Shown in pieces: positions 1 to 64,000 of a stretch of DNA of 64,000 bases; within the stretch, counting starts at the first letter, position 1; every line of letters begins with the position of its first letter. The notes beneath the pieces are model-generated. The model made no database searches and was not told the DNA's origin. It saw only the letters and a program-made list of their open reading frames with translations. The stretch covers positions 2,548,501 to 2,612,500 of the forward strand of contig NZ_CP107811.1 in the NCBI RefSeq assembly GCF_036346105.1, in the 5' to 3' direction. The position numbers and the translations under genes were made by a program. This stretch comes from Streptomyces sp. NBC_00539 (GTDB taxonomy: Bacteria > Actinomycetota > Actinomycetes > Streptomycetales > Streptomycetaceae).

Positions 1-33
1 CACCGAATCAGCCGCACTGTTAGGCTTGGACTC

Positions 34-450
34 ATGAGTGACCTGCTGGAACGACTTCGCGGACGCGGATGGCGCATGACCGCACAGCGGCGCGTCGTGG
101 CCGAGGTGCTCGACGGTGACCACGTTCACCTGACGGCCGACGAGGTGCACGCGCGCGCGGTGGCCAAGCTGCCGGAGATCTCCCGGGCAACGGTGTACAA
201 CACCCTGGGCGAGCTGGTCAGCCTCGGCGAGGTGCTGGAGGTGTCCACGGACCGCCGCGCCAAGCGGTACGACCCGAACGCCCACCGCGCGCACCAGCAC
301 CTGGTGTGCGCCCAGTGCGGCGCGATCCGCGACGTCCACCCCTCGGGGGACCCGCTGGCCGACCTGCCGGATGCGGAGCGGTTCGGCTTCGTGGTCTCGG
401 CGGTCGAGGTGACGTACCGGGGTGTGTGCCCGAACTGCGCGGGCGCGTAG
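34..450 (+). CDS. Fur-family metal/peroxide-responsive repressor
   Basis: A 138-residue Fur-family repressor. The N-terminal winged helix (about 1-80) carries the recognition segment ISRATVYNTL. The C-terminal half holds metal ligands in HRAHQHLVCAQC and a second CPNC pair near the end, so a structural zinc site of four cysteines is intact. The His/Asp pattern fits PerR/CatR-type peroxide sensors at least as well as iron-sensing Fur, but the sequence does not settle the metal. TAGGCT at 21-26 lies exactly seven bases before ATG and there is no good ribosome binding site, so the mRNA is probably leaderless. Any divergent target (a catalase in CatR-like cases) would lie left of the window and cannot be seen. 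Confidence 0.9.
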   Translation: MSDLLERLRGRGWRMTAQRRVVAEVLDGDHVHLTADEVHARAVAKLPEISRATVYNTLGELVSLGEVLEVSTDRRAKRYDPNAHRAHQHLVCAQCGAIRDVHPSGDPLADLPDAERFGFVVSAVEVTYRGVCPNCAGA

Positions 451-462
451 CCGTACACGGAA

Positions 463-497
463 GAAGGACCCGGAACCAGTCGGTTCCGGGCCCTTCC
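463..497 (+). terminator. Intrinsic terminator after the Fur-family gene
   Basis: A GC-rich hairpin (arms around GGACCCGGAACC and GGTTCCGGGCCC, loop AGTC) starts 13 bases after the stop codon and is followed by a pyrimidine-rich stretch. Confidence 0.7.
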
Positions 498-549
498 GCT
501 TTCCGCTTCGCTTCCGTATTCGCTTCGCTTCCGTTTCCGGTCGCGAAAT

Positions 550-588
550 GACCGAAGGCCCGGATCCATGGGATCCGGGCCTTCGGTT
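550..588 (-). terminator. Intrinsic terminator of the first tRNA-fMet gene
   Basis: A 17-bp perfect stem (ACCGAAGGCCCGGATCC and its complement around ATG) lies just downstream of the tRNA 3' end on the minus strand. Almost the same hairpin follows the second tRNA copy. Confidence 0.75.
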
Positions 589-592
589 TCAG

Positions 593-666
593 TAGCGGGG
601 ACAGGATTTGAACCTGCGACCTCTGGGTTATGAGCCCAGCGAGCTACCGAGCTGCTCCACCCCGCG
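593..666 (-). tRNA. Initiator tRNA-fMet (CAT), copy 1
   Basis: A 74-nt cloverleaf with a CAT anticodon. It is an initiator and not an elongator: the anticodon stem has the three consecutive G:C pairs (GGG/CCC) and the first acceptor position is unpaired (C1 facing T72). The T-loop GTTCAAATCC is intact. The CCA end is not encoded; the next bases are CTG. It is identical to the copy at 2862-2935. Confidence 0.97.
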
Positions 667-799
667 TCGGTAAACACGACTTTACGTGACGCACCCCGGC
701 AGATGCAAATCGCTTAACGATCGACCGGCTCGGCCCCGCGGGGGCACCTGCGGCGCCCCCGCACGCCCCCGCCGAAACCCCCGCGCACCCTCGCCAGGG

Positions 800-2656
800 C
801 TACGCCGAGAGCTCCTCCGCCAGCGCGTCCCGCAGCCGCCCCGCCCGCTCGGAGACCTCTGCCGGCCCCAGCTCCATGGCCCGCACGCACCACTTCTGCC
901 CCTCGTTGAGGTCCCCCTGCCGCGCCGCCAGCAGTGCCAGCCGCAGCGCCGCCCGCCCGTGGCCGGCCACCGCCGCCCGCGTCCACCACAGCGCCGCCTC
1001 CGGTTCGTTCCCCTCCCGGGCCAGCAGGAGCCCCAGGTTGAACGCCCCGTTGCGCGAGCCGGCCTCCGCCGCCTCCCGGTACCACCGCGCGGCCGCCGCC
1101 AGGTCACCCCGCGCCGCCGCCAGCATCCCGACCCTGACCTGGGCACGCCGGTGGCCCTGCTCGGCCGCGCGCTCGTACCACTCCTCGCTCTCGGTCCGCG
1201 CCGCCCCGCCGACCGGCTCGCCCAGCGCCACCGGCTCCGGCGGCGGGGCCAGCGACTCCAGCAGCGCGGCCAGCCTGAACGCCGCCTCCGCGCTGCCGCC
1301 GCCCGCCGCGCAGCGCAGGTGCCGTTCCGCCGCCCGCTCCTCGCCGTCCCGCACCAAGGCGATGCCGACCTGGAGCGCCGCGTCGGTGTGGCCCGCCGAC
1401 GCGGCCCGCTCGTACCACTTGAGCGCCGTGCGGTCCTCGTCCCGGCTGGCGAACAGGATCCCGAGGTTGAAGGCGGCGTCCACGCTGCCCGCCTCGGCCG
1501 CCTTGGAGAACCACGGCTCGGCCCCTTCCGCGTCCCCGCCCTGGAGCAGGAGGATCGCCAGGGCGTTGGCCGCCTCGCGGTGGCCCGCGTAGGCCGCCCG
1601 GCGGTACCACTGCTCGGCCTGCGCCGTCCGCTCCTGCGCGGCGCACAGCAGGGCGAGGTTGTACGCCCCGTTGTGGTCGCCCGCGTCCGTGGCGACCCGG
1701 TACCACTTCTCGGCCGTCTGGGTCTCGCCCCGCGCCGCGTGCAGGGCGCCCAGGGCGTTGGCCGCGTTGCCGTCGCCGTCCTCGGCGGCCCGCCGCCACC
1801 AGGTGGCCGCGCTCTCCTCGTCCCCGGCGTCGCGCAGCAGGAAGCCGAGGGCGCACGCGGCCCGCGCCTCCCCCTGCTTCGCCGAGGTCAGGTACCAGCG
1901 CCCCGCCTCCTTGAGCTCCCCGCGGGCCTCCAGCAGCGCGCCCAGGTGCAGCGCGGCGCGGCGGTGCCCGCGCGCGGCGGCCTGCCGGTACCACTGCTCG
2001 GCCTCGACGGGGTCGCCCTTCCTCAGGTGCCGGGCCAGCCGGTACGCGGCTTCGCGGTGCCCCTGTTCGGCCGCGGCGCGGAACCACCGCTCGACACCCT
2101 TGTCCCCCCGGTGTTCCAGCAGGTCGGCCAGCCCGTAGGCACCCAGGGCGTGACCGGACTCCGCCGCCTGGCGCATCCAGTACTCGGCCGCGGGTTCGTC
2201 GCCGCGCTCGCGGTAGTGCCGGCCCAGGGCGTGCGCGGCGGGCGCGGAACCGGCGACGGCGGCGACCCGCCACCAGCCGGCCGCCTCGTCGGGGTAGCCG
2301 CGCTGGTGCAGCAGCACCCCGAGGTTGTTGGCGGCGGCGCGGTCCCCCTCGGCGGTGGCCCCCCGCAGGTACGGCTCGGCCCCGGCCAGGTCGCCCCGGC
2401 GCAGCAGCAACGCCCCGAGCACGCTCATGGCGCCCGGGTCCCCCTTGTCGGCGGCCACGCGGTGCCGGGCCTCCAGCTCCGCGTCACTGGCCACGTCGGC
2501 TTCGACGAACGCTTCGTCCGCGAAATCCGCATCGGTCAATGCGGTCTGCGCGTTAACGGTCTGAGCCCCCTTTTCGGCTTCCCTGCCCGACTCGACCCCC
2601 GACCTCACAAACCGCCCTGTCTCCAGCAGAGTTGACCTGTCCCCCATAAATCCCAT
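800..2656 (-). CDS. Sel1/TPR-repeat protein
   Basis: A 618-residue protein made almost entirely of about 15 Sel1-like (TPR-type) repeats with the pattern A..LG.L...RGD...AE.WYRRAAEAGHR.AA. Such solenoids normally scaffold protein-protein contacts. There is no signal peptide or membrane segment. The start ATG at 2656 has AGGTGA seven bases upstream. The first 60 residues are acidic and not repeated. The gene sits alone between two identical initiator tRNA genes on the same strand. Partner and function are unknown. Confidence 0.9.
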   Translation of the reverse strand: MGFMGDRSTLLETGRFVRSGVESGREAEKGAQTVNAQTALTDADFADEAFVEADVASDAELEARHRVAADKGDPGAMSVLGALLLRRGDLAGAEPYLRGATAEGDRAAANNLGVLLHQRGYPDEAAGWWRVAAVAGSAPAAHALGRHYRERGDEPAAEYWMRQAAESGHALGAYGLADLLEHRGDKGVERWFRAAAEQGHREAAYRLARHLRKGDPVEAEQWYRQAAARGHRRAALHLGALLEARGELKEAGRWYLTSAKQGEARAACALGFLLRDAGDEESAATWWRRAAEDGDGNAANALGALHAARGETQTAEKWYRVATDAGDHNGAYNLALLCAAQERTAQAEQWYRRAAYAGHREAANALAILLLQGGDAEGAEPWFSKAAEAGSVDAAFNLGILFASRDEDRTALKWYERAASAGHTDAALQVGIALVRDGEERAAERHLRCAAGGGSAEAAFRLAALLESLAPPPEPVALGEPVGGAARTESEEWYERAAEQGHRRAQVRVGMLAAARGDLAAAARWYREAAEAGSRNGAFNLGLLLAREGNEPEAALWWTRAAVAGHGRAALRLALLAARQGDLNEGQKWCVRAMELGPAEVSERAGRLRDALAEELSA

Positions 2657-2820
2657 CGTCGCATCACCTGCTACCCGCGTACACCTGGTATGTCGCAGCC
2701 AGTGAGGTCACTACAGCGTTTTGTCGACATGCCCACAGAGAGACAAGTCAAACACGCTCCCACCCCAACTCACCCGCCCCAGTGACCCCGTGTGCTGCCG
2801 GGTCGGTCCCCCCGGACACG

Positions 2821-2855
2821 ACGAAGGCCCGGATCCCATGGATCCGGGCCTTCGT
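2821..2855 (-). terminator. Intrinsic terminator of the second tRNA-fMet gene
   Basis: A 15-bp stem (ACGAAGGCCCGGATC and its complement) immediately downstream of the tRNA on the minus strand, nearly identical to the hairpin at 550-588. Confidence 0.75.
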
Positions 2856-2861
2856 TTTCAG

Positions 2862-2935
2862 TAGCGGGGACAGGATTTGAACCTGCGACCTCTGGGTTAT
2901 GAGCCCAGCGAGCTACCGAGCTGCTCCACCCCGCG
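2862..2935 (-). tRNA. Initiator tRNA-fMet (CAT), copy 2
   Basis: The same 74-nt sequence as copy 1, with the same initiator hallmarks: GGG/CCC in the anticodon stem, C1-T72 mismatch, anticodon CAT, no encoded CCA. Tandem identical copies separated by one protein gene point to a tRNA-plus-terminator duplication. Confidence 0.97.
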
Positions 2936-2987
2936 TCGGTGAAACCACAGTATCACGACGCGGGGCCGGGCCATTACCCGGTGATCA

Positions 2988-5873
2988 TCAGCTGCTCGGC
3001 TTGGGGGCCGTCAGCTTCGCCTCGGCTTCGACCGCACGCTGGAGCGCCGCCTTGATGTCGTCCTGCGCCTTGCCGAATGCCGTCCAGTCGCCCGCCTGGC
3101 GTGCCTTCTCCGCCGCCTCGATGGCCTTCTGCGCATCGGACAGGGCCGCCTTGACCGTCGGGTCCTGCGTACCCGGCGTGGTGGTGCCCTCGCCCGGCGG
3201 GGTCGTGGGGGTGGTCGGCGTCGTCGGCGCGCTCGGCGCCTCCGCCCCGAACACCACGTTCAGCGCCTTCTCCAGCGTGTCCTCGAAGGCCGTCTGGCCG
3301 CCGTACGTCACCAGCACCTTGCGCAGCGTCGGGTACTTGAGGCCGCCGCCCTTGACGTACACCGGCTCCACGTTCAGCACGCCGTCGTCCAGCGGCACCG
3401 TCAGCAGGTTTCCGTACTCCACCTGGGAGTCGCCCCGGCTCAGGATGTTGATCTCCTGGGCGATCTCCGGCTTGGAGTTGAACTTGCTCTGGACCTGCTT
3501 GGGTCCGTCGACCGGGGTACTGGTCGGCAGTTTCAGGATGCGGATCTTGCCGTAGTCCGGGGTGCCCGGATCGGCGTTGACCGCCATGAAGGCGCTCAGG
3601 TTGTCCCGGCCGTTCGGCGTGAACGTCGTCGTCAGCGAGAACGCCTGGTCCTTCTGTCCCGGCATCTTCATCGACAGGTAGTACGGCGGCACCGCGCTGC
3701 CCGTCTTGGTGGTCGGGTCGTCCGGAACGGCCCAGACCTCCGAGCCGCTGAGGAACGTCTGGGCGTCGGTGACGTGGTAGCGGGTGAGCAGTTCGCGCTG
3801 CACCTTGTAGAGGTCCTGCGGATAGCGCATGTGGTCGATGAGCGCCTTGGGGATCTCGCTCTTGGCCTTGACGGTGCCGGGGAACGCCTTCATCCAGGTC
3901 TTGAGGACCGGGTCCTGGGTGTCCCACTGGTACAACTTGATCGTTCCGTCGTAGGCGTCGACGGTGGCCTTCACCGAGTTCCGGATGTAGTTGACCCGGT
4001 TCTCCTGAGCGACGACGGCGCGCTGGCTGTTGGTGAGCGAGTCCGCCGTGGAGTCGCCGAGCGTGGTGCGCGAGGCGTACGGGTAGCCGTTCGTCGTCGT
4101 GTAGGCGTCCACGATCCACTGGATGCGGCCGTCGACCACGGCCGGGTAGGCCGCGCCGTCGATGGTCAGCCAGGGGGCCACGGCCTCGACGCGCTCCTTG
4201 GGCGTGCGGTTGTACAGGATCCGCGAACCGTCGCCGATGGCGCCGGAGTACAGGATCTGCGGTTCGCTGAACGCGAGGGCGTAGGCGGCCCGGTTGACCG
4301 GGTTGTCGAGGCTGACACCGCTCTTGCCGGTGTAGCTCGTCTCCTTCTCGCCCTTGTCGTCGGAGTAGTCGAGCTCCTTCTGCGGACCGCCGACGATCGA
4401 GTACTGCTTCGTCTGCTCGCCGTAGTAGATCTGCTGCTTGAAGGCGTTCCCGGTACCGAACTCTCCCTTGGAGGGCAGGTCGGACTGGATGAAGACCGGG
4501 TCGCCGTTCTTGGTGACCTCGGTGCCCTTGGCGGCGACCACGCCGTAGCCGTGCGTGTACCGGAAGTGGTCGTTGATCCAGTTGTTCTTCGGGATGCCCG
4601 CGAGGTTCAGCTCGCGCAGGCCGATGACGGTGTCCTGGCCCTTGTAGCGGTCGACGGCGAGCGTCGCGGGGAAGCCGTAGTAGCCCTTGACCTGCTGGAG
4701 CTGCTGGAAGGCCGGCGAGACGATGTTCGGGTCGAGCAGGCGGATGCTCGCCGTGGTGTCCGCGTTGGCCCGCAGCTTCGCCTGGTCCGTGTTGGACCCG
4801 GTTCCCGGGTAGTCCTTCACCTCGGCGTTGGCGATGCCGTACGCGTTCCGCGTCGCCTCGATGTTCTTCTCGACGTACGGCGACTCCTTGGCCTGCTCGT
4901 TCGGCTGGACCTGGAACTTCTGCACGATCGCCGGGTACAGCCCGCCGATGAGGATCGCCGAGAGGACCATCAGGCCGAAGCCGATGACCGGCAGCTGCCA
5001 GGTCCGGCGCCACAGCGTGGCGAAGAACAGCAGGGCGCAGATCGCGGCGATGGCGACGAGGATCGTCTTGGCCGGGAGGTAGGCGTTGGCGTCGACGTAC
5101 CGCAGGCCGGTCCAGTTGTCGGCGGCCTTGAAGTCACTGGACTTCACCGCGAGGCCGTACCGGTCGAGCCAGTACGCGATCGCCTTGAAGGTCACGAACA
5201 GCCCGAGCAGCACCGACAGGTGGCCCGTGGCGGCGGCGGTGGCCCGGGCGCCGGGGCTGGTCACGCGCAGGCCGCCGTACAGGTAGTGAACGACGACGGC
5301 GGCGATCACCGACAGCACGACCGCCGCGAACCCGAAGCCCAGCAGGAAGCGGTACCAGGGCAGGTCGAAGGTGTAGAAGGACACGTCCAGACCGAACTGG
5401 GGGTCCTTCTGCCCGAAGGGCACCCCGTTCACATACATCAGCCAGGTCTTCCACTGGCCGGCCGCGGACGCCCCCGCGATCAGCCCGACGATCGCGGCGA
5501 TGCCCAGGAGCAGCCACTTCTTGTACGGCGCGACGCTCATCCGGTAGCGGTCGAGGCTCTGCTGCTCCATCGACATCGCGCTGAGCGGCGGCCTCAGCCG
5601 GTGCGCCAGCCAGATGTTGAACCCGACGGCTCCCGCCATCAGCAGTCCGAACACCGCGAAGAGGCCGGTCTTGGTCCACAGGGTGGTGGTGAACACACTG
5701 GAGAAGGCGACGGAGCGGAACCAGAGCCAGTCGGTCCAAAAGCCCGCGAACATGATGAACGCCATGGCCAGCACGGCCAGAACGCCCAGAGTCATCAGAA
5801 GAGTGCGGGCACGCCGGGAGGGGCGGCCGACTCTCATCCGTGGCCCGGAGGGGCCTGCGCCGCGGTCCGGCAT
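2988..5873 (-). CDS. UPF0182 family large membrane protein
   Basis: A member of UPF0182 (COG1615), conserved in actinobacteria and of unknown function. About seven hydrophobic helices lie in the first third (first one around [19 protein letters not shown], preceded by a basic stretch). A long, probably extracytoplasmic part and an Ala/Lys/Glu-rich tail follow; a [19 protein letters not shown] linker precedes a helical C terminus. I chose ATG 5873 ([10 protein letters not shown]), where the N-terminal length suits the family. ATG 5951 would add 26 residues, and neither has a clear ribosome binding site. The M. tuberculosis counterpart should be Rv3193c, which, as here, neighbours a PDZ protease gene. 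Confidence 0.9.
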
Positions 5874-6004
5874 CTGGAAAGCCAAGGTGCGCACCTCTGA
5901 AAGTCGCTGGGGCTGGTCATCGACGGGCCCCCGATCGTAGAGCCCACTCATGCAACTTACTGAGGCTTTGGTCAGTTCCCGCTATCCGGTCCGAAGGAGG
6001 CAGG

Positions 6005-6571
6005 ATGTTGTCCATGTCCAACCTTTCGCCTTCCGGCACTCCCATGGCGGCCGGCCCGCTGACCCGCGCCTGCCTCGAAATCGACGAGTACGCGGCCGGC
6101 CTCGGCTGGGACCGGCCGGCCCGGCTGTTCGCCCTCGTCGACACCGCCCGCCTGCGCAGGCAGGAGCCCCGGCTGGCCGGCCAGCTCGGTCTCGACCAGG
6201 ACGACACCGGCAAGTCCTCCCTGACCCCGATCGAGCAGGAGGAGGTGCCCGCCGACACCCCGCTCGACAAGTTCCTGGGCACCATCGCCTGGCCCGACGC
6301 GGTCGTGGGCTGCGCGCTGACCGTGGAGCGGCTGATGCTGCCGCCGTCCGCGGAGGCCTCCGTACCGGAGGGGCTGAGCGACAAGCAGCTCGCGAAGTGG
6401 GTCGCCTCGCACCCCGAGCGGCAGGAGGTCCGCCTCACGGTGGCGGTGCTGCGGGACGGGTCGCGCGAGTCGGCGGTCCGGCTGCGGGAGAAGGACTCGT
6501 CGAGCGAGGTACTCACCGGCGAGGGGCTGGTGCCCGGGCTGGCGGAGGCGCTGGCGGCGACCTTCGCGTAG
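6005..6571 (+). CDS. PPA1309-like conserved actinobacterial protein
   Basis: A 188-residue soluble protein of the PPA1309-like family, found widely in actinobacteria without known function. It is divergent from UPF0182 and convergent with the PDZ protease gene, matching the usual neighbourhood. GAAGGAGG at 5993-6000 supports a start at ATG 6005; TTG 6008 and ATG 6014 are possible alternatives. No membrane segment or catalytic motif is visible; the sequence has a typical mixed alpha/beta composition. Confidence 0.85.
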   Translation: MLSMSNLSPSGTPMAAGPLTRACLEIDEYAAGLGWDRPARLFALVDTARLRRQEPRLAGQLGLDQDDTGKSSLTPIEQEEVPADTPLDKFLGTIAWPDAVVGCALTVERLMLPPSAEASVPEGLSDKQLAKWVASHPERQEVRLTVAVLRDGSRESAVRLREKDSSSEVLTGEGLVPGLAEALAATFA

Positions 6572-6600
6572 CCGCGCGGGCCGGGGGGCCTGGGGGCCGG

Positions 6601-7689
6601 TCAGTGCGTGGTGCAGCCGGGCAGCCCGGCCGTGTCCCCCTTGCCGATCTTCTCCAGTGCCTGTTCGGCGTCGCCGATGGTGGAGACCTTGACCAGGGTC
6701 AGGCCGTCGGGGACGTGCGCGGCGGCGGAGGCGCAGTTCTCGGCGGGCGTGAGGAAGTACCGGGCGCCCGCCTTGCGGGCCCCGATGGTCTTCATCTGGA
6801 TGCCGCCGATCGGGCCCACCTTGCCCGCGTCGTCGATGGTGCCGGTGCCCGCGATGAACTTCCCGCCGGTCAGGTCGGCGGGGGTGAGCTTGTCGACGAT
6901 GCCGAGCGCGAACATCAGGCCGGCGCTGGGGCCGCCGACGTCGGCGAGCTTGATGTCGATGGGGAACGGGAAGGTGTGGTCGACGCCGGCGCGGATGCCG
7001 ACGATGGCGTGACCGTCGTCCTGCGCCTTCCCGGCGACGATCGTGACCTTGGCCGTGGTGGCGGGCTCGCGGCCCGCCTTCTCGGCCTCGGCCGCGTCGG
7101 CGGCGGGAACGATGGTGAACTCGACCGGCTCCCCGGGCTTGTGCTTGGTCACGAGCTTGGCCACGTCGCCCGGTTCCGTCACCGGGGCGCCGTCCACGGA
7201 CTTGATCACGTCACCGGCGTGCAGCTTGCCCTCGGAGGGGCTGCCCTTGACCACGGTGGAGACGACGACACGGACCGGGACCTCGATGCCCAGCTGCTTG
7301 AGGGCCGCCACCTTCGCGCTCTCCTGCGACTGGCTGAACTCCTCGGCGTTCTCCTGCGTGGACTGCTTGTCCGTCTTGCCGTCCGGATAGAGGTTCTCGT
7401 GCGGCACGACGATGTTGTCCCCGGCCAGCCAGCCGTACACCGCTTCCAGCAGGTTCATGTCGTAGTCCGCCCCGGTGACGCGGACCGTCGTCATGTTGAG
7501 GTGCCCGGTGGTGGGGTAGGTCTTGTGCCCCGAGATGTTCAGGACGGGCTCGCCGTGCGATTCGCCGAGCGTGTTCACGGTGGGGCCGGGGCTCATCTCG
7601 GAGTACGGGACCTTGAGGAAAACCCCTGCGCAGAGCAGTGCGAACAGCATGAGGGTGGAAGCGAGCATCGTCGCAGTGCGGCGTGGCAT
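6601..7689 (-). CDS. PDZ-domain Lon-type secreted serine protease (YlbL-like)
   Basis: A 362-residue membrane-anchored protease of family S16 with the YlbL layout. One N-terminal transmembrane helix (about 8-25) is followed by an extracytoplasmic part with a PDZ domain (about 135-195) and a Lon-like catalytic domain. The catalytic serine is Ser255 in GGPSAG and the general-base lysine is Lys300 in GGIQMK; both are present. PDZ proteases of this type cleave membrane or secreted substrates. TACTGT at 7696-7701, six bases before ATG, and no ribosome binding site suggest a leaderless mRNA. The stop is 29 bases from the convergent gene at 6571. Confidence 0.93.
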   Translation of the reverse strand: MPRRTATMLASTLMLFALLCAGVFLKVPYSEMSPGPTVNTLGESHGEPVLNISGHKTYPTTGHLNMTTVRVTGADYDMNLLEAVYGWLAGDNIVVPHENLYPDGKTDKQSTQENAEEFSQSQESAKVAALKQLGIEVPVRVVVSTVVKGSPSEGKLHAGDVIKSVDGAPVTEPGDVAKLVTKHKPGEPVEFTIVPAADAAEAEKAGREPATTAKVTIVAGKAQDDGHAIVGIRAGVDHTFPFPIDIKLADVGGPSAGLMFALGIVDKLTPADLTGGKFIAGTGTIDDAGKVGPIGGIQMKTIGARKAGARYFLTPAENCASAAAHVPDGLTLVKVSTIGDAEQALEKIGKGDTAGLPGCTTH

Positions 7690-7796
7690 GGACCGACAGT
7701 ACGGGACGCCTTGGACGGGCTGCCCGTGGGGCCGGTCCGTACGTGGTTCGTCCGCGGACTTCTCAGGGGATTCTCAGGCGGACCTCGCGGGACGCG

Positions 7797-8030
7797 TCAG
7801 ACGGCGTCGGAACCGGAGTGCGCCTTCTCCCTCTTTTCGGTGCCGCTCGTGGTGGTGCGGATCGTTGCGGGACGGGTCTGCTCGACCTGGTCCATGGCCT
7901 CACGGAAACGTGCGTAGCCGGTGAGCTCGGATATGTCGCCGGTCGTGCGGTCGCGCGCCGCCCAGCTCCCCCATATCGCCGCTCCGATGGCGGCGAACAG
8001 CGGAATCAGCAACCACGCCAGTGACGCCAT
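7797..8030 (-). CDS. Small single-pass membrane protein
   Basis: A 77-residue protein with one N-terminal hydrophobic helix (about 3-23, LAWLLIPLFAAIGAAIWGSW) and a charged cytoplasmic tail. GGGAGG seven bases before ATG 8030 is a strong ribosome binding site. It is read in the same direction as the downstream PDZ protease, 107 bases away. I recognise no functional motif. Confidence 0.75.
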   Translation of the reverse strand: MASLAWLLIPLFAAIGAAIWGSWAARDRTTGDISELTGYARFREAMDQVEQTRPATIRTTTSGTEKREKAHSGSDAV

Positions 8031-8176
8031 GGACGTGCCTCCCTGCCCCGAAAGTACGTGTCGTTGGTGGCTTCAACGCTCGTGCCCGGAAAGGGGTTAC
8101 GCAAATCGAGGGCGTGTTGCGCGGCCGAACGGGTGTGAGGCTACCCCCTTACGGGGGCTGTACCGGAGCCGGGGGT

Positions 8177-8647
8177 TCAGCAGGCCCCGACCCACTCCTC
8201 CGTGCCGTCGGCGAAGGTCTGGTGCTTCCAGATGGGGACCTCGTGCTTGAGGTCGTCGATCAGCATCCGGCAGGCCTCGAAGGCCTCCCCGCGGTGCGGG
8301 CAGGACACGGCCACGACCACCGCCAGGTCGCCCACCGACAGGTCGCCGACGCGGTGCACGGCGGCGAGGGCACGGACCGGGTACTTCTCCACGACGTGCT
8401 CGGCGATCCGGCGCATCTCGGCCTCGGCCGTGGGGTGGCAGGAGTAGCCGAGGGAGTCGACGTCGGCGCCGCCGTCGTGGTTGCGCACCGTACCGACGAA
8501 GAGGGTCGTGCCGCCCGTCGCGTCGTCGCCGACCGCCTCGAAGACCTCGTCGATCGAGAGCGGGGTCTCGCGGATCGCGAGCAGCCGGATCGGATCCTGG
8601 GCGGCCTGCTCGCCGGGGTGGTCGAAGTGCGGTGCCATACAGCCCAT
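8177..8647 (-). CDS. moaE: Molybdopterin synthase catalytic subunit MoaE
   Basis: Large subunit of molybdopterin synthase. It inserts sulfur from thiocarboxylated MoaD into precursor Z to form molybdopterin. The family features are visible: FVGTVRNHDGG near residue 50, HRVGDLSVGD near 100, and the lysine-bearing VPIWKHQ segment near 140 that forms the active site. Length (156) is normal. ATG 8647 is used; ATG 8638 three codons on is equally possible. No moaD is nearby, but moeZ at 39.6-40.7 kb could charge it with sulfur. Confidence 0.93.
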   Translation of the reverse strand: MGCMAPHFDHPGEQAAQDPIRLLAIRETPLSIDEVFEAVGDDATGGTTLFVGTVRNHDGGADVDSLGYSCHPTAEAEMRRIAEHVVEKYPVRALAAVHRVGDLSVGDLAVVVAVSCPHRGEAFEACRMLIDDLKHEVPIWKHQTFADGTEEWVGAC

Positions 8648-8770
8648 CGTGCCCTAGCGGGGGCCTCGGCGAAATAGCCGATTCACCCGGCCCTCGGCGG
8701 CCGCCTTGGGAGCCTCCTACAGGAAGCCGTGGTGGCGGCCGCCCGGCGAGGTGGCCGTCCGGGCCCGGGG

Positions 8771-8817
8771 ACACCGGAACGCCGGGACGCCGGAGCGCCG
8801 GGACGCCGGAGCGCCGG
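8771..8817. repeat. Short GC-rich tandem repeat
   Basis: A period of about 16 bp (GCCGGGACGCCGGAGC) repeated nearly three times in the gap between moaE and the SDR gene. Confidence 0.7.
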
Positions 8818-8850
8818 GGCGGGCCGCGGTGCGGGGCCGGCCGGCCCGCT

Positions 8851-8964
8851 CGGATACCGCGGCGCTCGCGGGCCCGGGGCGCCCGGCCGGCTCAGATACC
8901 GCGGCGCTCGCGGGCCCGGGGCGCCCGGCCGGCTCAGATACCGCGGCGCTTGCGGGCCCGGCGC
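8851..8964. repeat. 42-bp tandem repeat spanning a gene's 3' end
   Basis: Three head-to-tail units start at 8851, 8893 and 8935. The third, slightly diverged, contains the last codons and stop of the SDR gene; the other two lie beyond the stop. The unit begins CAGATACCGCGGCGCTCGCG. Confidence 0.9.
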
Positions 8965-10112
8965 ACCGCGGCGGCGGCGCCCAGCAGGGCGACCGTCGCG
9001 CCCGCCGCACCGGCGGCCGTGGCGGCGTCCTTGCGGCCCAGGCGGCGGCCCGCGACCGTGTGGCGGCCCGCGACCTCCTGGAGCAGCTCGGCGAGCACCT
9101 CCTCGTTGGTCCAGCGCGGCCGCCACCCCGCGGCGTGCAGCGCGCTCACGCTGACCACCCACGGGTGCATCGTGTAGGCGAGGTCGCCCGCCGGGGACGG
9201 GGTCAGGCCGATCCGGTGCAGCCGGGCCGCGGCCCCCAGGGCGACGGCGGAGGGGAGCTCCATGCGGCGGATGCCGCTCAGCTGCTCGACCTCCTCCTGC
9301 TCCAGCCAGCCCTCGCAGCCGACGGCCAGCTCCCCGTCGACCTTCTCCAGGGCGGCGTACTCCAGGGCGCTGACCAGGTCCTCGACGTGACAGAACTGCC
9401 AGGTGGGCCGGGATCCCGCGACGACCAGCAGCCGGGGCGACTCGAAGTACCGGGTCAGGGCGGTGTCGGTACCGCCGACCAGCACCGCGGGGCGCACCAC
9501 GGTGACGTTGAGCCCGGGGTGCGCGCGGGGGGCGCGCCGGCCCAGGCGCTCGATCTCCAGCAGGTCGCCGACGCCGGTGGCCTCGGCGGTGGCCCGCAGC
9601 TCGGAGTCCTCCGCGAGCGGGATGTCGTTGTCGGGCAGCGCCCCGTAGACCATCGCGGAGGTGCAGAGCACGACGCGGTGCACCCCGGCCGCCGCCGCGG
9701 CGGTCAGCACGGTCTGGGTGCCGCGCACGTTGTACGCCGTGCGGGCCGCCGGGTCCGTCTCCAGGTCCAGGTCCAGGGCGAGGTGGACGACCACGTCGGC
9801 GCCCCGGAGCTTCTCGGCGATCGCGGGGTCCCGGACGTCCAGGACGTGCCAGGTCGCCGCCGCGCACTCGCCGCGCCGCTCGTCGATCGCCACGACTTGC
9901 TTGACCTCGTCAGATGCGGCGAGGCGGCCCACCAGCGCCGCGCCGACCCCCGACGCGGCGCCGGTCACCGCGATCACGGGCCCGCGGACCGCCGGGTTTC
10001 GCGGCGGGCGAACGCCGCTTTCACCGGGCTCCACGTCGTCCTCGGCGGGCGCCGCGGGGTCGGGCTCGTGCGAGCTGTCTTTGTCCAAAGCGTACGGATC
10101 TCGGGAACTCAC
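8934..10112 (-). CDS. Atypical extended SDR (NAD-dependent epimerase-like) with C-terminal membrane tail
   Basis: A 392-residue protein with an N-terminal Rossmann fold: the NAD-binding glycines are in VTGAASGVGAAL, about 55 residues in. STSAMVYG gives the catalytic serine region. Where extended SDRs have YxxxK the sequence reads LLEIERLG, so both tyrosine and lysine are missing and classic redox chemistry is doubtful. The last 40 residues contain an Ala/Gly-rich hydrophobic helix and a basic end (RRARKRRGI), possibly a membrane anchor. The start is GTG 10112 with GGAGA seven bases upstream. Upstream in-frame sequence belongs to the antisense of the next gene. Confidence 0.85.
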   Translation of the reverse strand: MSSRDPYALDKDSSHEPDPAAPAEDDVEPGESGVRPPRNPAVRGPVIAVTGAASGVGAALVGRLAASDEVKQVVAIDERRGECAAATWHVLDVRDPAIAEKLRGADVVVHLALDLDLETDPAARTAYNVRGTQTVLTAAAAAGVHRVVLCTSAMVYGALPDNDIPLAEDSELRATAEATGVGDLLEIERLGRRAPRAHPGLNVTVVRPAVLVGGTDTALTRYFESPRLLVVAGSRPTWQFCHVEDLVSALEYAALEKVDGELAVGCEGWLEQEEVEQLSGIRRMELPSAVALGAAARLHRIGLTPSPAGDLAYTMHPWVVSVSALHAAGWRPRWTNEEVLAELLQEVAGRHTVAGRRLGRKDAATAAGAAGATVALLGAAAAVRRARKRRGI

Positions 10113-10304
10113 CGGGCGTCTCCAGCGGTTGTCTTCAGTGGGGACGCGCCGTGACGCGTACCCACCAGGTGATGTCCATCCTGCCGCAGCCCAGGACCCG
10201 ACGGAGCACCGAGCCCGGAAGCGGGCCGGGTGTCTACGCTGGGTGGTGTTGTCGGACCATCGCCCGTCGGCACCCGCCGACGGCCCTACGAGCCGAGGAA
10301 ACCC

Positions 10305-11780
10305 GTGAGCGACACCCCATTCGGATTCGGCCTTCCGCCGGAGGAGCCGGAGAACGGCGACGAGGGCAAGAAGAAGGGCAACGAGGGCGGTCGAGGCGGC
10401 CCGAATCCGTTCGGGTTCGGCACGGGCCTGCCGGGCGGCGCCGGGACCCCCGGCGGCGGCGCGGACAACCCGTTCGCCGCGATGTTCGGTGCCATGAACC
10501 CGAACGACCTCGGTGCGGCCTTCCAGCAGCTCGGCCAGATGCTGAGCTACGAGGGCGGTCCCGTGAACTGGGACATGGCCAAGGACATCGCCCGCCAGAC
10601 CGTCGCCCAGGGCACGGCGGACGGCGTCAAGGACGCCAGCGTCGGCATCGCCGAGAAGTCGGCCGTCGAGGAGGCCGTGCGCCTGGCCGACCACTGGCTG
10701 GACGGGGCCACCTCGCTGCCCTCGGGCGCCACGACCGCCGTGGCGTGGAGCCGGGCCGAGTGGGTCGAGGCCACCCTTCCCGTGTGGAAGGAGCTCGTCG
10801 ACCCGGTCGCCGAGCGCGTCGGCGTCGCCATGGGCAGCGTGCTGCCCGAGGAGATGCAGGCGATGGCGGGTCCGCTGCTGGGCATGATGCGCTCCATGGG
10901 CGGGGCGATGTTCGGCCAGCAGATCGGCCAGGCCGTGGGCGTGCTCGCGGGCGAGGTCGTCGGCTCGACCGACATCGGTCTGCCGCTGGGTCCGGCCGGC
11001 AAGGCCGCGCTGCTCCCCCTGAACATCCAGAGCTTCGGCAAGGACCTGGGCGTCCCCTCCGATGAGGTGCGGCTGTACTTGGCGCTGCGCGAGGCGGCGC
11101 ACGCCCGTCTCTTCGCGCACGTGCCGTGGCTGCGCTCGCACCTGTTCGGCGCGGTCGAGGGCTACGCCCGCGGGATCAAGGTCGACACCTCGAAGCTGGA
11201 GGACGTGGTCGGCCAGATCGACCCGTCGAACCCGGAGCAGCTCCAGGAGGCCCTCCAGGGCGGCATGTTCCAGCCGCAGGACACCCCGGAGCAGAAGGCG
11301 GCGCTGGCCCGGCTGGAGACGGCGCTCGCGCTGGTCGAGGGCTGGGTCGACACAGTGGTGCACGAGGCGGCCAAGCCCCGGCTGGCCTCGGCGGACGCCA
11401 TGCGCGAGACGATGCGCCGGCGGCGCGCCTCGGGCGGCCCCGCGGAGCAGACCTTCGCGACGCTGATCGGGCTGGAGCTGCGCCCGCGGCGGCTGCGCGA
11501 CGCCTCGCGGCTGTGGGCCTCGCTCACCGACGCCCGCGGGATGGACGGCCGCGACGGGCTCTGGGAGCACCCGGACATGCTGCCCACCGCCTCCGACCTG
11601 GACGACCCGGACGGGTTCGTGCACCGGGAGCAGCTGGACTTCTCCGAGATCGACAAGATGCTCGGCGAGGCCGCCGAGAAGCGCGGGCAGGGCGCCCCGG
11701 GTGACCAGGGTGCGCGGGGCGAAACCGACGGCTCCGACGGCTCTGACCGCTCCGACGGCGAGGGCGAAGAGAAGAAGTGA
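10305..11780 (+). CDS. Zinc-dependent metalloprotease-like hydrolase (DUF2342/TIGR03624)
   Basis: A 491-residue protein of a conserved actinobacterial family (DUF2342, sometimes called F420-biosynthesis associated). It has a Gly/Pro-rich N terminus (GFGTGLPGG), then a helical domain containing REAAHARLFAHVPW at about 262-275, the HxxxH-type candidate zinc site. The C terminus is Ser/Asp/Gly-rich and acidic. GTG 10305 has GAGGA five to six bases upstream. The M. tuberculosis equivalent is probably Rv3195. The stop overlaps the start of the Nudix gene (GTGA), so the two should be translationally coupled. The substrate is unknown. Confidence 0.9.
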   Translation: MSDTPFGFGLPPEEPENGDEGKKKGNEGGRGGPNPFGFGTGLPGGAGTPGGGADNPFAAMFGAMNPNDLGAAFQQLGQMLSYEGGPVNWDMAKDIARQTVAQGTADGVKDASVGIAEKSAVEEAVRLADHWLDGATSLPSGATTAVAWSRAEWVEATLPVWKELVDPVAERVGVAMGSVLPEEMQAMAGPLLGMMRSMGGAMFGQQIGQAVGVLAGEVVGSTDIGLPLGPAGKAALLPLNIQSFGKDLGVPSDEVRLYLALREAAHARLFAHVPWLRSHLFGAVEGYARGIKVDTSKLEDVVGQIDPSNPEQLQEALQGGMFQPQDTPEQKAALARLETALALVEGWVDTVVHEAAKPRLASADAMRETMRRRRASGGPAEQTFATLIGLELRPRRLRDASRLWASLTDARGMDGRDGLWEHPDMLPTASDLDDPDGFVHREQLDFSEIDKMLGEAAEKRGQGAPGDQGARGETDGSDGSDRSDGEGEEKK

Positions 11781-12301
11781 GCCTCTACGACGACGCGGTC
11801 CTCGTCCTCAAGGGGTACGAGGACCAGCCCGAGCTGCGCGACCTGTACCTGGAGCACCTCGCGGCGCATCCCGACGGGGTCTACAAGCCCTGCCGGGCCG
11901 GGCACCTCACCGGCAGCGCGCTGGTGATCGACCCGGCGCGCGGGCGGGTGCTGCTGACCCTGCACAAGAAGCTCGGCATGTGGCTGCAGATGGGCGGCCA
12001 CTGCGAGCCGGGCGACGCGACCCTCGCGGATGCGGCGCTGCGCGAGGCGCGCGAGGAGTCGGGGATCCCGGCGGGGCTGACGCTGCTGGCGGGCGGACCC
12101 GTACGACTGGACCGGCACCCGATCCCGGAGCCGTGCAACTGGCACCTGGACGTGCAGTACGCGGCGCTGGCCCCGGCCGACGCGGTGGCGGCGATCAGCG
12201 AGGAGTCGCTGGACCTGCGCTGGTTCCCGTACGACCAGGTGGCGGCGGTGGCCGACGCCTCGGTGGTGCGGCTGGTGGAGGCCACGCGGGCGCGCCTGTG
12301 A
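11777..12301 (+). CDS. Nudix hydrolase
   Basis: A 174-residue Nudix pyrophosphohydrolase. The Nudix box runs from Gly74 to Gly97 (GHCEPGD...REAREESG). The glutamate of GX5E is aspartate here (Asp80), while the metal-binding REAREE is intact. Its substrate cannot be read from sequence. It starts at GTG 11777, overlapping the upstream TGA by one base, and has no separate promoter. Confidence 0.9.
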   Translation: MSLYDDAVLVLKGYEDQPELRDLYLEHLAAHPDGVYKPCRAGHLTGSALVIDPARGRVLLTLHKKLGMWLQMGGHCEPGDATLADAALREAREESGIPAGLTLLAGGPVRLDRHPIPEPCNWHLDVQYAALAPADAVAAISEESLDLRWFPYDQVAAVADASVVRLVEATRARL

Positions 12302-12320
12302 CGATGTGACGCGCGTGCAG

Positions 12321-12350
12321 GAAGGGGCGGTCCTGCGGGACCGCCCCTTC
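12321..12350. terminator. Bidirectional terminator between convergent genes
   Basis: A hairpin of GAAGGGGCGGTCC and GGACCGCCCCTTC around a short loop, between the Nudix gene (plus) and the last AIM24 gene (minus). Confidence 0.7.
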
Positions 12351-12374
12351 CGCATGGCCTGCCGTCCGGCCGGA

Positions 12375-13130
12375 TCAGTTCCAGGCGTTGTTCTGGTTCT
12401 GGGCGTGGGCGCCGTGCTGGCCCATGCCGTACTGGGCCGCCAGGCCCTGCCCGAGCTGGGCGTTCTGCGGCGGCAGCAGCTCGCTGGGCTGCACCAGCGC
12501 GAAGCCGGTGCCGAGGAAGCTGAGCTCCCAGCCCTCGCCGGTGTTGCCGCGCCGCCGCCAGACACCGGTGGAGTGCGTCTGGGCCTGCATCTGCACGCGC
12601 AGCGACGTGGACCAGGCGACGATGGCATCCGCGTCGGCGTTGACGTACTTGTCGGGCGTGACCTGCATCATCAGCGGCTGTCCGGAGGTCATGAGGGCGA
12701 CCTTGCCGCGGCCGGTGATGTTGAGCTGGTACTTGCCCGAGCCCGAGATCCCGTACTGGCTGTCCACCGCGACGGCTTCGGTGTGCAGGGTGGAGTCCAG
12801 GGCCAGCACGTAGCTGCTGTCCACGGTCAGCCCGTCCTGGTCGACGTCCACGACGTGGACGTACTGGGCGAGGTTGGCCAGGTAGACCGTGCCCTGCCCC
12901 GAGCAGCGCATGAGGTCCAGGCCCTCGCCGGTGCGGGCGCGGGCCGTGCGCTGGGTGGTGCTCTGGTACTCGCCGTCGAAGTCGATGATCCCCTGGTAGG
13001 CGACCATCGCTCCCTTGCGGGCGAGCACGTCGTCGGAGCCGCTCAGGCAGACCCGCAGCAGCTGCGGGTTCTGGACGGCGTACCGGTCCTGGGACTGCGC
13101 CTCGGCGTGGGCGAAAAGTGAACTCTGCAT
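12375..13130 (-). CDS. AIM24 family protein 1
   Basis: A 251-residue AIM24-family beta-helix protein, last of three consecutive paralogues. The family pattern recurs: LLRVCLSGSDDVLARKGAMVAYQG near the start, GLDLMRCSGQGTVYLA in the middle and the GTGFALVQPSE strand near the end. The C terminus is Gln/Asn/Gly-rich. Start ATG 13130 has GGGAG about 11 bases upstream. It follows the second paralogue by 17 bases, so the three form an operon. Bacterial AIM24 proteins have no established biochemical role; the name comes from a yeast mitochondrial inner-membrane protein. Confidence 0.88.
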   Translation of the reverse strand: MQSSLFAHAEAQSQDRYAVQNPQLLRVCLSGSDDVLARKGAMVAYQGIIDFDGEYQSTTQRTARARTGEGLDLMRCSGQGTVYLANLAQYVHVVDVDQDGLTVDSSYVLALDSTLHTEAVAVDSQYGISGSGKYQLNITGRGKVALMTSGQPLMMQVTPDKYVNADADAIVAWSTSLRVQMQAQTHSTGVWRRRGNTGEGWELSFLGTGFALVQPSELLPPQNAQLGQGLAAQYGMGQHGAHAQNQNNAWN

Positions 13131-13147
13131 GATGTGTCCGCTCCCCC

Positions 13148-13846
13148 TCAGCCCCGGGCCCGGAGCCGGTCGGTGCTGTCCTCGCTGGGCTGTACGACGA
13201 CGATGCCCTGCCCTGAGAAGGCCATCTGGTAGGCCTCCCCGCTGCCCCGGCCGATCATCGACGAGGCCTTGAAGCTGCGCTTGCCCTTGACCTTGAGGTT
13301 GGGGGACCAGGCGACGAGCGCGTCCGGGTCGACGTACGTCTCGTCCTCCCCGCGGCCGCAGTCGACCACGACCGGCGTGCCGCGCGAGGTGATGGCGACC
13401 CAGCCGGTGCCGGAGATCTGTACGTTGAACAGGCCCTGACCGGCGAATTTGGCCATGCCCTTGACCCGCTCGACGCCCCACTGGAGCTGGGCGTCGAAGG
13501 CCAGCAGGTTGGTGCCGTTCACGGAGAGGGCGTCGTTGTTGAGGTTGATGACGACGACGTCCGCGCCGTAGTCGGCGAGGTAGAGCAGGCCGTCGCCGGT
13601 GCACTTCATCAGCGGGGCGCCTTCGCCGGTGAGCCACTGCGAGGCCATCTGGCGCACGGCGGGCGGGTTGGGCTCGTACTGCACGAAGCCCTCGTAGGCG
13701 ACCATCGAGCCGGTGCGCGCGAAGAGGTCGTGGCCGCTTTGCATGGCGACCTTGAGCATGGCCGGGCCGTGGTTCTCCATGCGGGCCGTGACGGGGGTCG
13801 GGGCGTAGCCCGCGAGCTGCTGGTTCATTGCGTTCATGGCATTCAT
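13148..13846 (-). CDS. AIM24 family protein 2
   Basis: A 232-residue AIM24-family protein, middle gene of the trio. It shares DLFARTGSMVAYEGFV, GAPLMKCTGDGLLYLADYGADV and the terminal SGQGIVVVQPSED with its neighbours. The N terminus has an MNAMNAMN motif; ATG 13846 is preceded by GGGAG at seven bases. It starts 11 bases after the TerD-AIM24 stop. Three AIM24 paralogues of differing linkers in one operon suggest subunits of one assembly. Confidence 0.88.
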   Translation of the reverse strand: MNAMNAMNQQLAGYAPTPVTARMENHGPAMLKVAMQSGHDLFARTGSMVAYEGFVQYEPNPPAVRQMASQWLTGEGAPLMKCTGDGLLYLADYGADVVVINLNNDALSVNGTNLLAFDAQLQWGVERVKGMAKFAGQGLFNVQISGTGWVAITSRGTPVVVDCGRGEDETYVDPDALVAWSPNLKVKGKRSFKASSMIGRGSGEAYQMAFSGQGIVVVQPSEDSTDRLRARG

Positions 13847-13857
13847 GTGGGGCTCCC

Positions 13858-15561
13858 TCAGACCTCGTACGGCTGGACGACGATGAAGTTGCCGGGGGCG
13901 CCGCGGAACTGGAGGTTCACGGTCTCCCCGCTGTGGCCGGGGTAGGCGTTGCGGCGCAGCCGGACCTGGCTGGAAATGATCACCTGCGAGGCGGCGGACC
14001 AGGCGACGATGGCGTTGCTGTCGGCGAAGGTGGTCGGGGTGACGGGCAGGACGACCGGGGTGCCGTGCGTCTTGACGACCACCGTGCCGGTGCCTTGGAA
14101 CAGCATGGTGAACAGGGCGCCGCCCGGGATTCCGTGGCCCTCGATCCGGCGGACCTCGTGCTGGAGGGACTCGTCGAAGGCGAGGACGCTCTCGGCGGAG
14201 ACGCAGATGCCGTCGCCCTGGAGCTCGATGGCGTGCAGGTGGGCGCCGTTCTCGGCGAGGAAGACCTGGCCGCGGCCGGTGCAGCGCATGAGCTGCATCT
14301 CCTGGCCGGTGGCATTGCCGACGATGCGGCCGGCGAAACCGGCGCCCTTGTAGCTGAAATCGACCTTGCCCTGGTAGAGGACCATGCTGCCCTGCCGGGC
14401 GAGGACGGGCTGGCCGCCGCCCGAGGCGAGGTCGACCCGCATCAGCTGGTGGTTCTGCGCGGTCCAGCGGGCCCCGGTGGGGGCCTCCTTGTACCGGCTG
14501 AGCGCGGCGGTGAGTCCCGGGGCGGCTGCCGCGGCGGCCGGCTGGGGGTAGCCGGGCTGCTGGCCGTAGGGGACGGGCTGGCCGTACGGGGCCTGCTGGG
14601 GGTGGCCCGGCTGCCGGCCGTAGGGGGCCGGCTGGCCGTGCGGCGCGGGGACGGGGCCGGGCGGGGGCACCTGGCCGCCGTACGAGGGCTGCTGGTTCGG
14701 GACGTGGCCGTACGAGGGCGGCCCCGGCGGCTGCGGCGCGTGCGGCGGCTGGCCGTAGGGGGTCGTCGGGGGCGCGGGCACCAGGGGGCCGACCATGGTG
14801 GGGGCCGAGTGCACCGGCTGGTGCGGGGCGGGTGCGGGGACGGGGGCGCCGAAGGACGGCTGCGGGGGCGCGGGCGGGGCCTGGAGTGCGGGCGCGCCGA
14901 ACGCGGGGGCCGGGGCCTGCGGGGGCGCGCCGAACGCGGGGGCCGGGGCCTGCGGGGGCGGGGCGAAGCCGGGCGCCGCGGCCTGGGGCTGCTGCGGCTG
15001 CGGGGCGGACTGGGCCTCGGGCTGGGGTTCGTCCTCGGCCACCTCGCCGCCGAAGTTCTCGAGCAGGGCGGCGAGTCCGCCGTCGAAGCCCTGGCCGACG
15101 GCGGCGAAGCGCCACACGTCCTTGAGGTAGAGGTCACCGATCATCAGCGCGCGCTCGGTGCTGAACTCCGCGCCCGTGAACGAGTACCGGACGACTTCCT
15201 CGCCGCCCGCCACGACCCGGATGTAGCCGGGACCGATCTGAGACATCTGTCCGGCGCCGTCGATGGAGGCGGCGAAGGACAGCCTGTGGATGTGGGCGGG
15301 CACGCGGTCGAGCGTCACCCGGAAGGACTCGGTGTCGCCGGCCTGGGCGCCGAGCTGCTGGATGGACTCCTCGGGCGACTTCGGCTGGTTGTAGAAGACG
15401 AAGTACCGGTCGTCCGAAAGCTGCTCCTCGGCGTCGAGGCCGAAGCAGCTGATGTCGATGGAGAGGCCCGCACCGGCGATCTGCACGCCCACGTACAGAT
15501 CGGTGCCCGCCGTCAGATCACTGATCTTGGCCTTGTGGCCGCGTTGGAATTCCCTGGCCAT
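13858..15561 (-). CDS. TerD-AIM24 fusion protein
   Basis: A 567-residue two-domain protein, first in its operon. Residues 1-175 are a TerD domain: DLTAGTDLYVGVQIAG, the calcium-binding DISCFGLD stretch and FYNQPKSP, as in tellurite-resistance and stress proteins. A long Pro/Gln/Ala/Gly linker (about 176-345) with repeats such as PQAPAPAFGAP and YGQPVPYGQQPGYPQ follows. An AIM24 domain fills the rest (QLMRVDLASGGGQPVLARQGSMVLYQG to the end). TerD proteins bind calcium and act at or near the membrane in stress responses; the fusion suggests the AIM24 partners work in the same process. Confidence 0.9.
   Translation of the reverse strand: MAREFQRGHKAKISDLTAGTDLYVGVQIAGAGLSIDISCFGLDAEEQLSDDRYFVFYNQPKSPEESIQQLGAQAGDTESFRVTLDRVPAHIHRLSFAASIDGAGQMSQIGPGYIRVVAGGEEVVRYSFTGAEFSTERALMIGDLYLKDVWRFAAVGQGFDGGLAALLENFGGEVAEDEPQPEAQSAPQPQQPQAAAPGFAPPPQAPAPAFGAPPQAPAPAFGAPALQAPPAPPQPSFGAPVPAPAPHQPVHSAPTMVGPLVPAPPTTPYGQPPHAPQPPGPPSYGHVPNQQPSYGGQVPPPGPVPAPHGQPAPYGRQPGHPQQAPYGQPVPYGQQPGYPQPAAAAAAPGLTAALSRYKEAPTGARWTAQNHQLMRVDLASGGGQPVLARQGSMVLYQGKVDFSYKGAGFAGRIVGNATGQEMQLMRCTGRGQVFLAENGAHLHAIELQGDGICVSAESVLAFDESLQHEVRRIEGHGIPGGALFTMLFQGTGTVVVKTHGTPVVLPVTPTTFADSNAIVAWSAASQVIISSQVRLRRNAYPGHSGETVNLQFRGAPGNFIVVQPYEV
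14893..14958. repeat. 33-bp tandem repeat in the TerD-AIM24 linker
   Basis: Two perfect 33-bp copies (14893-14925, 14926-14958), in frame, encode the duplicated PPQAPAPAFGA unit of the linker. Confidence 0.85.
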
Positions 15562-15726
15562 GCGTACGACCGTCCCCCATCCCGACTGTGAATGCGTGCA
15601 CCCGGTCCCGAATGCGTGCCGCTCAGGCTAACGGCTGGGGCGGACATCCGGCCAAGTCGGTACCGAGCCGGTACACATCGCGCCGGCACCGCCCCTGAGG
15701 GGGCGCGGCGGGATCCTCGGGCGGGC

Positions 15727-16284
15727 TCATTCCTCGCGGGCGGCGGGGACCGCGGGGGCGGCCGGGGCGGCGGGGAGGCGTTCCGCCGCGACGACCCCTT
15801 CCAGATATCCGCGGGCGCGTTCGGTCTTCGGGTACGCCTCCAGCAACTGCCAGAAACGGGCGCCGTGTCCGGGTACCAGGAGGTGCGCGAGCTCGTGCAG
15901 CAGTACGTAGTCGACGACGTACTCGGGCATGCCCTGGAGGCGGTGCGAGAGCCGGATGCTGCCCTCGGCGGGGGTGCAGGAGCCCCAGCGGGTGTTCTGG
16001 TTGGTGACCCAGCGCACCGAGCGGGGGCGGGCGCGGGAGTCGAAGTACTGCTCGGACAAATGCTCGGCACGTGCGGTGAGTTCCGTGTCGCCGAGGGTGC
16101 GCTTGCTCTCCTGGGCGGCGAGTTTGTCGAGCATCACGCCCACCCAGCGCTTCTCCTCCGCCTCGGACATGCGGGCGGGGATGAGGACGACCGTCCGCTC
16201 GCCTTCGCGGTAGGCGGACACGGTCCTGCGGCGGCGCGCGCTCCGGCGTACTTCGACGGCGCGCTGCGAAGGGTCGGCTGACAC
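15727..16284 (-). CDS. YgjP-type M48 metallopeptidase
   Basis: A 185-residue zinc metallopeptidase-like protein of the YgjP/WLM group. HELAHLLVPGH (130-140) supplies the HExxH zinc ligands, and NQNTRWGSC before it is the family signature. The start is GTG 16284: TACCGT at 16291-16296 lies six bases upstream, so a leaderless mRNA is likely. ATG 16386 would add 34 residues that do not resemble the family. It ends with an Ala/Pro-rich tail. It is divergent from the ThiF-like gene. Confidence 0.87.
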   Translation of the reverse strand: MSADPSQRAVEVRRSARRRRTVSAYREGERTVVLIPARMSEAEEKRWVGVMLDKLAAQESKRTLGDTELTARAEHLSEQYFDSRARPRSVRWVTNQNTRWGSCTPAEGSIRLSHRLQGMPEYVVDYVLLHELAHLLVPGHGARFWQLLEAYPKTERARGYLEGVVAAERLPAAPAAPAVPAAREE

Positions 16285-16505
16285 GCATCGACGGTACCCG
16301 CTCGTCGGGGCGGCCGTACCGTCCGTCCGGGGTTCGAACAAGATCGATTCGCCGGGCGCCCGGTAAGTCCTCTTTCTGTATCTCATATGCCTAATACCCC
16401 TCGCCTGTGGACAAGTTTCCGCACGCGTTTCGAGGGACGGGCACTGTGGCGGAAGACGCGAAGGGGTCGCGGAGGAAGAACCGGACGGGAAGCGGGGGGA
16501 CTGTC

Positions 16506-17648
16506 ATGTATCCGAAGGTGAAGCCGGCGCTGGCGCGGGCCTGGCGGGATCTGCTCACCGTGCAATGCGGGGTGACTCCCGCCCACGCCGTGGCGCTGGG
16601 CCCGGTGGACACGGCGACCGCATCGCTGATCGACCGGATCGACGGGACGCGGGGCATGGAGCTGCTGCGGGAGGAGGCCGGGAGGATCGGACTGCCGCGG
16701 GGCCAGGCGGACGAACTGGTCCGGCGCCTGGCGGGGGCCGGGCTGCTCGATGACGCCACCGCGGGCGGGCCCCGGGCGCAGGCGGTCCGCAAGCGGCCGG
16801 AGACGCTGGAGCGGCTCGGGCCGGATCTGGCGTCGCTGTCCCTGGTACACCGGGAGCCCGGCGGGGAGTTACGGGCGGTCGCTGCCCGGCGGGCGATACG
16901 GGTACAGGTGCGCGGGAGCGGCCGGGTGGGCGGGGTGATCGCCGCCGTCCTGGCGGGAGCCGGGGTGGGGCGGGTCGAGGTGCTCGACGGGGGGCGGGTG
17001 CAGCCGGGTGATGTGGCGCCGGGCGGGCTGGGTCCGGCCAGCGTGGGGCGGCTGCGGGCCGAAGCCGCGGCGGCGGTGGTCCGGGAGGCGGCGCCCGGGA
17101 GGGCACCACGGTCCGGGGAGGGCGGCGGGCCCGAACCGGGGCTGGCCCTGGTGGTGGTCGCGCCCCGGGACGGGCTCCAGGCGTGGGCCCCCGATCCCGA
17201 AGCGGCCGCCGACTGGGTCGCGGCCGGCATCCCGCACCTGTACGCGGGGGTGCTGGAGGGCACGGGGGTGGTCGGACCGCTGGTGCTGCCGGGGGCCTCG
17301 GCCTGCGCGGGGTGCATGGAGCGGGAGCGCATCGGGCGGGATCCGGCCTGGCCGCGGATGCTGGTCCAGTGGCGGTCGGCGCACCGTCGCAGGGCCGTCG
17401 CCGCCTGCGACCTGGGCCTGGCCACGGCGGTGGCCGGTCTCGCCGCCGCGCACGCCCTGTCGTTCCTCGACGGCCGGCTGCCCGCTTCGACGGCCGCCCG
17501 CTGGGAGGTGACCCTGCCGGGCTTGCACTGGGAGCGCTGCGAGGTCCTTCCCCATCCGGACTGCCCTTGCGCGGCCGGGGCGGTGGGCCCCGGCGGCACC
17601 GGGAGTGGTCCAGCGGTACTGGACGGGCGGGAGGCAGGATCGGGCTGA
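16506..17648 (+). CDS. ThiF-like protein (E1 fold), function unknown
   Basis: A 380-residue protein conserved in Streptomyces. A helical N-terminal part is followed by a Rossmann segment (RVQVRGSGRVGGVIAAVLAGAGVG...VEVLDGG) like ThiF/MoeB adenylyltransferases. CAGCMERER with the later PHPDCPC could bind zinc. The nucleotide-binding glycine loop is looser than in MoeZ and the adenylating arginine finger is not obvious, so it may be a non-catalytic relative. ATG 16506 has a GGGGGGA ribosome binding site. The UbiB-type kinase gene follows 103 bases downstream. In the M. tuberculosis block this position seems to be Rv3196. Confidence 0.75.
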   Translation: MYPKVKPALARAWRDLLTVQCGVTPAHAVALGPVDTATASLIDRIDGTRGMELLREEAGRIGLPRGQADELVRRLAGAGLLDDATAGGPRAQAVRKRPETLERLGPDLASLSLVHREPGGELRAVAARRAIRVQVRGSGRVGGVIAAVLAGAGVGRVEVLDGGRVQPGDVAPGGLGPASVGRLRAEAAAAVVREAAPGRAPRSGEGGGPEPGLALVVVAPRDGLQAWAPDPEAAADWVAAGIPHLYAGVLEGTGVVGPLVLPGASACAGCMERERIGRDPAWPRMLVQWRSAHRRRAVAACDLGLATAVAGLAAAHALSFLDGRLPASTAARWEVTLPGLHWERCEVLPHPDCPCAAGAVGPGGTGSGPAVLDGREAGSG

Positions 17649-17751
17649 CTCGCGTACAGAGGGCCATGACAGGATGCGTTGACCGAGGGCCAGAGGGGAC
17701 ACCCCCCGAACCGCCGCTGGCGGCGCAGCTGTCTGGGAACTGGAGGGGCGC

Positions 17752-19092
17752 ATGTCTGATCTTCCCCGGAAGGCGGTCACCCGCACCGTCAAGCTGGCCG
17801 CGTTGCCGTTGGGCATGGCCGGCCGGGCCACGTGGGGCCTGGGCAAGCTGATCGGCGGCAAGTCCGCGGAGATCGTCGCCCGCGAGCTGCAACAGCGCAC
17901 CGCCGACCAGCTGTTCCGCACCCTCGGGGAACTGAAAGGCGGCGCCATGAAGTTCGGGCAGGCGCTGTCGGTCTTCGAGTCGGCCCTGCCCGAGGAGGTC
18001 GCCGGACCGTACCGGGCGGCGCTGACCAAACTCCAGGAGGCGGCCCCGCCGCTGCCCGTGGCGACGGTGCACCAGGTGCTGGCGGAGCGGCTGGGTGAGG
18101 ACTGGCGGGAGCTGTTCGAGGAGTTCGACGACAAGCCGGCCGCGGCGGCTTCGATCGGGCAGGTGCACCGGGCGGTGTGGCACGACGGCCGGCAGGTGGC
18201 GGTCAAGGTCCAGTACCCGGGGGCCGGGGAGGCGCTGCTCTCCGACCTCAAGCAGCTGGGCCGGTTCGCCGGGCTGCTGGGGCCGCTGGTCCCGGGCATG
18301 GACATCAAGCCGCTGATCACCGAACTGCGTGACCGGGTGGCGGAGGAGCTGGACTACGAGCTGGAGGCCGAGGCACAGCGGACGCACGCCGAGGCGTTCG
18401 AGGGCGACGAGGACGTGCTGGTACCGGCCGTCGTGCACCAGGGTGAGCAGGTCCTGGTGAGCGAGTGGATGGAAGGGACCCCGCTGTCGGAGGTGATAGC
18501 CGACGGCACCCAGGAGGAGCGCGACCGTGCGGGGCAGTTGCTGGCCCGGTTCCTCTTCTCGGGGCCCGCGCGCACCGGACTCCTGCACGCCGATCCGCAC
18601 CCGGGGAACTTCCGGCTGATCAAGGCCCCCGACGGCACGGCCCGGCTGGGGGTGCTGGACTTCGGCACGGTCGACCGGCTGCCGGGAGGCTGGCCCGAGC
18701 CCATCGGCCGGTCGCTGCGGATGACGCTGGACGGTGACGCCCAGGGAGTGTACGGGCACCTGTGCGCGGAGGGCTTCGTGAAGAAGTCCATAGAGCTCGA
18801 CCCGGCCGAGGTGCTGGACTACCTCAAGCCGATCATCGAGCCCGCGGAGGCGGAGGAGTTCACCTTCACCCGCCCGTGGCTGCGCGGCCAGGCTGCCCGG
18901 ATCGCCGATCCCCGCTCCCCCGCCCACCAGTTGGGCCGGCAGATCAACCTGCCGCCCTCGTACCTGCTGATCCACCGGGTGACGCTGAGCACCATCGGCG
19001 TGCTGTGCCAGCTCGGCGCGACGGTGCGCCTGCGCGACGAACTGGATTCCTGGCTCCCCGGGTTCCTCCCCGAGGGCCAGGGCCAGGGCTAG
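17752..19092 (+). CDS. UbiB/ABC1 (ADCK) family atypical kinase
   Basis: A 446-residue ABC1/UbiB-family protein. Family motifs are all present: KFGQ at 67-70 (KxGQ), the Ala-rich loop AAAASIGQVHRA (131-142) replacing the P-loop, the lysine in VAVKVQ (152), HADPHPGN (279-286) and DFG (303-305). Such proteins assist isoprenoid-lipid (quinone) metabolism through ATPase activity; actinobacterial members have also been linked to antibiotic tolerance. GGAGG precedes ATG 17752 well. Its position next to wblC matches Rv3197 beside whiB7. Confidence 0.92.
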   Translation: MSDLPRKAVTRTVKLAALPLGMAGRATWGLGKLIGGKSAEIVARELQQRTADQLFRTLGELKGGAMKFGQALSVFESALPEEVAGPYRAALTKLQEAAPPLPVATVHQVLAERLGEDWRELFEEFDDKPAAAASIGQVHRAVWHDGRQVAVKVQYPGAGEALLSDLKQLGRFAGLLGPLVPGMDIKPLITELRDRVAEELDYELEAEAQRTHAEAFEGDEDVLVPAVVHQGEQVLVSEWMEGTPLSEVIADGTQEERDRAGQLLARFLFSGPARTGLLHADPHPGNFRLIKAPDGTARLGVLDFGTVDRLPGGWPEPIGRSLRMTLDGDAQGVYGHLCAEGFVKKSIELDPAEVLDYLKPIIEPAEAEEFTFTRPWLRGQAARIADPRSPAHQLGRQINLPPSYLLIHRVTLSTIGVLCQLGATVRLRDELDSWLPGFLPEGQGQG

Positions 19093-19117
19093 CCGGGGCG
19101 GGGCCGGCTGGGCGGGG

Positions 19118-19324
19118 TCACCACCAGGAGGAGTCGAGGCGGCCCTCGATCGCCCTGAGGTTGGCGCGCGCGCAGGCGACGCAGAAGTACTGACGGGTCC
19201 CGTTCTCCACCGAGCAGGTCCAGGTGGGCGGGGCGCCGTCGGGGGACAGGGTGCCGCAGCGCGCACACACGACGGGCTGGGCCTTGGGCCCCGGCTGGGT
19301 GGGGCGGGGAGTCGGCTGGTCCAC
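19118..19324 (-). CDS. Small zinc-ribbon protein
   Basis: A 68-residue protein with two CxxC knuckles: VVCARCG and, 27 residues on, YFCVACARA, which would form one treble-clef or ribbon site. It ends in WW. GTG 19324 is the only usable start; TATCGT at 19331-19336 six bases before it suggests a leaderless transcript beginning just beyond the wblC-operon terminator. DNA or protein binding is likely but unproven. Confidence 0.65.
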   Translation of the reverse strand: MDQPTPRPTQPGPKAQPVVCARCGTLSPDGAPPTWTCSVENGTRQYFCVACARANLRAIEGRLDSSWW

Positions 19325-19369
19325 CTCCCGACGATATCCCCGTAGGGCGGCCGGGGCGCGTCCGCAACG

Positions 19370-19410
19370 CCCCGGGGGGACCGGTCCGTGCGGACCGGTC
19401 CCCCCGGGGG
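19370..19410 (-). terminator. Terminator of the wblC operon
   Basis: A very strong 18-bp stem (CCCCGGGGGGACCGGTCC and its complement) 15 bases after the end of the 110-residue gene. It is symmetric and may act both ways. Confidence 0.8.
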
Positions 19411-19424
19411 TGCCTGTGGGGCTG

Positions 19425-19757
19425 TCAGTGCATGACGGCCATGGCCAGCGCGCGCCGGGCGCGCATGGAGACGCGCTCGGCTCGACGCTGCATGCGCCGG
19501 GCGGAGACCAGGCGCAGGGCGTGACGCTCGGCGTCGGCCTCACGCATGCGGTCGTCCATATGGGCACGAGCCATGGCTTCTGGGATGAGTTGCATTTCGC
19601 GGGTCCTGTTCTGACGCGAGGTGATCGCGCCGGCGGTGATGAAGTCTGCGGTGGCGGAGCCGTGCGGCTGCTCGCTCGTGGTGGCGAAGGGGGACATGGG
19701 GGCCTGCTTCAAGGGGTCGTGCGTCAGGGGGCGGTCGATGGTTCCGATGGCGGTCAT
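19425..19757 (-). CDS. Hypothetical protein coupled to wblC
   Basis: A 110-residue basic protein whose ATG overlaps the wblC stop (ATGA), so its synthesis is tied to WblC. The first half is Ser/Thr-rich and probably disordered. The second half is a strongly charged, Met- and Arg-rich helix (RMREADAERHALRLVSARRMQRRAERVSMRARRA split over about 40 residues) with no membrane segment. I do not recognise the family. Sharing the attenuated wblC transcript implies induction by translation-inhibiting antibiotics. Confidence 0.75.
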   Translation of the reverse strand: MTAIGTIDRPLTHDPLKQAPMSPFATTSEQPHGSATADFITAGAITSRQNRTREMQLIPEAMARAHMDDRMREADAERHALRLVSARRMQRRAERVSMRARRALAMAVMH

Positions 19758-20125
19758 GCCGCGACAACCGGGTTCTTGCGCGGACGGCCACGGGGCCGCT
19801 TCCGGGCGACGACCACGCCCTGGACGAAGAGCTCTCCGCCCCAGACACCCCAGGGCTCGCGGCGCTCCTTCGCCCCGGCGAGGCAGGCCTCGACCAGCGG
19901 GCAGGTGCCGCAGAGGGACTTGGCGTACTCGACGTCGGCCGGGGACTCGGCGAAGAAGACCTCGGGGTCGAAGGTGCGGCAGGGGACGGGTACGCCGAGG
20001 TTCTCGATGGCGTCGTCGAGCGCGGTCAGCGCGGTGAGGGGAGTCAAGGTGGAGTCCTCCGGGACTGCGGGCGGGGAGATCGTTTGGGTCTGCGGTACGG
20101 ACGGGGCGTGCGCTTCGAGTTGCAC
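19754..20125 (-). CDS. wblC: WhiB7-type regulator WblC with AT-hook
   Basis: A 123-residue Wbl transcription factor, orthologous to WhiB7. Four cysteines (49, 72, 75, 81; C-x22-CxxC-x5-C) hold an iron-sulfur cluster; GVWGG (93-97) is the sigma-contact turn; the C-terminal AT-hook RKRPRGRPRKN (108-118) binds AT-rich DNA upstream of -35 elements. The family binds region 4 of the main sigma factor and switches on ribosome-protection, efflux and modifying genes. The start is GTG 20125 with GAGGAAG upstream; codons further up belong to the leader. The 5' leader carries an upstream ORF and an intrinsic terminator, and the promoter has the AT-rich box of autoregulation. Confidence 0.95.
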   Translation of the reverse strand: MQLEAHAPSVPQTQTISPPAVPEDSTLTPLTALTALDDAIENLGVPVPCRTFDPEVFFAESPADVEYAKSLCGTCPLVEACLAGAKERREPWGVWGGELFVQGVVVARKRPRGRPRKNPVVAA

Positions 20126-20240
20126 GGTGGTTTCTTCCTCGTCTTTGTTGACTAGTCGTTCCGGCCGGGTTCGGCCGGGGTCGGCTGGTACCTGTTCTTG
20201 CCAGTCCCGAGGCCCCTTCGCTCTGTCGTCCCCGTTCGGG

Positions 20241-20285
20241 GACAAACAGAAGGGCCGCGGATCCCGGGTGGGGTTCCGCGGCCCT
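20241..20285 (-). terminator. Attenuator terminator in the wblC leader
   Basis: On the minus strand an 11-bp stem (AGGGCCGCGGA/TCCGCGGCCCT) is followed by TCTGTTTG. It lies between the upstream ORF stop (20310) and the wblC start (20125), where attenuation of wblC would take place. Confidence 0.85.
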
Positions 20286-20309
20286 GAAGGCGCCGGCCTG
20301 ATCTTGAGA

Positions 20310-20651
20310 TCAGACTGGATCACTCCAGGGTTCGAGCCCACGGAAGGCCCACATCAGGTGGTGCTGCTGCTTCGTCTGCGTCGTCTTGGATCCGGCACCG
20401 GCTGCGGCCGCGAAGCCATAGGCGCCATGCGCCTGGGCTTCCGCAGCCTGTACTGCCACCGGTGCCTGGGTCGGTCGCTCATTCCGGTCGCTGACGAGCA
20501 GCGCGCAGGGCGCGGCCGTCAGGACAGGGCTGTCCGCGGAAATCCGGGACGGACCGGTCGCGAGGATCGGGAGGAGCGAGGAGGAGCCGAGCGTGCAGGA
20601 AGCGGCGACCGAGCGATCGGTCATTTTGGTGAAGGTCATGAAGCTGGTCAC
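20310..20651 (-). CDS. Upstream ORF (leader peptide) controlling wblC
   Basis: A 113-codon reading frame in the wblC leader. GTG 20651 has GAGAGGAGG eight bases upstream, better than most genes here. The product is Ala/Ser/Thr-rich with no domain and ends ...KQQHHLMWAFRGLEPWSDPV. Its stop lies inside a perfect palindrome CTGATCTTGAGATCAG (20299-20314) just before the attenuator hairpin. In sporulating actinomycetes a uORF, a terminator and an antiterminator are known to control whiB7/wblC by ribosome stalling. The arrangement here fits that, so the translation event rather than the peptide is probably what matters. Confidence 0.8.
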   Translation of the reverse strand: MTSFMTFTKMTDRSVAASCTLGSSSLLPILATGPSRISADSPVLTAAPCALLVSDRNERPTQAPVAVQAAEAQAHGAYGFAAAAGAGSKTTQTKQQHHLMWAFRGLEPWSDPV

Positions 20652-20778
20652 TGGTCTCGCCTCCTCTCGGCGTCTCGGGGACCCGGCCCGAGGGCCTGTC
20701 CCATGCGTATTCGGATAAGTACAGCCAAGTACAGCACGGATCAGGGGCTTCGGAGAAGCCACCGTTTCCGTTGCTAAG

Positions 20779-20819
20779 AACCTATGGGGATCCGCTGGGC
20801 ATGTGCAAACTATTTTTCC
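20779..20819 (-). promoter_or_regulatory. WblC-autoregulated promoter
   Basis: On the minus strand: GGAAAAATAG (AT-rich box), TTGCAC (-35, 20803-20808), 18 bases, TAGGTT (-10, 20779-20784). An AT-rich box directly upstream of -35 is the known hallmark of WhiB7/WblC-activated promoters. Confidence 0.75.
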
Positions 20820-20828
20820 GACGAGTTT

Positions 20829-22994
20829 CTACGCGTCGTCAGAATCCTCGCCCTCCGGCTCCTGGCCTGCGCAGATGGCCAGCACGTCGGCTCCGTACCG
20901 CTCGAGCTTGCGGCCGCCCACTCCGGAGATCATCGAGAGCTCGCCCTCCTCGGACGGCCCGGCCTCCGCGATCGCCATCAGCGTCTTGTCGGTGAAGACG
21001 CAGTAGGCCGGCAGGCCCTGCTCCTTCGCCTGGGCCGCACGCCACTCCCGCAGCCGCTCGTACAGGCCCTCGTCCATGTCGGACGGGCAGTCCTCGCAGC
21101 GCATCAGTTTGAGCTCGCCCGCCTCGGTGAGGGTCTTGCCGCAGACCCGGCACAGCACCGGGCCGCGGCGGCCGCGTTTGCGGGCCGCCCGCTCGCCCGC
21201 GGCGCCCGCCTTGGCTCCGGGGGCCGGCGAGCCGGGCCGCAGGCCGTTCAGGAACCGGCTGGGGCGCCGGGAGGCCCGCCCGCCGGGCGCGCGGGACAGG
21301 CCCCAGGAGAGCGTCAGGTGCAGCCGCGCCCGGGTGACGCCGACGTACAGCAGCCGGCGTTCCTCCTCGACCTGCTCATCGGTCTTGGCGTAGGTGATCG
21401 GCATCATGCCGTCGGTGAGGCCCACGAGGAACACCGCGTCCCACTCCAGGCCCTTCGCGGCGTGCAGCGAGGCGAGGGTGACGCCCTGCACGGTCGGCGC
21501 GTGCTGGGCGGCCTTGCGTTCCTCCAGCTCGACGGTGAGCTCGGCCAGGGTGGCGCCGGGGCGGCTGCGGGCGAAGTCCTCGGCGAGACGGACCAGCGCG
21601 GCCACCGATTCCCACTGGTCGCGGACGGCTCCGGAGCCGGCGGGCGGCTCGCTGGTCCAGCCGGTGGAGCTGAGCACCGCACGGACCTGGGAGCCCAGCT
21701 CCACGACGTCTTCGAGCAGCGGGTCGTTGCCACCGGAGCGGGCGGCGCCGCGCAGCGCGAGGATCGCCTTCTGGACCTCGGCCCGCTCGAAGAAGCGTTC
21801 GGCGCCGCGCAGCTGGTAGGGCACCCCGGCGTCGGCGAGGGCCTGCTCGTAGACCTCGGACTGGGCGTTGATGCGGTAGAGGACCGCGATCTCGCCGGCC
21901 GGGACCCCGGCGGCGATCAGGTCACGGATGCGGGCGGCGACGCCCTCGGCCTCGGCGGGCTCGTCGGGGTACTCGGCGTAGACCGGGTCGGGGCCGGGCT
22001 CGCGCTGGGAGACCAGCTCCAGCCGGTGTTCGGCGGCCCGGCCCTTGGCCTGGTTCAGCAGGCCGTTGGCGAGGTGGACCACCTGGGGGGTCGAGCGGTA
22101 GTCGCGGATCAGCTTGACCAGGGTGGCCTGCGGGTACTTGGCGCGGAAGTTCAGCAGGTGGTCGGGGGTGGCGCCGGTGAAGGAGTAGATGGTCTGGCTG
22201 GCGTCGCCGACGACGCAGAGGCTGTCGCGGTCGCCGAGCCACAGGTCCAGCAGGCGCTGCTGGAGCGGGCTGACGTCCTGGTACTCGTCCACCACGAAGT
22301 GCTGGTACTGGGCGCGGATCTGCGCGGCGATGTCGTGGCGGTCCTGGAGGATGCCGACGGTGAGGAGCAGCACGTCCTCGAAGTCGATCATGTTCCGGTC
22401 GCGCTTGAGCTGCTCGTAGGTGCCGTAGATCTGGGCGATCTCCGCCATGTCCCGGGGCGCCTCGCGGCCCGCCTTGAGGGCGGCCGCCGGGTAGTCGGCG
22501 GGGACGGTCTGGGTGACCTTGGCCCACTCGATCTCGCCGGTGACGTCGCGCAGCTCGCCCCGGTCGAGGCGGATGCGGCAGCGCGACCCCGCCTCGGCCA
22601 CGAACTGGATCTTGCGCTCCAGCAGCCGGGGCACCTCCCCGCCGATGGCCCGGGGCCAGAAGTACTGGAGCTGGCGCAGGGCGGCGGCATGGAAGGTCCG
22701 GGCCTGTACCCCGCCCGCGCCCAGGGTGCGCAGCCGGCCGCGCATCTCGCCGGCCGCGCGGTTGGTGAAGGTGACGGCCAGCACGCTGGCGGGCATGAGC
22801 TGCCCCGAGGCGACACCGTAGGCGATGCGGTGGGTGATGGCGCGGGTCTTGCCCGTACCGGCTCCGGCGAGCACGCACACCGGCCCGCGCAGGGTCGTCG
22901 CGACCTCGCGCTGCTCCGGGTCGAGGCCCTGGAGCACCGCGTCGGCCGAGTCGGCGCCGGACGGGAAGGATGAGGAGTGCGTTGCTGATGTCAC
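20829..22994 (-). CDS. uvrD2: DNA helicase UvrD2
   Basis: A 721-residue superfamily 1A 3'-5' helicase of UvrD2 type. Walker A is GAGTGKT (44-50), Walker B VVDEYQDVSP, and later motifs include GDASQTIYSFTGA and LYVGVTRARLHL. Two features mark UvrD2 and not UvrD1/PcrA: a tetracysteine segment (CRVCGKT...MRCEDC, near 610-630) and a C-terminal HRDC domain. It unwinds DNA in repair; the mycobacterial form is essential and lies beside whiB7 and mrx1, as here. Start GTG 22994 is the only upstream option close to the Walker motif. Confidence 0.94.
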   Translation of the reverse strand: MTSATHSSSFPSGADSADAVLQGLDPEQREVATTLRGPVCVLAGAGTGKTRAITHRIAYGVASGQLMPASVLAVTFTNRAAGEMRGRLRTLGAGGVQARTFHAAALRQLQYFWPRAIGGEVPRLLERKIQFVAEAGSRCRIRLDRGELRDVTGEIEWAKVTQTVPADYPAAALKAGREAPRDMAEIAQIYGTYEQLKRDRNMIDFEDVLLLTVGILQDRHDIAAQIRAQYQHFVVDEYQDVSPLQQRLLDLWLGDRDSLCVVGDASQTIYSFTGATPDHLLNFRAKYPQATLVKLIRDYRSTPQVVHLANGLLNQAKGRAAEHRLELVSQREPGPDPVYAEYPDEPAEAEGVAARIRDLIAAGVPAGEIAVLYRINAQSEVYEQALADAGVPYQLRGAERFFERAEVQKAILALRGAARSGGNDPLLEDVVELGSQVRAVLSSTGWTSEPPAGSGAVRDQWESVAALVRLAEDFARSRPGATLAELTVELEERKAAQHAPTVQGVTLASLHAAKGLEWDAVFLVGLTDGMMPITYAKTDEQVEEERRLLYVGVTRARLHLTLSWGLSRAPGGRASRRPSRFLNGLRPGSPAPGAKAGAAGERAARKRGRRGPVLCRVCGKTLTEAGELKLMRCEDCPSDMDEGLYERLREWRAAQAKEQGLPAYCVFTDKTLMAIAEAGPSEEGELSMISGVGGRKLERYGADVLAICAGQEPEGEDSDDA

Positions 22995-23209
22995 CCCGCC
23001 ATGCTGCCAGGTCCGGTGTGCCGGGCGGGAACGTTGTCCACAGGCCGCCGGTATCCGTCGTACTTATCCGAAGCCCTACCCGCCGCCCCGCCCGCGGTCC
23101 CGCCCACGGCCCCACCTGCGCCTCCACCCCGGCTTCGCCCCGGCTCCGTCCGCAGCGGGCGCAGCGGCCGGGGCGGGCGCAGCGGCCGGGGCGGGCGGGG
23201 CGCTCGTCC

Positions 23210-23236
23210 GGGAATGGCGGGGCGGTCGCGTACGTT
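23210..23236 (+). promoter_or_regulatory. SigR-type promoter of the mycoredoxin gene
   Basis: GGGAAT (23210-23215), exactly 18 bases, GTT (23234-23236), matching the GGAAT-N18-GTT consensus of the thiol-stress sigma factor SigR. It lies 42 bases upstream of the gene. Confidence 0.75.
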
Positions 23237-23277
23237 CGAGTACTCGGACCACCGAGCCCCACGAAGGAGAGCGCAGC

Positions 23278-23538
23278 ATGCAGGACACGGGTTCCGTCAC
23301 GATGTACAGCACGACCTGGTGCGGCTACTGCCGCCGGCTGAAGACCCAGCTGGACCGGGAAGGCATCGCGTACGACGAGATCAACATCGAGCTCGACCCG
23401 GCGTCCGCGGCCTTCGTGGAGCAGGCGAACGGTGGCAACCAGACCGTTCCGACCGTGCTCGTGAAGTCCGCCACGGGCAACGAGTCCGTCATGACGAACC
23501 CGAGCCTGGCCCAGGTCAAGCAGGCCCTCGCCGTCTGA
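23278..23538 (+). CDS. mrx1: Mycoredoxin (glutaredoxin-like)
   Basis: An 86-residue glutaredoxin-fold protein with the mycoredoxin active site WCGYC (Cys15, Cys18), TVPTV (cis-Pro loop) and GG near 53. Mycoredoxins use mycothiol to reduce S-mycothiolated proteins in the cytosol. ATG 23278 has AAGGAGA upstream. The gene lies between uvrD2 and nudC, the same order as Rv3198c-Rv3198A-Rv3199c. The promoter just upstream fits SigR, as expected for a disulfide-stress gene. Confidence 0.94.
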   Translation: MQDTGSVTMYSTTWCGYCRRLKTQLDREGIAYDEINIELDPASAAFVEQANGGNQTVPTVLVKSATGNESVMTNPSLAQVKQALAV

Positions 23539-23559
23539 CCGGACCGCGCACCGCACGCA

Positions 23560-23590
23560 GGAAGGCCCCCGCCGCGGCGGGGGCCTTCCG
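23560..23590. terminator. Bidirectional terminator between mrx1 and nudC
   Basis: Perfect hairpin GGAAGGCCCCCGCC / GGCGGGGGCCTTCC, between convergent genes. Confidence 0.8.
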
Positions 23591-23602
23591 CTGTGACGAA
23601 CG

Positions 23603-24538
23603 TTACGGCCGGGCCGCGGGCCGCGGCAGCGGCTCGCCGTACCAGAGCTCGACCAGCCGGGCCGCGATGGAGATCCCCGACGGCGGGAGCACCTCACCCG
23701 ACTCGATCGCCCCGCGCAGGTCCTCGCGGGAGAACCAGCGGGCCTCCTGGATCTCCTCGCCGTCCACCGTGATCTCCGAGGTGACGGCGCGCGCCGTGAA
23801 CCCGAGCATCAGGCTGTACGGGAACGGCCAGGGCTGGCTGGCGACGTACTCGACCTCGCCCACCTTGACGCCCGCCTCCTCCCACACCTCGCGGATCACC
23901 GACTGCTCGATGGACTCGCCCGGCTCCACGAACCCGGCCAGCGTCGAGAAACGGCCCTCCGGCCAGTGCACCTGGCGGCCCAGCAGCGCGCGGTCCTGCT
24001 CGTCGGTGACCAGCATGATCACCGCCGGGTCGGTGCGCGGGTAGTGCTCGGCGCCGCAGCCCGGGCAGCGCCGGATGTGCCCGGCCGCCGCCACGACGGT
24101 GCGCTCGCCGCAGCGGGAGCAGAAACGGTGCATCCGCTGCCAGTTCTCCAGCGCCACCGCGTGCACCATCAGCCCGGCGTCGCGCGGCGACAGCAGCAGC
24201 CCCGCCTCCCGCAGCCCGGCCGCGCGCGCCGACTGGTCCATGCGGCCCGGCAGGGAGTCCTTCTGCAGCGCGAAGTACCGTACGCCGTCCTCGTCGGTGC
24301 CCAGGAAGTAACGGTGGGTCTGGGTGACGGGGGCCTCGAAGGCGGGGGTCATCACGATGCCCGTGCCGCCGTCGGGGGTGTCGTCGATCAGGACCTGGCC
24401 GCCGGAGACGACGAAGACGCGGGTCGTCGGGTGGCTCCAGGCGGCGGCGAGCCAGGCCTCGTCGAGGCGGTGGTGCGCGGCGCGGTCGATGCCGCTGGGC
24501 GCGGCGAGCGAGAGCGGGCGCTCGGTACGGGTGCTCAC
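23603..24538 (-). CDS. nudC: NADH pyrophosphatase NudC
   Basis: A 311-residue NAD(H) diphosphatase, also known as the NAD-decapping enzyme of RNA 5' ends. It has a zinc ribbon (FCSRCGE...RRCPGCG, about 140-165), a canonical Nudix box (GFVEPGESIEQSVIREVWEEAG, given here as GX5EX7REVxEExG) and the NudC-specific SQPWPFP motif right after it. I chose GTG 24538, with GGAAG five bases upstream, over TTG 24550. Next to mycoredoxin, it fits a redox-cofactor maintenance role. Confidence 0.93.
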   Translation of the reverse strand: MSTRTERPLSLAAPSGIDRAAHHRLDEAWLAAAWSHPTTRVFVVSGGQVLIDDTPDGGTGIVMTPAFEAPVTQTHRYFLGTDEDGVRYFALQKDSLPGRMDQSARAAGLREAGLLLSPRDAGLMVHAVALENWQRMHRFCSRCGERTVVAAAGHIRRCPGCGAEHYPRTDPAVIMLVTDEQDRALLGRQVHWPEGRFSTLAGFVEPGESIEQSVIREVWEEAGVKVGEVEYVASQPWPFPYSLMLGFTARAVTSEITVDGEEIQEARWFSREDLRGAIESGEVLPPSGISIAARLVELWYGEPLPRPAARP

Positions 24539-24628
24539 AGGTACTTCCAACTCCCCCGGTGGTGGACAGGCGGGCTAGGCAGGCGGCGCGGGTGTGGGCA
24601 GGCGGGTGGCTTCGTGTGGTCCGGTCCC

Positions 24629-26032
24629 TCAGGCGGGCTTCCCGTGGGCGGCGAGGTCCCCCCAGAGGTAGGCGGCCGTCTCCACGCCCTTGAAGAGCAG
24701 GTCCAGCTCGACCTTCTCGTTCGGCGAGTGCCAGCCGTCCGACGGGACGGAGATGCCGAGGAAGAGGACCGGGGCGTCCAGGACGTCCTGGAGGTCGGCG
24801 GCGGGGCCGGAGCCGCCCTCGCGCGTGAACAGGACCGGCTGACCGAAGGCGCGGCCCATGGCCCGTACGACGGACTGCAGGGCGGGGTGGTCCAGCGGGG
24901 TCAGGCACGGCCGCGTCGGGGCGCCGAAGACGATGGAGTGCCGGATCCCCTCGGGGACCCGGGCCGCGACCCAGTCCCGGACGGCGGCCTCGACCTCGTA
25001 CGGGTCCTGCCCCGACACCAGGCGGAACGAAAGCTTCACGTGGGCGGAGGCGGGCACGATGGTCTTGCCGCCGGGCCCCTGGTAGCCGCCGCCGATGCCG
25101 TTGACCTCGGCGGTCGGGCGGGCCCAGACGCGCTCCAGCGTCGAGTAGCCCTTCTCGCCGGCGGCCACGTGCGACTTGGCGGTGCGCAGCCACTGCGCCT
25201 CGTCGAAGGGCAGCTCGGCGATCAGCCGGCGTTCGGCGTCGCTGAGCTCGGCGATGCCGTCGTAGAAGCCGGGGATGGTGACCCGGCCGTCCGCGTCGTG
25301 CAGCGCGGCGACGAGGCGGGCGGCGGCGGTGGCCGGGTTGGGCACGGCCCCGCCGAAGGCGCCGGAGTGGATGTCCTGGTCGGGTCCGTGGAAGTCGATC
25401 TCGCAGTCCGCGACGCCGCGCATGCCGGTGCAGACGGTGGGGGTGGTCTCCGACCACATGCCGGTGTCGGAGACGATCACGACATCGGCGGCGAGGCGGG
25501 CGGCCTCGCGCTCGACCAGGGCCCGGAAGTTGACGGAGCCGGACTCCTCCTCGCCCTCGATGAGGAGCTTGAGGTGCACGGCGGGGGCGTCGGCGCCGGT
25601 GGCGGCGAGGTGTGCGCGCACCCCGAGGGTGTGGAAGAACACCTGGCCCTTGTCGTCGGCCGCGCCGCGCCCGTACATCCGGCCGTCCTTGACGACCGGC
25701 TCGAACGGGTCGGTGTGCCAGCCGTCCTCGCGGGCGGCGGGCTGCACGTCGTGGTGCCCGTAGACGAGGACGGTGGGGGCGTCCGGGTCGGCGCTCGGCC
25801 ACTGTGCGAAAACGGCGGGGGCGCCCGGGGTTTCCAGGACCTCGGCGACCGGGAAGCCGGTCTCCTTGAGCTTGGCGGCGAGCCATTCGGCACTGGCCCG
25901 TACATCGCCCGCGTGCTCGGGCTGGGCCGAGACGGACGGGATGCGCAGCCACTCCGCGAGGTCGGCCAGGAAGGCGGCGCGGTGGGTGTCGATGTACGTG
26001 CGGACGACGCTGTCCGCCGGGTTTTCGCTCAT
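24629..26032 (-). CDS. M20-family dipeptidase/peptidase
   Basis: A 467-residue metallopeptidase of family M20. Metal and catalytic residues are visible: VYGHHDVQPA (His ligand plus Asp), GRGAADDKGQ (bridging Asp) and EGEEESGS (catalytic Glu and ligand), followed by a dimerisation domain. No signal peptide, so it acts in the cytosol on dipeptides or acylated amino acids. TAGGCT at 26040-26045, seven bases before ATG, suggests a leaderless mRNA. Confidence 0.92.
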   Translation of the reverse strand: MSENPADSVVRTYIDTHRAAFLADLAEWLRIPSVSAQPEHAGDVRASAEWLAAKLKETGFPVAEVLETPGAPAVFAQWPSADPDAPTVLVYGHHDVQPAAREDGWHTDPFEPVVKDGRMYGRGAADDKGQVFFHTLGVRAHLAATGADAPAVHLKLLIEGEEESGSVNFRALVEREAARLAADVVIVSDTGMWSETTPTVCTGMRGVADCEIDFHGPDQDIHSGAFGGAVPNPATAAARLVAALHDADGRVTIPGFYDGIAELSDAERRLIAELPFDEAQWLRTAKSHVAAGEKGYSTLERVWARPTAEVNGIGGGYQGPGGKTIVPASAHVKLSFRLVSGQDPYEVEAAVRDWVAARVPEGIRHSIVFGAPTRPCLTPLDHPALQSVVRAMGRAFGQPVLFTREGGSGPAADLQDVLDAPVLFLGISVPSDGWHSPNEKVELDLLFKGVETAAYLWGDLAAHGKPA

Positions 26033-26042
26033 GCCTACGAGC

Positions 26043-29000
26043 CTAACCGTCCGCCTGGGGGGCGCCGTCCGTGCCCGATGTGCCTTGGAGGATCCGCTCA
26101 AGACGGGCCCTGTCGGGCAGGTCGCGGGGACGGATCACGCGCCCGCTGCGGACGTGGAGGAACGCGGCGGAGACCCGGTCGAGCGGGGTCCGGGTGGCCT
26201 CGGCCCAGGCCAGGCGGTAGACGGCGAGCTGGAGGGGGTCGGCCTCGGTGGTCCGGCCGGTCTTCCAGTCGACGATCTCGTACGAGCCGTCGGGGTTCTT
26301 GTAGACCGCGTCGATCCGGCCGCGGACGACGCGGCCGGCGAGGGTGAGCTGGACCGGGGCCTCCATCCGGTGCGGGGTGCGGTCGGCGAACTCGCTGCGC
26401 TCGAAGGCGGCCTTGAGGGAGGCGAGGTCGGCCTCGTCGGCGATGTCCTGGTCGGAGGCGGCGCCGGGGAGCTCGGTGGCGGGGTCGAGGACGTCGAGGA
26501 GGGGCAGCGGGAGCTCGTCGAAGCGGGACTCGACCCAGGCGTGGAAGCGGGTGCCCTGGCGCGCGGCGGGCTGGGGCGGCTTGGGCATGGGGCGGGCGAG
26601 CTCGCGGGCGAAGCCCTCCTCGTCGGCGGCGAGGCGCAGCAGCTGGCTGGCGGAGAGGGAGGCCGGCAGCTCGACGTCGCGCACCGCCGTACGGGCACGG
26701 CGGAGCTCGCCTTCGAGCGCGTCGAGATCCCGGTCCCAGGAGGCCACGGTCCGCGCCTCTTCGGCTCCCGGCGCTTGCGCGCCGCCCCCGCCGGGGCCCT
26801 GGGCCCGGGCGGGGGCCTCCGGCCACGGATCCTCGCCGGGCGCGCGGGGGCCGGCCCAGGGCCCGGGGCCGTCGGCGGGTACGGCGGAGCCGGGCCGTGG
26901 CGCTTCGCCGTGTGCGGCACGGGGCGAGGGCCCCGCCGGAGGGGCCTGCGGCCACAGGTCGTCCGCGGGCGCGGTGGCCCAGGCCTCGGCCTCCCAGAGG
27001 TCCTCGGCGGGGGCGGTCCGGGGGCCGGGCAGGGCGGTCCGGGGGCGCGGGAGCTCGGGGGCGGCGGCGCCCGGGTCGGGGTCCTGGCCCGGGCCCGGCT
27101 CCGGGTCCGGGTCCGGAACGGGGTCCCGGTCCGGGTCCAGGTCCGGGTCCAGGTCCAGGCCAGGCTCCAGGTCCAGGTCCGGGTCCGGCCACGGGGGGTC
27201 GTCGTAGGACGGCTCCTCGCAGTGCGGGGGCCAGAGGTGGGCGGTCGAGAGGTGGGACTCCACCAGGGCCGCCGCGCGGCGGCGACGCGCCAGCGAGGCC
27301 GGGTCCAACGGGAGCGGCCAGGCGTGGTCCGCGCTCGCGGCGGCCGTCAGGGCCGGGTTCTCCGCGTCGCGCTCCGGCTCGTCCGCCCAGGCCTCGATCT
27401 CCCCGTGGCCCGCCTCGCAGTGCGCGTACAGGGCCTCCAGGAAGGCCGACGGCCCCCGCGGCTTCTTCTGCGTCGGGCCCCACCAGTGCCCGGAGGCCAG
27501 CAGGAGCGAGCGCGGCCGCGTGAACGTCACGTACCCCAGGCGGAGTTCCTCCACCGCCTTGTGCTCTTTCAGCCCGGCCTTGAACGACTTGAGGCCCGCC
27601 GAGGTCCACGCCGGATCCGCCGGCAGGGTCGCGGCGTCGCCGCGCAGCGCGTACGGCAGGACCTTCGCGTACGAGGTCCAGGCCTCCGGCGGCTTCTCCT
27701 TCGGGAACGCCCCCGCGCACAGGCCCGGTACGACCACCACGTCCCACTCCAGCCCCTTGGACTTGTGGGCCGTCAGCACCTTGACCGTGTTCTCCCCGCC
27801 CGGCAGGGCGTGGTCCAGGCCCTTCTCGTACTGCGCGGCCGTGCGCAGGAAGGCGAGGAACGCCAGCAGCGACGCCTCTCCGTCCAGCGAGGCGAACCCG
27901 GCCGCGACGTCCAGGAACCCGGACAGCGTCTCGCGCCGCCGGGCGGCCAGCGCGTGCGGGGAGGCGGACAGCTCCACCTCCAGCCCGGTCACCGCCAGCA
28001 CCCGGTGCAGTACGTCCATCAGCGGGTCGGCGAGCGAACGCCGCAGGTCGCGCAGCTCCTGCGCGAGGTACGCGAAGCGGACCCGGGCCTCCGCGGAGAA
28101 CGGCAGGTCCTCGCCCGGGACGGCCCCGGCGGAGTCCAGGAACGTCTCCAGCGCGTCCGCGAGCGAGATGACCTCCACCGGGTCCACGCCCTCGACGGCC
28201 GCCGCGAGGCGCTCGTCGGGATCCACCGCACCGGGCGCGCGGCCGACCAGCTGCCGCGCCCGCCGCCCCAGCAGCGCCAGGTCGCGGGCGCCGATCCGCC
28301 AGCGCGGGCCGGTCAGCAGGCGCACCAGCGGGGCGTTGGCCCCCGGGTCCTGGAGCACCTCGCACACCGCGACCAGGTCCGCGACCTCGGGCAGGTGCAG
28401 CAGGCCGGACAGCCCGACCACCTCGACCGGCACCTCGCGGGCCACCAGTACCGCCTGGATCCGCGCGAAGTCCCCGGCCGAGCGGCACAGCACCGCGATC
28501 TCGCCCGGCGCCGTCCCGGTACGGACCAGGTGCGCGACGGAGTCGCCGAGCCACTCCAGTTCCTCCGCGTGCGTGGGCAGCAGGGCGCAGCGGACCGAGC
28601 CGGCCCGCTCCTCCCCCGGCGCGGGCCGCAGCGCCTCGACGCCCTCGTGCATGGCGCGCAGGGGCGCGGCGAGGCCGTTGGCCAGGTCGAGCAGCCGTCC
28701 GCCGCTGCGCCGGTTCTCGCTGAGGGAGTACCGGGTGGCGGGGCTGCCGTCCGCGTTCGGGAAGTGCTCGGGGAAGTCGTCGAGGTTGGCGACGGAGGCG
28801 CCGCGCCAGCCGTAGATCGCCTGGCAGGGGTCGCCGACGGCGGTCACGGCGTGCCCCGTGCCGGCGCCGAACAGTGCGGACAGCAGCAGCCGCTGCGCGA
28901 CGGAGGTGTCCTGGTACTCGTCGAGCAGGACGACCCGGAACTCCTCGCGCAGCAGCGCCCCCACCTCGGGCCGGGTGGTGGCGAGCCGCGCGGAGAGGGC

Positions 29001-29780
29001 CATCTGGTCGCTGAAGTCGTACAGGTCCCGGGAGCGTTTGGCTTCGCGGTAGCGCTCGGTCAGCTCCAGCAGTTCGAGCCGGCCGCGCACCGCCTCGGGG
29101 ACCTTGCGCAGGTCGTCGTTGGTGAGTCTGGTGCCGGCGAGTTCGTCCAGGAGCCGGGTGTCGTACGTACGCAGTTCCTCGGGGCCGACCAGGTGCTCGG
29201 ACAGCTCGGCGTCGAGCGCGAGCAGGTCGCTGACCAGGTCGGGCAGGGATTTCGTCAGCGACGGGTACGGGCCGGGGGCCTCGCGCAGCACGCGGGCGGC
29301 GAGCTGGAAGCGGGTGGCGTCCGCGAGCAGCCGGGAGCTGGGTTCCAGGCCGATGCGCAGGCCGTGGTCCTTGAGGAGCTGTCCGGCGAAGGAGTGGTAG
29401 GTGGAGATGCGGGGCTCGCCGGCGGCCGCGCCGCCCTCGGCCGGGGCGGAGCCCGAGGACGGGTCCGGGGAAGGGTCCGGGTCGCTGATGCCGGCGCCGG
29501 CGAGGGCCTTGCGCACGCGCTCCGCGAGCTCGCCGGCGGCCTTGTTGGTGAAGGTCAGGCCGAGGACCTGTTCGGGGGCGACCGCGCCGGTGCCGACCAG
29601 CCACACCACGCGCGCGGCCATGACGGTGGTCTTGCCGGAGCCGGCTCCGGCGACGATGACCTGGGGGGCGGCCGGGGCGGTCGCACAGGCCAGCTGTTCC
29701 GGCGTGAAGGGGATCCCGAGGAGCTCCTTGAGCTGCTCGGGATCGGTGAGGGCCGGTGGGCCGGACGGACGCGCGGACAC
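26043..29780 (-). CDS. adnB: Helicase-nuclease AdnB
   Basis: A 1245-residue subunit of the AdnAB helicase-nuclease, which resects double-strand breaks in actinobacteria in place of RecBCD. Walker A GAGSGKT (45-51), VLLDEYQDTSVAQ, GDPCQAIYGWRGA and the UvrD C-terminal helicase motifs come first. A PD-(D/E)XK nuclease follows with RGRIDAVYKNPDGSYEIVDWKTG. Between helicase and nuclease lies a long disordered stretch dominated by Asp-Pro and Asp-Leu repeats. No iron-sulfur cysteines. It starts 47 bases after the AdnA stop. The adnAB locus is reported essential in Streptomyces. Confidence 0.93.
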   Translation of the reverse strand: MSARPSGPPALTDPEQLKELLGIPFTPEQLACATAPAAPQVIVAGAGSGKTTVMAARVVWLVGTGAVAPEQVLGLTFTNKAAGELAERVRKALAGAGISDPDPSPDPSSGSAPAEGGAAAGEPRISTYHSFAGQLLKDHGLRIGLEPSSRLLADATRFQLAARVLREAPGPYPSLTKSLPDLVSDLLALDAELSEHLVGPEELRTYDTRLLDELAGTRLTNDDLRKVPEAVRGRLELLELTERYREAKRSRDLYDFSDQMALSARLATTRPEVGALLREEFRVVLLDEYQDTSVAQRLLLSALFGAGTGHAVTAVGDPCQAIYGWRGASVANLDDFPEHFPNADGSPATRYSLSENRRSGGRLLDLANGLAAPLRAMHEGVEALRPAPGEERAGSVRCALLPTHAEELEWLGDSVAHLVRTGTAPGEIAVLCRSAGDFARIQAVLVAREVPVEVVGLSGLLHLPEVADLVAVCEVLQDPGANAPLVRLLTGPRWRIGARDLALLGRRARQLVGRAPGAVDPDERLAAAVEGVDPVEVISLADALETFLDSAGAVPGEDLPFSAEARVRFAYLAQELRDLRRSLADPLMDVLHRVLAVTGLEVELSASPHALAARRRETLSGFLDVAAGFASLDGEASLLAFLAFLRTAAQYEKGLDHALPGGENTVKVLTAHKSKGLEWDVVVVPGLCAGAFPKEKPPEAWTSYAKVLPYALRGDAATLPADPAWTSAGLKSFKAGLKEHKAVEELRLGYVTFTRPRSLLLASGHWWGPTQKKPRGPSAFLEALYAHCEAGHGEIEAWADEPERDAENPALTAAASADHAWPLPLDPASLARRRRAAALVESHLSTAHLWPPHCEEPSYDDPPWPDPDLDLEPGLDLDPDLDPDRDPVPDPDPEPGPGQDPDPGAAAPELPRPRTALPGPRTAPAEDLWEAEAWATAPADDLWPQAPPAGPSPRAAHGEAPRPGSAVPADGPGPWAGPRAPGEDPWPEAPARAQGPGGGGAQAPGAEEARTVASWDRDLDALEGELRRARTAVRDVELPASLSASQLLRLAADEEGFARELARPMPKPPQPAARQGTRFHAWVESRFDELPLPLLDVLDPATELPGAASDQDIADEADLASLKAAFERSEFADRTPHRMEAPVQLTLAGRVVRGRIDAVYKNPDGSYEIVDWKTGRTTEADPLQLAVYRLAWAEATRTPLDRVSAAFLHVRSGRVIRPRDLPDRARLERILQGTSGTDGAPQADG
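27066..27192. repeat. Hexanucleotide repeat tract inside adnB
   Basis: Runs of GGTCCG/GGTCCA hexamers in frame encode the Asp-Pro/Asp-Leu linker (for example DLDPDLDPDRDPVPDPDPE on the minus strand). Length variation would be tolerated because the unit is a multiple of three. Confidence 0.85.
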
Positions 29781-29827
29781 CCCGAAAGGCTAGCCGCCCG
29801 CACTGACAGCCCCCGCCGCCCGGACCG

Positions 29828-32800
29828 TCATTCCACGGTGTGACGGCCCTCCGGGCGGGCGCTGCACGCGCTGCGGAAGGAGCAGTGGTCGCAGTGCTGG
29901 CCGGTAGTGGGCGTGAAGCGCTCGTCCAGCACCCGGCCGGCGGCGGTGGCGAGCAGGTCGGTGGCCCACTCGCCGTCCGGCGGCGGCTGCGCCTGGACCT
30001 TCGGCACCTCGTCGCCGCCGTCGCGCTTGGCGGCGCCCTGGCGCAGCTGCACGAGCTCGGCGCCGCCGGGTTCGGGGCGTCGGCCGTCGAAGACCTCGTC
30101 GACGGCACCCCCTCGGACCGCGAGCTGGTAGACGGCGAGCTGGGGGTGCCGCGCGACCTCGTCCTTGGTGGGCGCGGCCTTGCCGGTCTTGAAGTCGACG
30201 ACGTACGCACGCCCCTGGGGGTCGGATTCGACCCGGTCCATGGAACCCCGGATGCGAACGGCGAAGTCGCCCGCTTCGAGCGTGACGTCGAAGTCGTGCT
30301 CGGTGGCCACGGCCGCCCTGCCGCCCCGGTCGGTGGCGTGCCAGCGCAGGAAGCGTTCGAGGGCGGCGCGGGCGTTGTCCTTCTCCTGGCGGGACTTCCA
30401 GGGGGCGTCGAAGGCGAGGGCGTCCCAGACGGAGTCGAGGCGTTCCATCAGGACGGCGAGGTCGGCGGGGGTCCGGCCGGAGGCGACTTCGTCGGCGAGG
30501 ACGTGGACGACGTTGCCGAAGCCCTGGGCGGCGGTGGAGGGGGCGTCGGCCTTGACCTCGCGGCCGAGGAACCACTGGAGGGAGCAGGTGTTGGCGAGCT
30601 GGTCCAGGGCGCTGCCGGACAGGGCGACGGGCCGGTCGCGGTCGCGCAGCGGGACGCTGCTGCGGGTGGGTTCGTACAGGCCCCACCAGCGCTGCGGGTG
30701 CGCGGCGGGGACCAGGGGGCGGCCCTCGTCGTCGGTGAGGGCGGCGAGGCGGGCGAGGCGCCGGGCGGCGGCGTCGCGCATCGCCTCGGAGGCCTCGGGG
30801 TCGACGGTGGTGGCGCGGAGTTCCGCGACGAGCGCGGGGACGGAGAGGGGGCGGCGGGGGCGGCCGGTGACGTCCTTGACCGGTACGCCGAGTTCGGTGA
30901 GGAAACGGGAGGGCTGGTCGCCGTCCTCGGCGGGGGCCTTGACGGCGGTGACGACGAGGCGGTGGCGGGCGCGGGTGGTGGCGACGTAGAAGAGCCGGCG
31001 CTCCTCGGCGAGGAGCGCGCCGGGGGTGAGCGGGTCGGCGAGGCCGTCGCGGCCGATGCGGTCGGCCTCCAGGAGGGAGCCGCGGCGGCGGAGGTCGGGC
31101 CAGAGCCCTTCCTGGACGCCGGCGACGACCACGAGGCCCCATTCGAGGCCCTTGGAGCGGTGGGCGGTCATCAGCCGGACGGCGTCGCGGCGGTGGGCCT
31201 TGCGGGTGAGGGTGTCGGCGGCGATGTCCTCGGCTTCGAGCTGTTCGAGGAAGTTGAGGGCGCCGCGGCCGCCGGTGCGTTCCTCCGCGCGGGCGGCGGT
31301 GTCGAAGAGGGCGCAGACGGCGTCGAGGTCGCGGTCGGCGTTGCGGCCTGCGGCGCCGCCGCGGCGGGCGCTGCGTTCGAGGCGCTGGGGCCAGGGGGTG
31401 CCGTCCCAGAGGAGCCAGAGGGCCTCTTCGGCGGTGCCGCCGCCTTCGAGGAGTTCGCGGGCCTTGCGCAGGAGCAGGCCGAGGCGTTGCGCTCCGCGGG
31501 CGTAGGCGGGGTCGTGGGCGACGAGCCGCTCGGGCTCGGCGAGGGCGCGCGCGAGCAGCACGTCGGAGGGCGCGGGCACGGCGACCCCGGCGGCCCGCTC
31601 CTCGTCCCGCAGCGCCCGCCCGAGCCGGCGCAGGTCGGCCGCGTCCATCCCCCCGAGCGGCGACCCCAGCAACGCCACGGCCGCCTCGACACCGACCCAC
31701 CCCGCGCCGGCCGCCTCCGGATCGGCGGCGTCGCCGGACGGGGCGGGGCCCTCGCCCGGCCCGGCGGTGGGACCGGCCGGCTCGGCCAAGGCGCTGCGGC
31801 CGGCCGCGTCGGCGTCGTCGGCACCGCAGGCCACGGTCGAGCCCGCCCCCGGGCCGGCCGGAGCCGCGACCGGCTGCGCCGGGACGGCGGCAAGGGGGTG
31901 GCCGCCGGAGTCCGCCGGGGCCGGGACGCCGGCCGCCGGCCCACCGGAATCGGCGGCCGGGGTACCGACGGAGCCGGCGGCCGGGGTGCTGACGGGCTCC
32001 TCGCCCTGGCCGGGCAGCGCCGCGGGGGCGGCCGAGGCGGCGGCCGTCGCGGTGAGGCGGAGGGCGGTCAGGAGGGGGGCGACGGCCGGCTCGTGGCGGA
32101 GGGGGGTGTCCGAGCCGTCCGTCTCCGCCGGGACCCCCGCCGAGATCAGCGCGCGGCGCATCGCCGGGAGCGTGCGGCCGCCCGCGCGGACCAGGACGGC
32201 CATGTCCCGCCACGGCACGCCGTCCTCCAGGTGGGCCCGCCGCAGGATGTCGGCGATGTTGTCGAGCTCGGCGCCGGCCGTCGGGTACGTGTACACCTCC
32301 ACCCGGCCCCCCTCCCGTACGGGCTGCAGCGCCCGGTGCGCCCGGACGGCGGCCGACGGCAGGCGCGGCACCGGCATGCGGGTGGTGAGCAGGCGGGTGG
32401 CGGCCAGCAGGGCGGAGCCCGAGCGGCGGCCGACCGTCAGGGCCCGTACCTCCGCCCCCGGGAAGGAGCCCTCGAAGTCGAGGATGTTGTTGATGTCGGC
32501 GCCCCGGAACGCGTAGATCGACTGGTCCGGGTCGCCGAAGGCGACCAGCGTGCCGCCCGGCCCGTTCAGCGCGCGCAGCAGCCGCAGCTGCGAGGCGTCC
32601 GTGTCCTGGTACTCGTCGACGTAGATCACGTCGTACGCGCAGGCCAGTGCCGGCGTGCGCTCCGCGAGGAGCACGGCGCGGTGCAGGAGCTCCGCGTAGT
32701 CCAGGGCGCCTTGGAGGTCCAGGACGTCGAGGTACTCGGAGAGGAACGCGGCGGCCGCCTTCCAGTCGGGGCGGCCGATGCGGTCGGCGAAGTCCGACAG

Positions 32801-33379
32801 GGCGTCCGGTCCCAGGCCCAGCTCCCGCGCGCGGGCCAGGACGGCCCGGACCTCGTCCGCGAACCCCCGGGTGGTCAGCGCGGCCCGCAGGTCGTCCGGC
32901 CAGCGGATGGAGCGGATCCGGCGCTGGCCCTCCAGCAGGGTGCGGACCATCACGTCCTGCTCCGGCCCGGACAGCAGCCGCAGGGGGTCGGCGAACAGGT
33001 CGGTGTCCTGGTGGGCGCGGACCAGGCCGTAGCAGAAGGAGTGGAAGGTGGTGGCCTGCGGGGCGCGGGCGCCGCCGAGCCGCAGGGCGGCCCGGTCGCG
33101 CAGCTCGACGGCCGCCTTGCGGCTGAAGGTCAGGATCAGGATGCGGGCCGGGTCGGTCCCCGCCTCGACCCGGGCGGCCGCCGCCTCGATCAGCGTGGTG
33201 GTCTTGCCGGTGCCCGGCCCGGCCAGCACCAGCAGAGGTCCCCGGGTGTGCTCAACCACCGCGCGTTGCGCTGCGTCCAGGACAGGGGGAGCCACCCGTT
33301 CCGGCCCGGTGCGCACCAGGCGGTACGCGTCGGAGGCACGCGTGCGCCGCTCAGAGCGGTCGGAGGGGGAGGTGATCAC
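29828..33379 (-). CDS. adnA: Helicase-nuclease AdnA (iron-sulfur nuclease)
   Basis: An 1183-residue partner of AdnB, encoded upstream of it. Walker A GPGTGKT (54-60), IYVDEYQDTDASQ and GDPDQSIYAFRGA mark a UvrD-type motor. The C-terminal nuclease has GSMDRVESDP...VVDFKTG. A cysteine in LANTCSLQWF plus CDHCSFRSAC near the end form the four-cysteine site of an AddB/AdnA-type iron-sulfur nuclease. A 120-residue Ala/Pro/Gly-rich insertion (about 31.7-32.1 kb) splits the helicase region. GTG 33379 is the likely start; in-frame codons further up encode a proline-rich tail of doubtful use. Confidence 0.92.
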   Translation of the reverse strand: MITSPSDRSERRTRASDAYRLVRTGPERVAPPVLDAAQRAVVEHTRGPLLVLAGPGTGKTTTLIEAAAARVEAGTDPARILILTFSRKAAVELRDRAALRLGGARAPQATTFHSFCYGLVRAHQDTDLFADPLRLLSGPEQDVMVRTLLEGQRRIRSIRWPDDLRAALTTRGFADEVRAVLARARELGLGPDALSDFADRIGRPDWKAAAAFLSEYLDVLDLQGALDYAELLHRAVLLAERTPALACAYDVIYVDEYQDTDASQLRLLRALNGPGGTLVAFGDPDQSIYAFRGADINNILDFEGSFPGAEVRALTVGRRSGSALLAATRLLTTRMPVPRLPSAAVRAHRALQPVREGGRVEVYTYPTAGAELDNIADILRRAHLEDGVPWRDMAVLVRAGGRTLPAMRRALISAGVPAETDGSDTPLRHEPAVAPLLTALRLTATAAASAAPAALPGQGEEPVSTPAAGSVGTPAADSGGPAAGVPAPADSGGHPLAAVPAQPVAAPAGPGAGSTVACGADDADAAGRSALAEPAGPTAGPGEGPAPSGDAADPEAAGAGWVGVEAAVALLGSPLGGMDAADLRRLGRALRDEERAAGVAVPAPSDVLLARALAEPERLVAHDPAYARGAQRLGLLLRKARELLEGGGTAEEALWLLWDGTPWPQRLERSARRGGAAGRNADRDLDAVCALFDTAARAEERTGGRGALNFLEQLEAEDIAADTLTRKAHRRDAVRLMTAHRSKGLEWGLVVVAGVQEGLWPDLRRRGSLLEADRIGRDGLADPLTPGALLAEERRLFYVATTRARHRLVVTAVKAPAEDGDQPSRFLTELGVPVKDVTGRPRRPLSVPALVAELRATTVDPEASEAMRDAAARRLARLAALTDDEGRPLVPAAHPQRWWGLYEPTRSSVPLRDRDRPVALSGSALDQLANTCSLQWFLGREVKADAPSTAAQGFGNVVHVLADEVASGRTPADLAVLMERLDSVWDALAFDAPWKSRQEKDNARAALERFLRWHATDRGGRAAVATEHDFDVTLEAGDFAVRIRGSMDRVESDPQGRAYVVDFKTGKAAPTKDEVARHPQLAVYQLAVRGGAVDEVFDGRRPEPGGAELVQLRQGAAKRDGGDEVPKVQAQPPPDGEWATDLLATAAGRVLDERFTPTTGQHCDHCSFRSACSARPEGRHTVE

Positions 33380-33637
33380 GTGGGGTGCCGGTCCTGGTGG
33401 GTCTGCGGGCGGTACGGGTGGTTCGGCTGGCGCGGATGCGCCGGGCGGTGCGTCCGGGGCGTCGCTCGCGGCGGCGCCGGGCGGGACGGCCGAAGAGGCA
33501 ACGCTACGCCACCGGCACCGCCCGCCGCAGTCGTCCCGCGGGCACCGGCGCGGTACGCAGGGCGCGCCGCCGACCCCTCGTGCCGTCCTCCGTACGAGCC
33601 TTCGACCTCCCGCCCGGGCCACGAATGGCCGAAGCTG

Positions 33638-33985
33638 TCAGATGTGAGCCTCGTCGCCTCCGTCACGTCCGTCCCGGCCGTCCCAGCGCGCCCGCCGCAT
33701 CACCAGCCGCGGCTCGCCGCCGGCGCCCTCGCGCAGCGGTGTGCCCTCGGCCCGGTAGTGCTCCAGGGCCCGGTGCTCGCTGCCCGGCAGCGGCCGGCCG
33801 TCCGCGCGCACCACGCGCCACCAGGGCACGGCGCCGCCGTACAGGGCCATGACGCGGCCGACTTGGCGTGGTCCGCCCACGCCGAGCCACTCCGCGACGT
33901 CCCCGTACGTCATCACCCGGCCGGGCGGAATCCGCTCGGCCACCTCCAGCACCCGCTCCGCGTACTCGGGCAGTTCTGCGCTCAT
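33638..33985 (-). CDS. Alkyltransferase-like protein (ATL)
   Basis: A 115-residue protein of the MGMT DNA-binding-domain family. GRVMTYGDVAEWLG and GGPRQVGRVM are the helix-turn-helix core. The alkyl-acceptor motif PCHR reads PWWR, so the reactive cysteine is tryptophan. Proteins of this ATL type bind alkylguanine and hand it to nucleotide excision repair without repairing it. ATG 33985 has only a weak ribosome binding site; ATG 33994 is possible. It lies 258 bases upstream of adnA on the same strand, matching Rv3204 near adnAB. Confidence 0.9.
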   Translation of the reverse strand: MSAELPEYAERVLEVAERIPPGRVMTYGDVAEWLGVGGPRQVGRVMALYGGAVPWWRVVRADGRPLPGSEHRALEHYRAEGTPLREGAGGEPRLVMRRARWDGRDGRDGGDEAHI

Positions 33986-34152
33986 CCGGACCATGGTGCC
34001 GCACTCCACCGACAGGGCCGTGGAAGGTTTCCTTCCGCACCGGCGCGCACCCTGCTGCCCCGCACGCACGCCGGTCCGTGCCACCATCTTCCGGGCGGTG
34101 ACTGGTGATACGTGATCAAGAAGAGACGGAAGTGACGGCGAAGGAGCAGGGT

Positions 34153-36930
34153 GTGAGCCCTCCGGACGGCGCGACGTCGAACGACGGCGCACGCCCAGAC
34201 ACGCCCCGCGACGACCGCCGGGAGCCGGGCCCGGAGCCCGTCGGCAAAGGTGGCGACGGCGGCCCCGACGGCGGTCACGGCCGGCCCGACGACATCCCCG
34301 CTGCCCGGGACGACGGTGACGACGACGGCCTCGACAGCCCCGAGCGCCCGCACGGCCACACCCCGACGGACGCCGACCGGGTGGAGGTCGACGAGCCGCT
34401 CCTCGCCGCCCGCGTCCACCGGCCCTCCGACCTCGTCCGCCTGCTGGTCGGCATCCTCGGCATCGCCATCGTCCTCGGCATCTCCGCCTTCGCCCACGGC
34501 ACCACCGCCGGCCTCGAACAGGACATCTCCAACGGCACCGGCCAGGCGCCCGACGTACTGATCAAGGTCGCCGGTCTGGTGTCGAGCATCGCCGTTCTGC
34601 TCGTGCCCGTCGCCTTCGCCATCGAACGGCTGATCAAGCGCGACGGCCTGCGCATCGCCGACGGCGTACTGGCCGCGGTCCTCGCGCACGGCGTCACCCT
34701 CGCCACCGACCTCTGGGTCTCCCAGGCCGCGCCGGGGACGATCCAGGACGCCCTCACCCGCGCCACCGGCGTCGGCGGCACCCTCACCGACCCGGTGCAC
34801 GGCTACCTCGCCCCCGTCATCGCGTACATGACCGCCGTCGGGATGACCCGGCGACCGCGCTGGCGGGTCGCGCTGTGGGTGGTCCTGCTGCTCGACGCCT
34901 TCGCGATGCTGGTCAGCGGCTACACGACGCCCTTCTCGATCATCCTGACGGTGCTGATCGGCTGGAGCGTGGCGTACGGGACGCTGTACGCGGTCGGCTC
35001 CCCGAACGTCCGCCCCACCGGGCAGAACCTGCTGGCTGGGCTCCGCCGGGTCGGCTTCCAGCCGGTCAGCGCGATGCGCGCCGAGGCGCCGGACGGCGCC
35101 GAGGCCTCCGAGGTCAGCGACCGGGGCCGCCGGTACCACGTGACGCTGGAGGACGGGCCGCCGCTGGACGTCACCGTCGTCGACCGGGAGCAGCAGGCGC
35201 AGGGCTTCTTCTACCGGGTCTGGCGCCGGCTCACCCTGCGCGGCATCACGACCCGGCGCAGCCTGCAGTCGCTGCGCCAGGCCCTGGAGCAGGAGGCCCT
35301 CCTCGCGTACGCCGCCATCGCGGCCGGCGCCAACGCGCCGAAGCTGATCGCGACCTCCGAACTCGGGCCGGACGCCGTGATGCTCGTGTACGAGCACCTG
35401 GGCGGCCGGACGCTGGACTCCCTCCACGACGAGGAGATCACCGACGAGCTGACGCGCAACGCGTGGGAGCAGGTGCGGGCGCTGCAGTCGCGGCGGATCG
35501 CGCACCGGCGGCTCACCGGGGACGCGCTGGTGGTGGATCGTTCCGGCAATGTCATCCTCACCGACCTGCGGGGCGGCGAGATCGCGGCCGGCGACCTGGT
35601 CCTGCGGATGGACATCGCACAGCTGCTGACCACGCTCGGCCTGCGGGTGGGCGCGGAGCGGTCGGTCGCCTCGGCGGTGTCGGTGCTCGGCCCGGACGCG
35701 GTGGCGGACTGCCTGCCGCTGCTCCAGCCGATCGCGCTGAGCCGCTCCACCCGGGCGACGCTGCGCAGGCTGGCGCGGGAGCGGGCCGACCGGGAGCGGG
35801 AGGCGGTACTGGAGTCCTCGCGGGCGGCGAAGGCGGCGCGCGAGGCGGACTCCGCCGCGAGCCCGGCAGCCGACCGGAAGGCGGAGAAGCGGGCGCTGGA
35901 CGACGCGCTCGACGGGGCCCGCGAGGAGGACCTGCTGAGCCAGATCCGCCGGCAGGTGCTGCTGATCCGCCCGCAGGCGCCGGTGGAGCCGGCCCGGCTG
36001 GAGCGGATCCGGCCGCGCACGCTGGTCTCGTTCATCGCGGGGGCGTTCGGGGCGTACTTCCTGCTCACGCAGCTGGCCCACGTGGACTTCGGGACCATCA
36101 TCGGGCAGGCCCGGTGGGGCTGGGTGGGCGCGGCACTGGCGTTCTCGGCGCTCAGCTACTTCGCGGCGGCGATGAGCCTGCTGGGGTTCGTACCGGAGCG
36201 GGTGTCGTTCCCGCGCACGGTGGTGGCGCAGGTGGCCGGGTCGTTCGTGAAGCTGGTGGCCCCGGCGGCGGTGGGCGGTGTCGCGCTGAACACCCGGTTC
36301 CTCCAGCGGGCCGGGGTCCGGCCGGGCCTGGCGGTGGCGAGCGTGGGCGCCTCACAGCTGTTCGGGCTGGCCAGCCACATCCTGCTGCTGCTGTCCTTCG
36401 GCTACCTGACGGGGACGGAGAAGACCCCGGAGATGACCCCGTCCAGGACGGTCATCGCGGGTCTGCTGACGGTGGCGGTACTGGTGCTGGTGGTGACGGC
36501 GGTGCCGCTCCTGCGGAAGTTCGTCGTGACACGGGTACGGGCGCTGTTCGCGGGCGTGGTGCCGCGGATGCTGGACGTGCTCCAGCGGCCGCAGAAGCTG
36601 ATGACGGGCATCGGCGGGATGCTGCTGCTGACGGCGTGCTTCGTGATGTGCCTGGACGCGTCGATCCGCGCGTTCGGCGGCGGGCAGGCCATCAGCTACG
36701 CGAGCATCGCGGTGGTCTTCCTCGCGGGCAACGCGCTGGGTTCGGCGGCGCCGACGCCGGGCGGTATCGGCGCGGTGGAGACGACCCTGACGCTGGGCCT
36801 GATCGCGGCGGGACTGGAGAAGGAGGTCGCCATCTCGGCGGTGCTGCTGTTCCGCCTGATGACCTTCTGGCTCCCGGTCCTCCCGGGCTGGCTGTCGTTC
36901 AACTTCCTGACCCGCAAGGAAGCCATCTAG
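34153..36930 (+). CDS. Membrane protein: kinase-like domain fused to lysyl-PG synthase-type flippase region
   Basis: A 925-residue membrane protein. Order: acidic disordered N terminus (1-90); about seven membrane helices (90-290); a cytoplasmic kinase-like domain (about 330-560) with HRRLTGDALVVDRSGNVILTDLRGG in place of the HRD...N and DFG loops; then an UPF0104/LPG_synthase_TM region (about 615-925) like the MprF flippase half. The aminoacyl-transferase half of MprF is absent. It may move or regulate a lipid, perhaps controlled by the kinase-like domain. GTG 34153 has GGAG six bases upstream; GTG 34132 and 34105 are alternatives. Confidence 0.85.
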   Translation: MSPPDGATSNDGARPDTPRDDRREPGPEPVGKGGDGGPDGGHGRPDDIPAARDDGDDDGLDSPERPHGHTPTDADRVEVDEPLLAARVHRPSDLVRLLVGILGIAIVLGISAFAHGTTAGLEQDISNGTGQAPDVLIKVAGLVSSIAVLLVPVAFAIERLIKRDGLRIADGVLAAVLAHGVTLATDLWVSQAAPGTIQDALTRATGVGGTLTDPVHGYLAPVIAYMTAVGMTRRPRWRVALWVVLLLDAFAMLVSGYTTPFSIILTVLIGWSVAYGTLYAVGSPNVRPTGQNLLAGLRRVGFQPVSAMRAEAPDGAEASEVSDRGRRYHVTLEDGPPLDVTVVDREQQAQGFFYRVWRRLTLRGITTRRSLQSLRQALEQEALLAYAAIAAGANAPKLIATSELGPDAVMLVYEHLGGRTLDSLHDEEITDELTRNAWEQVRALQSRRIAHRRLTGDALVVDRSGNVILTDLRGGEIAAGDLVLRMDIAQLLTTLGLRVGAERSVASAVSVLGPDAVADCLPLLQPIALSRSTRATLRRLARERADREREAVLESSRAAKAAREADSAASPAADRKAEKRALDDALDGAREEDLLSQIRRQVLLIRPQAPVEPARLERIRPRTLVSFIAGAFGAYFLLTQLAHVDFGTIIGQARWGWVGAALAFSALSYFAAAMSLLGFVPERVSFPRTVVAQVAGSFVKLVAPAAVGGVALNTRFLQRAGVRPGLAVASVGASQLFGLASHILLLLSFGYLTGTEKTPEMTPSRTVIAGLLTVAVLVLVVTAVPLLRKFVVTRVRALFAGVVPRMLDVLQRPQKLMTGIGGMLLLTACFVMCLDASIRAFGGGQAISYASIAVVFLAGNALGSAAPTPGGIGAVETTLTLGLIAAGLEKEVAISAVLLFRLMTFWLPVLPGWLSFNFLTRKEAI

Positions 36931-36956
36931 CTCCGCACTTTCTACGCATCCCCCCC

Positions 36957-36985
36957 CCGCGCCGGGGCCACCGGCCCCGGCGCGG
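36957..36985. terminator. Hairpin between convergent genes
   Basis: CCGCGCCGGGGCC/GGCCCCGGCGCGG stem with a short loop after the stop at 36930. Confidence 0.65.
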
Positions 36986-37028
36986 GGCCGGGACCGGCCG
37001 GGGAGGCGGTGCCGGGCCGGAGCCGGGG

Positions 37029-37724
37029 TCAGCCGGTTTCCGGGTGGCCCGTGAGGAGCCGGGCCAGGCGGGACAGGGCCGGGGACATGGTGGGTGGGAG
37101 GGGCAGAGAGGCCGGCAGTGGGGCGGTGGGGGCGGGCGGGGAGTCGATGAAGTCCGGCTCCGGGAAGTCCGCCGCGCGTTCCGCCGCCTCCAGGGCCAGC
37201 AGGTGGACCGAGAAGTCGTGGGCCAGCTCGACGACGCGGGGGTCGTCCGGCGGGAACTGCGGGTCGGAGAGCACCTCGATCTCCAGCTCCAGCCGCCGCT
37301 GCTCCGCCTGCAGCCGCGGGTGCAGGGCGGTCGTGCGGTGCGCCCTCGCCGGCGAGGGGGGCGAGGACGGCACCAGTCGCAGGTCGCTCCCGCACGCCCG
37401 CAGGCGGCGTACCGTCGACAGGAGCATCCGGGCACGCTCCCGGTGCCGCTCCAGCGACGCCTCCAGCTCCGTCAGCAGGTCGCCCCGCCCGGCCGCCGCG
37501 GCCTCCATGGCCGCCCGCACCTCGGCCGGCGGCGTCCCCAGTTCGGTCATCCCCCGCACCCACAGGATCCGGACGACGTCCTCGTACCCGTACCTGCGCC
37601 GCTCGCCCGGGCCCCGCTCGGGCTCCGGCAGCAGCCCGCTCCGGTGCAGGTGCCGGATGGCGTTCGGCGTCGTACCGGCCAGGGCGGCGGCTTCGCCGAT
37701 CCCGACCCACTGGGCGTGTTCCAT
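37029..37724 (-). CDS. MerR-family transcriptional regulator
   Basis: A 231-residue regulator. The N-terminal MerR helix-turn-helix and wing (1-70: WVGIGEAAALAGTTPNAIRHLHRSG...GERRRYGYEDVVRI) is followed by a long coiled coil. The C-terminal part has no cysteine pair for metals and no drug-binding GyrI domain, so the ligand is unknown. It is divergent from the secreted peptidase gene with 93 bases between, which makes that gene a candidate target. No good ribosome binding site precedes ATG 37724. Confidence 0.88.
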   Translation of the reverse strand: MEHAQWVGIGEAAALAGTTPNAIRHLHRSGLLPEPERGPGERRRYGYEDVVRILWVRGMTELGTPPAEVRAAMEAAAAGRGDLLTELEASLERHRERARMLLSTVRRLRACGSDLRLVPSSPPSPARAHRTTALHPRLQAEQRRLELEIEVLSDPQFPPDDPRVVELAHDFSVHLLALEAAERAADFPEPDFIDSPPAPTAPLPASLPLPPTMSPALSRLARLLTGHPETG

Positions 37725-37817
37725 GGATACAGGTGACCACGTACGGGCCCGCTCCGCACACCCCCGAACGGCCCATCACCCGCGCGCCGCGGCCCGTCCG
37801 ACCACAGGATGGGGTAC

Positions 37818-39416
37818 ATGCCGACACACGCACTGCGGGTCACCGCCGCCGCAGCCGTCACCGCCGCGCTGCTCACCGCCAGCGCCTGTTCCTCCGGCGA
37901 CGGCAAGGAGAAGGACAAGTCGACCTCAGGCAGCAACGCCCCCAAGGCCCTGGAATGGGGGGCGTGCGACGCCCCCACCGCCGCCGAGGGCGGCGGGCAG
38001 GCCCCCGGCAAGGACTGGCAGTGCGCCACCCTCGACGTACCCCTCGATTACGCGAAACCCGAGGGAGAAACGATTCAGCTGGCCCTGATCCGTGCCAAGG
38101 CGCGCGACAAGGACAAGCGCATCGGCTCCCTCCTCTTCAACTTCGGCGGCCCCGGCGGCTCCGGCATCACCACCCTCCCGGGCGCAGCCAAGGAGTACGA
38201 GGCACTGCGCTCCCGCTACGACCTGGTCAGCTTCGACCCGCGCGGCGTGGGCCGCAGCGCCCCCGTGCGCTGCGAGAACGACCGGCAGCTGGACGCGTAC
38301 TACGCCTCGGACTCCACGCCCGCGACACCGCAGCAGGAGAAGACGTTCGTCGACAACATCCAGCGGTACCGGCAGGCCTGCGAGCAGAACTCCGGCAAGA
38401 TCCTCCCCTACGTCGGCACCGAGAACGCCGCCCGCGACATGGACCGGATCCGCCAGGCGCTCGGCGACGAGAAGCTGAACTACTTCGGCATCTCCTACGG
38501 GACCGAACTCGGCGGGGTCTACGCCCACCTCTTCCCGAAGAACGTCGGCCGGGCCGTCTTCGACGCCGTCGTGGACCCGAGCCAGACCTCGGAGCAGGGG
38601 GCGCTCGGCCAGGCCAAGGGCTTCCAGTTGGCGCTCGGCAACTTCGCGCAGGACTGCGTGAACCGCGGTGACGCCTGCCGCCTCCAGGGCAGCACCGCGA
38701 AGGAGGTCGAGCAGAACGTCACCCGGCTCCAGAAGAAGCTGGCGGCCAAGCCGATCCCCGGTCTCCCCGGCCGGCAGCTCACCGATTCCGCCGCCACCAA
38801 CGGCATCGCCCAGGCGCTCTACTCCAAGGAGCTCTGGCCCCTGCTGGAACAGGGGCTGGACGAGGCCGAGGGCGGGCAGGGGCAGTTGCTGATGGCGCTG
38901 TCGGACGCCCTCAACGGCCGTGACCAGCAGGGCCGCTACAGCAACATCGGCGCGGCGAACACGGCGATCAACTGCGCCGACTCCAAGCAGCGCTTCACGC
39001 TGGAGCAGACCAAGTCGAAGCTCCCGCAGTTCCGTTCGGCCTCGCCCGTCTTCGGAGACTTCCTCGGCTGGGCGCTGATGAGCTGCACGGACTGGCCGGT
39101 CGCGGGCGCCTGGGACACCCCGGACGTCTCCGCCCGCGGATCCGCCCCGATCCTGGTGATCGGCAACACCGGCGACCCGGCTACCCCGTACGAGGGCGCG
39201 CGCAAGATGGTGGAGCGGCTCGGCCCCGGCGTCGGCGTGGAGCTGACGTACAAGGGCCAGGGGCACGGCGCGTACAACAGCGGCGACCCGTGCGTGCAGC
39301 AGGCGACGAACGCCTACCTGCTGGACGGGAAGGTGCCGGGCGCGGGCAAGGTCTGCACCCCCGGTGAGAACCCGTCGGGCCGGCCGTCGCTGCCGGAGCA
39401 GCCGGACGACGCCTGA
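37818..39416 (+). CDS. Secreted lipoprotein alpha/beta-hydrolase (tripeptidyl aminopeptidase-like, S33)
   Basis: A 532-residue exported hydrolase. The signal peptide ends in a lipobox (LTASAC), so it is probably a lipoprotein. Catalytic triad: Ser in FGISYGTELG (GxSxG), Asp in GNTGDPATPYEGA, His in GQGHGAYN; the last two lie in a TAP-like C-terminal domain. FNFGGPGGSG forms the oxyanion loop. Streptomyces members of this group release N-terminal tripeptides outside the cell. AGGA eight bases before ATG 37818 supports that start. Confidence 0.92.
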   Translation: MPTHALRVTAAAAVTAALLTASACSSGDGKEKDKSTSGSNAPKALEWGACDAPTAAEGGGQAPGKDWQCATLDVPLDYAKPEGETIQLALIRAKARDKDKRIGSLLFNFGGPGGSGITTLPGAAKEYEALRSRYDLVSFDPRGVGRSAPVRCENDRQLDAYYASDSTPATPQQEKTFVDNIQRYRQACEQNSGKILPYVGTENAARDMDRIRQALGDEKLNYFGISYGTELGGVYAHLFPKNVGRAVFDAVVDPSQTSEQGALGQAKGFQLALGNFAQDCVNRGDACRLQGSTAKEVEQNVTRLQKKLAAKPIPGLPGRQLTDSAATNGIAQALYSKELWPLLEQGLDEAEGGQGQLLMALSDALNGRDQQGRYSNIGAANTAINCADSKQRFTLEQTKSKLPQFRSASPVFGDFLGWALMSCTDWPVAGAWDTPDVSARGSAPILVIGNTGDPATPYEGARKMVERLGPGVGVELTYKGQGHGAYNSGDPCVQQATNAYLLDGKVPGAGKVCTPGENPSGRPSLPEQPDDA

Positions 39417-39503
39417 GCCGCCAACCGCCGCCCCGGCCCCGGCCCCAGCCGCAGCCGCAGTCGCAGCCGTGGCCGTGCAACCGCAGCCGTGTGGCCGTAC
39501 ACG

Positions 39504-39545
39504 CCGAGGGGCCGTACCACGCGCGTGCGCGGTACGGCCCCTCGG
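39504..39545. terminator. Bidirectional terminator before moeZ end
   Basis: A 15-bp perfect stem (CCGAGGGGCCGTACC and its complement) between the convergent peptidase and moeZ genes. Upstream, 39445-39490 holds a CCGCAG-type short repeat. Confidence 0.8.
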
Positions 39546-39557
39546 CTGCGTGGACGG

Positions 39558-40736
39558 TCAGTAGACCGGCTTCTCCGGCTCGATCTGGTGGACCCAGCCG
39601 ATGACCCCGCCGCCGACGTGCACCGCGTCGGAGAAGCCCGCGGACTTCAAGACCGCGAGGACTTCCGCACTGCGGACACCCGTCTTGCAATGCAAGACGA
39701 TGCGCTTGTCCTGCGGGAGGTCCTGGAGGGCCGTGCCCATCAGGAACTCGCCCTTGGGGATCAGCCTCGCGCCCGGGATCGAGACGATCTCGTACTCGTT
39801 CTTCTCGCGGACGTCGATGATCTCGATCGGCTCGTCGTTGTCGATCCACTCCTTGAGCTGCTTGGGAGTGATCGTCGAACCGGCCGCCGCCTCCTGGGCC
39901 TCTTCCGACACCACGCCGCAGAAGGCCTCGTAGTCGATGAGCTCGGTGACGGTCGCGTTCGGGCCGCAGACGGCGCAGTCGGGGTCCTTGCGGACCTTGA
40001 CCTGGCGGTACTGCATCTCCAGGGCGTCGTAGATCATCAGGCGGCCGACCAGCGGCTCGCCGACACCCGTGAGGACCTTGATCGCCTCGGTGACCTGGAT
40101 GGAACCGATGGACGCGCAGAGCACGCCCAGCACGCCGCCCTCGGCGCAGCTCGGGACCATGCCCGGCGGCGGCGGCTCCGGGTACAGGCAGCGGTAGCAG
40201 GGCCCGTGCTCGGACCAGAAGACGGAGGCCTGGCCGTCGAAGCGGTAGATGGAGCCCCACACGTACGGCTTGTTCAGCAGCACGCAGGCGTCGTTGACGA
40301 GGTAGCGGGTGGCGAAGTTGTCCGTGCCGTCGACGATGAGGTCGTACTGGCTGAAGATCTCCATCACGTTCTCGGCTTCGAGCCGCTCTTCGTGAAGGAC
40401 CACGTTCACGTACGGGTTGATGCCCAGCACGCTGTCGCGGGCCGACTCGGCCTTCGAACGGCCGATGTCCGCCTGGCTGTGGATGATCTGACGCTGGAGG
40501 TTCGACTCGTCGACCTCGTCGAACTCCACGATGCCCAGCGTGCCGACGCCGGCCGCGGCCAGGTACATGAGGGCGGGCGAGCCGAGGCCGCCGGCGCCCA
40601 CGGCGAGCACCTTGGCGTTCTTGAGGCGCTTCTGGCCGTCCATCCCGACATCGGGGATGATCAGGTGACGCGAGTACCGGCGGACCTCGTCAACGGTGAG
40701 CTCAGCTGCTGGCTCGACCAGGGGTGGCAGCGACAC
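39558..40736 (-). CDS. moeZ: Adenylyltransferase/sulfurtransferase MoeZ
   Basis: A 392-residue fusion of an E1-like MoeB domain and a rhodanese domain. It adenylates and then thiocarboxylates ubiquitin-like sulfur carriers (MoaD, ThiS, CysO) for molybdopterin, thiamin, cysteine and thio-metabolite synthesis. Seen: GAGGLGS (47-53), zinc cysteines 180/183 and 254/257, the loop cysteine in VPSCAEGG (197), and rhodanese Cys350 in LHCKTGVRS. GTG 40736 has GGAG five bases upstream. A SigR-like promoter and a CRISPR-repeat-like hairpin lie in its leader. The expected M. tuberculosis match is Rv3206c (moeB1). Confidence 0.95.
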   Translation of the reverse strand: MSLPPLVEPAAELTVDEVRRYSRHLIIPDVGMDGQKRLKNAKVLAVGAGGLGSPALMYLAAAGVGTLGIVEFDEVDESNLQRQIIHSQADIGRSKAESARDSVLGINPYVNVVLHEERLEAENVMEIFSQYDLIVDGTDNFATRYLVNDACVLLNKPYVWGSIYRFDGQASVFWSEHGPCYRCLYPEPPPPGMVPSCAEGGVLGVLCASIGSIQVTEAIKVLTGVGEPLVGRLMIYDALEMQYRQVKVRKDPDCAVCGPNATVTELIDYEAFCGVVSEEAQEAAAGSTITPKQLKEWIDNDEPIEIIDVREKNEYEIVSIPGARLIPKGEFLMGTALQDLPQDKRIVLHCKTGVRSAEVLAVLKSAGFSDAVHVGGGVIGWVHQIEPEKPVY

Positions 40737-40747
40737 GGGGACTCCAG

Positions 40748-40773
40748 GGTCATCCCCGCGGACGCGGGGAGCA
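40748..40773. other. Solitary hairpin resembling a type I-E CRISPR repeat, in the moeZ leader
   Basis: The core TCCCCGCGGACGCGGGGA (40753-40770) is a perfect 8-bp stem with a 2-base loop, flanked by GTCA and GCAT. This is the architecture of actinobacterial type I-E repeats, but only one copy exists and no cas gene is near. It lies in the moeZ 5' untranslated region. Confidence 0.55.
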
Positions 40774-40795
40774 TTTGTGGGTTGTTCTCTCCCGT

Positions 40796-40821
40796 AACAC
40801 TGCCACGCCCTTCTTCATTCC
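40796..40821 (-). promoter_or_regulatory. SigR-type promoter of moeZ
   Basis: On the minus strand GGAAT (40817-40821), exactly 18 bases, GTT (40796-40798). The -35 element overlaps the stop codon of the upstream spherulin-type gene. Confidence 0.75.
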
Positions 40822-41579
40822 GAGACACCCGGTCCGATACGCGAGACGATTTCGTCCCAGTACCCGGGCATCGACGCCCAGGGGTCGCGGTCGGCGGTGC
40901 CGCGCCGGTCGGTGAACCAGATCGTCCCGGCGCCCTGCCAGCGGGCGATCCGCAGCGCCTCGTCCAGGTGCGTGCGCGGCACCCCGTGCACCAGGTGGCA
41001 GAAGAGCTCCGGCGGGTACTCGGCCGTCCACTCCGCCACCAGTGACCAGCGGTAGTCGGCCCAGGCGCCGCAGAAGGTGACCAGCTGGTCGGCGGTCTCG
41101 ACGTAGCCCTCATAGGGGTGGGTGCCGTGGCCGAGCACGATGCGGAGCCCGTCGCCGAGGCCGCGCAGGGCGTCCACCACGCGGCGCACCGCGGGCAGGT
41201 CCTCCCGGTCGGCGGGGGTGTCGGCCAGGTAGAAGCCGCCGACCCCGTACCAGTCGCGGAAGCGGTGGGCGTCGCCGATCAGCTCCCCGAAGGACCGTGC
41301 CCCGTCCCGCATGGCGAGATGGCCGAGGAGACGGCCGCCCGCGCCGCCCGGGTCCCCCGCGTCGCGCAGCCGCCCGGCCGCCTCCGCGCAGTGTGCGTCG
41401 GGCCGTCCCCCGGGGCCGTCCGTGACGTTGAGCACCGCCCAGTGCAGCGGCGTCCCGGGACGGGTCAGCTCGGCCCACTCCACCGGGGCGAGCAGCGGGT
41501 GCGCGTACCCGGGGGTGCCCAGGCCCAGGCGGCCCGCCCCGGTCGCGGCGGCCTGGGGCGGCGTCGTCAGATGCGGCAC
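40815..41579 (-). CDS. Spherulin-4-type glycoside hydrolase-like protein
   Basis: A 254-residue single-domain protein of the spherulation-specific family 4 (relatives of GH135 Sph3 and the GH166 domain of PelA). The TIM-barrel pattern is visible: GYAHPLLAPVEW near the start, HWAVLNVTDGPG, LLGHLAMRDG, and RFRDWYGVGGFYLAD, where the family has an acidic pair. Here that acidic site is altered (LAD), so catalysis is uncertain. There is no signal peptide. GTG 41579 has GGAGG upstream and overlaps the 3' end of the epimerase gene by 13 bases, so the two are coupled. Confidence 0.8.
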   Translation of the reverse strand: MPHLTTPPQAAATGAGRLGLGTPGYAHPLLAPVEWAELTRPGTPLHWAVLNVTDGPGGRPDAHCAEAAGRLRDAGDPGGAGGRLLGHLAMRDGARSFGELIGDAHRFRDWYGVGGFYLADTPADREDLPAVRRVVDALRGLGDGLRIVLGHGTHPYEGYVETADQLVTFCGAWADYRWSLVAEWTAEYPPELFCHLVHGVPRTHLDEALRIARWQGAGTIWFTDRRGTADRDPWASMPGYWDEIVSRIGPGVSE

Positions 41580-42577
41580 GCCGCCTCCATCCAGATGTCG
41601 GCCAGGGACTCCTCCAGGTTGATCCGGGGCCGCCAGCCGAGCCGGTCGCGGGCGGTGCGGACGTCGGCCTGCTGCCAGCTGCCGCATCCGTCGGGGTACG
41701 GGGGCTGGGGGGCGGCGGCGAGTTGCTCGGCCGTGGCCTCGGCGCGGGGGGAGCCGATCGCGGGCAGGCCCTGCGGCCGTCCCGGGTGCCCGTGCGCCTG
41801 GGGGTGCTGCGCGCCGCCGTGCGGTACGTCGAGTTCGTGCAGGGAGCCGCCGTATCCCGCGACCCGGGCCAGTACGGCCGCCGCGTCGCGCAGCCGGACC
41901 GCGCGGCCGGTGCCGATGTTGACGACGCCCTGGGCGGCGGAGAGGGAGGCCGCGTGCACCGCCCGGGCGACGTCGCGTACGTCGACGAAGTCGCGCTGCA
42001 CCCCGAGCCCGCTGAGCTTGAGTTCGCCGTCGCCGGACTGCATGGCCCGCCTCATGGCTTCGGCGAGCCGGCCGAGGGGGGATCCGGCGGGGGTGCCGGG
42101 GCCGACGGGCGAGAAGATCCGCAGTACGACGGCGTCCAGCCCGGAGCCGAGCACCAGCTCGGTCGCGGCCAGCTTGCTGACGCCGTACGGTCCGCCCGGT
42201 CTCGGGACGGCGTCCTCGGCCGTGGAGGACCCGGGCTGGCTGGGCCCGTACTCGGCGGCGCAGCCGAGCTGGACGAGCCGGGCCCCGCAGCCGCTGCGGC
42301 GCAGCGACTCGCAGATGGTGGCGACGGCGACGGTGTTGTGGCGGGTCAGCTCCCGGGCGCCGCCGCGGGTGGCGCCCGCGCAGTTGATGACGACGCCCGG
42401 GTGGACGGCGTCGAGGAACCGGGTGAGGGCCCCCGGGCTGCCGGTGGCGAGGTCGAAGCGGACGTCGGCGTCGTCGCCCCGGCCGAGCGCGGTGAGCTGT
42501 ACGGCGGGGTCGGCGAGCAGCCGGTCGGCGACGTAGCGGCCGAGGTATCCGTTGGCTCCGATCAGCAGCACCCTCAT
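41567..42577 (-). CDS. NAD-dependent nucleotide-sugar epimerase/dehydratase
   Basis: A 336-residue extended SDR. MRVLLIGANGYLGRYV (1-16) binds NAD and the catalytic YGVSK supplies the Tyr and Lys, so unlike the SDR at 9-10 kb it should be active. RIFSPVGPG and GVQRDFVDVRDVARA are typical of sugar-nucleotide epimerases. ATG 42577 has AGGGG eight bases upstream. Its neighbours (PelF-like transferase, membrane protein, spherulin-type hydrolase) suggest it supplies an activated sugar for a surface glycan. Confidence 0.87.
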   Translation of the reverse strand: MRVLLIGANGYLGRYVADRLLADPAVQLTALGRGDDADVRFDLATGSPGALTRFLDAVHPGVVINCAGATRGGARELTRHNTVAVATICESLRRSGCGARLVQLGCAAEYGPSQPGSSTAEDAVPRPGGPYGVSKLAATELVLGSGLDAVVLRIFSPVGPGTPAGSPLGRLAEAMRRAMQSGDGELKLSGLGVQRDFVDVRDVARAVHAASLSAAQGVVNIGTGRAVRLRDAAAVLARVAGYGGSLHELDVPHGGAQHPQAHGHPGRPQGLPAIGSPRAEATAEQLAAAPQPPYPDGCGSWQQADVRTARDRLGWRPRINLEESLADIWMEAACRI

Positions 42578-42677
42578 CGCGCGGCCCCTTGGTTGGTTGG
42601 CTGGCCGGTCATCCTGTTTCTCCTTGGTCTGGGTGGGGTGGTGGGGGTACGGCGCTCCGGGGTCGGTTTCCGAAGGC

Positions 42678-43574
42678 TCAGGGACGCGCGTGTGCGGAGG
42701 CACGGGACAGCGCGAAGACGGCGTGTACGAGGAGTCCCGCGGCGGCGGCGAGCGGGGCCGCGGGGACCGGTACGAGGGCCACGGCCAGGGCGGCCGCGAC
42801 GGGCGCCCGGTGTGCGCCGTGGGCGAGCAGCAGCCGGGTCAGGAAGAGCAGCGCCGCGAGCGGGACGGCCACGGCCGGTGGTGCCGTGGCGAGTACGGCG
42901 GCCCCCGCGGCGGCGGCGGTGAAGGCGGCGACGGCGGCGACCAGCAGCGGCCGCACCCCGGCGGCGAAGTCCTCCAGGACGCGGCTCCCGGCCAGGCCGC
43001 GCCGGGCGCGGGCCGCGAAGGCGGTGGCGGCCAGGTGTCCGGGGGCGACGGCCAGGGCGAGGGCGACACCGAGGGCGGGGCCGTGCCGGTGGACGGCCCA
43101 GCCGACGGCGGCCGCCGCGAGCAGGTGCGGCAGGCCGGGGAACCGCCCCCCGGCGGTCCGCCCGGGCCACACGAGCGCGGCGACGGTGACGGCCACCGCG
43201 ACGGCGCCGGCCGACGGCAGCCGGGCGGCGGCGGCCCCGAGGGCGACGGCCCCGGGCAGCAGGGCGCAGCCGAAGCGGCGCAGCGCGCCCGGGGTGACGG
43301 CGCCGGCCGGGGCCGGCACGGCCCGGGTCTCGCCTCGCGGGGTGCGGGCGTAGAGCTCCTCGGCGAGGGAGAAGACGTCCCGGTGGCGGAAGCGCGCGGC
43401 GGTGCGGTCGGTGATGCCGTGGGCTTCGAGCCCGGCGGCGATCTCCAGCGGGTCGACGGCGCGTTCGCACAGGTCGCGGTGGCGGTGCAGCAGCGCCTTG
43501 ACGGGGTCCCCGGCGGCCCGCCGGCGCGGGGCGGCCGCGGGCTCGGGCCGCAGCCCGGTGTCGTCGAGGGTCAT
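42678..43574 (-). CDS. Polytopic membrane protein of the glycan cluster
   Basis: A 298-residue protein. A soluble N-terminal part (1-100) contains FRHRDVFSLAEELYARTPRG; then about seven or eight Ala/Val/Leu-rich membrane helices follow. It overlaps the upstream glycosyltransferase stop as ATGA, so the pair is co-translated. It is too short to be PelG (about 12 helices) but occupies the analogous position next to a PelF-like protein. No recognised family. Confidence 0.75.
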   Translation of the reverse strand: MTLDDTGLRPEPAAAPRRRAAGDPVKALLHRHRDLCERAVDPLEIAAGLEAHGITDRTAARFRHRDVFSLAEELYARTPRGETRAVPAPAGAVTPGALRRFGCALLPGAVALGAAAARLPSAGAVAVAVTVAALVWPGRTAGGRFPGLPHLLAAAAVGWAVHRHGPALGVALALAVAPGHLAATAFAARARRGLAGSRVLEDFAAGVRPLLVAAVAAFTAAAAGAAVLATAPPAVAVPLAALLFLTRLLLAHGAHRAPVAAALAVALVPVPAAPLAAAAGLLVHAVFALSRASAHARP

Positions 43575-45298
43575 GCCGCCGCCTCCGCGGCCGACGCGGA
43601 CCCCGCCAGGGGTGCGGCCACGGGCCCGGGCACCGGATCCGGTCCCGGCGCGAGACCCGGCCCGGGCGCGGGAGCCGGTTCCGGCGCGGGCACGGCATCC
43701 CGTCCCGGCGCGCGGTCCGCCGGCTCCGCGGCGTCGTGCGGCGCCGTCGCCCAGGTCGGCGACGTCCAGTGCCCCGGCACCCGCGCCTCCGGCGGCTGGG
43801 CGAAGGGGATCCCCCCTTCGGGCCGGGCCGGCCCCTGCGCGAGCAGGAGCAGGTAGACGTCCCTGAACGCGGCCACGTTCTGCTCGACGGTGAACAGCTC
43901 CAGGGCCCGCGCCCGGGCGGCCGCCCCGAGCCGCTGCGCCCGCTCGGGGTCCCGCAGCAGCGACAGGCAGGCCTCGGCCAGGGCCTTGGGGTTGCGCGGC
44001 GGTACGACCAGGCCGGTCCCGCCGATGACCTCGCGCACCGCGCCGACGTCGGTGGAGACGGTGGCCCGGCCGCAGAACATCGCTTCGGCGAGGGTGAGCG
44101 GGAAGCCCTCGATCACCGAGGACAGCAGCACCACCCGTCCCGCACCGTAGGCGTCGGCCGCCGACGGTGCCTCGGGTCCGCCGATCTCCTCGAAGGTCAC
44201 CGGGTTCTCCCCCATCGTGAGCGCGTCGGCGGCCTCGTCGGGGAAGAGCTGCGCGGCCAGGGAGCGGCATTCGGCCAGGTAGCCGGGGAGGGCGGCGGTG
44301 GCGAAGATGCGCAGCCGCGTCTGCGGCGCGGCCCTGCGCACCTCGGCGAACGCGTGCAGCAGGGCGACGAGGTCCTTGGCCGGCTCCATCCGGCCGACCC
44401 ACACGAGGGTGTCCGCCTCGCCGCAGCCGGGGTCCTCCCCGACGGTGGCGAATCGGTCCGCCTCCATCCCCGGGTGGACGGTGCGCACCCGCTCCCGCGC
44501 GGCCCCGCACCGCTCCTGCCAGCGGCGGGCGTGGGCGTTGCCGGGGGTCAGCAGGTCGGCCCGGGCGTAGATCTCGGCGGCCAGGCGGATGTGGAAGGCC
44601 GCCAGCAGGGCGCGTACGGCGGGCCGCTCGTCCGGGGAGTGCTCCAGGTAGTGGGCCCGCAGCCGCACCCCGTACTCGGTGACCAGCAGCGGGACCCCGA
44701 AGAAGCGTTTGGCCAGCAGCCCGGGGAGCGCCGCGGTCCCGCCGGCGGTGGCGTGGCAGACGTCCACCCGGCCGAGGTCCTCGTACCAGTCGAGGGACAA
44801 GGGCCGCAGGAGGCGCTCCAGTCCGTCCACGAACTCCAGCAGGTCCTGGACCCGGGCCGCCCGTAAGGCACGGCCCGCACCCGGTGCGCGGCAGCCGGCC
44901 TCCACTGCCCGTACGGCGGTTTCCGAGCGCAGGGCGGCGTACAGCCCGCCCTGGTCGCGGGCGAGTTCGGCCAGTCCGTACAGCCCTGCGGCGAAGGGGC
45001 CGGGCTCGCCGGCACAGATTCCGCGGACGAGGTCCCCGAAACAGTCGGCGAAGCGGCGGCGCTCACGCCGGGAGCGGCCGCGTCCGTCGTCGGCGGGGGC
45101 CCACAGCGGGGCGGTCCGCACCAGGGTGACGTTGCCGGGCAGCGGCACGCGGCCGCGCCCTTCCTGCTCGGCGCTGCGGCTCAGCGCGTAGAGCTCGAAC
45201 GCGTGCTGCGGCAGCCCGCGCACGAGCCGGTCGCACCACGCTCCGGCCTCTCCCGTCGCATACGGATAACCACCTTCCGTGAGCAGTCCGATCCGCAC
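43571..45298 (-). CDS. PelF-like GT4 glycosyltransferase
   Basis: A 575-residue glycosyltransferase. The N terminus RIGLLTEGGYPYATGEAGAWCDRL is the DUF3492/PelF signature; the GT4 part has LVWVGRMEPAKDL and the EGFPLTLAEAMFCGRATVSTD segment containing the E-x7-E donor site. The last 50 residues are a Pro/Gly/Ala tail that the family lacks. PelF polymerises the cationic Pel exopolysaccharide from UDP-GalNAc/GlcNAc in other bacteria. GTG 45298 fits the family start and has GGGGG eight bases upstream; GTG 45307 is possible. Confidence 0.88.
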   Translation of the reverse strand: MRIGLLTEGGYPYATGEAGAWCDRLVRGLPQHAFELYALSRSAEQEGRGRVPLPGNVTLVRTAPLWAPADDGRGRSRRERRRFADCFGDLVRGICAGEPGPFAAGLYGLAELARDQGGLYAALRSETAVRAVEAGCRAPGAGRALRAARVQDLLEFVDGLERLLRPLSLDWYEDLGRVDVCHATAGGTAALPGLLAKRFFGVPLLVTEYGVRLRAHYLEHSPDERPAVRALLAAFHIRLAAEIYARADLLTPGNAHARRWQERCGAARERVRTVHPGMEADRFATVGEDPGCGEADTLVWVGRMEPAKDLVALLHAFAEVRRAAPQTRLRIFATAALPGYLAECRSLAAQLFPDEAADALTMGENPVTFEEIGGPEAPSAADAYGAGRVVLLSSVIEGFPLTLAEAMFCGRATVSTDVGAVREVIGGTGLVVPPRNPKALAEACLSLLRDPERAQRLGAAARARALELFTVEQNVAAFRDVYLLLLAQGPARPEGGIPFAQPPEARVPGHWTSPTWATAPHDAAEPADRAPGRDAVPAPEPAPAPGPGLAPGPDPVPGPVAAPLAGSASAAEAAA

Positions 45299-45471
45299 GA
45301 GTGGCACCCCCGATCTCCCGTTACAGGCGGTCTCCGTCGGTCCGTCGACCCGCCGCGGGAGAACTCAAGCCGATATGCCGAAGGCGCGACGGACGGTTGT
45401 CCATCGCGCCACCGGAAGGGGTGAAGAGTCGTAACTTTCCCCTGCGGCCCGCGTTCGAGCACGCTAAAAAG

Positions 45472-45495
45472 GGCCGGCCCCGCCCGGGGGCGTGC
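45472..45495 (-). terminator. Possible terminator after the DUF3152 gene
   Basis: On the minus strand GCCCC-CGGGC-GGGGC is followed by CGGCCCTTTTT. The T-run is rare in this DNA, but the stem is short. Confidence 0.45.
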
Positions 45496-45503
45496 GGCGG
45501 GTT

Positions 45504-46763
45504 TCAATTACCGGGGAAGACCCAGGGATTGGGCTTGCAGGCGATGTCGTCGATGTCGAGGGACTTCGTCTGCTGCTGCATGATCGGGGCGAGCGCGCCG
45601 GGCGTCCGGCAGTTGACGTGACCGTGTCCGAGCCGGTGCCCGACCTCGTGGTTGATGAGCATCTGGCGGTAGGCGAACATCTGGTCCGCGCCGTACGTCG
45701 GGGAACCCTGGGCCCAGCGGAAAGCGTTGATCATCACGCGCTCGGTGGCCGCGGAGTCGCAGGAGACGTTGTCGACGGTGGTGTCCAGCCCGGACTTGGC
45801 GCACCAGACGCCCGTGGTACCGGGGCTCGCGAGGGTGATCACGAAGTCGGCTTCGCCGCCCGGTACCCGCTCGAAGGTCATCTCCCCGTTGTGTGCCCAG
45901 CTGCGCGGGTCGTTGAGGGTGCGTTGCACCGCCTCCGCGAACAGCTGCGGGTCCAGCCCCAGCCCCTGCTCCACGTCGACCCGGTAGCGCAGCAGCTTCC
46001 CCTTGCCCGGGGCCTTGGCGATGCCGGGGACGGTGTCGAAGAGGCCGGGACCGGTGAGCTTCGCGTCGATCGGCAGCTGCTGGGCCATCTTCTGCTCGTA
46101 CGTCAGCTCCGCCGGAACCACCTCGGGCGTCGCCCGGCCCTCGGAACGGGACGCCGGCGACTGCCCGGTGGCCGGCCGGTCCTTCGCGCTGCCCGCGGCG
46201 GCCCGGGCCGGCTCGGCATCGCGGTCCCCCTGGCCGATCACTTGTCCGGCCACGACGACGGCGAGCACGGTGGTCACCGCCGCCGCGGCCATGCCGGTGT
46301 AGGTACGGATCTTCGTGCCGCGGCCGGACCCGGGCGCGGGCCCGGACTCCTGTCCGGTCCCGGCCTGCGGTCCGGGTTCGGCCTGCGGTCCGGGTTCGGG
46401 CTCCGGCGCGGCGAGCGGCGCACGGGGTCCGGGGAAGCCGACCGCGGGGGTGCCGAACGCCGGGGTCTCGGTGTCCCGCGCGGGCGGCGGCGCTGCCACG
46501 CGCGCCCGCGGCACCCCGCGCCAGTCCCCGTAGACGGTGCCGGTGCCGGTCGGCGGCCCGGCGCCCCAGGCGCCCCCGGGCTCCCGCTGTTCCGGGTGCC
46601 CGGCCGGCCGCTCCTCGCGCGGCGGTGCGCCGGAGCCGAACGCGTCGAAGGGGGCGCCGTGCGCCGGTACCCGGACGGACTCGCGCGGGCGCTCGTCCGG
46701 CGCGGACTCCCCCGGCGGCGCGGGCCTGGTGGGGGCGGAGCCCTTGCGACTATGTCGTCCCAC
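45504..46763 (-). CDS. DUF3152 membrane-anchored zincin-like protein
   Basis: A 419-residue protein. A Pro/Gly-rich cytoplasmic N terminus (1-150) leads to one membrane helix (MAAAAVTTVLAVVVAGQVIG) and an extracytoplasmic DUF3152 domain. HEVGHRLGHGH (372-382) matches the HExxHxxGxxH zinc motif of metzincin-type peptidases; four cysteines outside the membrane could form disulfides. GTG 46763 lies five bases after the upstream hydrolase stop, so the two form an operon. It corresponds to Rv3207c. Substrate unknown. Confidence 0.87.
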   Translation of the reverse strand: MGRHSRKGSAPTRPAPPGESAPDERPRESVRVPAHGAPFDAFGSGAPPREERPAGHPEQREPGGAWGAGPPTGTGTVYGDWRGVPRARVAAPPPARDTETPAFGTPAVGFPGPRAPLAAPEPEPGPQAEPGPQAGTGQESGPAPGSGRGTKIRTYTGMAAAAVTTVLAVVVAGQVIGQGDRDAEPARAAAGSAKDRPATGQSPASRSEGRATPEVVPAELTYEQKMAQQLPIDAKLTGPGLFDTVPGIAKAPGKGKLLRYRVDVEQGLGLDPQLFAEAVQRTLNDPRSWAHNGEMTFERVPGGEADFVITLASPGTTGVWCAKSGLDTTVDNVSCDSAATERVMINAFRWAQGSPTYGADQMFAYRQMLINHEVGHRLGHGHVNCRTPGALAPIMQQQTKSLDIDDIACKPNPWVFPGN

Positions 46764-46768
46764 GCGTC

Positions 46769-47851
46769 TCAGCCTCTGCCGTCTTCGGTGTCTGCCGTGT
46801 CTTGGCCCTGCTCGTTCTGTTCGCACTGCCCGGGGTGTTCCGCCTGCCCGGCCGCACGCCCCGCCGTCGGCTTCCCGGCAGCAGTCTGGCGCGCGCGTTC
46901 GGTGTCCCGCAGCAGTTCCCGGAAGGCGGTGGCCACCACCTCCGGGTACTCCATCATCGCCACGTGTCCCGCCTCGGGCAGACTCAGCAGCCGCGAACCA
47001 CGGAAGGCCGCGGCCGCCTTGTGCGCCTTGCGGAACGACACCAGCTGGTCGCGGCCGCCGTAGATCAGCAGGGTCGGCGCGAGCACCCGCTGCGCCTGCC
47101 GCCACAGTCCGTGCTGGCCACCGAGGGTGTAGGCGTCGACGATGCCGCGCGAGGAGCGGGTCATCGCGTCCCAGAAGTACGGCAGGGCCATCCGCCGTTC
47201 CATCTCCTCGACGGCGGCCTCGAAGCCCTCGGACGTCACCCGGGAGGGGTCTCCGTAACAGAGGGCCGTCACCCCCTTGGTGCGCTGTTCGGCGCTCATG
47301 CCGCGGGTGAGGCGCCCGAACAAGGTGGCCACCCCGGGCAGCGCCAGCAGGGCGGTGGGCACGGCCGACCTCTGCACGCGCAGCTCCGGCAGCGCGGGCG
47401 AAACGAGCGTCAGGGTCCGTACGAGGTCGGGCCGGACGGCGGCGACCCGGGTGGAGACGGCGCCGCCCAGGGAGTTCCCGAACAGGTGCACCGGCCCGCG
47501 TCCGGCGGCGTCGAGGTAGCGGATGACCACGCGGGCCAGGCCCGTGACGGAGTAGTCCCGGTCGGCGGGCGGCGGCGACCAGCCGAACCCGGGCAGGTCG
47601 ATGGCTTCGCAGTCCACGTCGCCGGCGAGCTGCTCCATGAGCGCCGACCAGTTCTGCGAGGACCCGCCGAGACCGTGCACGAACAGGGCGGGCGGCAGCC
47701 CTTCCCGTACCGGTGGCCGGAACCGTACGTTCAGCTCCAGACCGGACAGCGGGGCCGTGCGCAGCCGCTCCCCCTCGGCCACCCGGCCGCCCCCCACCTG
47801 GGAGGTCAGCTCGGCTGCGGCCTTCACACCCGGCAGCTCCGTCGAAGACAT
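46769..47851 (-). CDS. Alpha/beta-hydrolase
   Basis: A 360-residue hydrolase. Catalytic triad: Ser in FGNSLGGAV, Asp in YGGRDQLVS, His in EAGHVAMMEYP; FVHGLGGSSQNW forms the oxyanion loop. The C-terminal 40 residues are Gln/Glu/Gly-rich. No signal peptide. TAACAT at 47859-47864, seven bases before ATG, suggests a leaderless mRNA. It is five bases upstream of the DUF3152 gene; both are probably transcribed together. Confidence 0.9.
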   Translation of the reverse strand: MSSTELPGVKAAAELTSQVGGGRVAEGERLRTAPLSGLELNVRFRPPVREGLPPALFVHGLGGSSQNWSALMEQLAGDVDCEAIDLPGFGWSPPPADRDYSVTGLARVVIRYLDAAGRGPVHLFGNSLGGAVSTRVAAVRPDLVRTLTLVSPALPELRVQRSAVPTALLALPGVATLFGRLTRGMSAEQRTKGVTALCYGDPSRVTSEGFEAAVEEMERRMALPYFWDAMTRSSRGIVDAYTLGGQHGLWRQAQRVLAPTLLIYGGRDQLVSFRKAHKAAAAFRGSRLLSLPEAGHVAMMEYPEVVATAFRELLRDTERARQTAAGKPTAGRAAGQAEHPGQCEQNEQGQDTADTEDGRG

Positions 47852-47973
47852 GCGGCCAATGTTACGAGACGATCACACCCGGCCCCTTGTGTCGGCGGTC
47901 ACAGGACCACCTGGCGGCGTAACCGCGTTCCTCCTAGGCTCATAGGGAGACGAGCGAAGGCGAGGGGAGCGGT

Positions 47974-48189
47974 ATGACGGTCGATCCTGCCGAACCGGAC
48001 AGTTTCCAGGAGGAGCTCCGGGAGTTTCCCGACCCGGAGACGCCCGAGGCGGATGCCGCGGAGCAGCACACCGACGTCCAGCCGCACGACGACGACCGGC
48101 CGACCGGCGTGGACCGGGACGAGGCCACCGACGGCGATGCCTTCGAGCAGGCCCGGGTGGTCCCGCTGGACGAGGACGACTACCGCTGA
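47974..48189 (+). CDS. Small acidic protein
   Basis: A 71-residue, strongly acidic, proline-containing protein (FPDPETPEADAAEQ, VVPLDEDDYR) that is probably disordered. GGGGAG before ATG 47974 and TAGGCT at 47935-47940 support expression. No known family. Confidence 0.7.
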   Translation: MTVDPAEPDSFQEELREFPDPETPEADAAEQHTDVQPHDDDRPTGVDRDEATDGDAFEQARVVPLDEDDYR

Positions 48190-48325
48190 CCAGCGTGTCC
48201 GGGGGGTCGGGAGTGGTCCGTACAGCGAGAAAACTCGGCCTGAACCCACCAGATTCGGTTACCGAAAAGTACGATGGCGGCGCGGCGCAGAGCGCAGTGT
48301 GTTCTTAGAGAAAGTGGGAGGCGGC

Positions 48326-48964
48326 GTGACAGCCATCGAGCAGACGGACGCAGCGCGTCCCCGGGGCACGCGACTGCCGCGCCGCGCCCGACGCAACCAG
48401 CTCCTGGGCGCGGCCCAGGAGGTTTTCGTCGCGCAGGGGTACCACGCGGCGGCGATGGACGACATCGCCGAGCGCGCGGGTGTCAGCAAGCCGGTGCTCT
48501 ACCAGCACTTCCCCGGCAAGCTCGACCTCTACCTCGCGCTGCTGGACCAGCACTGCGAGGCGCTGCTGCTGGCGGTGCGCACGGCGCTGGAGTCGACGAG
48601 CGACAACAAGCTGCGCGTCGAGGCGACCATGGACGCCTACTTCGCGTACGTGGAGGACGAGGGCGGCGCGTTCCGGCTGGTGTTCGAGTCCGACCTGACG
48701 AACGAGCCGGCGGTGCGCGAGCGCGTCGACCGGGTCTCGCTCCAGTGCGCGGAGGCGATCTCCGACGTCATCGCGGAGGACACCGGCCTGTCGAAGGACG
48801 AATCGATGCTGCTGGCGGTGGGGCTGGGCGGCGTCTCGCAGGTCGTGGCGCGGTACTGGCTGTCGAGCGAGAGCCCCGTCGCACGGGACACCGCGGTGGG
48901 TCTGCTGACCTCGCTCGCCTGGCGCGGCATCGCCGGTTTCCCGCTGCACGGCACCGAGGGCTGA
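48326..48964 (+). CDS. TetR-family transcriptional regulator
   Basis: A 212-residue TetR repressor. The DNA-binding domain (about 15-65) contains RNQLLGAAQEVFVAQGYHAAAMDDIAERAGVSKPVLYQHF in family order; the C-terminal half is the ligand domain with FESDLTNEPAVRERV. GTG 48326 has GGGAGG upstream. It matches Rv3208 in position, directly before the DUF3107 gene as in mycobacteria. The ligand and targets are unknown. Confidence 0.92.
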   Translation: MTAIEQTDAARPRGTRLPRRARRNQLLGAAQEVFVAQGYHAAAMDDIAERAGVSKPVLYQHFPGKLDLYLALLDQHCEALLLAVRTALESTSDNKLRVEATMDAYFAYVEDEGGAFRLVFESDLTNEPAVRERVDRVSLQCAEAISDVIAEDTGLSKDESMLLAVGLGGVSQVVARYWLSSESPVARDTAVGLLTSLAWRGIAGFPLHGTEG

Positions 48965-49108
48965 GGCCGGGGCGCGGGCCCGCGGCGAGGGGGGGCTGTT
49001 CGCTGCGAGCGTGTCCGCCGCAAGCCGATCGTGTCCCCTCTCCGGGCTAATGTGGACCGGGTACGGCGCGGCTGATCGCGCGAACCGGATCGTCGGAGGG
49101 ACAAAGCC

Positions 49109-49336
49109 GTGGAGGTCAAGATCGGCGTGCAGCACGCACCCCGGGAGATCGTGCTGGAGAGCGACCTGAGCGCCGAGGAGCTGGAGGGCATCGTCACGGC
49201 GGCGCTGTCCGGCACGGTGCCGCTGCTGAGCCTGACCGACGCCAAGGGCCGCAAGGTCCTGGTGCCGTCCGACCGCCTGTCGTACGTCGACCTGGGCGAG
49301 CCGAGCGGACGCAAGGTGGGCTTCGGCGCGCTCTGA
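49109..49336 (+). CDS. DUF3107 protein (TB9.4-like)
   Basis: A 75-residue protein, MEVKIGVQHAPREIVLESDL at the start, matching the short DUF3107 family (M. tuberculosis TB9.4/Rv3208A). A GTG start follows GGAGGG. It has an acidic first half and GRKVLVPSDRLSYVDLGE in the second. Function unknown; conservation of size and place is strong. Confidence 0.9.
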   Translation: MEVKIGVQHAPREIVLESDLSAEELEGIVTAALSGTVPLLSLTDAKGRKVLVPSDRLSYVDLGEPSGRKVGFGAL

Positions 49337-49380
49337 GTGCGCGGACGGGGCGTGACTTGAGTCCCGGCAGACCGAGAGTG

Positions 49381-49410
49381 ACGGCCCGGCGGATGCATCC
49401 GCCGGGCCGT
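49381..49410 (+). terminator. Terminator after DUF3107
   Basis: A 13-bp stem ACGGCCCGGCGGA/TCCGCCGGGCCGT with loop TGCA, followed by TTCCCTTTCTT. Confidence 0.85.
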
Positions 49411-49485
49411 TTCCCTTTCTTCCGCTTCGGGTAGGAGCGCACTGCTGCACCCCGCACACGCCCGCCGACGTATGGAAGGGACCTC

Positions 49486-49788
49486 ATGCTGCTGATGGAA
49501 GCGCTCGGCTCCGGTCTGCTGGGACTCGCCCTTGCCGGGGCGGCGGTGCGCGCGCTCGGGGAGCGGCTGCCCTCTTCCAGAACGGTGCTGGTCAGCGGAG
49601 TGGCGGGGGCGTTGTTCGGGGCGTACCTCACGCACATGTCGCTGGGCCCGGGGCACAACACGCTGGCGGCGACGCTGCTGGGCTCCGTGATGGTGTCCGC
49701 GGTGGTGCTGTCCTTGCTGCTGCGGCCCGCGGGGCGCTCCGGCCCCTCCCGCAGGCGGCCTCCGTTTTCACTTCCGACGCGGGGCTGA
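49486..49788 (+). CDS. Small membrane protein
   Basis: A 100-residue protein with three hydrophobic helices: LLMEALGSGLLGLALAGAAV, VLVSGVAGALFGAYL and LAATLLGSVMVSAVVLSLLL. A basic Ser/Arg/Pro tail follows. The pattern resembles Gly-rich transglycosylase-associated (GlsB/YeaQ-like) membrane proteins. ATG 49486 has GGAAGG at a good distance. Confidence 0.75.
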   Translation: MLLMEALGSGLLGLALAGAAVRALGERLPSSRTVLVSGVAGALFGAYLTHMSLGPGHNTLAATLLGSVMVSAVVLSLLLRPAGRSGPSRRRPPFSLPTRG

Positions 49789-49868
49789 CCCCTAGGGACC
49801 ACCCGGGACACCCGGGACCAGTCGCAGAGAGCAGAGACCGGTCGGGACCCCTCTGACACCGCACGCGC

Positions 49869-49911
49869 ACGCACGGCCCCGGGCGGGGAATTCCGCTCCG
49901 GGGCCGTGCGT
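49869..49911. terminator. Bidirectional hairpin between convergent genes
   Basis: CGCACGGCCCCGG/CCGGGGCCGTGCG with a 15-base loop, between the small membrane protein and the ferritin-like gene. Confidence 0.7.
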
Positions 49912-49924
49912 GTCTGCGGGCGGC

Positions 49925-50683
49925 TCAGGCGGCGAGGCCGAGGGCCGCCATCCGCTTGGTGTGGGCCTTGGTGATCCGGGTGAACATCTCGCCGACGGCC
50001 GCGAGGTCGAAGCCGGCCGCCATCCCGTCGACACCGCCGACCAGCATGGTCGACAGCGCGTCGCGTTCGGCGACCACGCGCTGGGCCTGCGAGAGCGCCT
50101 CGCCCATCAGCCGGCGGGCCCACAGCGCGAGCCGGCCGCCGACGCGCGGGTCGGCCTCGATCGCGGCGCGCACCTTCTCGACGGCGAAGCCGCCGTGGCC
50201 GGTGTCGTCGAGCACGCCGACCACGAGGGCGCGGGTGTCGGTGTCCAGGTGGGTGGCCACCTCGCGGTAGAAGTCACTGGCGATGGAGTCGCCGACGTAT
50301 GCCTTGACCAGGCCTTCCAGCCAGTCCGAAGGGGCGGTCTGGCGGTGGAAGTCGTCGACGCCCTTGGCGAAGGGCTCCATCGCGGCGGTGGGCTCGGCGT
50401 CGATCGCCGACAGCCGGTCGCGGAGCCGCTCGAAGTGGTGGAACTCGGCGGAGGCCATCTTCGCGAGTTCGGCCTTGTCGGAAAGCGTGGGCGCGAGCTT
50501 CGCGTCCTCGGCCAGGCGCTCGAACGCCGCGAGTTCTCCGTATGCGAGCGCGCCGAGCAGGTCCACGACGGCTGCCCGGTACTGCGGTGAGGCCGAGGCG
50601 GTCGCCCAGTCCTGGGCGGCGATTCCGGCCGCCTCCGCGGGGGTGCCGTCGTCGGCGGGCGATGCGTTTTCTACGGTCGACAT
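49925..50683 (-). CDS. Ferritin-like domain protein
   Basis: A 252-residue all-helical protein of the actinobacterial ferritin-like fold (Rv3210c position). The diiron-type carboxylate/His pattern can be seen: GELAAFERLAEDA, SAEFHHFERLRDRL and, later, VVGVLDDTGHGGFAVEKV. TATTGT at 50691-50696 seven bases before ATG 50683 suggests a leaderless mRNA. Whether it binds two metals or has lost the site cannot be decided here. It is divergent from the DEAD-box helicase. Confidence 0.85.
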   Translation of the reverse strand: MSTVENASPADDGTPAEAAGIAAQDWATASASPQYRAAVVDLLGALAYGELAAFERLAEDAKLAPTLSDKAELAKMASAEFHHFERLRDRLSAIDAEPTAAMEPFAKGVDDFHRQTAPSDWLEGLVKAYVGDSIASDFYREVATHLDTDTRALVVGVLDDTGHGGFAVEKVRAAIEADPRVGGRLALWARRLMGEALSQAQRVVAERDALSTMLVGGVDGMAAGFDLAAVGEMFTRITKAHTKRMAALGLAA

Positions 50684-51072
50684 GCACCGCACAATAGCCC
50701 GCCGAAACCCGCCGCGAACCACCTGCTCAGTCCACCTAAACGCGACTACCAGGTGAATTCACCCGACACAGCTGCGCGATTCCGGGGTACAGTGGTAATG
50801 CGCCTGCCGGAAACTCGGCGGGCCATCCGAATGAGGATGCCCGGTCGGTGGCCCGATCGGCTCCACCCGACCGCCCTCTGTGTCGTGCGTACGTTCATGC
50901 GTACCGCCCGCACGAGGGGCCCCCTCAGCGGCAGAAGCGCTTGAGCGAAGGCTAGTGGTCCCGCGCAGCTTTGTACGGCTCGCCCGAACGTGGGCGGGTG
51001 TAGTACTGCAAGCCCGGCACGGTACGACCCCCCTCGCCGCCTCGCGCCGCGTCTCACAGAAGAGGCAGCACC
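50684..51072. other. Intergenic leader region of the DEAD-box helicase
   Basis: 389 bases without a convincing gene. A possible -10 (TACAGT, 50788-50793) with CGACAC 18 bases before it could drive the helicase, giving a 5' leader near 275 bases. A 63-codon frame at 50753-50944 lacks a ribosome binding site and is probably chance. Confidence 0.5.
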
Positions 51073-53232
51073 CTGACTACGTTCCGTGAACTCGGGATCC
51101 TTCCCGAGACCGCCGAAGCCCTTGAAGCCGTCGGCATCGTGTCCCCCTTCCCCATCCAGGAGATGACCCTCCCCGTAGCCCTCTCCGGCTCGGACGTCAT
51201 CGGCCAGGCCAAGACCGGAACCGGCAAGACGCTCGGTTTCGGCCTTCCGCTGCTGGAGCGGGTCACCGTCCCCGCCGACGTCGAGTCGGGCCGGGCCCGG
51301 CCCGACCAGCTGACCGACGCCCCGCAGGCGCTCGTGGTGGTTCCCACCCGCGAGCTGTGCACCCAGGTCACCAACGACCTGCTGACCGCGGGCAAGGTCC
51401 GTAACGTCCGCGTCCTCGCCATATACGGCGGCCGCGCGTACGAGCCGCAGGTCGAGGCCCTCAAGAAGGGCGTCGACATCATCGTCGGCACCCCGGGCCG
51501 CCTCCTCGACCTGGCCGGTCAGCGCAAGCTGGACCTCTCCCACGTCAAGGCCCTCGTCCTGGACGAGGCCGACGAGATGCTCGACCTGGGCTTCCTGCCC
51601 GATGTCGAGAAGATCATCAACTACCTGCCGCCGAAGCGTCAGACCATGCTGTTCTCGGCGACCATGCCGGGAGCGGTCATCGGCCTGGCCCGCCGGTACA
51701 TGTCGCAGCCGACGCACATCCGCGCCACCTCCCCCGAGGGCGAGGGCGTGACCGTCGCCAACATCAAGCAGCACGTCTTCCGTGCGCACAACATGGACAA
51801 GCCGGAGCTCGTCTCCCGCATCCTGCAGGCCGAGGGCCGCGGTCTGGCCATGATCTTCTGCCGTACGAAGCGCACGGCGGCCGACATCGCCGAGCAGCTG
51901 GAGAAGCGCGGCTTCGCCTCCGGCGCCGTCCACGGCGACCTGGGCCAGGGCGCGCGCGAGCAGGCGCTGCGGGCGTTCCGCAACGGCAAGGTCGACGTGC
52001 TGGTGTGCACCGACGTGGCCGCGCGCGGCATCGACGTCGAGGGCGTGACCCACGTCATCAACTACCAGGCGCCGGAGGACGAGAAGACCTTCCTGCACCG
52101 CGTGGGCCGTACCGGTCGCGCGGGCAACAAGGGCATCGCCGTCACCCTGGTCGACTGGGACGACATCCCGCGCTGGCAGCTGATCAACAAGGCGCTGGAG
52201 CTGGACTTCCACGAGCCGGTCGAGACGTACTCCACGTCCCCGCACCTGTTCGAGGAGCTGAACATCCCGGCCGGGACCAAGGGCATCCTGCCGCGTGCCG
52301 AGCGCACGCGTGAGGGCCTCAAGGCCGAGCAGCTGGAGGACCTGGGCGAGACCGGCGGCCGTGGTGGCCGTGGCGGTCGCGGCCCGGCCGCCGCCGCCGC
52401 GCCGGCCGAGGAGCGTCCGGCGCGTACGCGGACCCCGCGTCAGCGCCGCCGTACGCGCGGTGGTGCCGAGACGGGCGCCGAGACGGTGGCCGCGGCCGCC
52501 GCGGTGGCCCCCGTCGCCGAGGCTCCGGCAGCTGCGGCCCCCGCCGCAGTGGCCCCCGCCGCCGACGAGCCGCGCAGGCCGCGCAGGCGCCGGACCCGTG
52601 CGGCCGCGCCGTCGGCGAACGCCGCCGCGGTGACCCCGGTCGCCGAGGCGCCGGCCGCCGCCCCCGAGCCGGACTTCCAGATGGCCCCGGCCGTCGAGCC
52701 CGTCCGGCCGGCGCGCCGCCCGGTCCGCCGGCCCGTGACCCCGTCCGCCGCGGAGCCCGACTTCCAGATGGCCCCGCCGGTGGAGCCCGCCCCGGCCCGC
52801 CGCACCCGGACCCGCAAGGCCGTGGCTCCGGTGGCCGAAGCCGTCGCCGAAGCCGCCGTGGTCACCGCCCCGGCTGCGGTCGTGGAGGAGGCTCCGGTCA
52901 AGCCGAAGCGCACCCGGACCCGCAAGGCCGCGGAGGCCGCCCCCGCGGTGACCGAGGCCGCTCCGGTTGCCGCTCCGGTCGCGGAGGAGGTCCCGGCGAA
53001 GCCGAAGCGCACGCGCACCCGCAAGGTCGCGGAGGCCGCCCCCGCGGTGACCGAGGCCGCGCCCGAGGCTGCCGCGGTTGCCGAGGAGGCCCCGGCGAAG
53101 CCGAAGCGCACCCGGACCCGCAAGGCCGCGGAGGCCGCCCCCGTGGCGACCGAGGCCGCCGCCGAGGAGGCTCCCGCCAAGCCGAAGCGCACGCGTACCC
53201 GCAAGGCCGTCGCGCCGACGCCGGAGGCGTAA
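51073..53232 (+). CDS. DEAD-box RNA helicase with basic C-terminal repeats
   Basis: A 719-residue RhlE/CsdA-type RNA helicase. Q motif (Phe4 to Gln29, FRELGI...PFPIQ), AKTGTGKT (46-53), PTREL, GTPGR, DEAD (164-167), SAT (195-197) and HRVGRTGRAG are all present. It remodels RNA in ribosome assembly and decay. The last 300 residues are Ala/Pro/Glu-rich with repeated KPKRTRTRK segments that should bind RNA. The Q motif requires a start before GTG 51139; between the in-frame TAG at 51001 and that point the only candidate is CTG 51073, which has AGAGG seven bases upstream. It corresponds to Rv3211. Confidence 0.9.
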   Translation: MTTFRELGILPETAEALEAVGIVSPFPIQEMTLPVALSGSDVIGQAKTGTGKTLGFGLPLLERVTVPADVESGRARPDQLTDAPQALVVVPTRELCTQVTNDLLTAGKVRNVRVLAIYGGRAYEPQVEALKKGVDIIVGTPGRLLDLAGQRKLDLSHVKALVLDEADEMLDLGFLPDVEKIINYLPPKRQTMLFSATMPGAVIGLARRYMSQPTHIRATSPEGEGVTVANIKQHVFRAHNMDKPELVSRILQAEGRGLAMIFCRTKRTAADIAEQLEKRGFASGAVHGDLGQGAREQALRAFRNGKVDVLVCTDVAARGIDVEGVTHVINYQAPEDEKTFLHRVGRTGRAGNKGIAVTLVDWDDIPRWQLINKALELDFHEPVETYSTSPHLFEELNIPAGTKGILPRAERTREGLKAEQLEDLGETGGRGGRGGRGPAAAAAPAEERPARTRTPRQRRRTRGGAETGAETVAAAAAVAPVAEAPAAAAPAAVAPAADEPRRPRRRRTRAAAPSANAAAVTPVAEAPAAAPEPDFQMAPAVEPVRPARRPVRRPVTPSAAEPDFQMAPPVEPAPARRTRTRKAVAPVAEAVAEAAVVTAPAAVVEEAPVKPKRTRTRKAAEAAPAVTEAAPVAAPVAEEVPAKPKRTRTRKVAEAAPAVTEAAPEAAAVAEEAPAKPKRTRTRKAAEAAPVATEAAAEEAPAKPKRTRTRKAVAPTPEA
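52880..53215. repeat. In-frame repeats in the helicase C terminus
   Basis: Four KPKRTRTRK blocks, each followed by (K/A)AAEAAP.VTEAA-like spacers, repeat with a period of about 25-30 codons. Confidence 0.8.
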
Positions 53233-53243
53233 CGACGCCCGAT

Positions 53244-53279
53244 GGGCCCCGGTCCCCTCTTCGGAGGGGACCGGGGCCC
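53244..53279 (+). terminator. Terminator after the helicase
   Basis: A 15-bp stem GGGCCCCGGTCCCCT/AGGGGACCGGGGCCC. Confidence 0.85.
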
Positions 53280-53330
53280 TTCGCGTGCCAGGGGCTGTAC
53301 CGCACGCTACGGGCCGGTAACCTCGGCCCC

Positions 53331-54203
53331 ATGAGCAAGCCGCCCCGCCTGACCCTGCCGTCCGTCGCCCGCGCGTACCGTCTCGGGACCGCGCGCGGGG
53401 AGTTCGCCGTGCACGAGGCGGGCGAGCCGCTGCGCGGCACGGCCCTGCTGGTACCGGGCTTCACCGGCAGCAAGGAGGACTTCATCGGCCTGCTGGAGCC
53501 GCTGGCCGCCGCCGGATACCGGGTGGTCGCGGTCGACGGGCGGGGCCAGTACGAGAGCCCCGGCCCGCGCGACGAGTCCGCGTACGGCTGCGAGGAGCTG
53601 GCCCGGGACCTGCTCGCCCAGGCCAGGGCGCTGGACGCCGGACCGGTGCACCTCGTCGGCCACTCCCTGGGCGGCCTGATCTGCCGCGCGGCCGTGCTGC
53701 GCGACCCCGCCCCCTTCGCCTCCCTCACCCTGATGAGCAGCGGCCCGGCGGCGATCACCGAGAACCAGCAGGCCCGTACGAAGCTGCTGATCGCGGCGTT
53801 GGAGACGCTGCGGGACGACATGGCGGCCGTGTGGGACGCGATGCGCGCCCAGGACCCGCCGAACGCCGTGCCCGACCCCCCCGCGCTGGCGGGCTTCCTG
53901 CGCGAGCGGTGGCTGGCGACGGTACCGGAGCAGCTGATCGGCACGGGGCGGGTGCTGATCTCGGAGCCCGACCGGGTGGCGGAGCTGGCGCAGGTGCCGC
54001 TGCGCAAGCTGGTCCTGTCGGGGGAGGTCGACTACGCCTGGCCGGTGCCGCTGATGGACGAGATGGCGCGGCGCTTGAGGGCGGCGCGAGTCATCGTCGA
54101 GGACGCGGAACACTCCCCCAACGCCGAGAACCCGCAGGTCACCGCGGGTGCGCTGGCCGCCTTCTGGGGTACGGAAGCGGTACCGGCCCCAGAGGTTCGT
54201 TAG
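53331..54203 (+). CDS. Alpha/beta-hydrolase
   Basis: A 290-residue hydrolase. Triad: Ser in LVGHSLGG, Asp in SGEVDYAWP, His in DAEHSPN. VPGFTGSKEDF gives the oxyanion loop. TAACCT at 53318-53323, seven bases before ATG, suggests a leaderless mRNA. Substrate unknown. Confidence 0.9.
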   Translation: MSKPPRLTLPSVARAYRLGTARGEFAVHEAGEPLRGTALLVPGFTGSKEDFIGLLEPLAAAGYRVVAVDGRGQYESPGPRDESAYGCEELARDLLAQARALDAGPVHLVGHSLGGLICRAAVLRDPAPFASLTLMSSGPAAITENQQARTKLLIAALETLRDDMAAVWDAMRAQDPPNAVPDPPALAGFLRERWLATVPEQLIGTGRVLISEPDRVAELAQVPLRKLVLSGEVDYAWPVPLMDEMARRLRAARVIVEDAEHSPNAENPQVTAGALAAFWGTEAVPAPEVR

Positions 54204-54228
54204 CGAGTGAAAAAATTTCCTTAGCGTA

Positions 54229-54255
54229 GGGAATGTTTGCGGCTTACACTTCGTT
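54229..54255 (+). promoter_or_regulatory. SigR-type promoter
   Basis: GGGAAT (54229-54234), exactly 18 bases, GTT (54253-54255), 40 bases before the 50-residue gene. It is preceded by an AT-rich stretch (GAAAAAATTTCC). Confidence 0.75.
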
Positions 54256-54294
54256 ATGCCAGTGCAAGTGAAACACTGACGAAGGGAGAAGCCC

Positions 54295-54447
54295 GTGCGC
54301 TTCGAGATTCTGCGCCTGGACGATGTCAACGGAAGCGCCGTGGACAGCACCGTCGTGGACGCGGCCTCCGTCAACCGGATCGTGCAGCACGCCGCCTCCG
54401 TGGGCCAGCGCATTCTGATCCGCCCGGCGGAGACCGCGTCCAACTGA
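54295..54447 (+). CDS. 50-residue protein behind a SigR-like promoter
   Basis: A short gene: GTG 54295, stop TGA 54445-54447, 50 residues beginning MRFEILRLDDVNGSAVDSTV and ending RILIRPAETASN. GGGAG lies seven bases before the start and a hairpin terminator follows. Codon use shows GC-rich third positions throughout. No cysteine, membrane segment or known motif. The composition (one beta-alpha-beta-sized unit) suggests a small folded or partner-binding protein. Confidence 0.75.
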   Translation: MRFEILRLDDVNGSAVDSTVVDAASVNRIVQHAASVGQRILIRPAETASN

Positions 54448-54493
54448 CCCGCTTCACGCGATTGCCCGCTGCTACGTACGCGAGGGACGACGC

Positions 54494-54524
54494 AATGCCC
54501 CGCACCGGACCGGTGCGGGGCATT
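54494..54524. terminator. Terminator between convergent genes
   Basis: AATGCCCCGCACCG/CGGTGCGGGGCATT perfect stem, loop GAC. Confidence 0.85.
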
Positions 54525-54567
54525 CGCATGTGCAGCGGGCGGCGCACCATGGCGGGCCGCCGGCGTC

Positions 54568-55170
54568 TCAGGCGTGCACGACCTGGAGCACACCGTTGAT
54601 GATCTGCTGGACGGCGATCGCGGACAGCATCATGCCGGCGAGGCGCGTCACCAGGACGACGCCGCCGTCCTTGATCACCCGGATGATCACCAGCGAGTAG
54701 CGCATCGTGATCCACAGGACGACGTGCATGGCGATGATCGCCGACCAGACCGAGACCTGCCCCCCGAAGCCGTCGGCCTTCTGCACGGCCAGGATGACGG
54801 AGACGATCGCACCCGGACCCGCCAGGAGCGGCATGCCGAGCGGCACGAGCGCGACGTTCACGTCCTTGGTCTGCTTGGGCTCGTCCGTCTTGCCGGTGAG
54901 CAGGTCCAGCGCGATCAGCAGGAGGAGCAGCCCGCCGGCGATCATCAGCGCCGGCACGGAGACGTGCAGGTAGTCGAGGATCTGCTGACCGCAGATGCCG
55001 AAGACGGCGATGACACCGAAGGCCACGCAGACGGCCTGCCAGGCCATGCGGCGCTGCACCTTGGTGGCGCGGCCGGAGGTCAGGGCGAGGAAGATCGGCG
55101 TGATCCCCGGGGGGTCCATAATCACGAAAAGCGTGAGAAATAGGGATCCGAAGACGGCGAAATCAAACAC
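54568..55170 (-). CDS. MarC-family (UPF0056) membrane protein
   Basis: A 200-residue integral membrane protein with six helices, starting VFDFAVFGSLFLTLFVIMDPPG, which includes the family's conserved DPPG loop. UPF0056/MarC proteins were once linked to multiple antibiotic resistance, but the role is not established. GTG 55170 with AAGG seven bases upstream is preferred over TTG 55203. It follows the PHP gene on the same strand by 57 bases. Confidence 0.9.
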   Translation of the reverse strand: MFDFAVFGSLFLTLFVIMDPPGITPIFLALTSGRATKVQRRMAWQAVCVAFGVIAVFGICGQQILDYLHVSVPALMIAGGLLLLLIALDLLTGKTDEPKQTKDVNVALVPLGMPLLAGPGAIVSVILAVQKADGFGGQVSVWSAIIAMHVVLWITMRYSLVIIRVIKDGGVVLVTRLAGMMLSAIAVQQIINGVLQVVHA

Positions 55171-55227
55171 AGTGATGCCTTGCAGGAGAGAGGGGTGTAG
55201 CAAAAAGGAGCGGGGGCGGGCGAGGGC

Positions 55228-56097
55228 TCAGCCCTCGTGGCGCCGTCCACCGGCACCGGGGACGGGGAAGGCCCCGGTGGCGCGGCGCGTGATCTCGCCG
55301 TAGATCTCGGGGTCGGTCGTGTGTTCCCCGAGGCGGCAGGTCTTGCGGCTGCCGTGGTAGTCGCTGGACCCGGTGGTCAGCAGACCCAGCTCGTCCGCGA
55401 GGCCCCGCAGCCGGGCGCGCGTCGCGGCGTCGTGGTCCATGTGGTCGACCTCGATGCCGTCGAGTCCGGCCGCCGCCAGTTCGGCGATGGCGCTCTCGGG
55501 CACGCAGGCGCCGCGCTTGGCGGCGCCGGGGTGGGCGAAGACGGTGACCCCGCCGGCCGCCTTCACCAGGCGTATCGCGTCGAAGGGGTCGAGCTCGTGC
55601 TTCTCGGCGTAGGCGCGGCCGCCGTCGGCGAGCCAGTCGGGCGTGAACGCGTCGGAGACGGTGGGCACGACGCCGAGCTCGACGAGGGCGGTGGCGATGT
55701 GCGGCCGGCCCACGGAGCCCGCACCGGCGATCCGGGCGACCTGCTCCCAGGTGACGTCGACGCCGAGCGCCTGGAGCTTGCCGATCATGGCCTGGGCGCG
55801 GGGGGTGCGGTCGTCGCGGACCAGCTCCCGCTCGGCGTGCAGCTCGGGCTCTTCGGGGTCGAAGAGGTAGGCGAGCATGTGCATCCCGATGCCGTCGAGC
55901 CGGCAGCTGAGCTCGGCGCCGGTGACGAGGGTGAGCCCCTGCGGCACGGCCGCGACGGCCTCGGCGTATCCGCCGACGGTGTCGTGGTCGGTCAGCGCGA
56001 TGACGTCCAGCCCGGCGGCGGCCGCGTTCCGCACCAGCTCGGCGGGGGTGTCGGTGCCGTCGGAAGCCGTGGAGTGGGCGTGCAGGTCGATGCGCAC
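55228..56097 (-). CDS. PHP-domain phosphoesterase
   Basis: A 289-residue PHP metallophosphoesterase. RIDLHAHSTASDGT at the start and LTDHDTVGG give the first metal ligands; later ones are in VTGAELSC, VFAHPG and TGSSDYHG. Stand-alone PHP proteins of this type act as 5'-nucleotidases or RNA/pAp phosphatases (YciV/RNase AM-like). GTG 56097 has GGAG seven bases upstream; ATG 56103 is too close to that site. Confidence 0.9.
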   Translation of the reverse strand: MRIDLHAHSTASDGTDTPAELVRNAAAAGLDVIALTDHDTVGGYAEAVAAVPQGLTLVTGAELSCRLDGIGMHMLAYLFDPEEPELHAERELVRDDRTPRAQAMIGKLQALGVDVTWEQVARIAGAGSVGRPHIATALVELGVVPTVSDAFTPDWLADGGRAYAEKHELDPFDAIRLVKAAGGVTVFAHPGAAKRGACVPESAIAELAAAGLDGIEVDHMDHDAATRARLRGLADELGLLTTGSSDYHGSRKTCRLGEHTTDPEIYGEITRRATGAFPVPGAGGRRHEG

Positions 56098-56777
56098 AGC
56101 CATGCTCCAGGGTTCGGGACGTACGGGGGGACACTCAAGGGTACCCCTGCCCCGGCCGGGCCTTGACGTGCGCGAACGCGGGGCGTCGCGGGACGGGGCG
56201 GCCCCGGCTGCCACGGGGGCGCGGCCGCCAGGGGTTGCGGCTGTCCGGATGCGGCCGCCCGGCTGCCCGGGGCTGCGGGTGGGCCGCTGCGCGGGGCGGT
56301 TCCCCTACCCGCCCTTCCTCCGTTCCCCGGGGCTCCGCCCCGGACCCCGGGCGCCGCTCGCACGGCTCGGCCCCGAGCCCTCCCGGCTTTCCGCGGCCGC
56401 GCCGGACTCCAGCCGTCGGCCCAGGGCCGGTGGCCGGCGCTCGCAGCGGCGCATGCCATCGGCCCCCACGAACGCCGGGCCGGAGCTGCCGGGCGAGACG
56501 CGCTGACCACCGCTCGGCCCTGGCGGGCTCCCGTGGGGGCACGCGCGTACCCCGAGGGTCGATGCGGGCGGGGGACCCGCCGGATGGCAGCGCGCCCGGC
56601 CGGGGGTTACGGACGGCGCGGCGCCGGGAAGCCGGGAGCCCTCGGGGCCGAGCCGTGCGAGCGGCGCGTCAAGAGGTCAAGAGGAAGGGGCTACCGGCCC
56701 GGGACCGGCGGACGGAGTCCGGCGCAGCGGCGCGAAGCCGGTGAGGCCGGCCAGGGCCGAGCCGTGCGGGCGGCGCG
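56098..56777. repeat. Repeat-filled intergenic region
   Basis: 680 bases with no convincing gene; open frames here lack ribosome binding sites and known folds. GGGCCGAGCCGTGCG followed by (A/G)GCGGCGCGTCAAGAGG occurs at 56645-56676 and 56754-56784, the second covering the stop of the next gene. An inverted copy lies at 56353-56374. Flanks (the GCCGGACTCC and GGGCCGGT segments) are inverted-related too. Confidence 0.7.
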
Positions 56778-57419
56778 TCAAGAGGACAGAATGCGGGGGC
56801 TCAGCGCGCCGCACGGGACCAGTTCGACCTCGGCGCCCGCCTCGCGCAGGTCGGTCAGGACGAGTTCGTCGTACATGAGCAGCCCCGTCTGCTCCGGCCA
56901 GACCACCGCCCACAGCCACAGCCCGCGCGCCTCGCCCGCGAACACGGCCCGGTCGTCGGGGGCTCCCTTGACGTGCCACAGCGGGGTCGGCCGGCCGGCC
57001 GCGACGACCTTGGCGTGCGGCGGCGCGGAGACGTCCATGTAGGGGCCGGGGTCGGGTGCGTCGATCCCCGCGTACCGCGCGCCGAGGCCTACCCCCAGTT
57101 CCTCCGCGACGAGCACCAGCTCACCCATTCCGCCGAGCGGCCCGGGACCCGAGCAGGCGACGGCGGTGGCGCGGCCCCCGCTGCGGTCGTCCCCGGCGGC
57201 GGCGACGCCGGTGAACAGCCACCCCACCGGCAGGGGCCACGGCATCCACACCGGTACGTGCGCCCGGTGCACTATGACGCCCAGCCCTTCGACGCTGGGC
57301 GGGATCACGGGCTGCAGGGGATGGACGGCGCCGTGCACCGCGCACTGCCAGGAGTCGGCGAAAAGACCGGGCGCTCGGACCCGGCCACCGCACTTCGGGC
57401 AACTCGGTTCGCCCCTCAT
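56778..57419 (-). CDS. DUF6758-like protein with zinc knuckle
   Basis: A 213-residue conserved Streptomyces protein. It starts MRGEPSCPKCGGRVR, and the CxxC with WQCAVHG nearby forms a likely zinc ribbon at the N terminus. The rest is a mixed alpha/beta domain with PVWMPWPLPVGWLFTGVA. ATG 57419 has AGGAG about ten bases upstream. It is followed on the same strand by the repeat region at its 3' end. Function unknown. Confidence 0.75.
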   Translation of the reverse strand: MRGEPSCPKCGGRVRAPGLFADSWQCAVHGAVHPLQPVIPPSVEGLGVIVHRAHVPVWMPWPLPVGWLFTGVAAAGDDRSGGRATAVACSGPGPLGGMGELVLVAEELGVGLGARYAGIDAPDPGPYMDVSAPPHAKVVAAGRPTPLWHVKGAPDDRAVFAGEARGLWLWAVVWPEQTGLLMYDELVLTDLREAGAEVELVPCGALSPRILSS

Positions 57420-57507
57420 AAGAAGCACGCTCCTCCCCGCCCGGCGCCCCGTCAAGGCACGCTCACCCGTCCGGATGCCATCCATCCGTACCCCGGGCGA
57501 CGGGAGC

Positions 57508-58092
57508 TCAGTCCAGTGCGACGGCCGTACGCAGAGGATCCCGCAGATCCGTGCCGCGCGCGAGCCAGCGTTCCTGGAGGGCGGCCGCGCCGTGCACCCG
57601 CTTCCAGGCGGCCTCGTTGGCCGTCATCGGGAGCAGCGGCAGGAACCGCACCGGCTCCAGCGGCTCGTCCAGTACGAGGTCCTCCACCAGCCCTCCCGGT
57701 TCGGCGACCAGGACGGAGCTGAACGGCGCGCCCTCCCAAAGGGGTTCACCCACGTCCAGCGAGGCACCGGGCGCCACGACCAGCCCCTCGACCATCGGGG
57801 ACGCGGCCAGCACGGCGAGCGGACGCAGCAGCTTGTCGGTGGGCGCCAGACCCGCCCGCACGGTCAGCACCAGCTCGGCGCGGGGGCCGCGCAGCGGGTC
57901 GGCGACCACGGCGGTCGGGTCGGTCATCGGGTGCGCGGACATGCCGAGGGTCGCGTACCGCACGAGGTCGCCCTCGGCGAAACGGAGTACCTCGATGCGG
58001 TCGGTGCCGAGGAAGGTGACGGCGGCGCGGGCGTCGGGTTCGCCGAACGCGGTGCGCAGCCGGGCCTCCACAAGGGCGAGAATTTCTGCCAT
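57508..58092 (-). CDS. Suppressor-of-fused (SUFU) domain protein
   Basis: A 194-residue protein of the bacterial SUFU family. Hallmarks are RAELVLTVRAGL, GASLDVGEPLW and VRFLPLLPMTANEAAWKR. Bacterial SUFU proteins often occur as immunity or regulatory partners in polymorphic toxin loci; no toxin gene is visible here. TATGCT at 58099-58104, six bases before ATG, suggests a leaderless mRNA. Confidence 0.85.
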   Translation of the reverse strand: MAEILALVEARLRTAFGEPDARAAVTFLGTDRIEVLRFAEGDLVRYATLGMSAHPMTDPTAVVADPLRGPRAELVLTVRAGLAPTDKLLRPLAVLAASPMVEGLVVAPGASLDVGEPLWEGAPFSSVLVAEPGGLVEDLVLDEPLEPVRFLPLLPMTANEAAWKRVHGAAALQERWLARGTDLRDPLRTAVALD

Positions 58093-58500
58093 GGAGCGAG
58101 CATAGAACTCGTATCCGGCGGGTAAAGGCGCGGTCCTGACCATCCGTCGGCTGATAGTGTTGACAGCTGGTCGGGACCGCACGCAGACGCGTTGTTTCCA
58201 GGGTCCGGGCGACAGGACGTCCCTCACGGGGGACCGGCCGGAGGAGGTGGGGCTGCGATGGATCGAAGTCGATCGTGCAGTACCAATCGCTCTTCCACTT
58301 CTATGCCGGGCGTTCCGCGCCCCCTGTGATCTTCCCCCGGTGGCCTGCCGGGCGCCGGAAGGTCAGTAGAAGAGCGACGGCAGAACGTTTGTCCTCTCCG
58401 TCCTGTTTCCCTCCGTCTGCCCGGGGCTGACTGCCCGTGCGCAGCCGCGGAGGGCCTCCCACCCGTACGGTCCGCAGCCGTGCGCGCGAAGGAGCCTGCC
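58093..58500 (+). other. Leader region of corA
   Basis: 408 bases. TTGACA at 58160-58165 may be a -35 element, without a clear -10. A 23-codon frame at 58258-58329 is listed separately. After it a CTTCC...GGAAG stem (about 58330-58364) with GC-rich inner pairing could fold. No known riboswitch was recognised. Confidence 0.5.
58258..58329 (+). CDS. Possible leader peptide upstream of corA
   Basis: 23 codons, ATG 58258 to TGA 58327-58329, with GGAGGAGG ending ten bases upstream, a very strong ribosome binding site. It is Ser/Arg-rich and ends MPGVPRPL, three prolines in the last seven residues. It is followed by a possible stem-loop and then corA 171 bases later. Proline-rich leader peptides sense magnesium in enterobacterial mgtL/corL systems; that parallel is inference. 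Confidence 0.4.
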   Translation: MDRSRSCSTNRSSTSMPGVPRPL

Positions 58501-59625
58501 ATGTCGATGCTGCCCTACCTCCGTGCCGCCGTCCGTCCGGCCCTGCGCCGGTCCACCCCCGCGCAACCCGGCTACGACACCACCCGCGACCCGTCCGCCA
58601 GCAGCGCGGTGGTCGACTGCGCCGTCTACCGCGACGGGCGGCGCGAGCCGCGCGAGCCGGGCACTGCGTGCCTGACGCCCCGTGAGGCGATCCGCCGGGT
58701 CCGCGAGGAGGGCGGCTTCGCCTGGATCGGTCTGCACGAGCCCACCGAGGCCGAGTTCGCCGGGATCGCCGCCACCTTCGGGCTGCACCCGCTCGCCGTG
58801 GAGGACGCGGTGCACGCGCACCAGCGGCCGAAGCTGGAGCGCTACGACGACACCCTGTTCACCGTCTTCAAGACGATCCACTACGTCGAGCACACCGAAC
58901 TGACCGCCACCAGCGAGGTAGTGGAGACCGGCGAGGTGATGTGCTTCACCGGCCCGGACTTCGTCATCACCGTCCGGCACGGCGGCCAGGGCTCCCTCAA
59001 GGGCCTGCGCCACCGCCTGCAGGACGACACCGAACTGCTGGCCCGGGGACCCTCGGCGGTGCTGCACTCCCTCGCCGACCACGTCGTCGACGGCTACATC
59101 GCGGTCGCGGCGGCGGTGCAGGACGACATCGACGAGGTGGAGAGCGCGGTCTTCGCCGCGCCCGCCAAGGGCAGCGGCCGCGGCGGCGACGCGGGCCGCA
59201 TCTACCAGCTCAAGCGCGAGGTGCTGGAGTTCAAGCGGGCCGTCTCCCCGCTGCTGCGGCCGATGGAACTGCTCTCCGAGCGCCCGATGCGGCTGGTGGA
59301 CCCCGGCATCCAGAAGTACTTCCGCGACGTCGCCGACCACCTGGCGCGGGTGCACGAGCAGGTCGTCGGCTTCGACGAGCTGCTGAACTCGATCCTCCAG
59401 GCCAGCCTCGCGCAGGCGTCGGTCGCGCAGAACGAGGACATGCGCAAGATCACCTCGTGGGCGGCGATCATCGCGGTCCCGACGATGATCTGCGGCGTGT
59501 ACGGGATGAACTTCGAGCACATGCCGGAGCTGCACTGGCGCTACGGCTACCCGATGGTGATGACCGCCATCGCCGGGGCCTGTCTCACCATCCACCGCGC
59601 CCTGCGCCGCAACGGCTGGCTGTAG
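58501..59625 (+). CDS. corA: CorA-family magnesium/cobalt transporter
   Basis: A 374-residue divalent-cation channel. The long cytoplasmic funnel (1-310) contains the coiled region around QLKREVLEFKRAVSPLLRPM. The selectivity motif YGMNFEHMPEL (about 334-344) lies between the two C-terminal membrane helices (AAIIAVPTMICG and MVMTAIAGACLTI). AGGAG six bases before ATG 58501 is a strong start. Its MgtE-like neighbour at 61.3 kb suggests a magnesium locus. Confidence 0.94.
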   Translation: MSMLPYLRAAVRPALRRSTPAQPGYDTTRDPSASSAVVDCAVYRDGRREPREPGTACLTPREAIRRVREEGGFAWIGLHEPTEAEFAGIAATFGLHPLAVEDAVHAHQRPKLERYDDTLFTVFKTIHYVEHTELTATSEVVETGEVMCFTGPDFVITVRHGGQGSLKGLRHRLQDDTELLARGPSAVLHSLADHVVDGYIAVAAAVQDDIDEVESAVFAAPAKGSGRGGDAGRIYQLKREVLEFKRAVSPLLRPMELLSERPMRLVDPGIQKYFRDVADHLARVHEQVVGFDELLNSILQASLAQASVAQNEDMRKITSWAAIIAVPTMICGVYGMNFEHMPELHWRYGYPMVMTAIAGACLTIHRALRRNGWL

Positions 59626-59656
59626 CCCCTCACCGGCCGCTGGCTACCCTGTGCGC

Positions 59657-60169
59657 ATGACTCTCAGCGCGCTCGACCTGGCCCTCGTCGAGGAGGCCAC
59701 CAAGAAGTCCGGGCTCATCTGGGTCCGCGGCTCCGGCGCCGACCGGGCCCTGTGGCACGCCTGGGTGGACGGCGCCGCCCACGTGGTGGGCGACGGTCCC
59801 GGTGAGCAGCCGTTCCCCGGGCTCACCGACGGCGGCGGCGCCGAGGTGACCGTGCGCAGCAAGGACAAGGGCGGCCGGCTGGTCGCCTGGACGGCCACGG
59901 TACGGGAGCTCGCTCCGGGCGGCGAGGCGTGGCAGGCGGCGGTGGCGGAGCTCAAGGGCAAGCGGCTGAACGCGCCCGACGCCGAGCGGATGACGGAGCG
60001 GTGGGCGCGGGAGTGCCGGCTGCTGCGGCTGGAGCCGGCGGCGGTACGGGACTCCCTGCCGGGCGGGTCGCTGGCCGCGCCGCCGCTGCCGTCCCCGGCG
60101 ATCACGCGCCGCGAGGTCCCGGCCGGGCTGCCGAAGCTGCTGCTCAAGCGGAAGAAGGCGGCCCGCTAG
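59657..60169 (+). CDS. Conserved hypothetical protein
   Basis: A 170-residue soluble protein starting MTLSALDLALVEEATKKSG. LIWVRGSGADRALWHAWVDGAAHVV resembles a split-barrel (PNPOx-like) strand pattern. It ends in a basic KLLLKRKKAAR tail. TACCCT at 59645-59650 six bases before ATG 59657 suggests a leaderless mRNA; the frame could also start at GTG 59651. Function unknown. Confidence 0.75.
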   Translation: MTLSALDLALVEEATKKSGLIWVRGSGADRALWHAWVDGAAHVVGDGPGEQPFPGLTDGGGAEVTVRSKDKGGRLVAWTATVRELAPGGEAWQAAVAELKGKRLNAPDAERMTERWARECRLLRLEPAAVRDSLPGGSLAAPPLPSPAITRREVPAGLPKLLLKRKKAAR

Positions 60170-60254
60170 AGGCCCGCGCTGCCCCGGGCGGAGGAGGCTG
60201 CCGGGCCGGGCGGAGGCCGCCGGGTGCGGGGCGGACTGCCCGGGCCCGGCGGGG

Positions 60255-61049
60255 TCAGCCTTCGGTGGGGTCGGAGCCCTGGCCGGAGCTCTTGCTCGGG
60301 CCGGGCGTGGCGCCGCCCGCGTCCTTGGTGGTGGGCAGCTGGGAACCGTAATCCACCGTCTGGTCCTGCGCGGGCGCGCTCAGCTGGAAGCTCTGGCCCC
60401 ACTCCGCGAGTTCCACCCGCCCGGCGCCGCCCGCGCGTTCCATGAGCAGCGGGTACGGGGTCCCCTCCAGGGACACCGAGAGCCGCCCGCCCTTGCCGCC
60501 CGCCGCGAGGACCGGCACCACGCGGCCGTGGCCCACCTTGCCGTAGGGGGCCTTGGTGAGCTTGCCGTCGAGGCCGAGGAGCCCGTCGAGCAGGACGTGC
60601 ATGTCGGTGAAACCGCGGAACTGCTTGTACGTGGGGTCGCTCTGGGGCACCTTGACGAACTTGTCGCCGAGCTTCCCGGCCGAGTCGGACTTCCCCCAGA
60701 AGGCGGAGTTGGCCTTCAAGTACAGCTGTTCGCCGATGCGCAGCACCTGGAAGGTGTCCTGCTGGGACTTGACCTCGCCGGAACCGCCGTCGCCCTTGAG
60801 GCGCATGTCGAGGGTGAAGGTCTTGCCGCCGGTGACCACCGAGCCCGACAGGTGCACCGAGCTCGCCGCGGTGGCCGCCGCCTTCGCCTTCGCCTCGATC
60901 TGGTCGGCGGGCAGCTTGCCGACGCCGTTCGTGCCCTTGTCGGGGTCCTCGCCGCCGCCGCAGCCCGTGACGGTGACGGTGAGACCCGCGCACAGCGCGC
61001 CGATGAAGGCGGCCCGGCGCAGGCGCGCGGCGGGGAAGTAGGCGGTCAC
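60255..61049 (-). CDS. Secreted lipoprotein (LolA/LprG-like fold)
   Basis: A 264-residue lipoprotein. The signal peptide RRAAFIGALCAGLTVTVTGC ends in a lipobox cysteine, followed by a Gly/Asp-rich linker. The mature part has the strand pattern VHLSGSVVTGGKTFTLDMRL and QVLRIGEQLYLKAN seen in LppX/LprG proteins that hold lipids in a hydrophobic groove. It ends Ser/Pro/Gly-rich. GTG 61049 has GGGAGG nine bases upstream. Confidence 0.88.
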   Translation of the reverse strand: MTAYFPAARLRRAAFIGALCAGLTVTVTGCGGGEDPDKGTNGVGKLPADQIEAKAKAAATAASSVHLSGSVVTGGKTFTLDMRLKGDGGSGEVKSQQDTFQVLRIGEQLYLKANSAFWGKSDSAGKLGDKFVKVPQSDPTYKQFRGFTDMHVLLDGLLGLDGKLTKAPYGKVGHGRVVPVLAAGGKGGRLSVSLEGTPYPLLMERAGGAGRVELAEWGQSFQLSAPAQDQTVDYGSQLPTTKDAGGATPGPSKSSGQGSDPTEG

Positions 61050-61259
61050 GTGCGGGTGCCTCCCGGTCGGTCGTCTGGGGCAGCAGGCAGCGTACCCGCC
61101 CCTCCCGCGCGGCCCGCGCCCGGTGTGGAAGCCGCCCGTCCGGCCCCGTACGGACGCCGTACGACGGCCCCACCAGGACGCCCTCCCGGGCCACGGGCTA
61201 GCCTGAGGCTCGGCAGGACTGTTGATCGACGGTCGGTTCACGTTCTAGGAGGCGCTCGG

Positions 61260-62531
61260 ATGGTTGCTGGCGCCCCGCGGATCTTCGTCTCGCATCTGTC
61301 GGGTGTGCCCGTCTTCGACCCCAACGGCGACCAGGTGGGCCGGGTGCGCGACCTCGTCGCCATGCTGCGCGTCGGCGGGCGGCCGCCGCGGCTGCTGGGG
61401 CTGGTGGTCGAGGTGGTCAGCCGACGGCGCATCTTCCTGCCCATGACCCGGGTGACCGGCGTGGAGTCCGGGCAGGTCATCACCACCGGAGTCGTCAACA
61501 TGCGGCGCTTCGAACAGCGCCCCACCGAGCGGCTGATCCTCGGCGAGCTGCTGGACCGCCGCGTGAAGCTGGTGTCGACCGGCGAGGAGGTCACCGTCCT
61601 GGACGTGGCCATCCAGCAGCTGCCGGCCCGCCGGGACTGGGAGATCGACCGCATCTTCGTCCGCAAGGGCAAGGGCGGCGCGCTGCGCCGGCGCGGCGAG
61701 ACCCTGACCGTGGAGTGGTCGGCGGTGACCGGGTTCTCGCTGGAGGAGGAGGGCCAGGGCGCCGAGAACCTGGTGGCCACCTTCGAGCAGATGCGGCCGG
61801 CGGACGTGGCGAACGTACTGCACCACCTGACGCCGAAGCGGCGCGCCGAGGTGGCCAGCGCCCTCGACGACGACCGGCTCGCCGACGTCATGGAGGAGCT
61901 GCCCGAGGACGAGCAGGTGGAGATCCTCGGCAAGCTCAAGGAGGAGCGGGCGGCCGACGTCCTGGAGGCGATGGACCCGGACGACGCGGCCGACCTGCTG
62001 TCCGAACTCCCGGAGGACGACAAGGAGCGGCTGCTGACGCTCATGAAGCCGGACGACGCGGCGGACGTGCGGCGTCTGATGTCGTACGAGGAGCGCACGG
62101 CGGGCGGTCTGATGACCACGGAGCCGATCGTGCTGCGCCCGGACGCGACGGTCGCGGACGCGCTGGCCCGGGTCCGGCAGTCGGACCTGTCCCCCGCGCT
62201 GGCGGCGCAGGTGTACGTGTGCCGGCCGCCGGACGAGACGCCGACGGGCAAGTACCTGGGGACGGTGCACTTCCAGCGGCTGCTGCGCGATCCGCCGTTC
62301 ACCCTGATCAGCTCGATCGTGGACACGGACCTGCCGCCGCTGCGGCCGGACGCCTCACTGCCGGTGGTCACCAGCTACCTGGCCGCGTACAACATGGTCG
62401 CGGTGCCCGTGGTCGACGAGAGCGGCTCGCTGCTGGGCGCGGTGACCGTGGACGACGTGCTCGACCACCTGCTGCCGGACGACTGGCGGGAGACGGACTT
62501 CCACTCCGAGGAGGCCGTACGTGGGCACTGA
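61260..62531 (+). CDS. MgtE-like cytosolic protein (PRC barrel, MgtE-N, CBS pair) without a channel
   Basis: A 423-residue protein. PRC-barrel-like N terminus (GVPVFDPNGDQVGRVRDLVAML), MgtE-N helical domain (about 165-290, with repeated LPEDEQVEILGKLKEERAADVLEAMDPDDAADLLSELPEDD motifs split over the region) and two CBS domains (TEPIVLRPDATVADAL and ...VVDESGSLLGAVTVDDVLDHL). These are MgtE's magnesium-sensing parts; the five-helix transport domain is absent. TAGGAGG seven bases before ATG 61260. Confidence 0.88.
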   Translation: MVAGAPRIFVSHLSGVPVFDPNGDQVGRVRDLVAMLRVGGRPPRLLGLVVEVVSRRRIFLPMTRVTGVESGQVITTGVVNMRRFEQRPTERLILGELLDRRVKLVSTGEEVTVLDVAIQQLPARRDWEIDRIFVRKGKGGALRRRGETLTVEWSAVTGFSLEEEGQGAENLVATFEQMRPADVANVLHHLTPKRRAEVASALDDDRLADVMEELPEDEQVEILGKLKEERAADVLEAMDPDDAADLLSELPEDDKERLLTLMKPDDAADVRRLMSYEERTAGGLMTTEPIVLRPDATVADALARVRQSDLSPALAAQVYVCRPPDETPTGKYLGTVHFQRLLRDPPFTLISSIVDTDLPPLRPDASLPVVTSYLAAYNMVAVPVVDESGSLLGAVTVDDVLDHLLPDDWRETDFHSEEAVRGH

Positions 62532-63216
62532 ACGGCGGCGTGACCCGGCGCGCGACCGGCGCCGCGAGCAGACCCGCGTGCGGCGCGAGCTGGCGCGCGA
62601 ACACGCCCGCGAGTACGCGCGCGAGCAGGGCCTGACGGGGCGGGAGGAAGAGATCGCCGAGCGGATGCGGGCCAAGACGACCGCTTCCGCGACCGGGGCG
62701 AGCGCGCTGACCCGCTCACCGCGGGCCCGGCTGGACCAGCCGCGCAGCGACCGGCGGCGGCTGCTGCCGGTGTACGACCCGGAGGCGTTCGGGCGGCTCT
62801 CGGAGCGGGTCGCCCGGTTCCTGGGCACGGGCCGCTTCATCGTCTGGATGACGATCGTCATCATCGCCTGGGTGCTGTGGAACGTCTTCGCGCCGGACCA
62901 CCTGCGCTTCGACAAGTACCCCTTCATCTTCCTGACCCTGATGCTCTCGCTCCAGGCCTCTTACGCGGCCCCGCTGATCCTGCTGGCGCAGAACCGGCAG
63001 GACGACCGGGACCGGGTCAACCTGGAGCAGGACCGCAAGCAGAACGAGCGCTCCATCGCCGACACCGAGTACCTGACGCGCGAGATCGCCTCGCTGCGGA
63101 TGGGCCTGGGCGAGGTCGCGACCCGCGACTGGATCCGCTCGGAGTTCCAGGACCTGATCAAGGAGATGGACGAGCGGCGACTGCTCCCGCCCGAACGTGA
63201 CGAAGGCGACCGCTGA
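62521..63216 (+). CDS. DUF1003 membrane protein
   Basis: A 231-residue protein. A charged Arg/Glu N terminus (1-90) is followed by DUF1003: two membrane helices (FIVWMTIVIIAWVLWNVFA and FIFLTLMLSLQASYAAPLILL), then the conserved QNRQDDRDR turn and a coiled-coil tail. GTG 62521 overlaps the upstream stop by 11 bases, with GGAGG six bases before, so it is coupled to the MgtE-like gene. Function unknown; many members lie beside MgtE genes. Confidence 0.9.
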   Translation: MGTERRRDPARDRRREQTRVRRELAREHAREYAREQGLTGREEEIAERMRAKTTASATGASALTRSPRARLDQPRSDRRRLLPVYDPEAFGRLSERVARFLGTGRFIVWMTIVIIAWVLWNVFAPDHLRFDKYPFIFLTLMLSLQASYAAPLILLAQNRQDDRDRVNLEQDRKQNERSIADTEYLTREIASLRMGLGEVATRDWIRSEFQDLIKEMDERRLLPPERDEGDR

Positions 63217-63258
63217 CGGGCTTACCGGCGGCGTGCTACCGAGCCGTACCATCGGGGC

Positions 63259-64000
63259 ATGGCTACCGACACAAGCTCCGCCGCTGCGCCTGGGCAGGAC
63301 GCGATCCTGGACGCGCTGGCGACGGTGAACGACCCCGAGATCCACAAGCCGATCACCGACCTCGGCATGGTCAAATCGGTGGAGATCGGCGACGGCGGCG
63401 CGGTCGCGGTCACGGTGTACCTGACGGTGTCGGGCTGTCCGATGCGCGAGACCATCACCAAGAACGTCACCGAGGCCGTCGAGCGCGTCTCGGGCGTCAC
63501 CTCCGTCGCCGTCACCCTCGACGTGATGAGCGACGAGCAGCGCAAGGACCTCGCCGCCACCCTGCGCGGCGGCACCGCCGAGCGGGAGGTGCCCTTCGCC
63601 AAGCCGGGTTCGCTGACCCGCGTGTACGCGGTCGCGTCCGGCAAGGGCGGCGTCGGCAAGTCCTCCGTCACGGTCAACCTGGCCGCGGCGATGGCGGCGG
63701 ACGGCCTCAAGGTCGGCGTCGTGGACGCGGACATCTACGGCCACAGCGTGCCGCGCATGCTCGGCGTCGACGGCCGGCCCACCCAGGTCGAGAACATGAT
63801 CATGCCGCCGTCGGCGCACGGCGTGAAGGTCATCTCCATCGGCATGTTCACCCCGGGCAACGCGCCGGTCGTCTGGCGCGGTCCGATGCTGCACCGGGCG
63901 CTCCAGCAGTTCCTCGCGGACGTCTTCTGGGGTGACCTGGACGTCCTGCTGCTGGACCTGCCGCCGGGCACGGGTGACATCGCGATCTCCGTGGCGCAGC
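63259..64000 (+). CDS. mrp: Mrp/ApbC-family iron-sulfur carrier ATPase (3' end cut)
   Basis: The first 247 codons of a protein cut by the window end. An N-terminal DUF59 (MIP18) domain with Cys60 in TVSGCPMRETI is followed by the P-loop GKGGVGKSSVTVN (128-140) and VDADIYGHSVPRMLG and LDLPPGTGDIAISVAQ. Such ATPases deliver iron-sulfur clusters to apoproteins. The C-terminal CxxC lies outside the window. TACCAT at 63247-63252 six bases before ATG suggests a leaderless mRNA. Confidence 0.93.
   Translation, partial: MATDTSSAAAPGQDAILDALATVNDPEIHKPITDLGMVKSVEIGDGGAVAVTVYLTVSGCPMRETITKNVTEAVERVSGVTSVAVTLDVMSDEQRKDLAATLRGGTAEREVPFAKPGSLTRVYAVASGKGGVGKSSVTVNLAAAMAADGLKVGVVDADIYGHSVPRMLGVDGRPTQVENMIMPPSAHGVKVISIGMFTPGNAPVVWRGPMLHRALQQFLADVFWGDLDVLLLDLPPGTGDIAISVAQ

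Follow-up and report, generated by a model that had tools for sequence, protein, structure and literature searches.

The window analysed here is a 64,000-nucleotide stretch of the Streptomyces sp. NBC_00539 genome. It carries four adjacent minus-strand genes, which the initial annotation had described as a compact glycan locus, together with two flanking genes:

39558..40736, minus strand: moeZ-type gene (ThiF plus rhodanese), the conserved 3' flank
40815..41579, minus strand: Spherulin-4 (GH135-like) TIM-barrel protein, 254 aa
41567..41579, minus strand: 13-base overlap of the SDR and Spherulin-4 genes, conserved to the base in 132 of the 135 related loci
41567..42577, minus strand: extended SDR, 336 aa
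42678..43574, minus strand: membrane protein (TM protein), 298 aa, with an ATGA overlap with the glycosyltransferase gene
43571..45298, minus strand: PelF-like GT-B glycosyltransferase (GT; DUF3492 plus GT4), 575 aa, GTG start
45504..47105, minus strand: DUF3152 (matrixin-like) gene, a frequent 5' flank

The coordinates confirmed the arrangement of four genes in positions 40815-45298 with both overlaps, and an alternative GTG at 45307 could also serve as the GT start. The ATGA overlap was exact in 38 of 121 loci. The 13-base overlap probably represents translational coupling, which would keep synthesis of the Spherulin-4 protein in step with that of the SDR. The moeZ-type gene was used as a marker of the window-type paralogue (moeZ-linked loci), and no pathway role is claimed for it or for the DUF3152 gene.

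The gene order GT-TM-SDR-Spherulin4-moeZ was found in 39 of the 40 genus loci fetched, which had been chosen from the 57 genomes with a close match. The same order was seen in 68 of the 80 named Streptomyces loci, a set that leans toward close kin because it comprises the top 80 among at least 577 relatives. The remaining 12 lacked the upstream genes only and were exactly those with less than 3.1 kb of upstream sequence. For synteny, 20 distant matches were also fetched and 20 loci from other genera chosen. As read off the match list, 57 of the 61 genus genomes sampled carried the window-type locus, and there was one fragment besides; in the phylum sample, relatives of the Spherulin-4 protein occurred in 11 of 296 genomes, nine of the same genus (the genome under study included) and two distant (31-33%). 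The conserved synteny and overlap rule out chance or artefact as the origin of the gene grouping. Purifying selection acts on all four genes: dN/dS against nine relatives was 0.13-0.39 for the Spherulin-4 protein, 0.32-0.50 for the TM protein, 0.23-0.35 for the GT and 0.05-0.12 for the SDR, the lowest value and hence the most constrained protein of the locus. That the locus is a decaying duplicate is hardly credible: the loss of catalytic residues described below and the short TM protein of the window clade (about 300 aa versus mostly 350-450 aa in other Streptomyces) would agree with decay, but synteny and the 13-base overlap are kept, and we rejected this explanation on the dN/dS values, well below 1, and the retention in 57 of 61 genomes.

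Residue counts below refer to 137 moeZ-linked rows from one bacterial family (132 different sequences, some genomes having entered twice), or to the 122 and 136 of these usable for the GT and SDR, respectively, the other loci lacking the gene or having it cut. The GT matched PF11997 (108.4 bits) and Glyco_trans_1_4 (80.2) and passed the equivalog cut-off of the NCBIfam PelF model NF038011 (111.8 bits, cut-off 100; best stretch 174-482), so its earlier description as a PelF-like transferase holds. It retains E-x7-E (EGFPLTLAE at 397) and the R/K of GRMEPAKD; among moeZ-linked GTs the two Glu residues were kept in 117/122 and 122/122, and most rows also had the R/K pair. The GGV, TEHG and NGVD motifs of PelF have a catalytic role. 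In the window GT, the GGV loop reads GEA, TEHG reads TEYG (Tyr209) and NGVD reads PGME (Pro276). The His-to-Tyr change was found in 112 and the Asn-to-Pro change in all of the 122 moeZ-linked GTs, whereas both His and Asn were present in all 25 GTs of non-moeZ loci. A PelF adjoining pelG in Cetobacterium, used for comparison, has GGV, TEHG and NGID.

A similar pattern was seen in the SDR, which matched PF01370 (127.4 bits) and has intact GxxGxxG and YxxxK motifs with Cys106 in place of the triad Ser, a position that we take to be equivalent to GalE Ser124. Of the Ser/Thr-Tyr-Lys triad of UDP-hexose 4-epimerases, the window SDR thus has Tyr and Lys, and not Ser/Thr. The Ser was replaced by Cys in 134 of 136 moeZ-linked SDRs, with Tyr kept in 135 and Lys in 136, and was present in all 17 non-moeZ SDRs. 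The nearest solved relatives were reductases of the GDP-4-keto-6-deoxymannose type, followed by epimerase-like SDRs; the best was the GDP-6-deoxy-D-lyxo-4-hexulose reductase RMD (2pk3, E 2.9e-19), in which the equivalent residue is the Ser of GSSEEYG, and GalE (4zrm) gave E 2.5e-12. The score against TIGR01179 was 33.6 bits (cut-off 262.3). The initial annotation had called this protein an epimerase; the name stands at the level of the SDR family, and by sequence the protein is closer to RMD than to GalE. A Cys in the triad need not abolish activity, which counts against the reading preferred below.

Since the GT, the SDR and, as shown below, the Spherulin-4 protein all depart from residues conserved among their relatives, the locus could be a sensing or regulatory module of former enzymes that makes no polymer. 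We consider this very unlikely, because the E-x7-E pair of the GT and the Tyr and Lys of the SDR are kept almost throughout, as is the R/K pair in most rows, and the SDR has the lowest dN/dS of the locus.

The TM protein had no family match at E<=1 in a profile search, a fold search of the PDB gave nothing at E<=0.001, and a relative had no match in NCBIfam. It has five hydrophobic segments by a simple hydropathy scan, a conserved N-terminal domain (DPVKALLHRHR...RFRHRDVFSLAEELYAR) and a C-terminal SRASAHA; the AF2 model of a 365-aa relative (pLDDT 83.5) shows about eight long helices. Its identification as PelG or a flippase is unsupported, given the lack of NCBIfam and fold matches in these searches.

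The Spherulin-4 protein matched PF12138 (55.8 bits, cut-off 30.2), as did 44 of 45 aligned relatives. Its profile recovered the Sph3 structure 5c5g (E 3.8e-11), and a Foldseek search with its AF2 model recovered Sph3 5d6t (E 1.6e-9, TM 0.63) and the PelA hydrolase; the model itself is modest (pLDDT 62.5), with residues 1-45 and 223-254 poor. Structural comparison with Sph3 and PelA therefore bears out the proposed GH135 kinship. Residues 116 and 172 of the 5c5g chain (own count; adding 50 gives 166 and 222) align with Ala119 and Cys170. We take residue 166 of 5c5g to be the Sph3 nucleophile Asp, which is printed elsewhere as Asp196. The window protein thus has Ala at Asp166 and Cys at Glu222, and the catalytic pair is absent. 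According to PMC12054363, Sph3 uses an Asp, printed there as Asp196, as nucleophile and Glu222 as acid/base, has named equivalents in PelA and Ega3, and is called membrane-bound; a hydropathy scan of the window protein, in which these residues are Ala and Cys, found no hydrophobic N-terminus. The 'hydrolase' of the initial annotation is accordingly right in fold, and active cutting is not borne out: trimming of a GalNAc polymer is unsupported because both catalytic residues and a hydrophobic N-terminus are missing, and an active GH135 as the default reading was rejected on the residues at the nucleophile and acid/base positions.

The loss is characteristic of the lineage. The Glu222 equivalent was missing in 135 of 137 moeZ-linked rows (Glu in 0/40 genus, 1/80 named and 1/16 other rows, and not in the window) and present in all 25 rows of non-moeZ loci, and both other Spherulin-4 proteins of the same genome retain Asp and Glu. 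The Asp166 equivalent was kept in 86 of 136 moeZ-linked rows, the window not counted. Invariant in the moeZ-linked rows were W47, Q165, R213, Q215, T223, D224, Y240 and W241; six of these (W47, Q165, T223, D224, Y240, W241) were found in 137/137 rows and, among the other 25, each in L234 only. This locus has Asp and Glu intact yet most of the lineage invariants, as if, judging from the sequences, a new binding site had predated the catalytic loss.

These invariants, together with the strong purifying selection on the locus, are what would be expected if the pathway were rewired but active on another sugar or linkage, the Spherulin-4 protein cleaving or transferring by a changed mechanism (e.g., through Asp224, just past the last barrel strand), the SDR using Cys106 and the GT having a changed acceptor. 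An agd3-type locus on a Streptomyces californicus plasmid, which has a LegB-like 4,6-dehydratase and a nucleotidyltransferase, also points to possible action of this SDR family on 6-deoxy-4-keto sugars. We regard a rewired, active pathway as rather unlikely. In place of Glu222 the moeZ-linked rows have any one of S, A, T, R, C, Q, Y, N, L and D, a variability that does not fit a new catalytic residue; some members of the lineage, the window protein among them, have lost Asp166 as well; and Asp224 did not arise as a substitute, because it is already present in L234 with the normal pair. The Asp kept in 86 of 136 rows and the invariant Asp224 would nevertheless allow residual or altered catalysis, an observation against a purely non-hydrolytic protein.

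A second, fuller locus (L007) in the same genome encodes an Agd3-like deacetylase, a PelF-like GT (170.1 against the NCBIfam PelF model over 7-468), a TM protein, a Spherulin-4 protein and a GH114 protein. Its GT and Spherulin-4 protein are paralogues of those in the window. The Agd3-like protein, which scored below the Pfam Agd3_CE cut-off (22.8 versus 27.6), and the GH114 protein were the only matches of their kinds in the genome. L007 fits the kind of locus already published: Bamford et al. 2020 (PMC7229062) describe agd3-containing exopolysaccharide operons of Actinobacteria that likewise encode a cytosolic GT, a multi-spanning membrane protein and, in some, Spherulin-4. Window-type loci differ in being moeZ-linked, in their altered catalytic residues and in lacking an Agd3/CE18-like deacetylase (0/40 fetched loci versus 20/21 agd3-type loci) and GH114 (0/40 versus 17/21). 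In GT and SDR trees, which were quick, the SDR tree with a long-branch warning, a single branch separated moeZ-linked from agd3-type loci with support 100 each. A literature search covering few subscription journals found no paper attributable to the window locus, and PMC4255298 gave no term match.

Other systems share parts of this set. The fungal galactosaminogalactan cluster (uge3, sph3, gtb3, ega3, agd3), as described in PMC7229062 and PMC12054363, has in common with the window an SDR/epimerase, a GT with a membrane part and Spherulin-4/GH135, but the window locus has no deacetylase or GH114. The Gram-positive pelDEA-DA-FG operon (Whitfield et al. 2020, PMC7112168) shares the PelF-family GT, whereas the window locus has changed PelF motifs and no Agd3-like deacetylase. 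A PF16933 search gave no PelG match in the genome under study and recovered the control, Thermotoga maritima, in agreement with the annotated absence of PelG; the deacetylase, also reported as missing, is absent from the window locus and not from the genome, as the Agd3-like protein of L007 indicates.

The initial annotation had read the locus as a reduced Pel- or galactosaminogalactan-like system, in which the epimerase and the GalNAc hydrolase are both active and serve a hexosamine polymer. The PelF score, the Sph3 and PelA-hydrolase fold and the galactosamine-containing Streptomyces polysaccharides cited in PMC7229062 agree with such a system. We nonetheless find it quite unlikely: the catalytic Asp/Glu pair is absent, the SDR is closer to a reductase than to GalE, the GT motifs are changed, neither a deacetylase at the locus nor a PelG in the genome was found, and L007 is the better candidate for a hexosamine polymer. 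The link to these systems holds; simple reduction does not, because the gene set of L007 makes the window locus a paralogue.

Taken together, we favor, with a probability of about 0.6, the explanation that the window locus, conserved and moeZ-linked in Streptomycetaceae, is a remodelled paralogue of an agd3/galactosaminogalactan-type (Pel-related) operon, with a non-hydrolytic, glycan-handling Spherulin-4 protein. Sequence comparison showed that the GT, SDR and Spherulin-4 protein share their origin with agd3-type loci, and the GT and Spherulin-4 protein with the locus in the same genome. Given the lost cutting residues and the altered active sites of the other two enzymes, the locus probably does something new, and its 'hydrolase' probably serves as a subunit that handles glycan without hydrolysing it, or in a rewired way. 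In such a system, the cytosolic PelF-like GT would dock on the TM protein through its conserved N-terminal domain and build a glycan from an NDP-sugar made or edited by the SDR. The Spherulin-4 protein, predicted by hydropathy scan to remain in the cytosol, may bind the growing chain or a sugar within its barrel and hold it, sense its length or regulate synthesis, and the membrane protein, for which the PDB search gave no fold match at E<=0.001, may export or anchor the glycan. The product would not be de-N-acetylated by the window locus, so it would not be Pel- or galactosaminogalactan-like in charge. More tentatively, duplication of a whole exopolysaccharide operon and joint remodelling of its three enzymes (a Glu-less GH135, a Cys-triad SDR and a PelF that has mostly lost its His) may have given rise to a glycan machine found across the genus Streptomyces, with a cytosolic pseudo-glycosidase to handle the growing chain.

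This widespread Streptomyces locus thus seems to be a sister of the Pel/galactosaminogalactan machinery that has been remodelled, and the genome offers a natural comparison of a fuller agd3-type locus with a paralogue whose enzymes are all changed at conserved positions. It raises testable questions as to which glycan streptomycetes make and why a polymer-cutting enzyme persists without its cutting residues, and it cautions against annotating window-type genes as an active hydrolase and epimerase.

Two moeZ-linked rows run against the favored explanation at the Glu222 position: L170 (Streptomyces bambusae T110) combines Glu there with an Ala at position 166; L230, despite its moeZ synteny, has both Asp and Glu intact. 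L230 is also one of the two moeZ-linked loci whose SDR has the triad Ser; the other, L233, has Asp at the Glu222 position.

The compact four-gene glycan locus proposed at 40815-45298 by the initial annotation, with its ATGA and 13-base overlaps, was borne out, and all four genes lie on the minus strand:

43571-45298, minus strand, PelF-like GT4 glycosyltransferase (GT; family matches)
42678-43574, minus strand, membrane protein (no family matched in the family search)
41567-42577, minus strand, extended SDR (family matches)
40815-41579, minus strand, Spherulin-4 protein, designated as P0001 (family matches)

The flanking genes that were scanned are of an ordinary chromosomal kind, among them helicase/nuclease proteins, UPF0182 and moeZ. 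What emerges is a remodelled paralogue of an agd3/galactosaminogalactan-type operon, its kinship, residue changes and conservation being shown by comparison. A search of the strain's own genome found no PelG, so by this test the locus does not count as a Pel system, whatever its working likeness to one. The membrane protein is about 300 aa long in the window clade; in other Streptomyces the locus mostly has one of 350-450 aa.

Structural comparison of P0001 with Sph3 (fungal GH135) and PelA, which had been suggested as a check, placed Sph3 at ranks 1 and 2 (E 1.6e-9, TM 0.63) and the PelA hydrolase domain (5tcb) at rank 4 (E 8.4e-4), after a designed barrel; the sequence profile also groups with Sph3 (E 3.8e-11). 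Passages of PMC12054363 give the catalytic pair of Sph3 as an Asp and Glu222, with counterparts in Ega3 and in PelA. P0001 has lost the two residues (Ala119 and Cys170) and is probably not the active hydrolase of the initial annotation. In the AF2 model (pLDDT 62.5; residues 46-222 better), one strand ends at Ala119, and Cys170 lies within another.

We compared 137 rows of the window-type paralogue flanked by moeZ, window included, with 25 non-moeZ rows. The Glu is absent from 40/40 genus loci, 79/80 named loci (the best 80 of at least 577 relatives) and 15/16 moeZ-linked loci of other genera, and is present in 21/21 agd3-type loci and the four other non-moeZ loci; on the tree, this label needs three changes. 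The catalytic Asp is retained in 86/136 moeZ-linked rows. L170 (Streptomyces bambusae T110), the sole moeZ-linked row with Glu among those best 80, has Ala at the Asp; moeZ-linked L230 keeps both residues, and L233, also moeZ-linked, has Asp at the Glu position. W47, Q165, R213, Q215, T223, D224, Y240 and W241 are invariant in all 137 moeZ-linked rows. Among the 25 non-moeZ rows, Q215 occurs in none, R213 in 10, and the other six only in L234 (genome G367, another genus of the family), a GT2-TM2-SDR-Spherulin4-GH114 locus that lacks the moeZ flank and keeps both catalytic residues.

The partner enzymes have changed as well. The SDR, whose closest solved relatives are RMD reductases, keeps YxxxK, and its triad Ser is Cys in 134/136 moeZ-linked rows; Ser is found in L230, L233 and 17/17 non-moeZ rows. 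An acid occupies the hydrolase Glu position in three rows: L230 and L233 pair it with the SDR Ser, L170 with the Cys. The moeZ-linked GTs keep E-x7-E and, in most rows, R/K. The second Gly of the GGV loop is Glu/Asp in 112/117 resolved moeZ-linked rows (Gly in 23/24 others), the TEHG His is Tyr in 112/122 (His in 10), and the NGVD Asn is Pro in 122/122; TEHG His and NGVD Asn occur in 25/25 non-moeZ GTs, and a Cetobacterium PelF adjoining pelG has canonical motifs. The Tyr of the window GT aligns with a His in 6tvp. The basal loci, few and long-branched rows, suggest that the barrel residues (L234) may have come first, the GT changes (L230) next, and the SDR Cys and Glu loss last.

The locus is widely conserved. 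P0001 has a match in 59/61 genus genomes; by our reading of the match list, a close orthologue is present in 57/61 (some in pieces), G028 has a fragment of it, G001 has only a distant paralogue, and G037 and G044 have no match. Matches, both paralogues counted, occur in 121/150 genomes of the family sample; the phylum sample has matches in 11/296. The closest named relative among the best 80 of at least 577 is from Streptomyces cirratus (96% identity). The order GT-TM-SDR-Spherulin4-moeZ is kept in 39/40 fetched genus loci (L064 lacks a membrane-protein match) and in 68/80 named loci (best 80 of at least 577), the other 12 being exactly those with <3.1 kb of upstream sequence. The 13-base SDR/Spherulin-4 overlap is exact in 132/135 related loci and the GT/membrane-protein ATGA in 38/121. 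Against nine relatives, dN/dS is <=0.50 for all four genes, with the SDR lowest. The reading we prefer is a membrane complex that would make a glycan, its Spherulin-4 protein no longer cutting; location, assembly of the complex, binding of the chain, export and the product are all inferred. The main rival is a rewired but active enzyme set. A DUF3152 matrixin-like gene (window 45504-47105) is often found upstream of the locus, and window 26043-33622 holds two adjoining UvrD-helicase plus PD-(D/E)XK nuclease proteins, which we take to be an AddAB/AdnAB-like pair.

The own genome carries a second PelF-like GT (C1:4987076, on the strain's contig), 43% identical to the window GT, and two further Spherulin-4 loci, the first of them around this GT:

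C1:4978000-4997900 (L007 6861-13618), plus strand, agd3-type locus with Agd3-like, PelF-like GT, membrane, Spherulin-4 and GH114 proteins
C1:6053675 (L242, C1:6051000-6057500, within open frame 1767-3455), plus strand, third Spherulin-4 protein (Spherulin-4 match)

Both Spherulin-4 proteins keep the catalytic Asp and Glu; the third has a lipoprotein-like N-terminus, as does the L007 GH114 protein (GH114 score 287.8). The hydropathy scan gave no clear hydrophobic N-terminus in either operon Spherulin-4 protein of this genome (maxima 0.53 and 1.23, versus 2.06 for the Agd3-like and 2.08 for the GH114 protein). The Agd3-like protein matches Agd3_CE at 22.8 bits (E 5.4e-5), below the Pfam cut-off of 27.6. 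An SDR homologue was sought at L007 and is absent; among the 21 agd3-type loci, 13 have one, 20 an Agd3-like gene and 17 GH114. The fuller locus is a known kind of actinobacterial operon, as described by Bamford et al. (PMC7229062). On a S. californicus plasmid, the agd3-type locus (NZ_CP070247.1, 3727-13161) also encodes a sugar nucleotidyltransferase and a LegB-like 4,6-dehydratase (453.6 bits, below the cut-off of 475), a hint that its polymer may contain a 6-deoxy or amino sugar.
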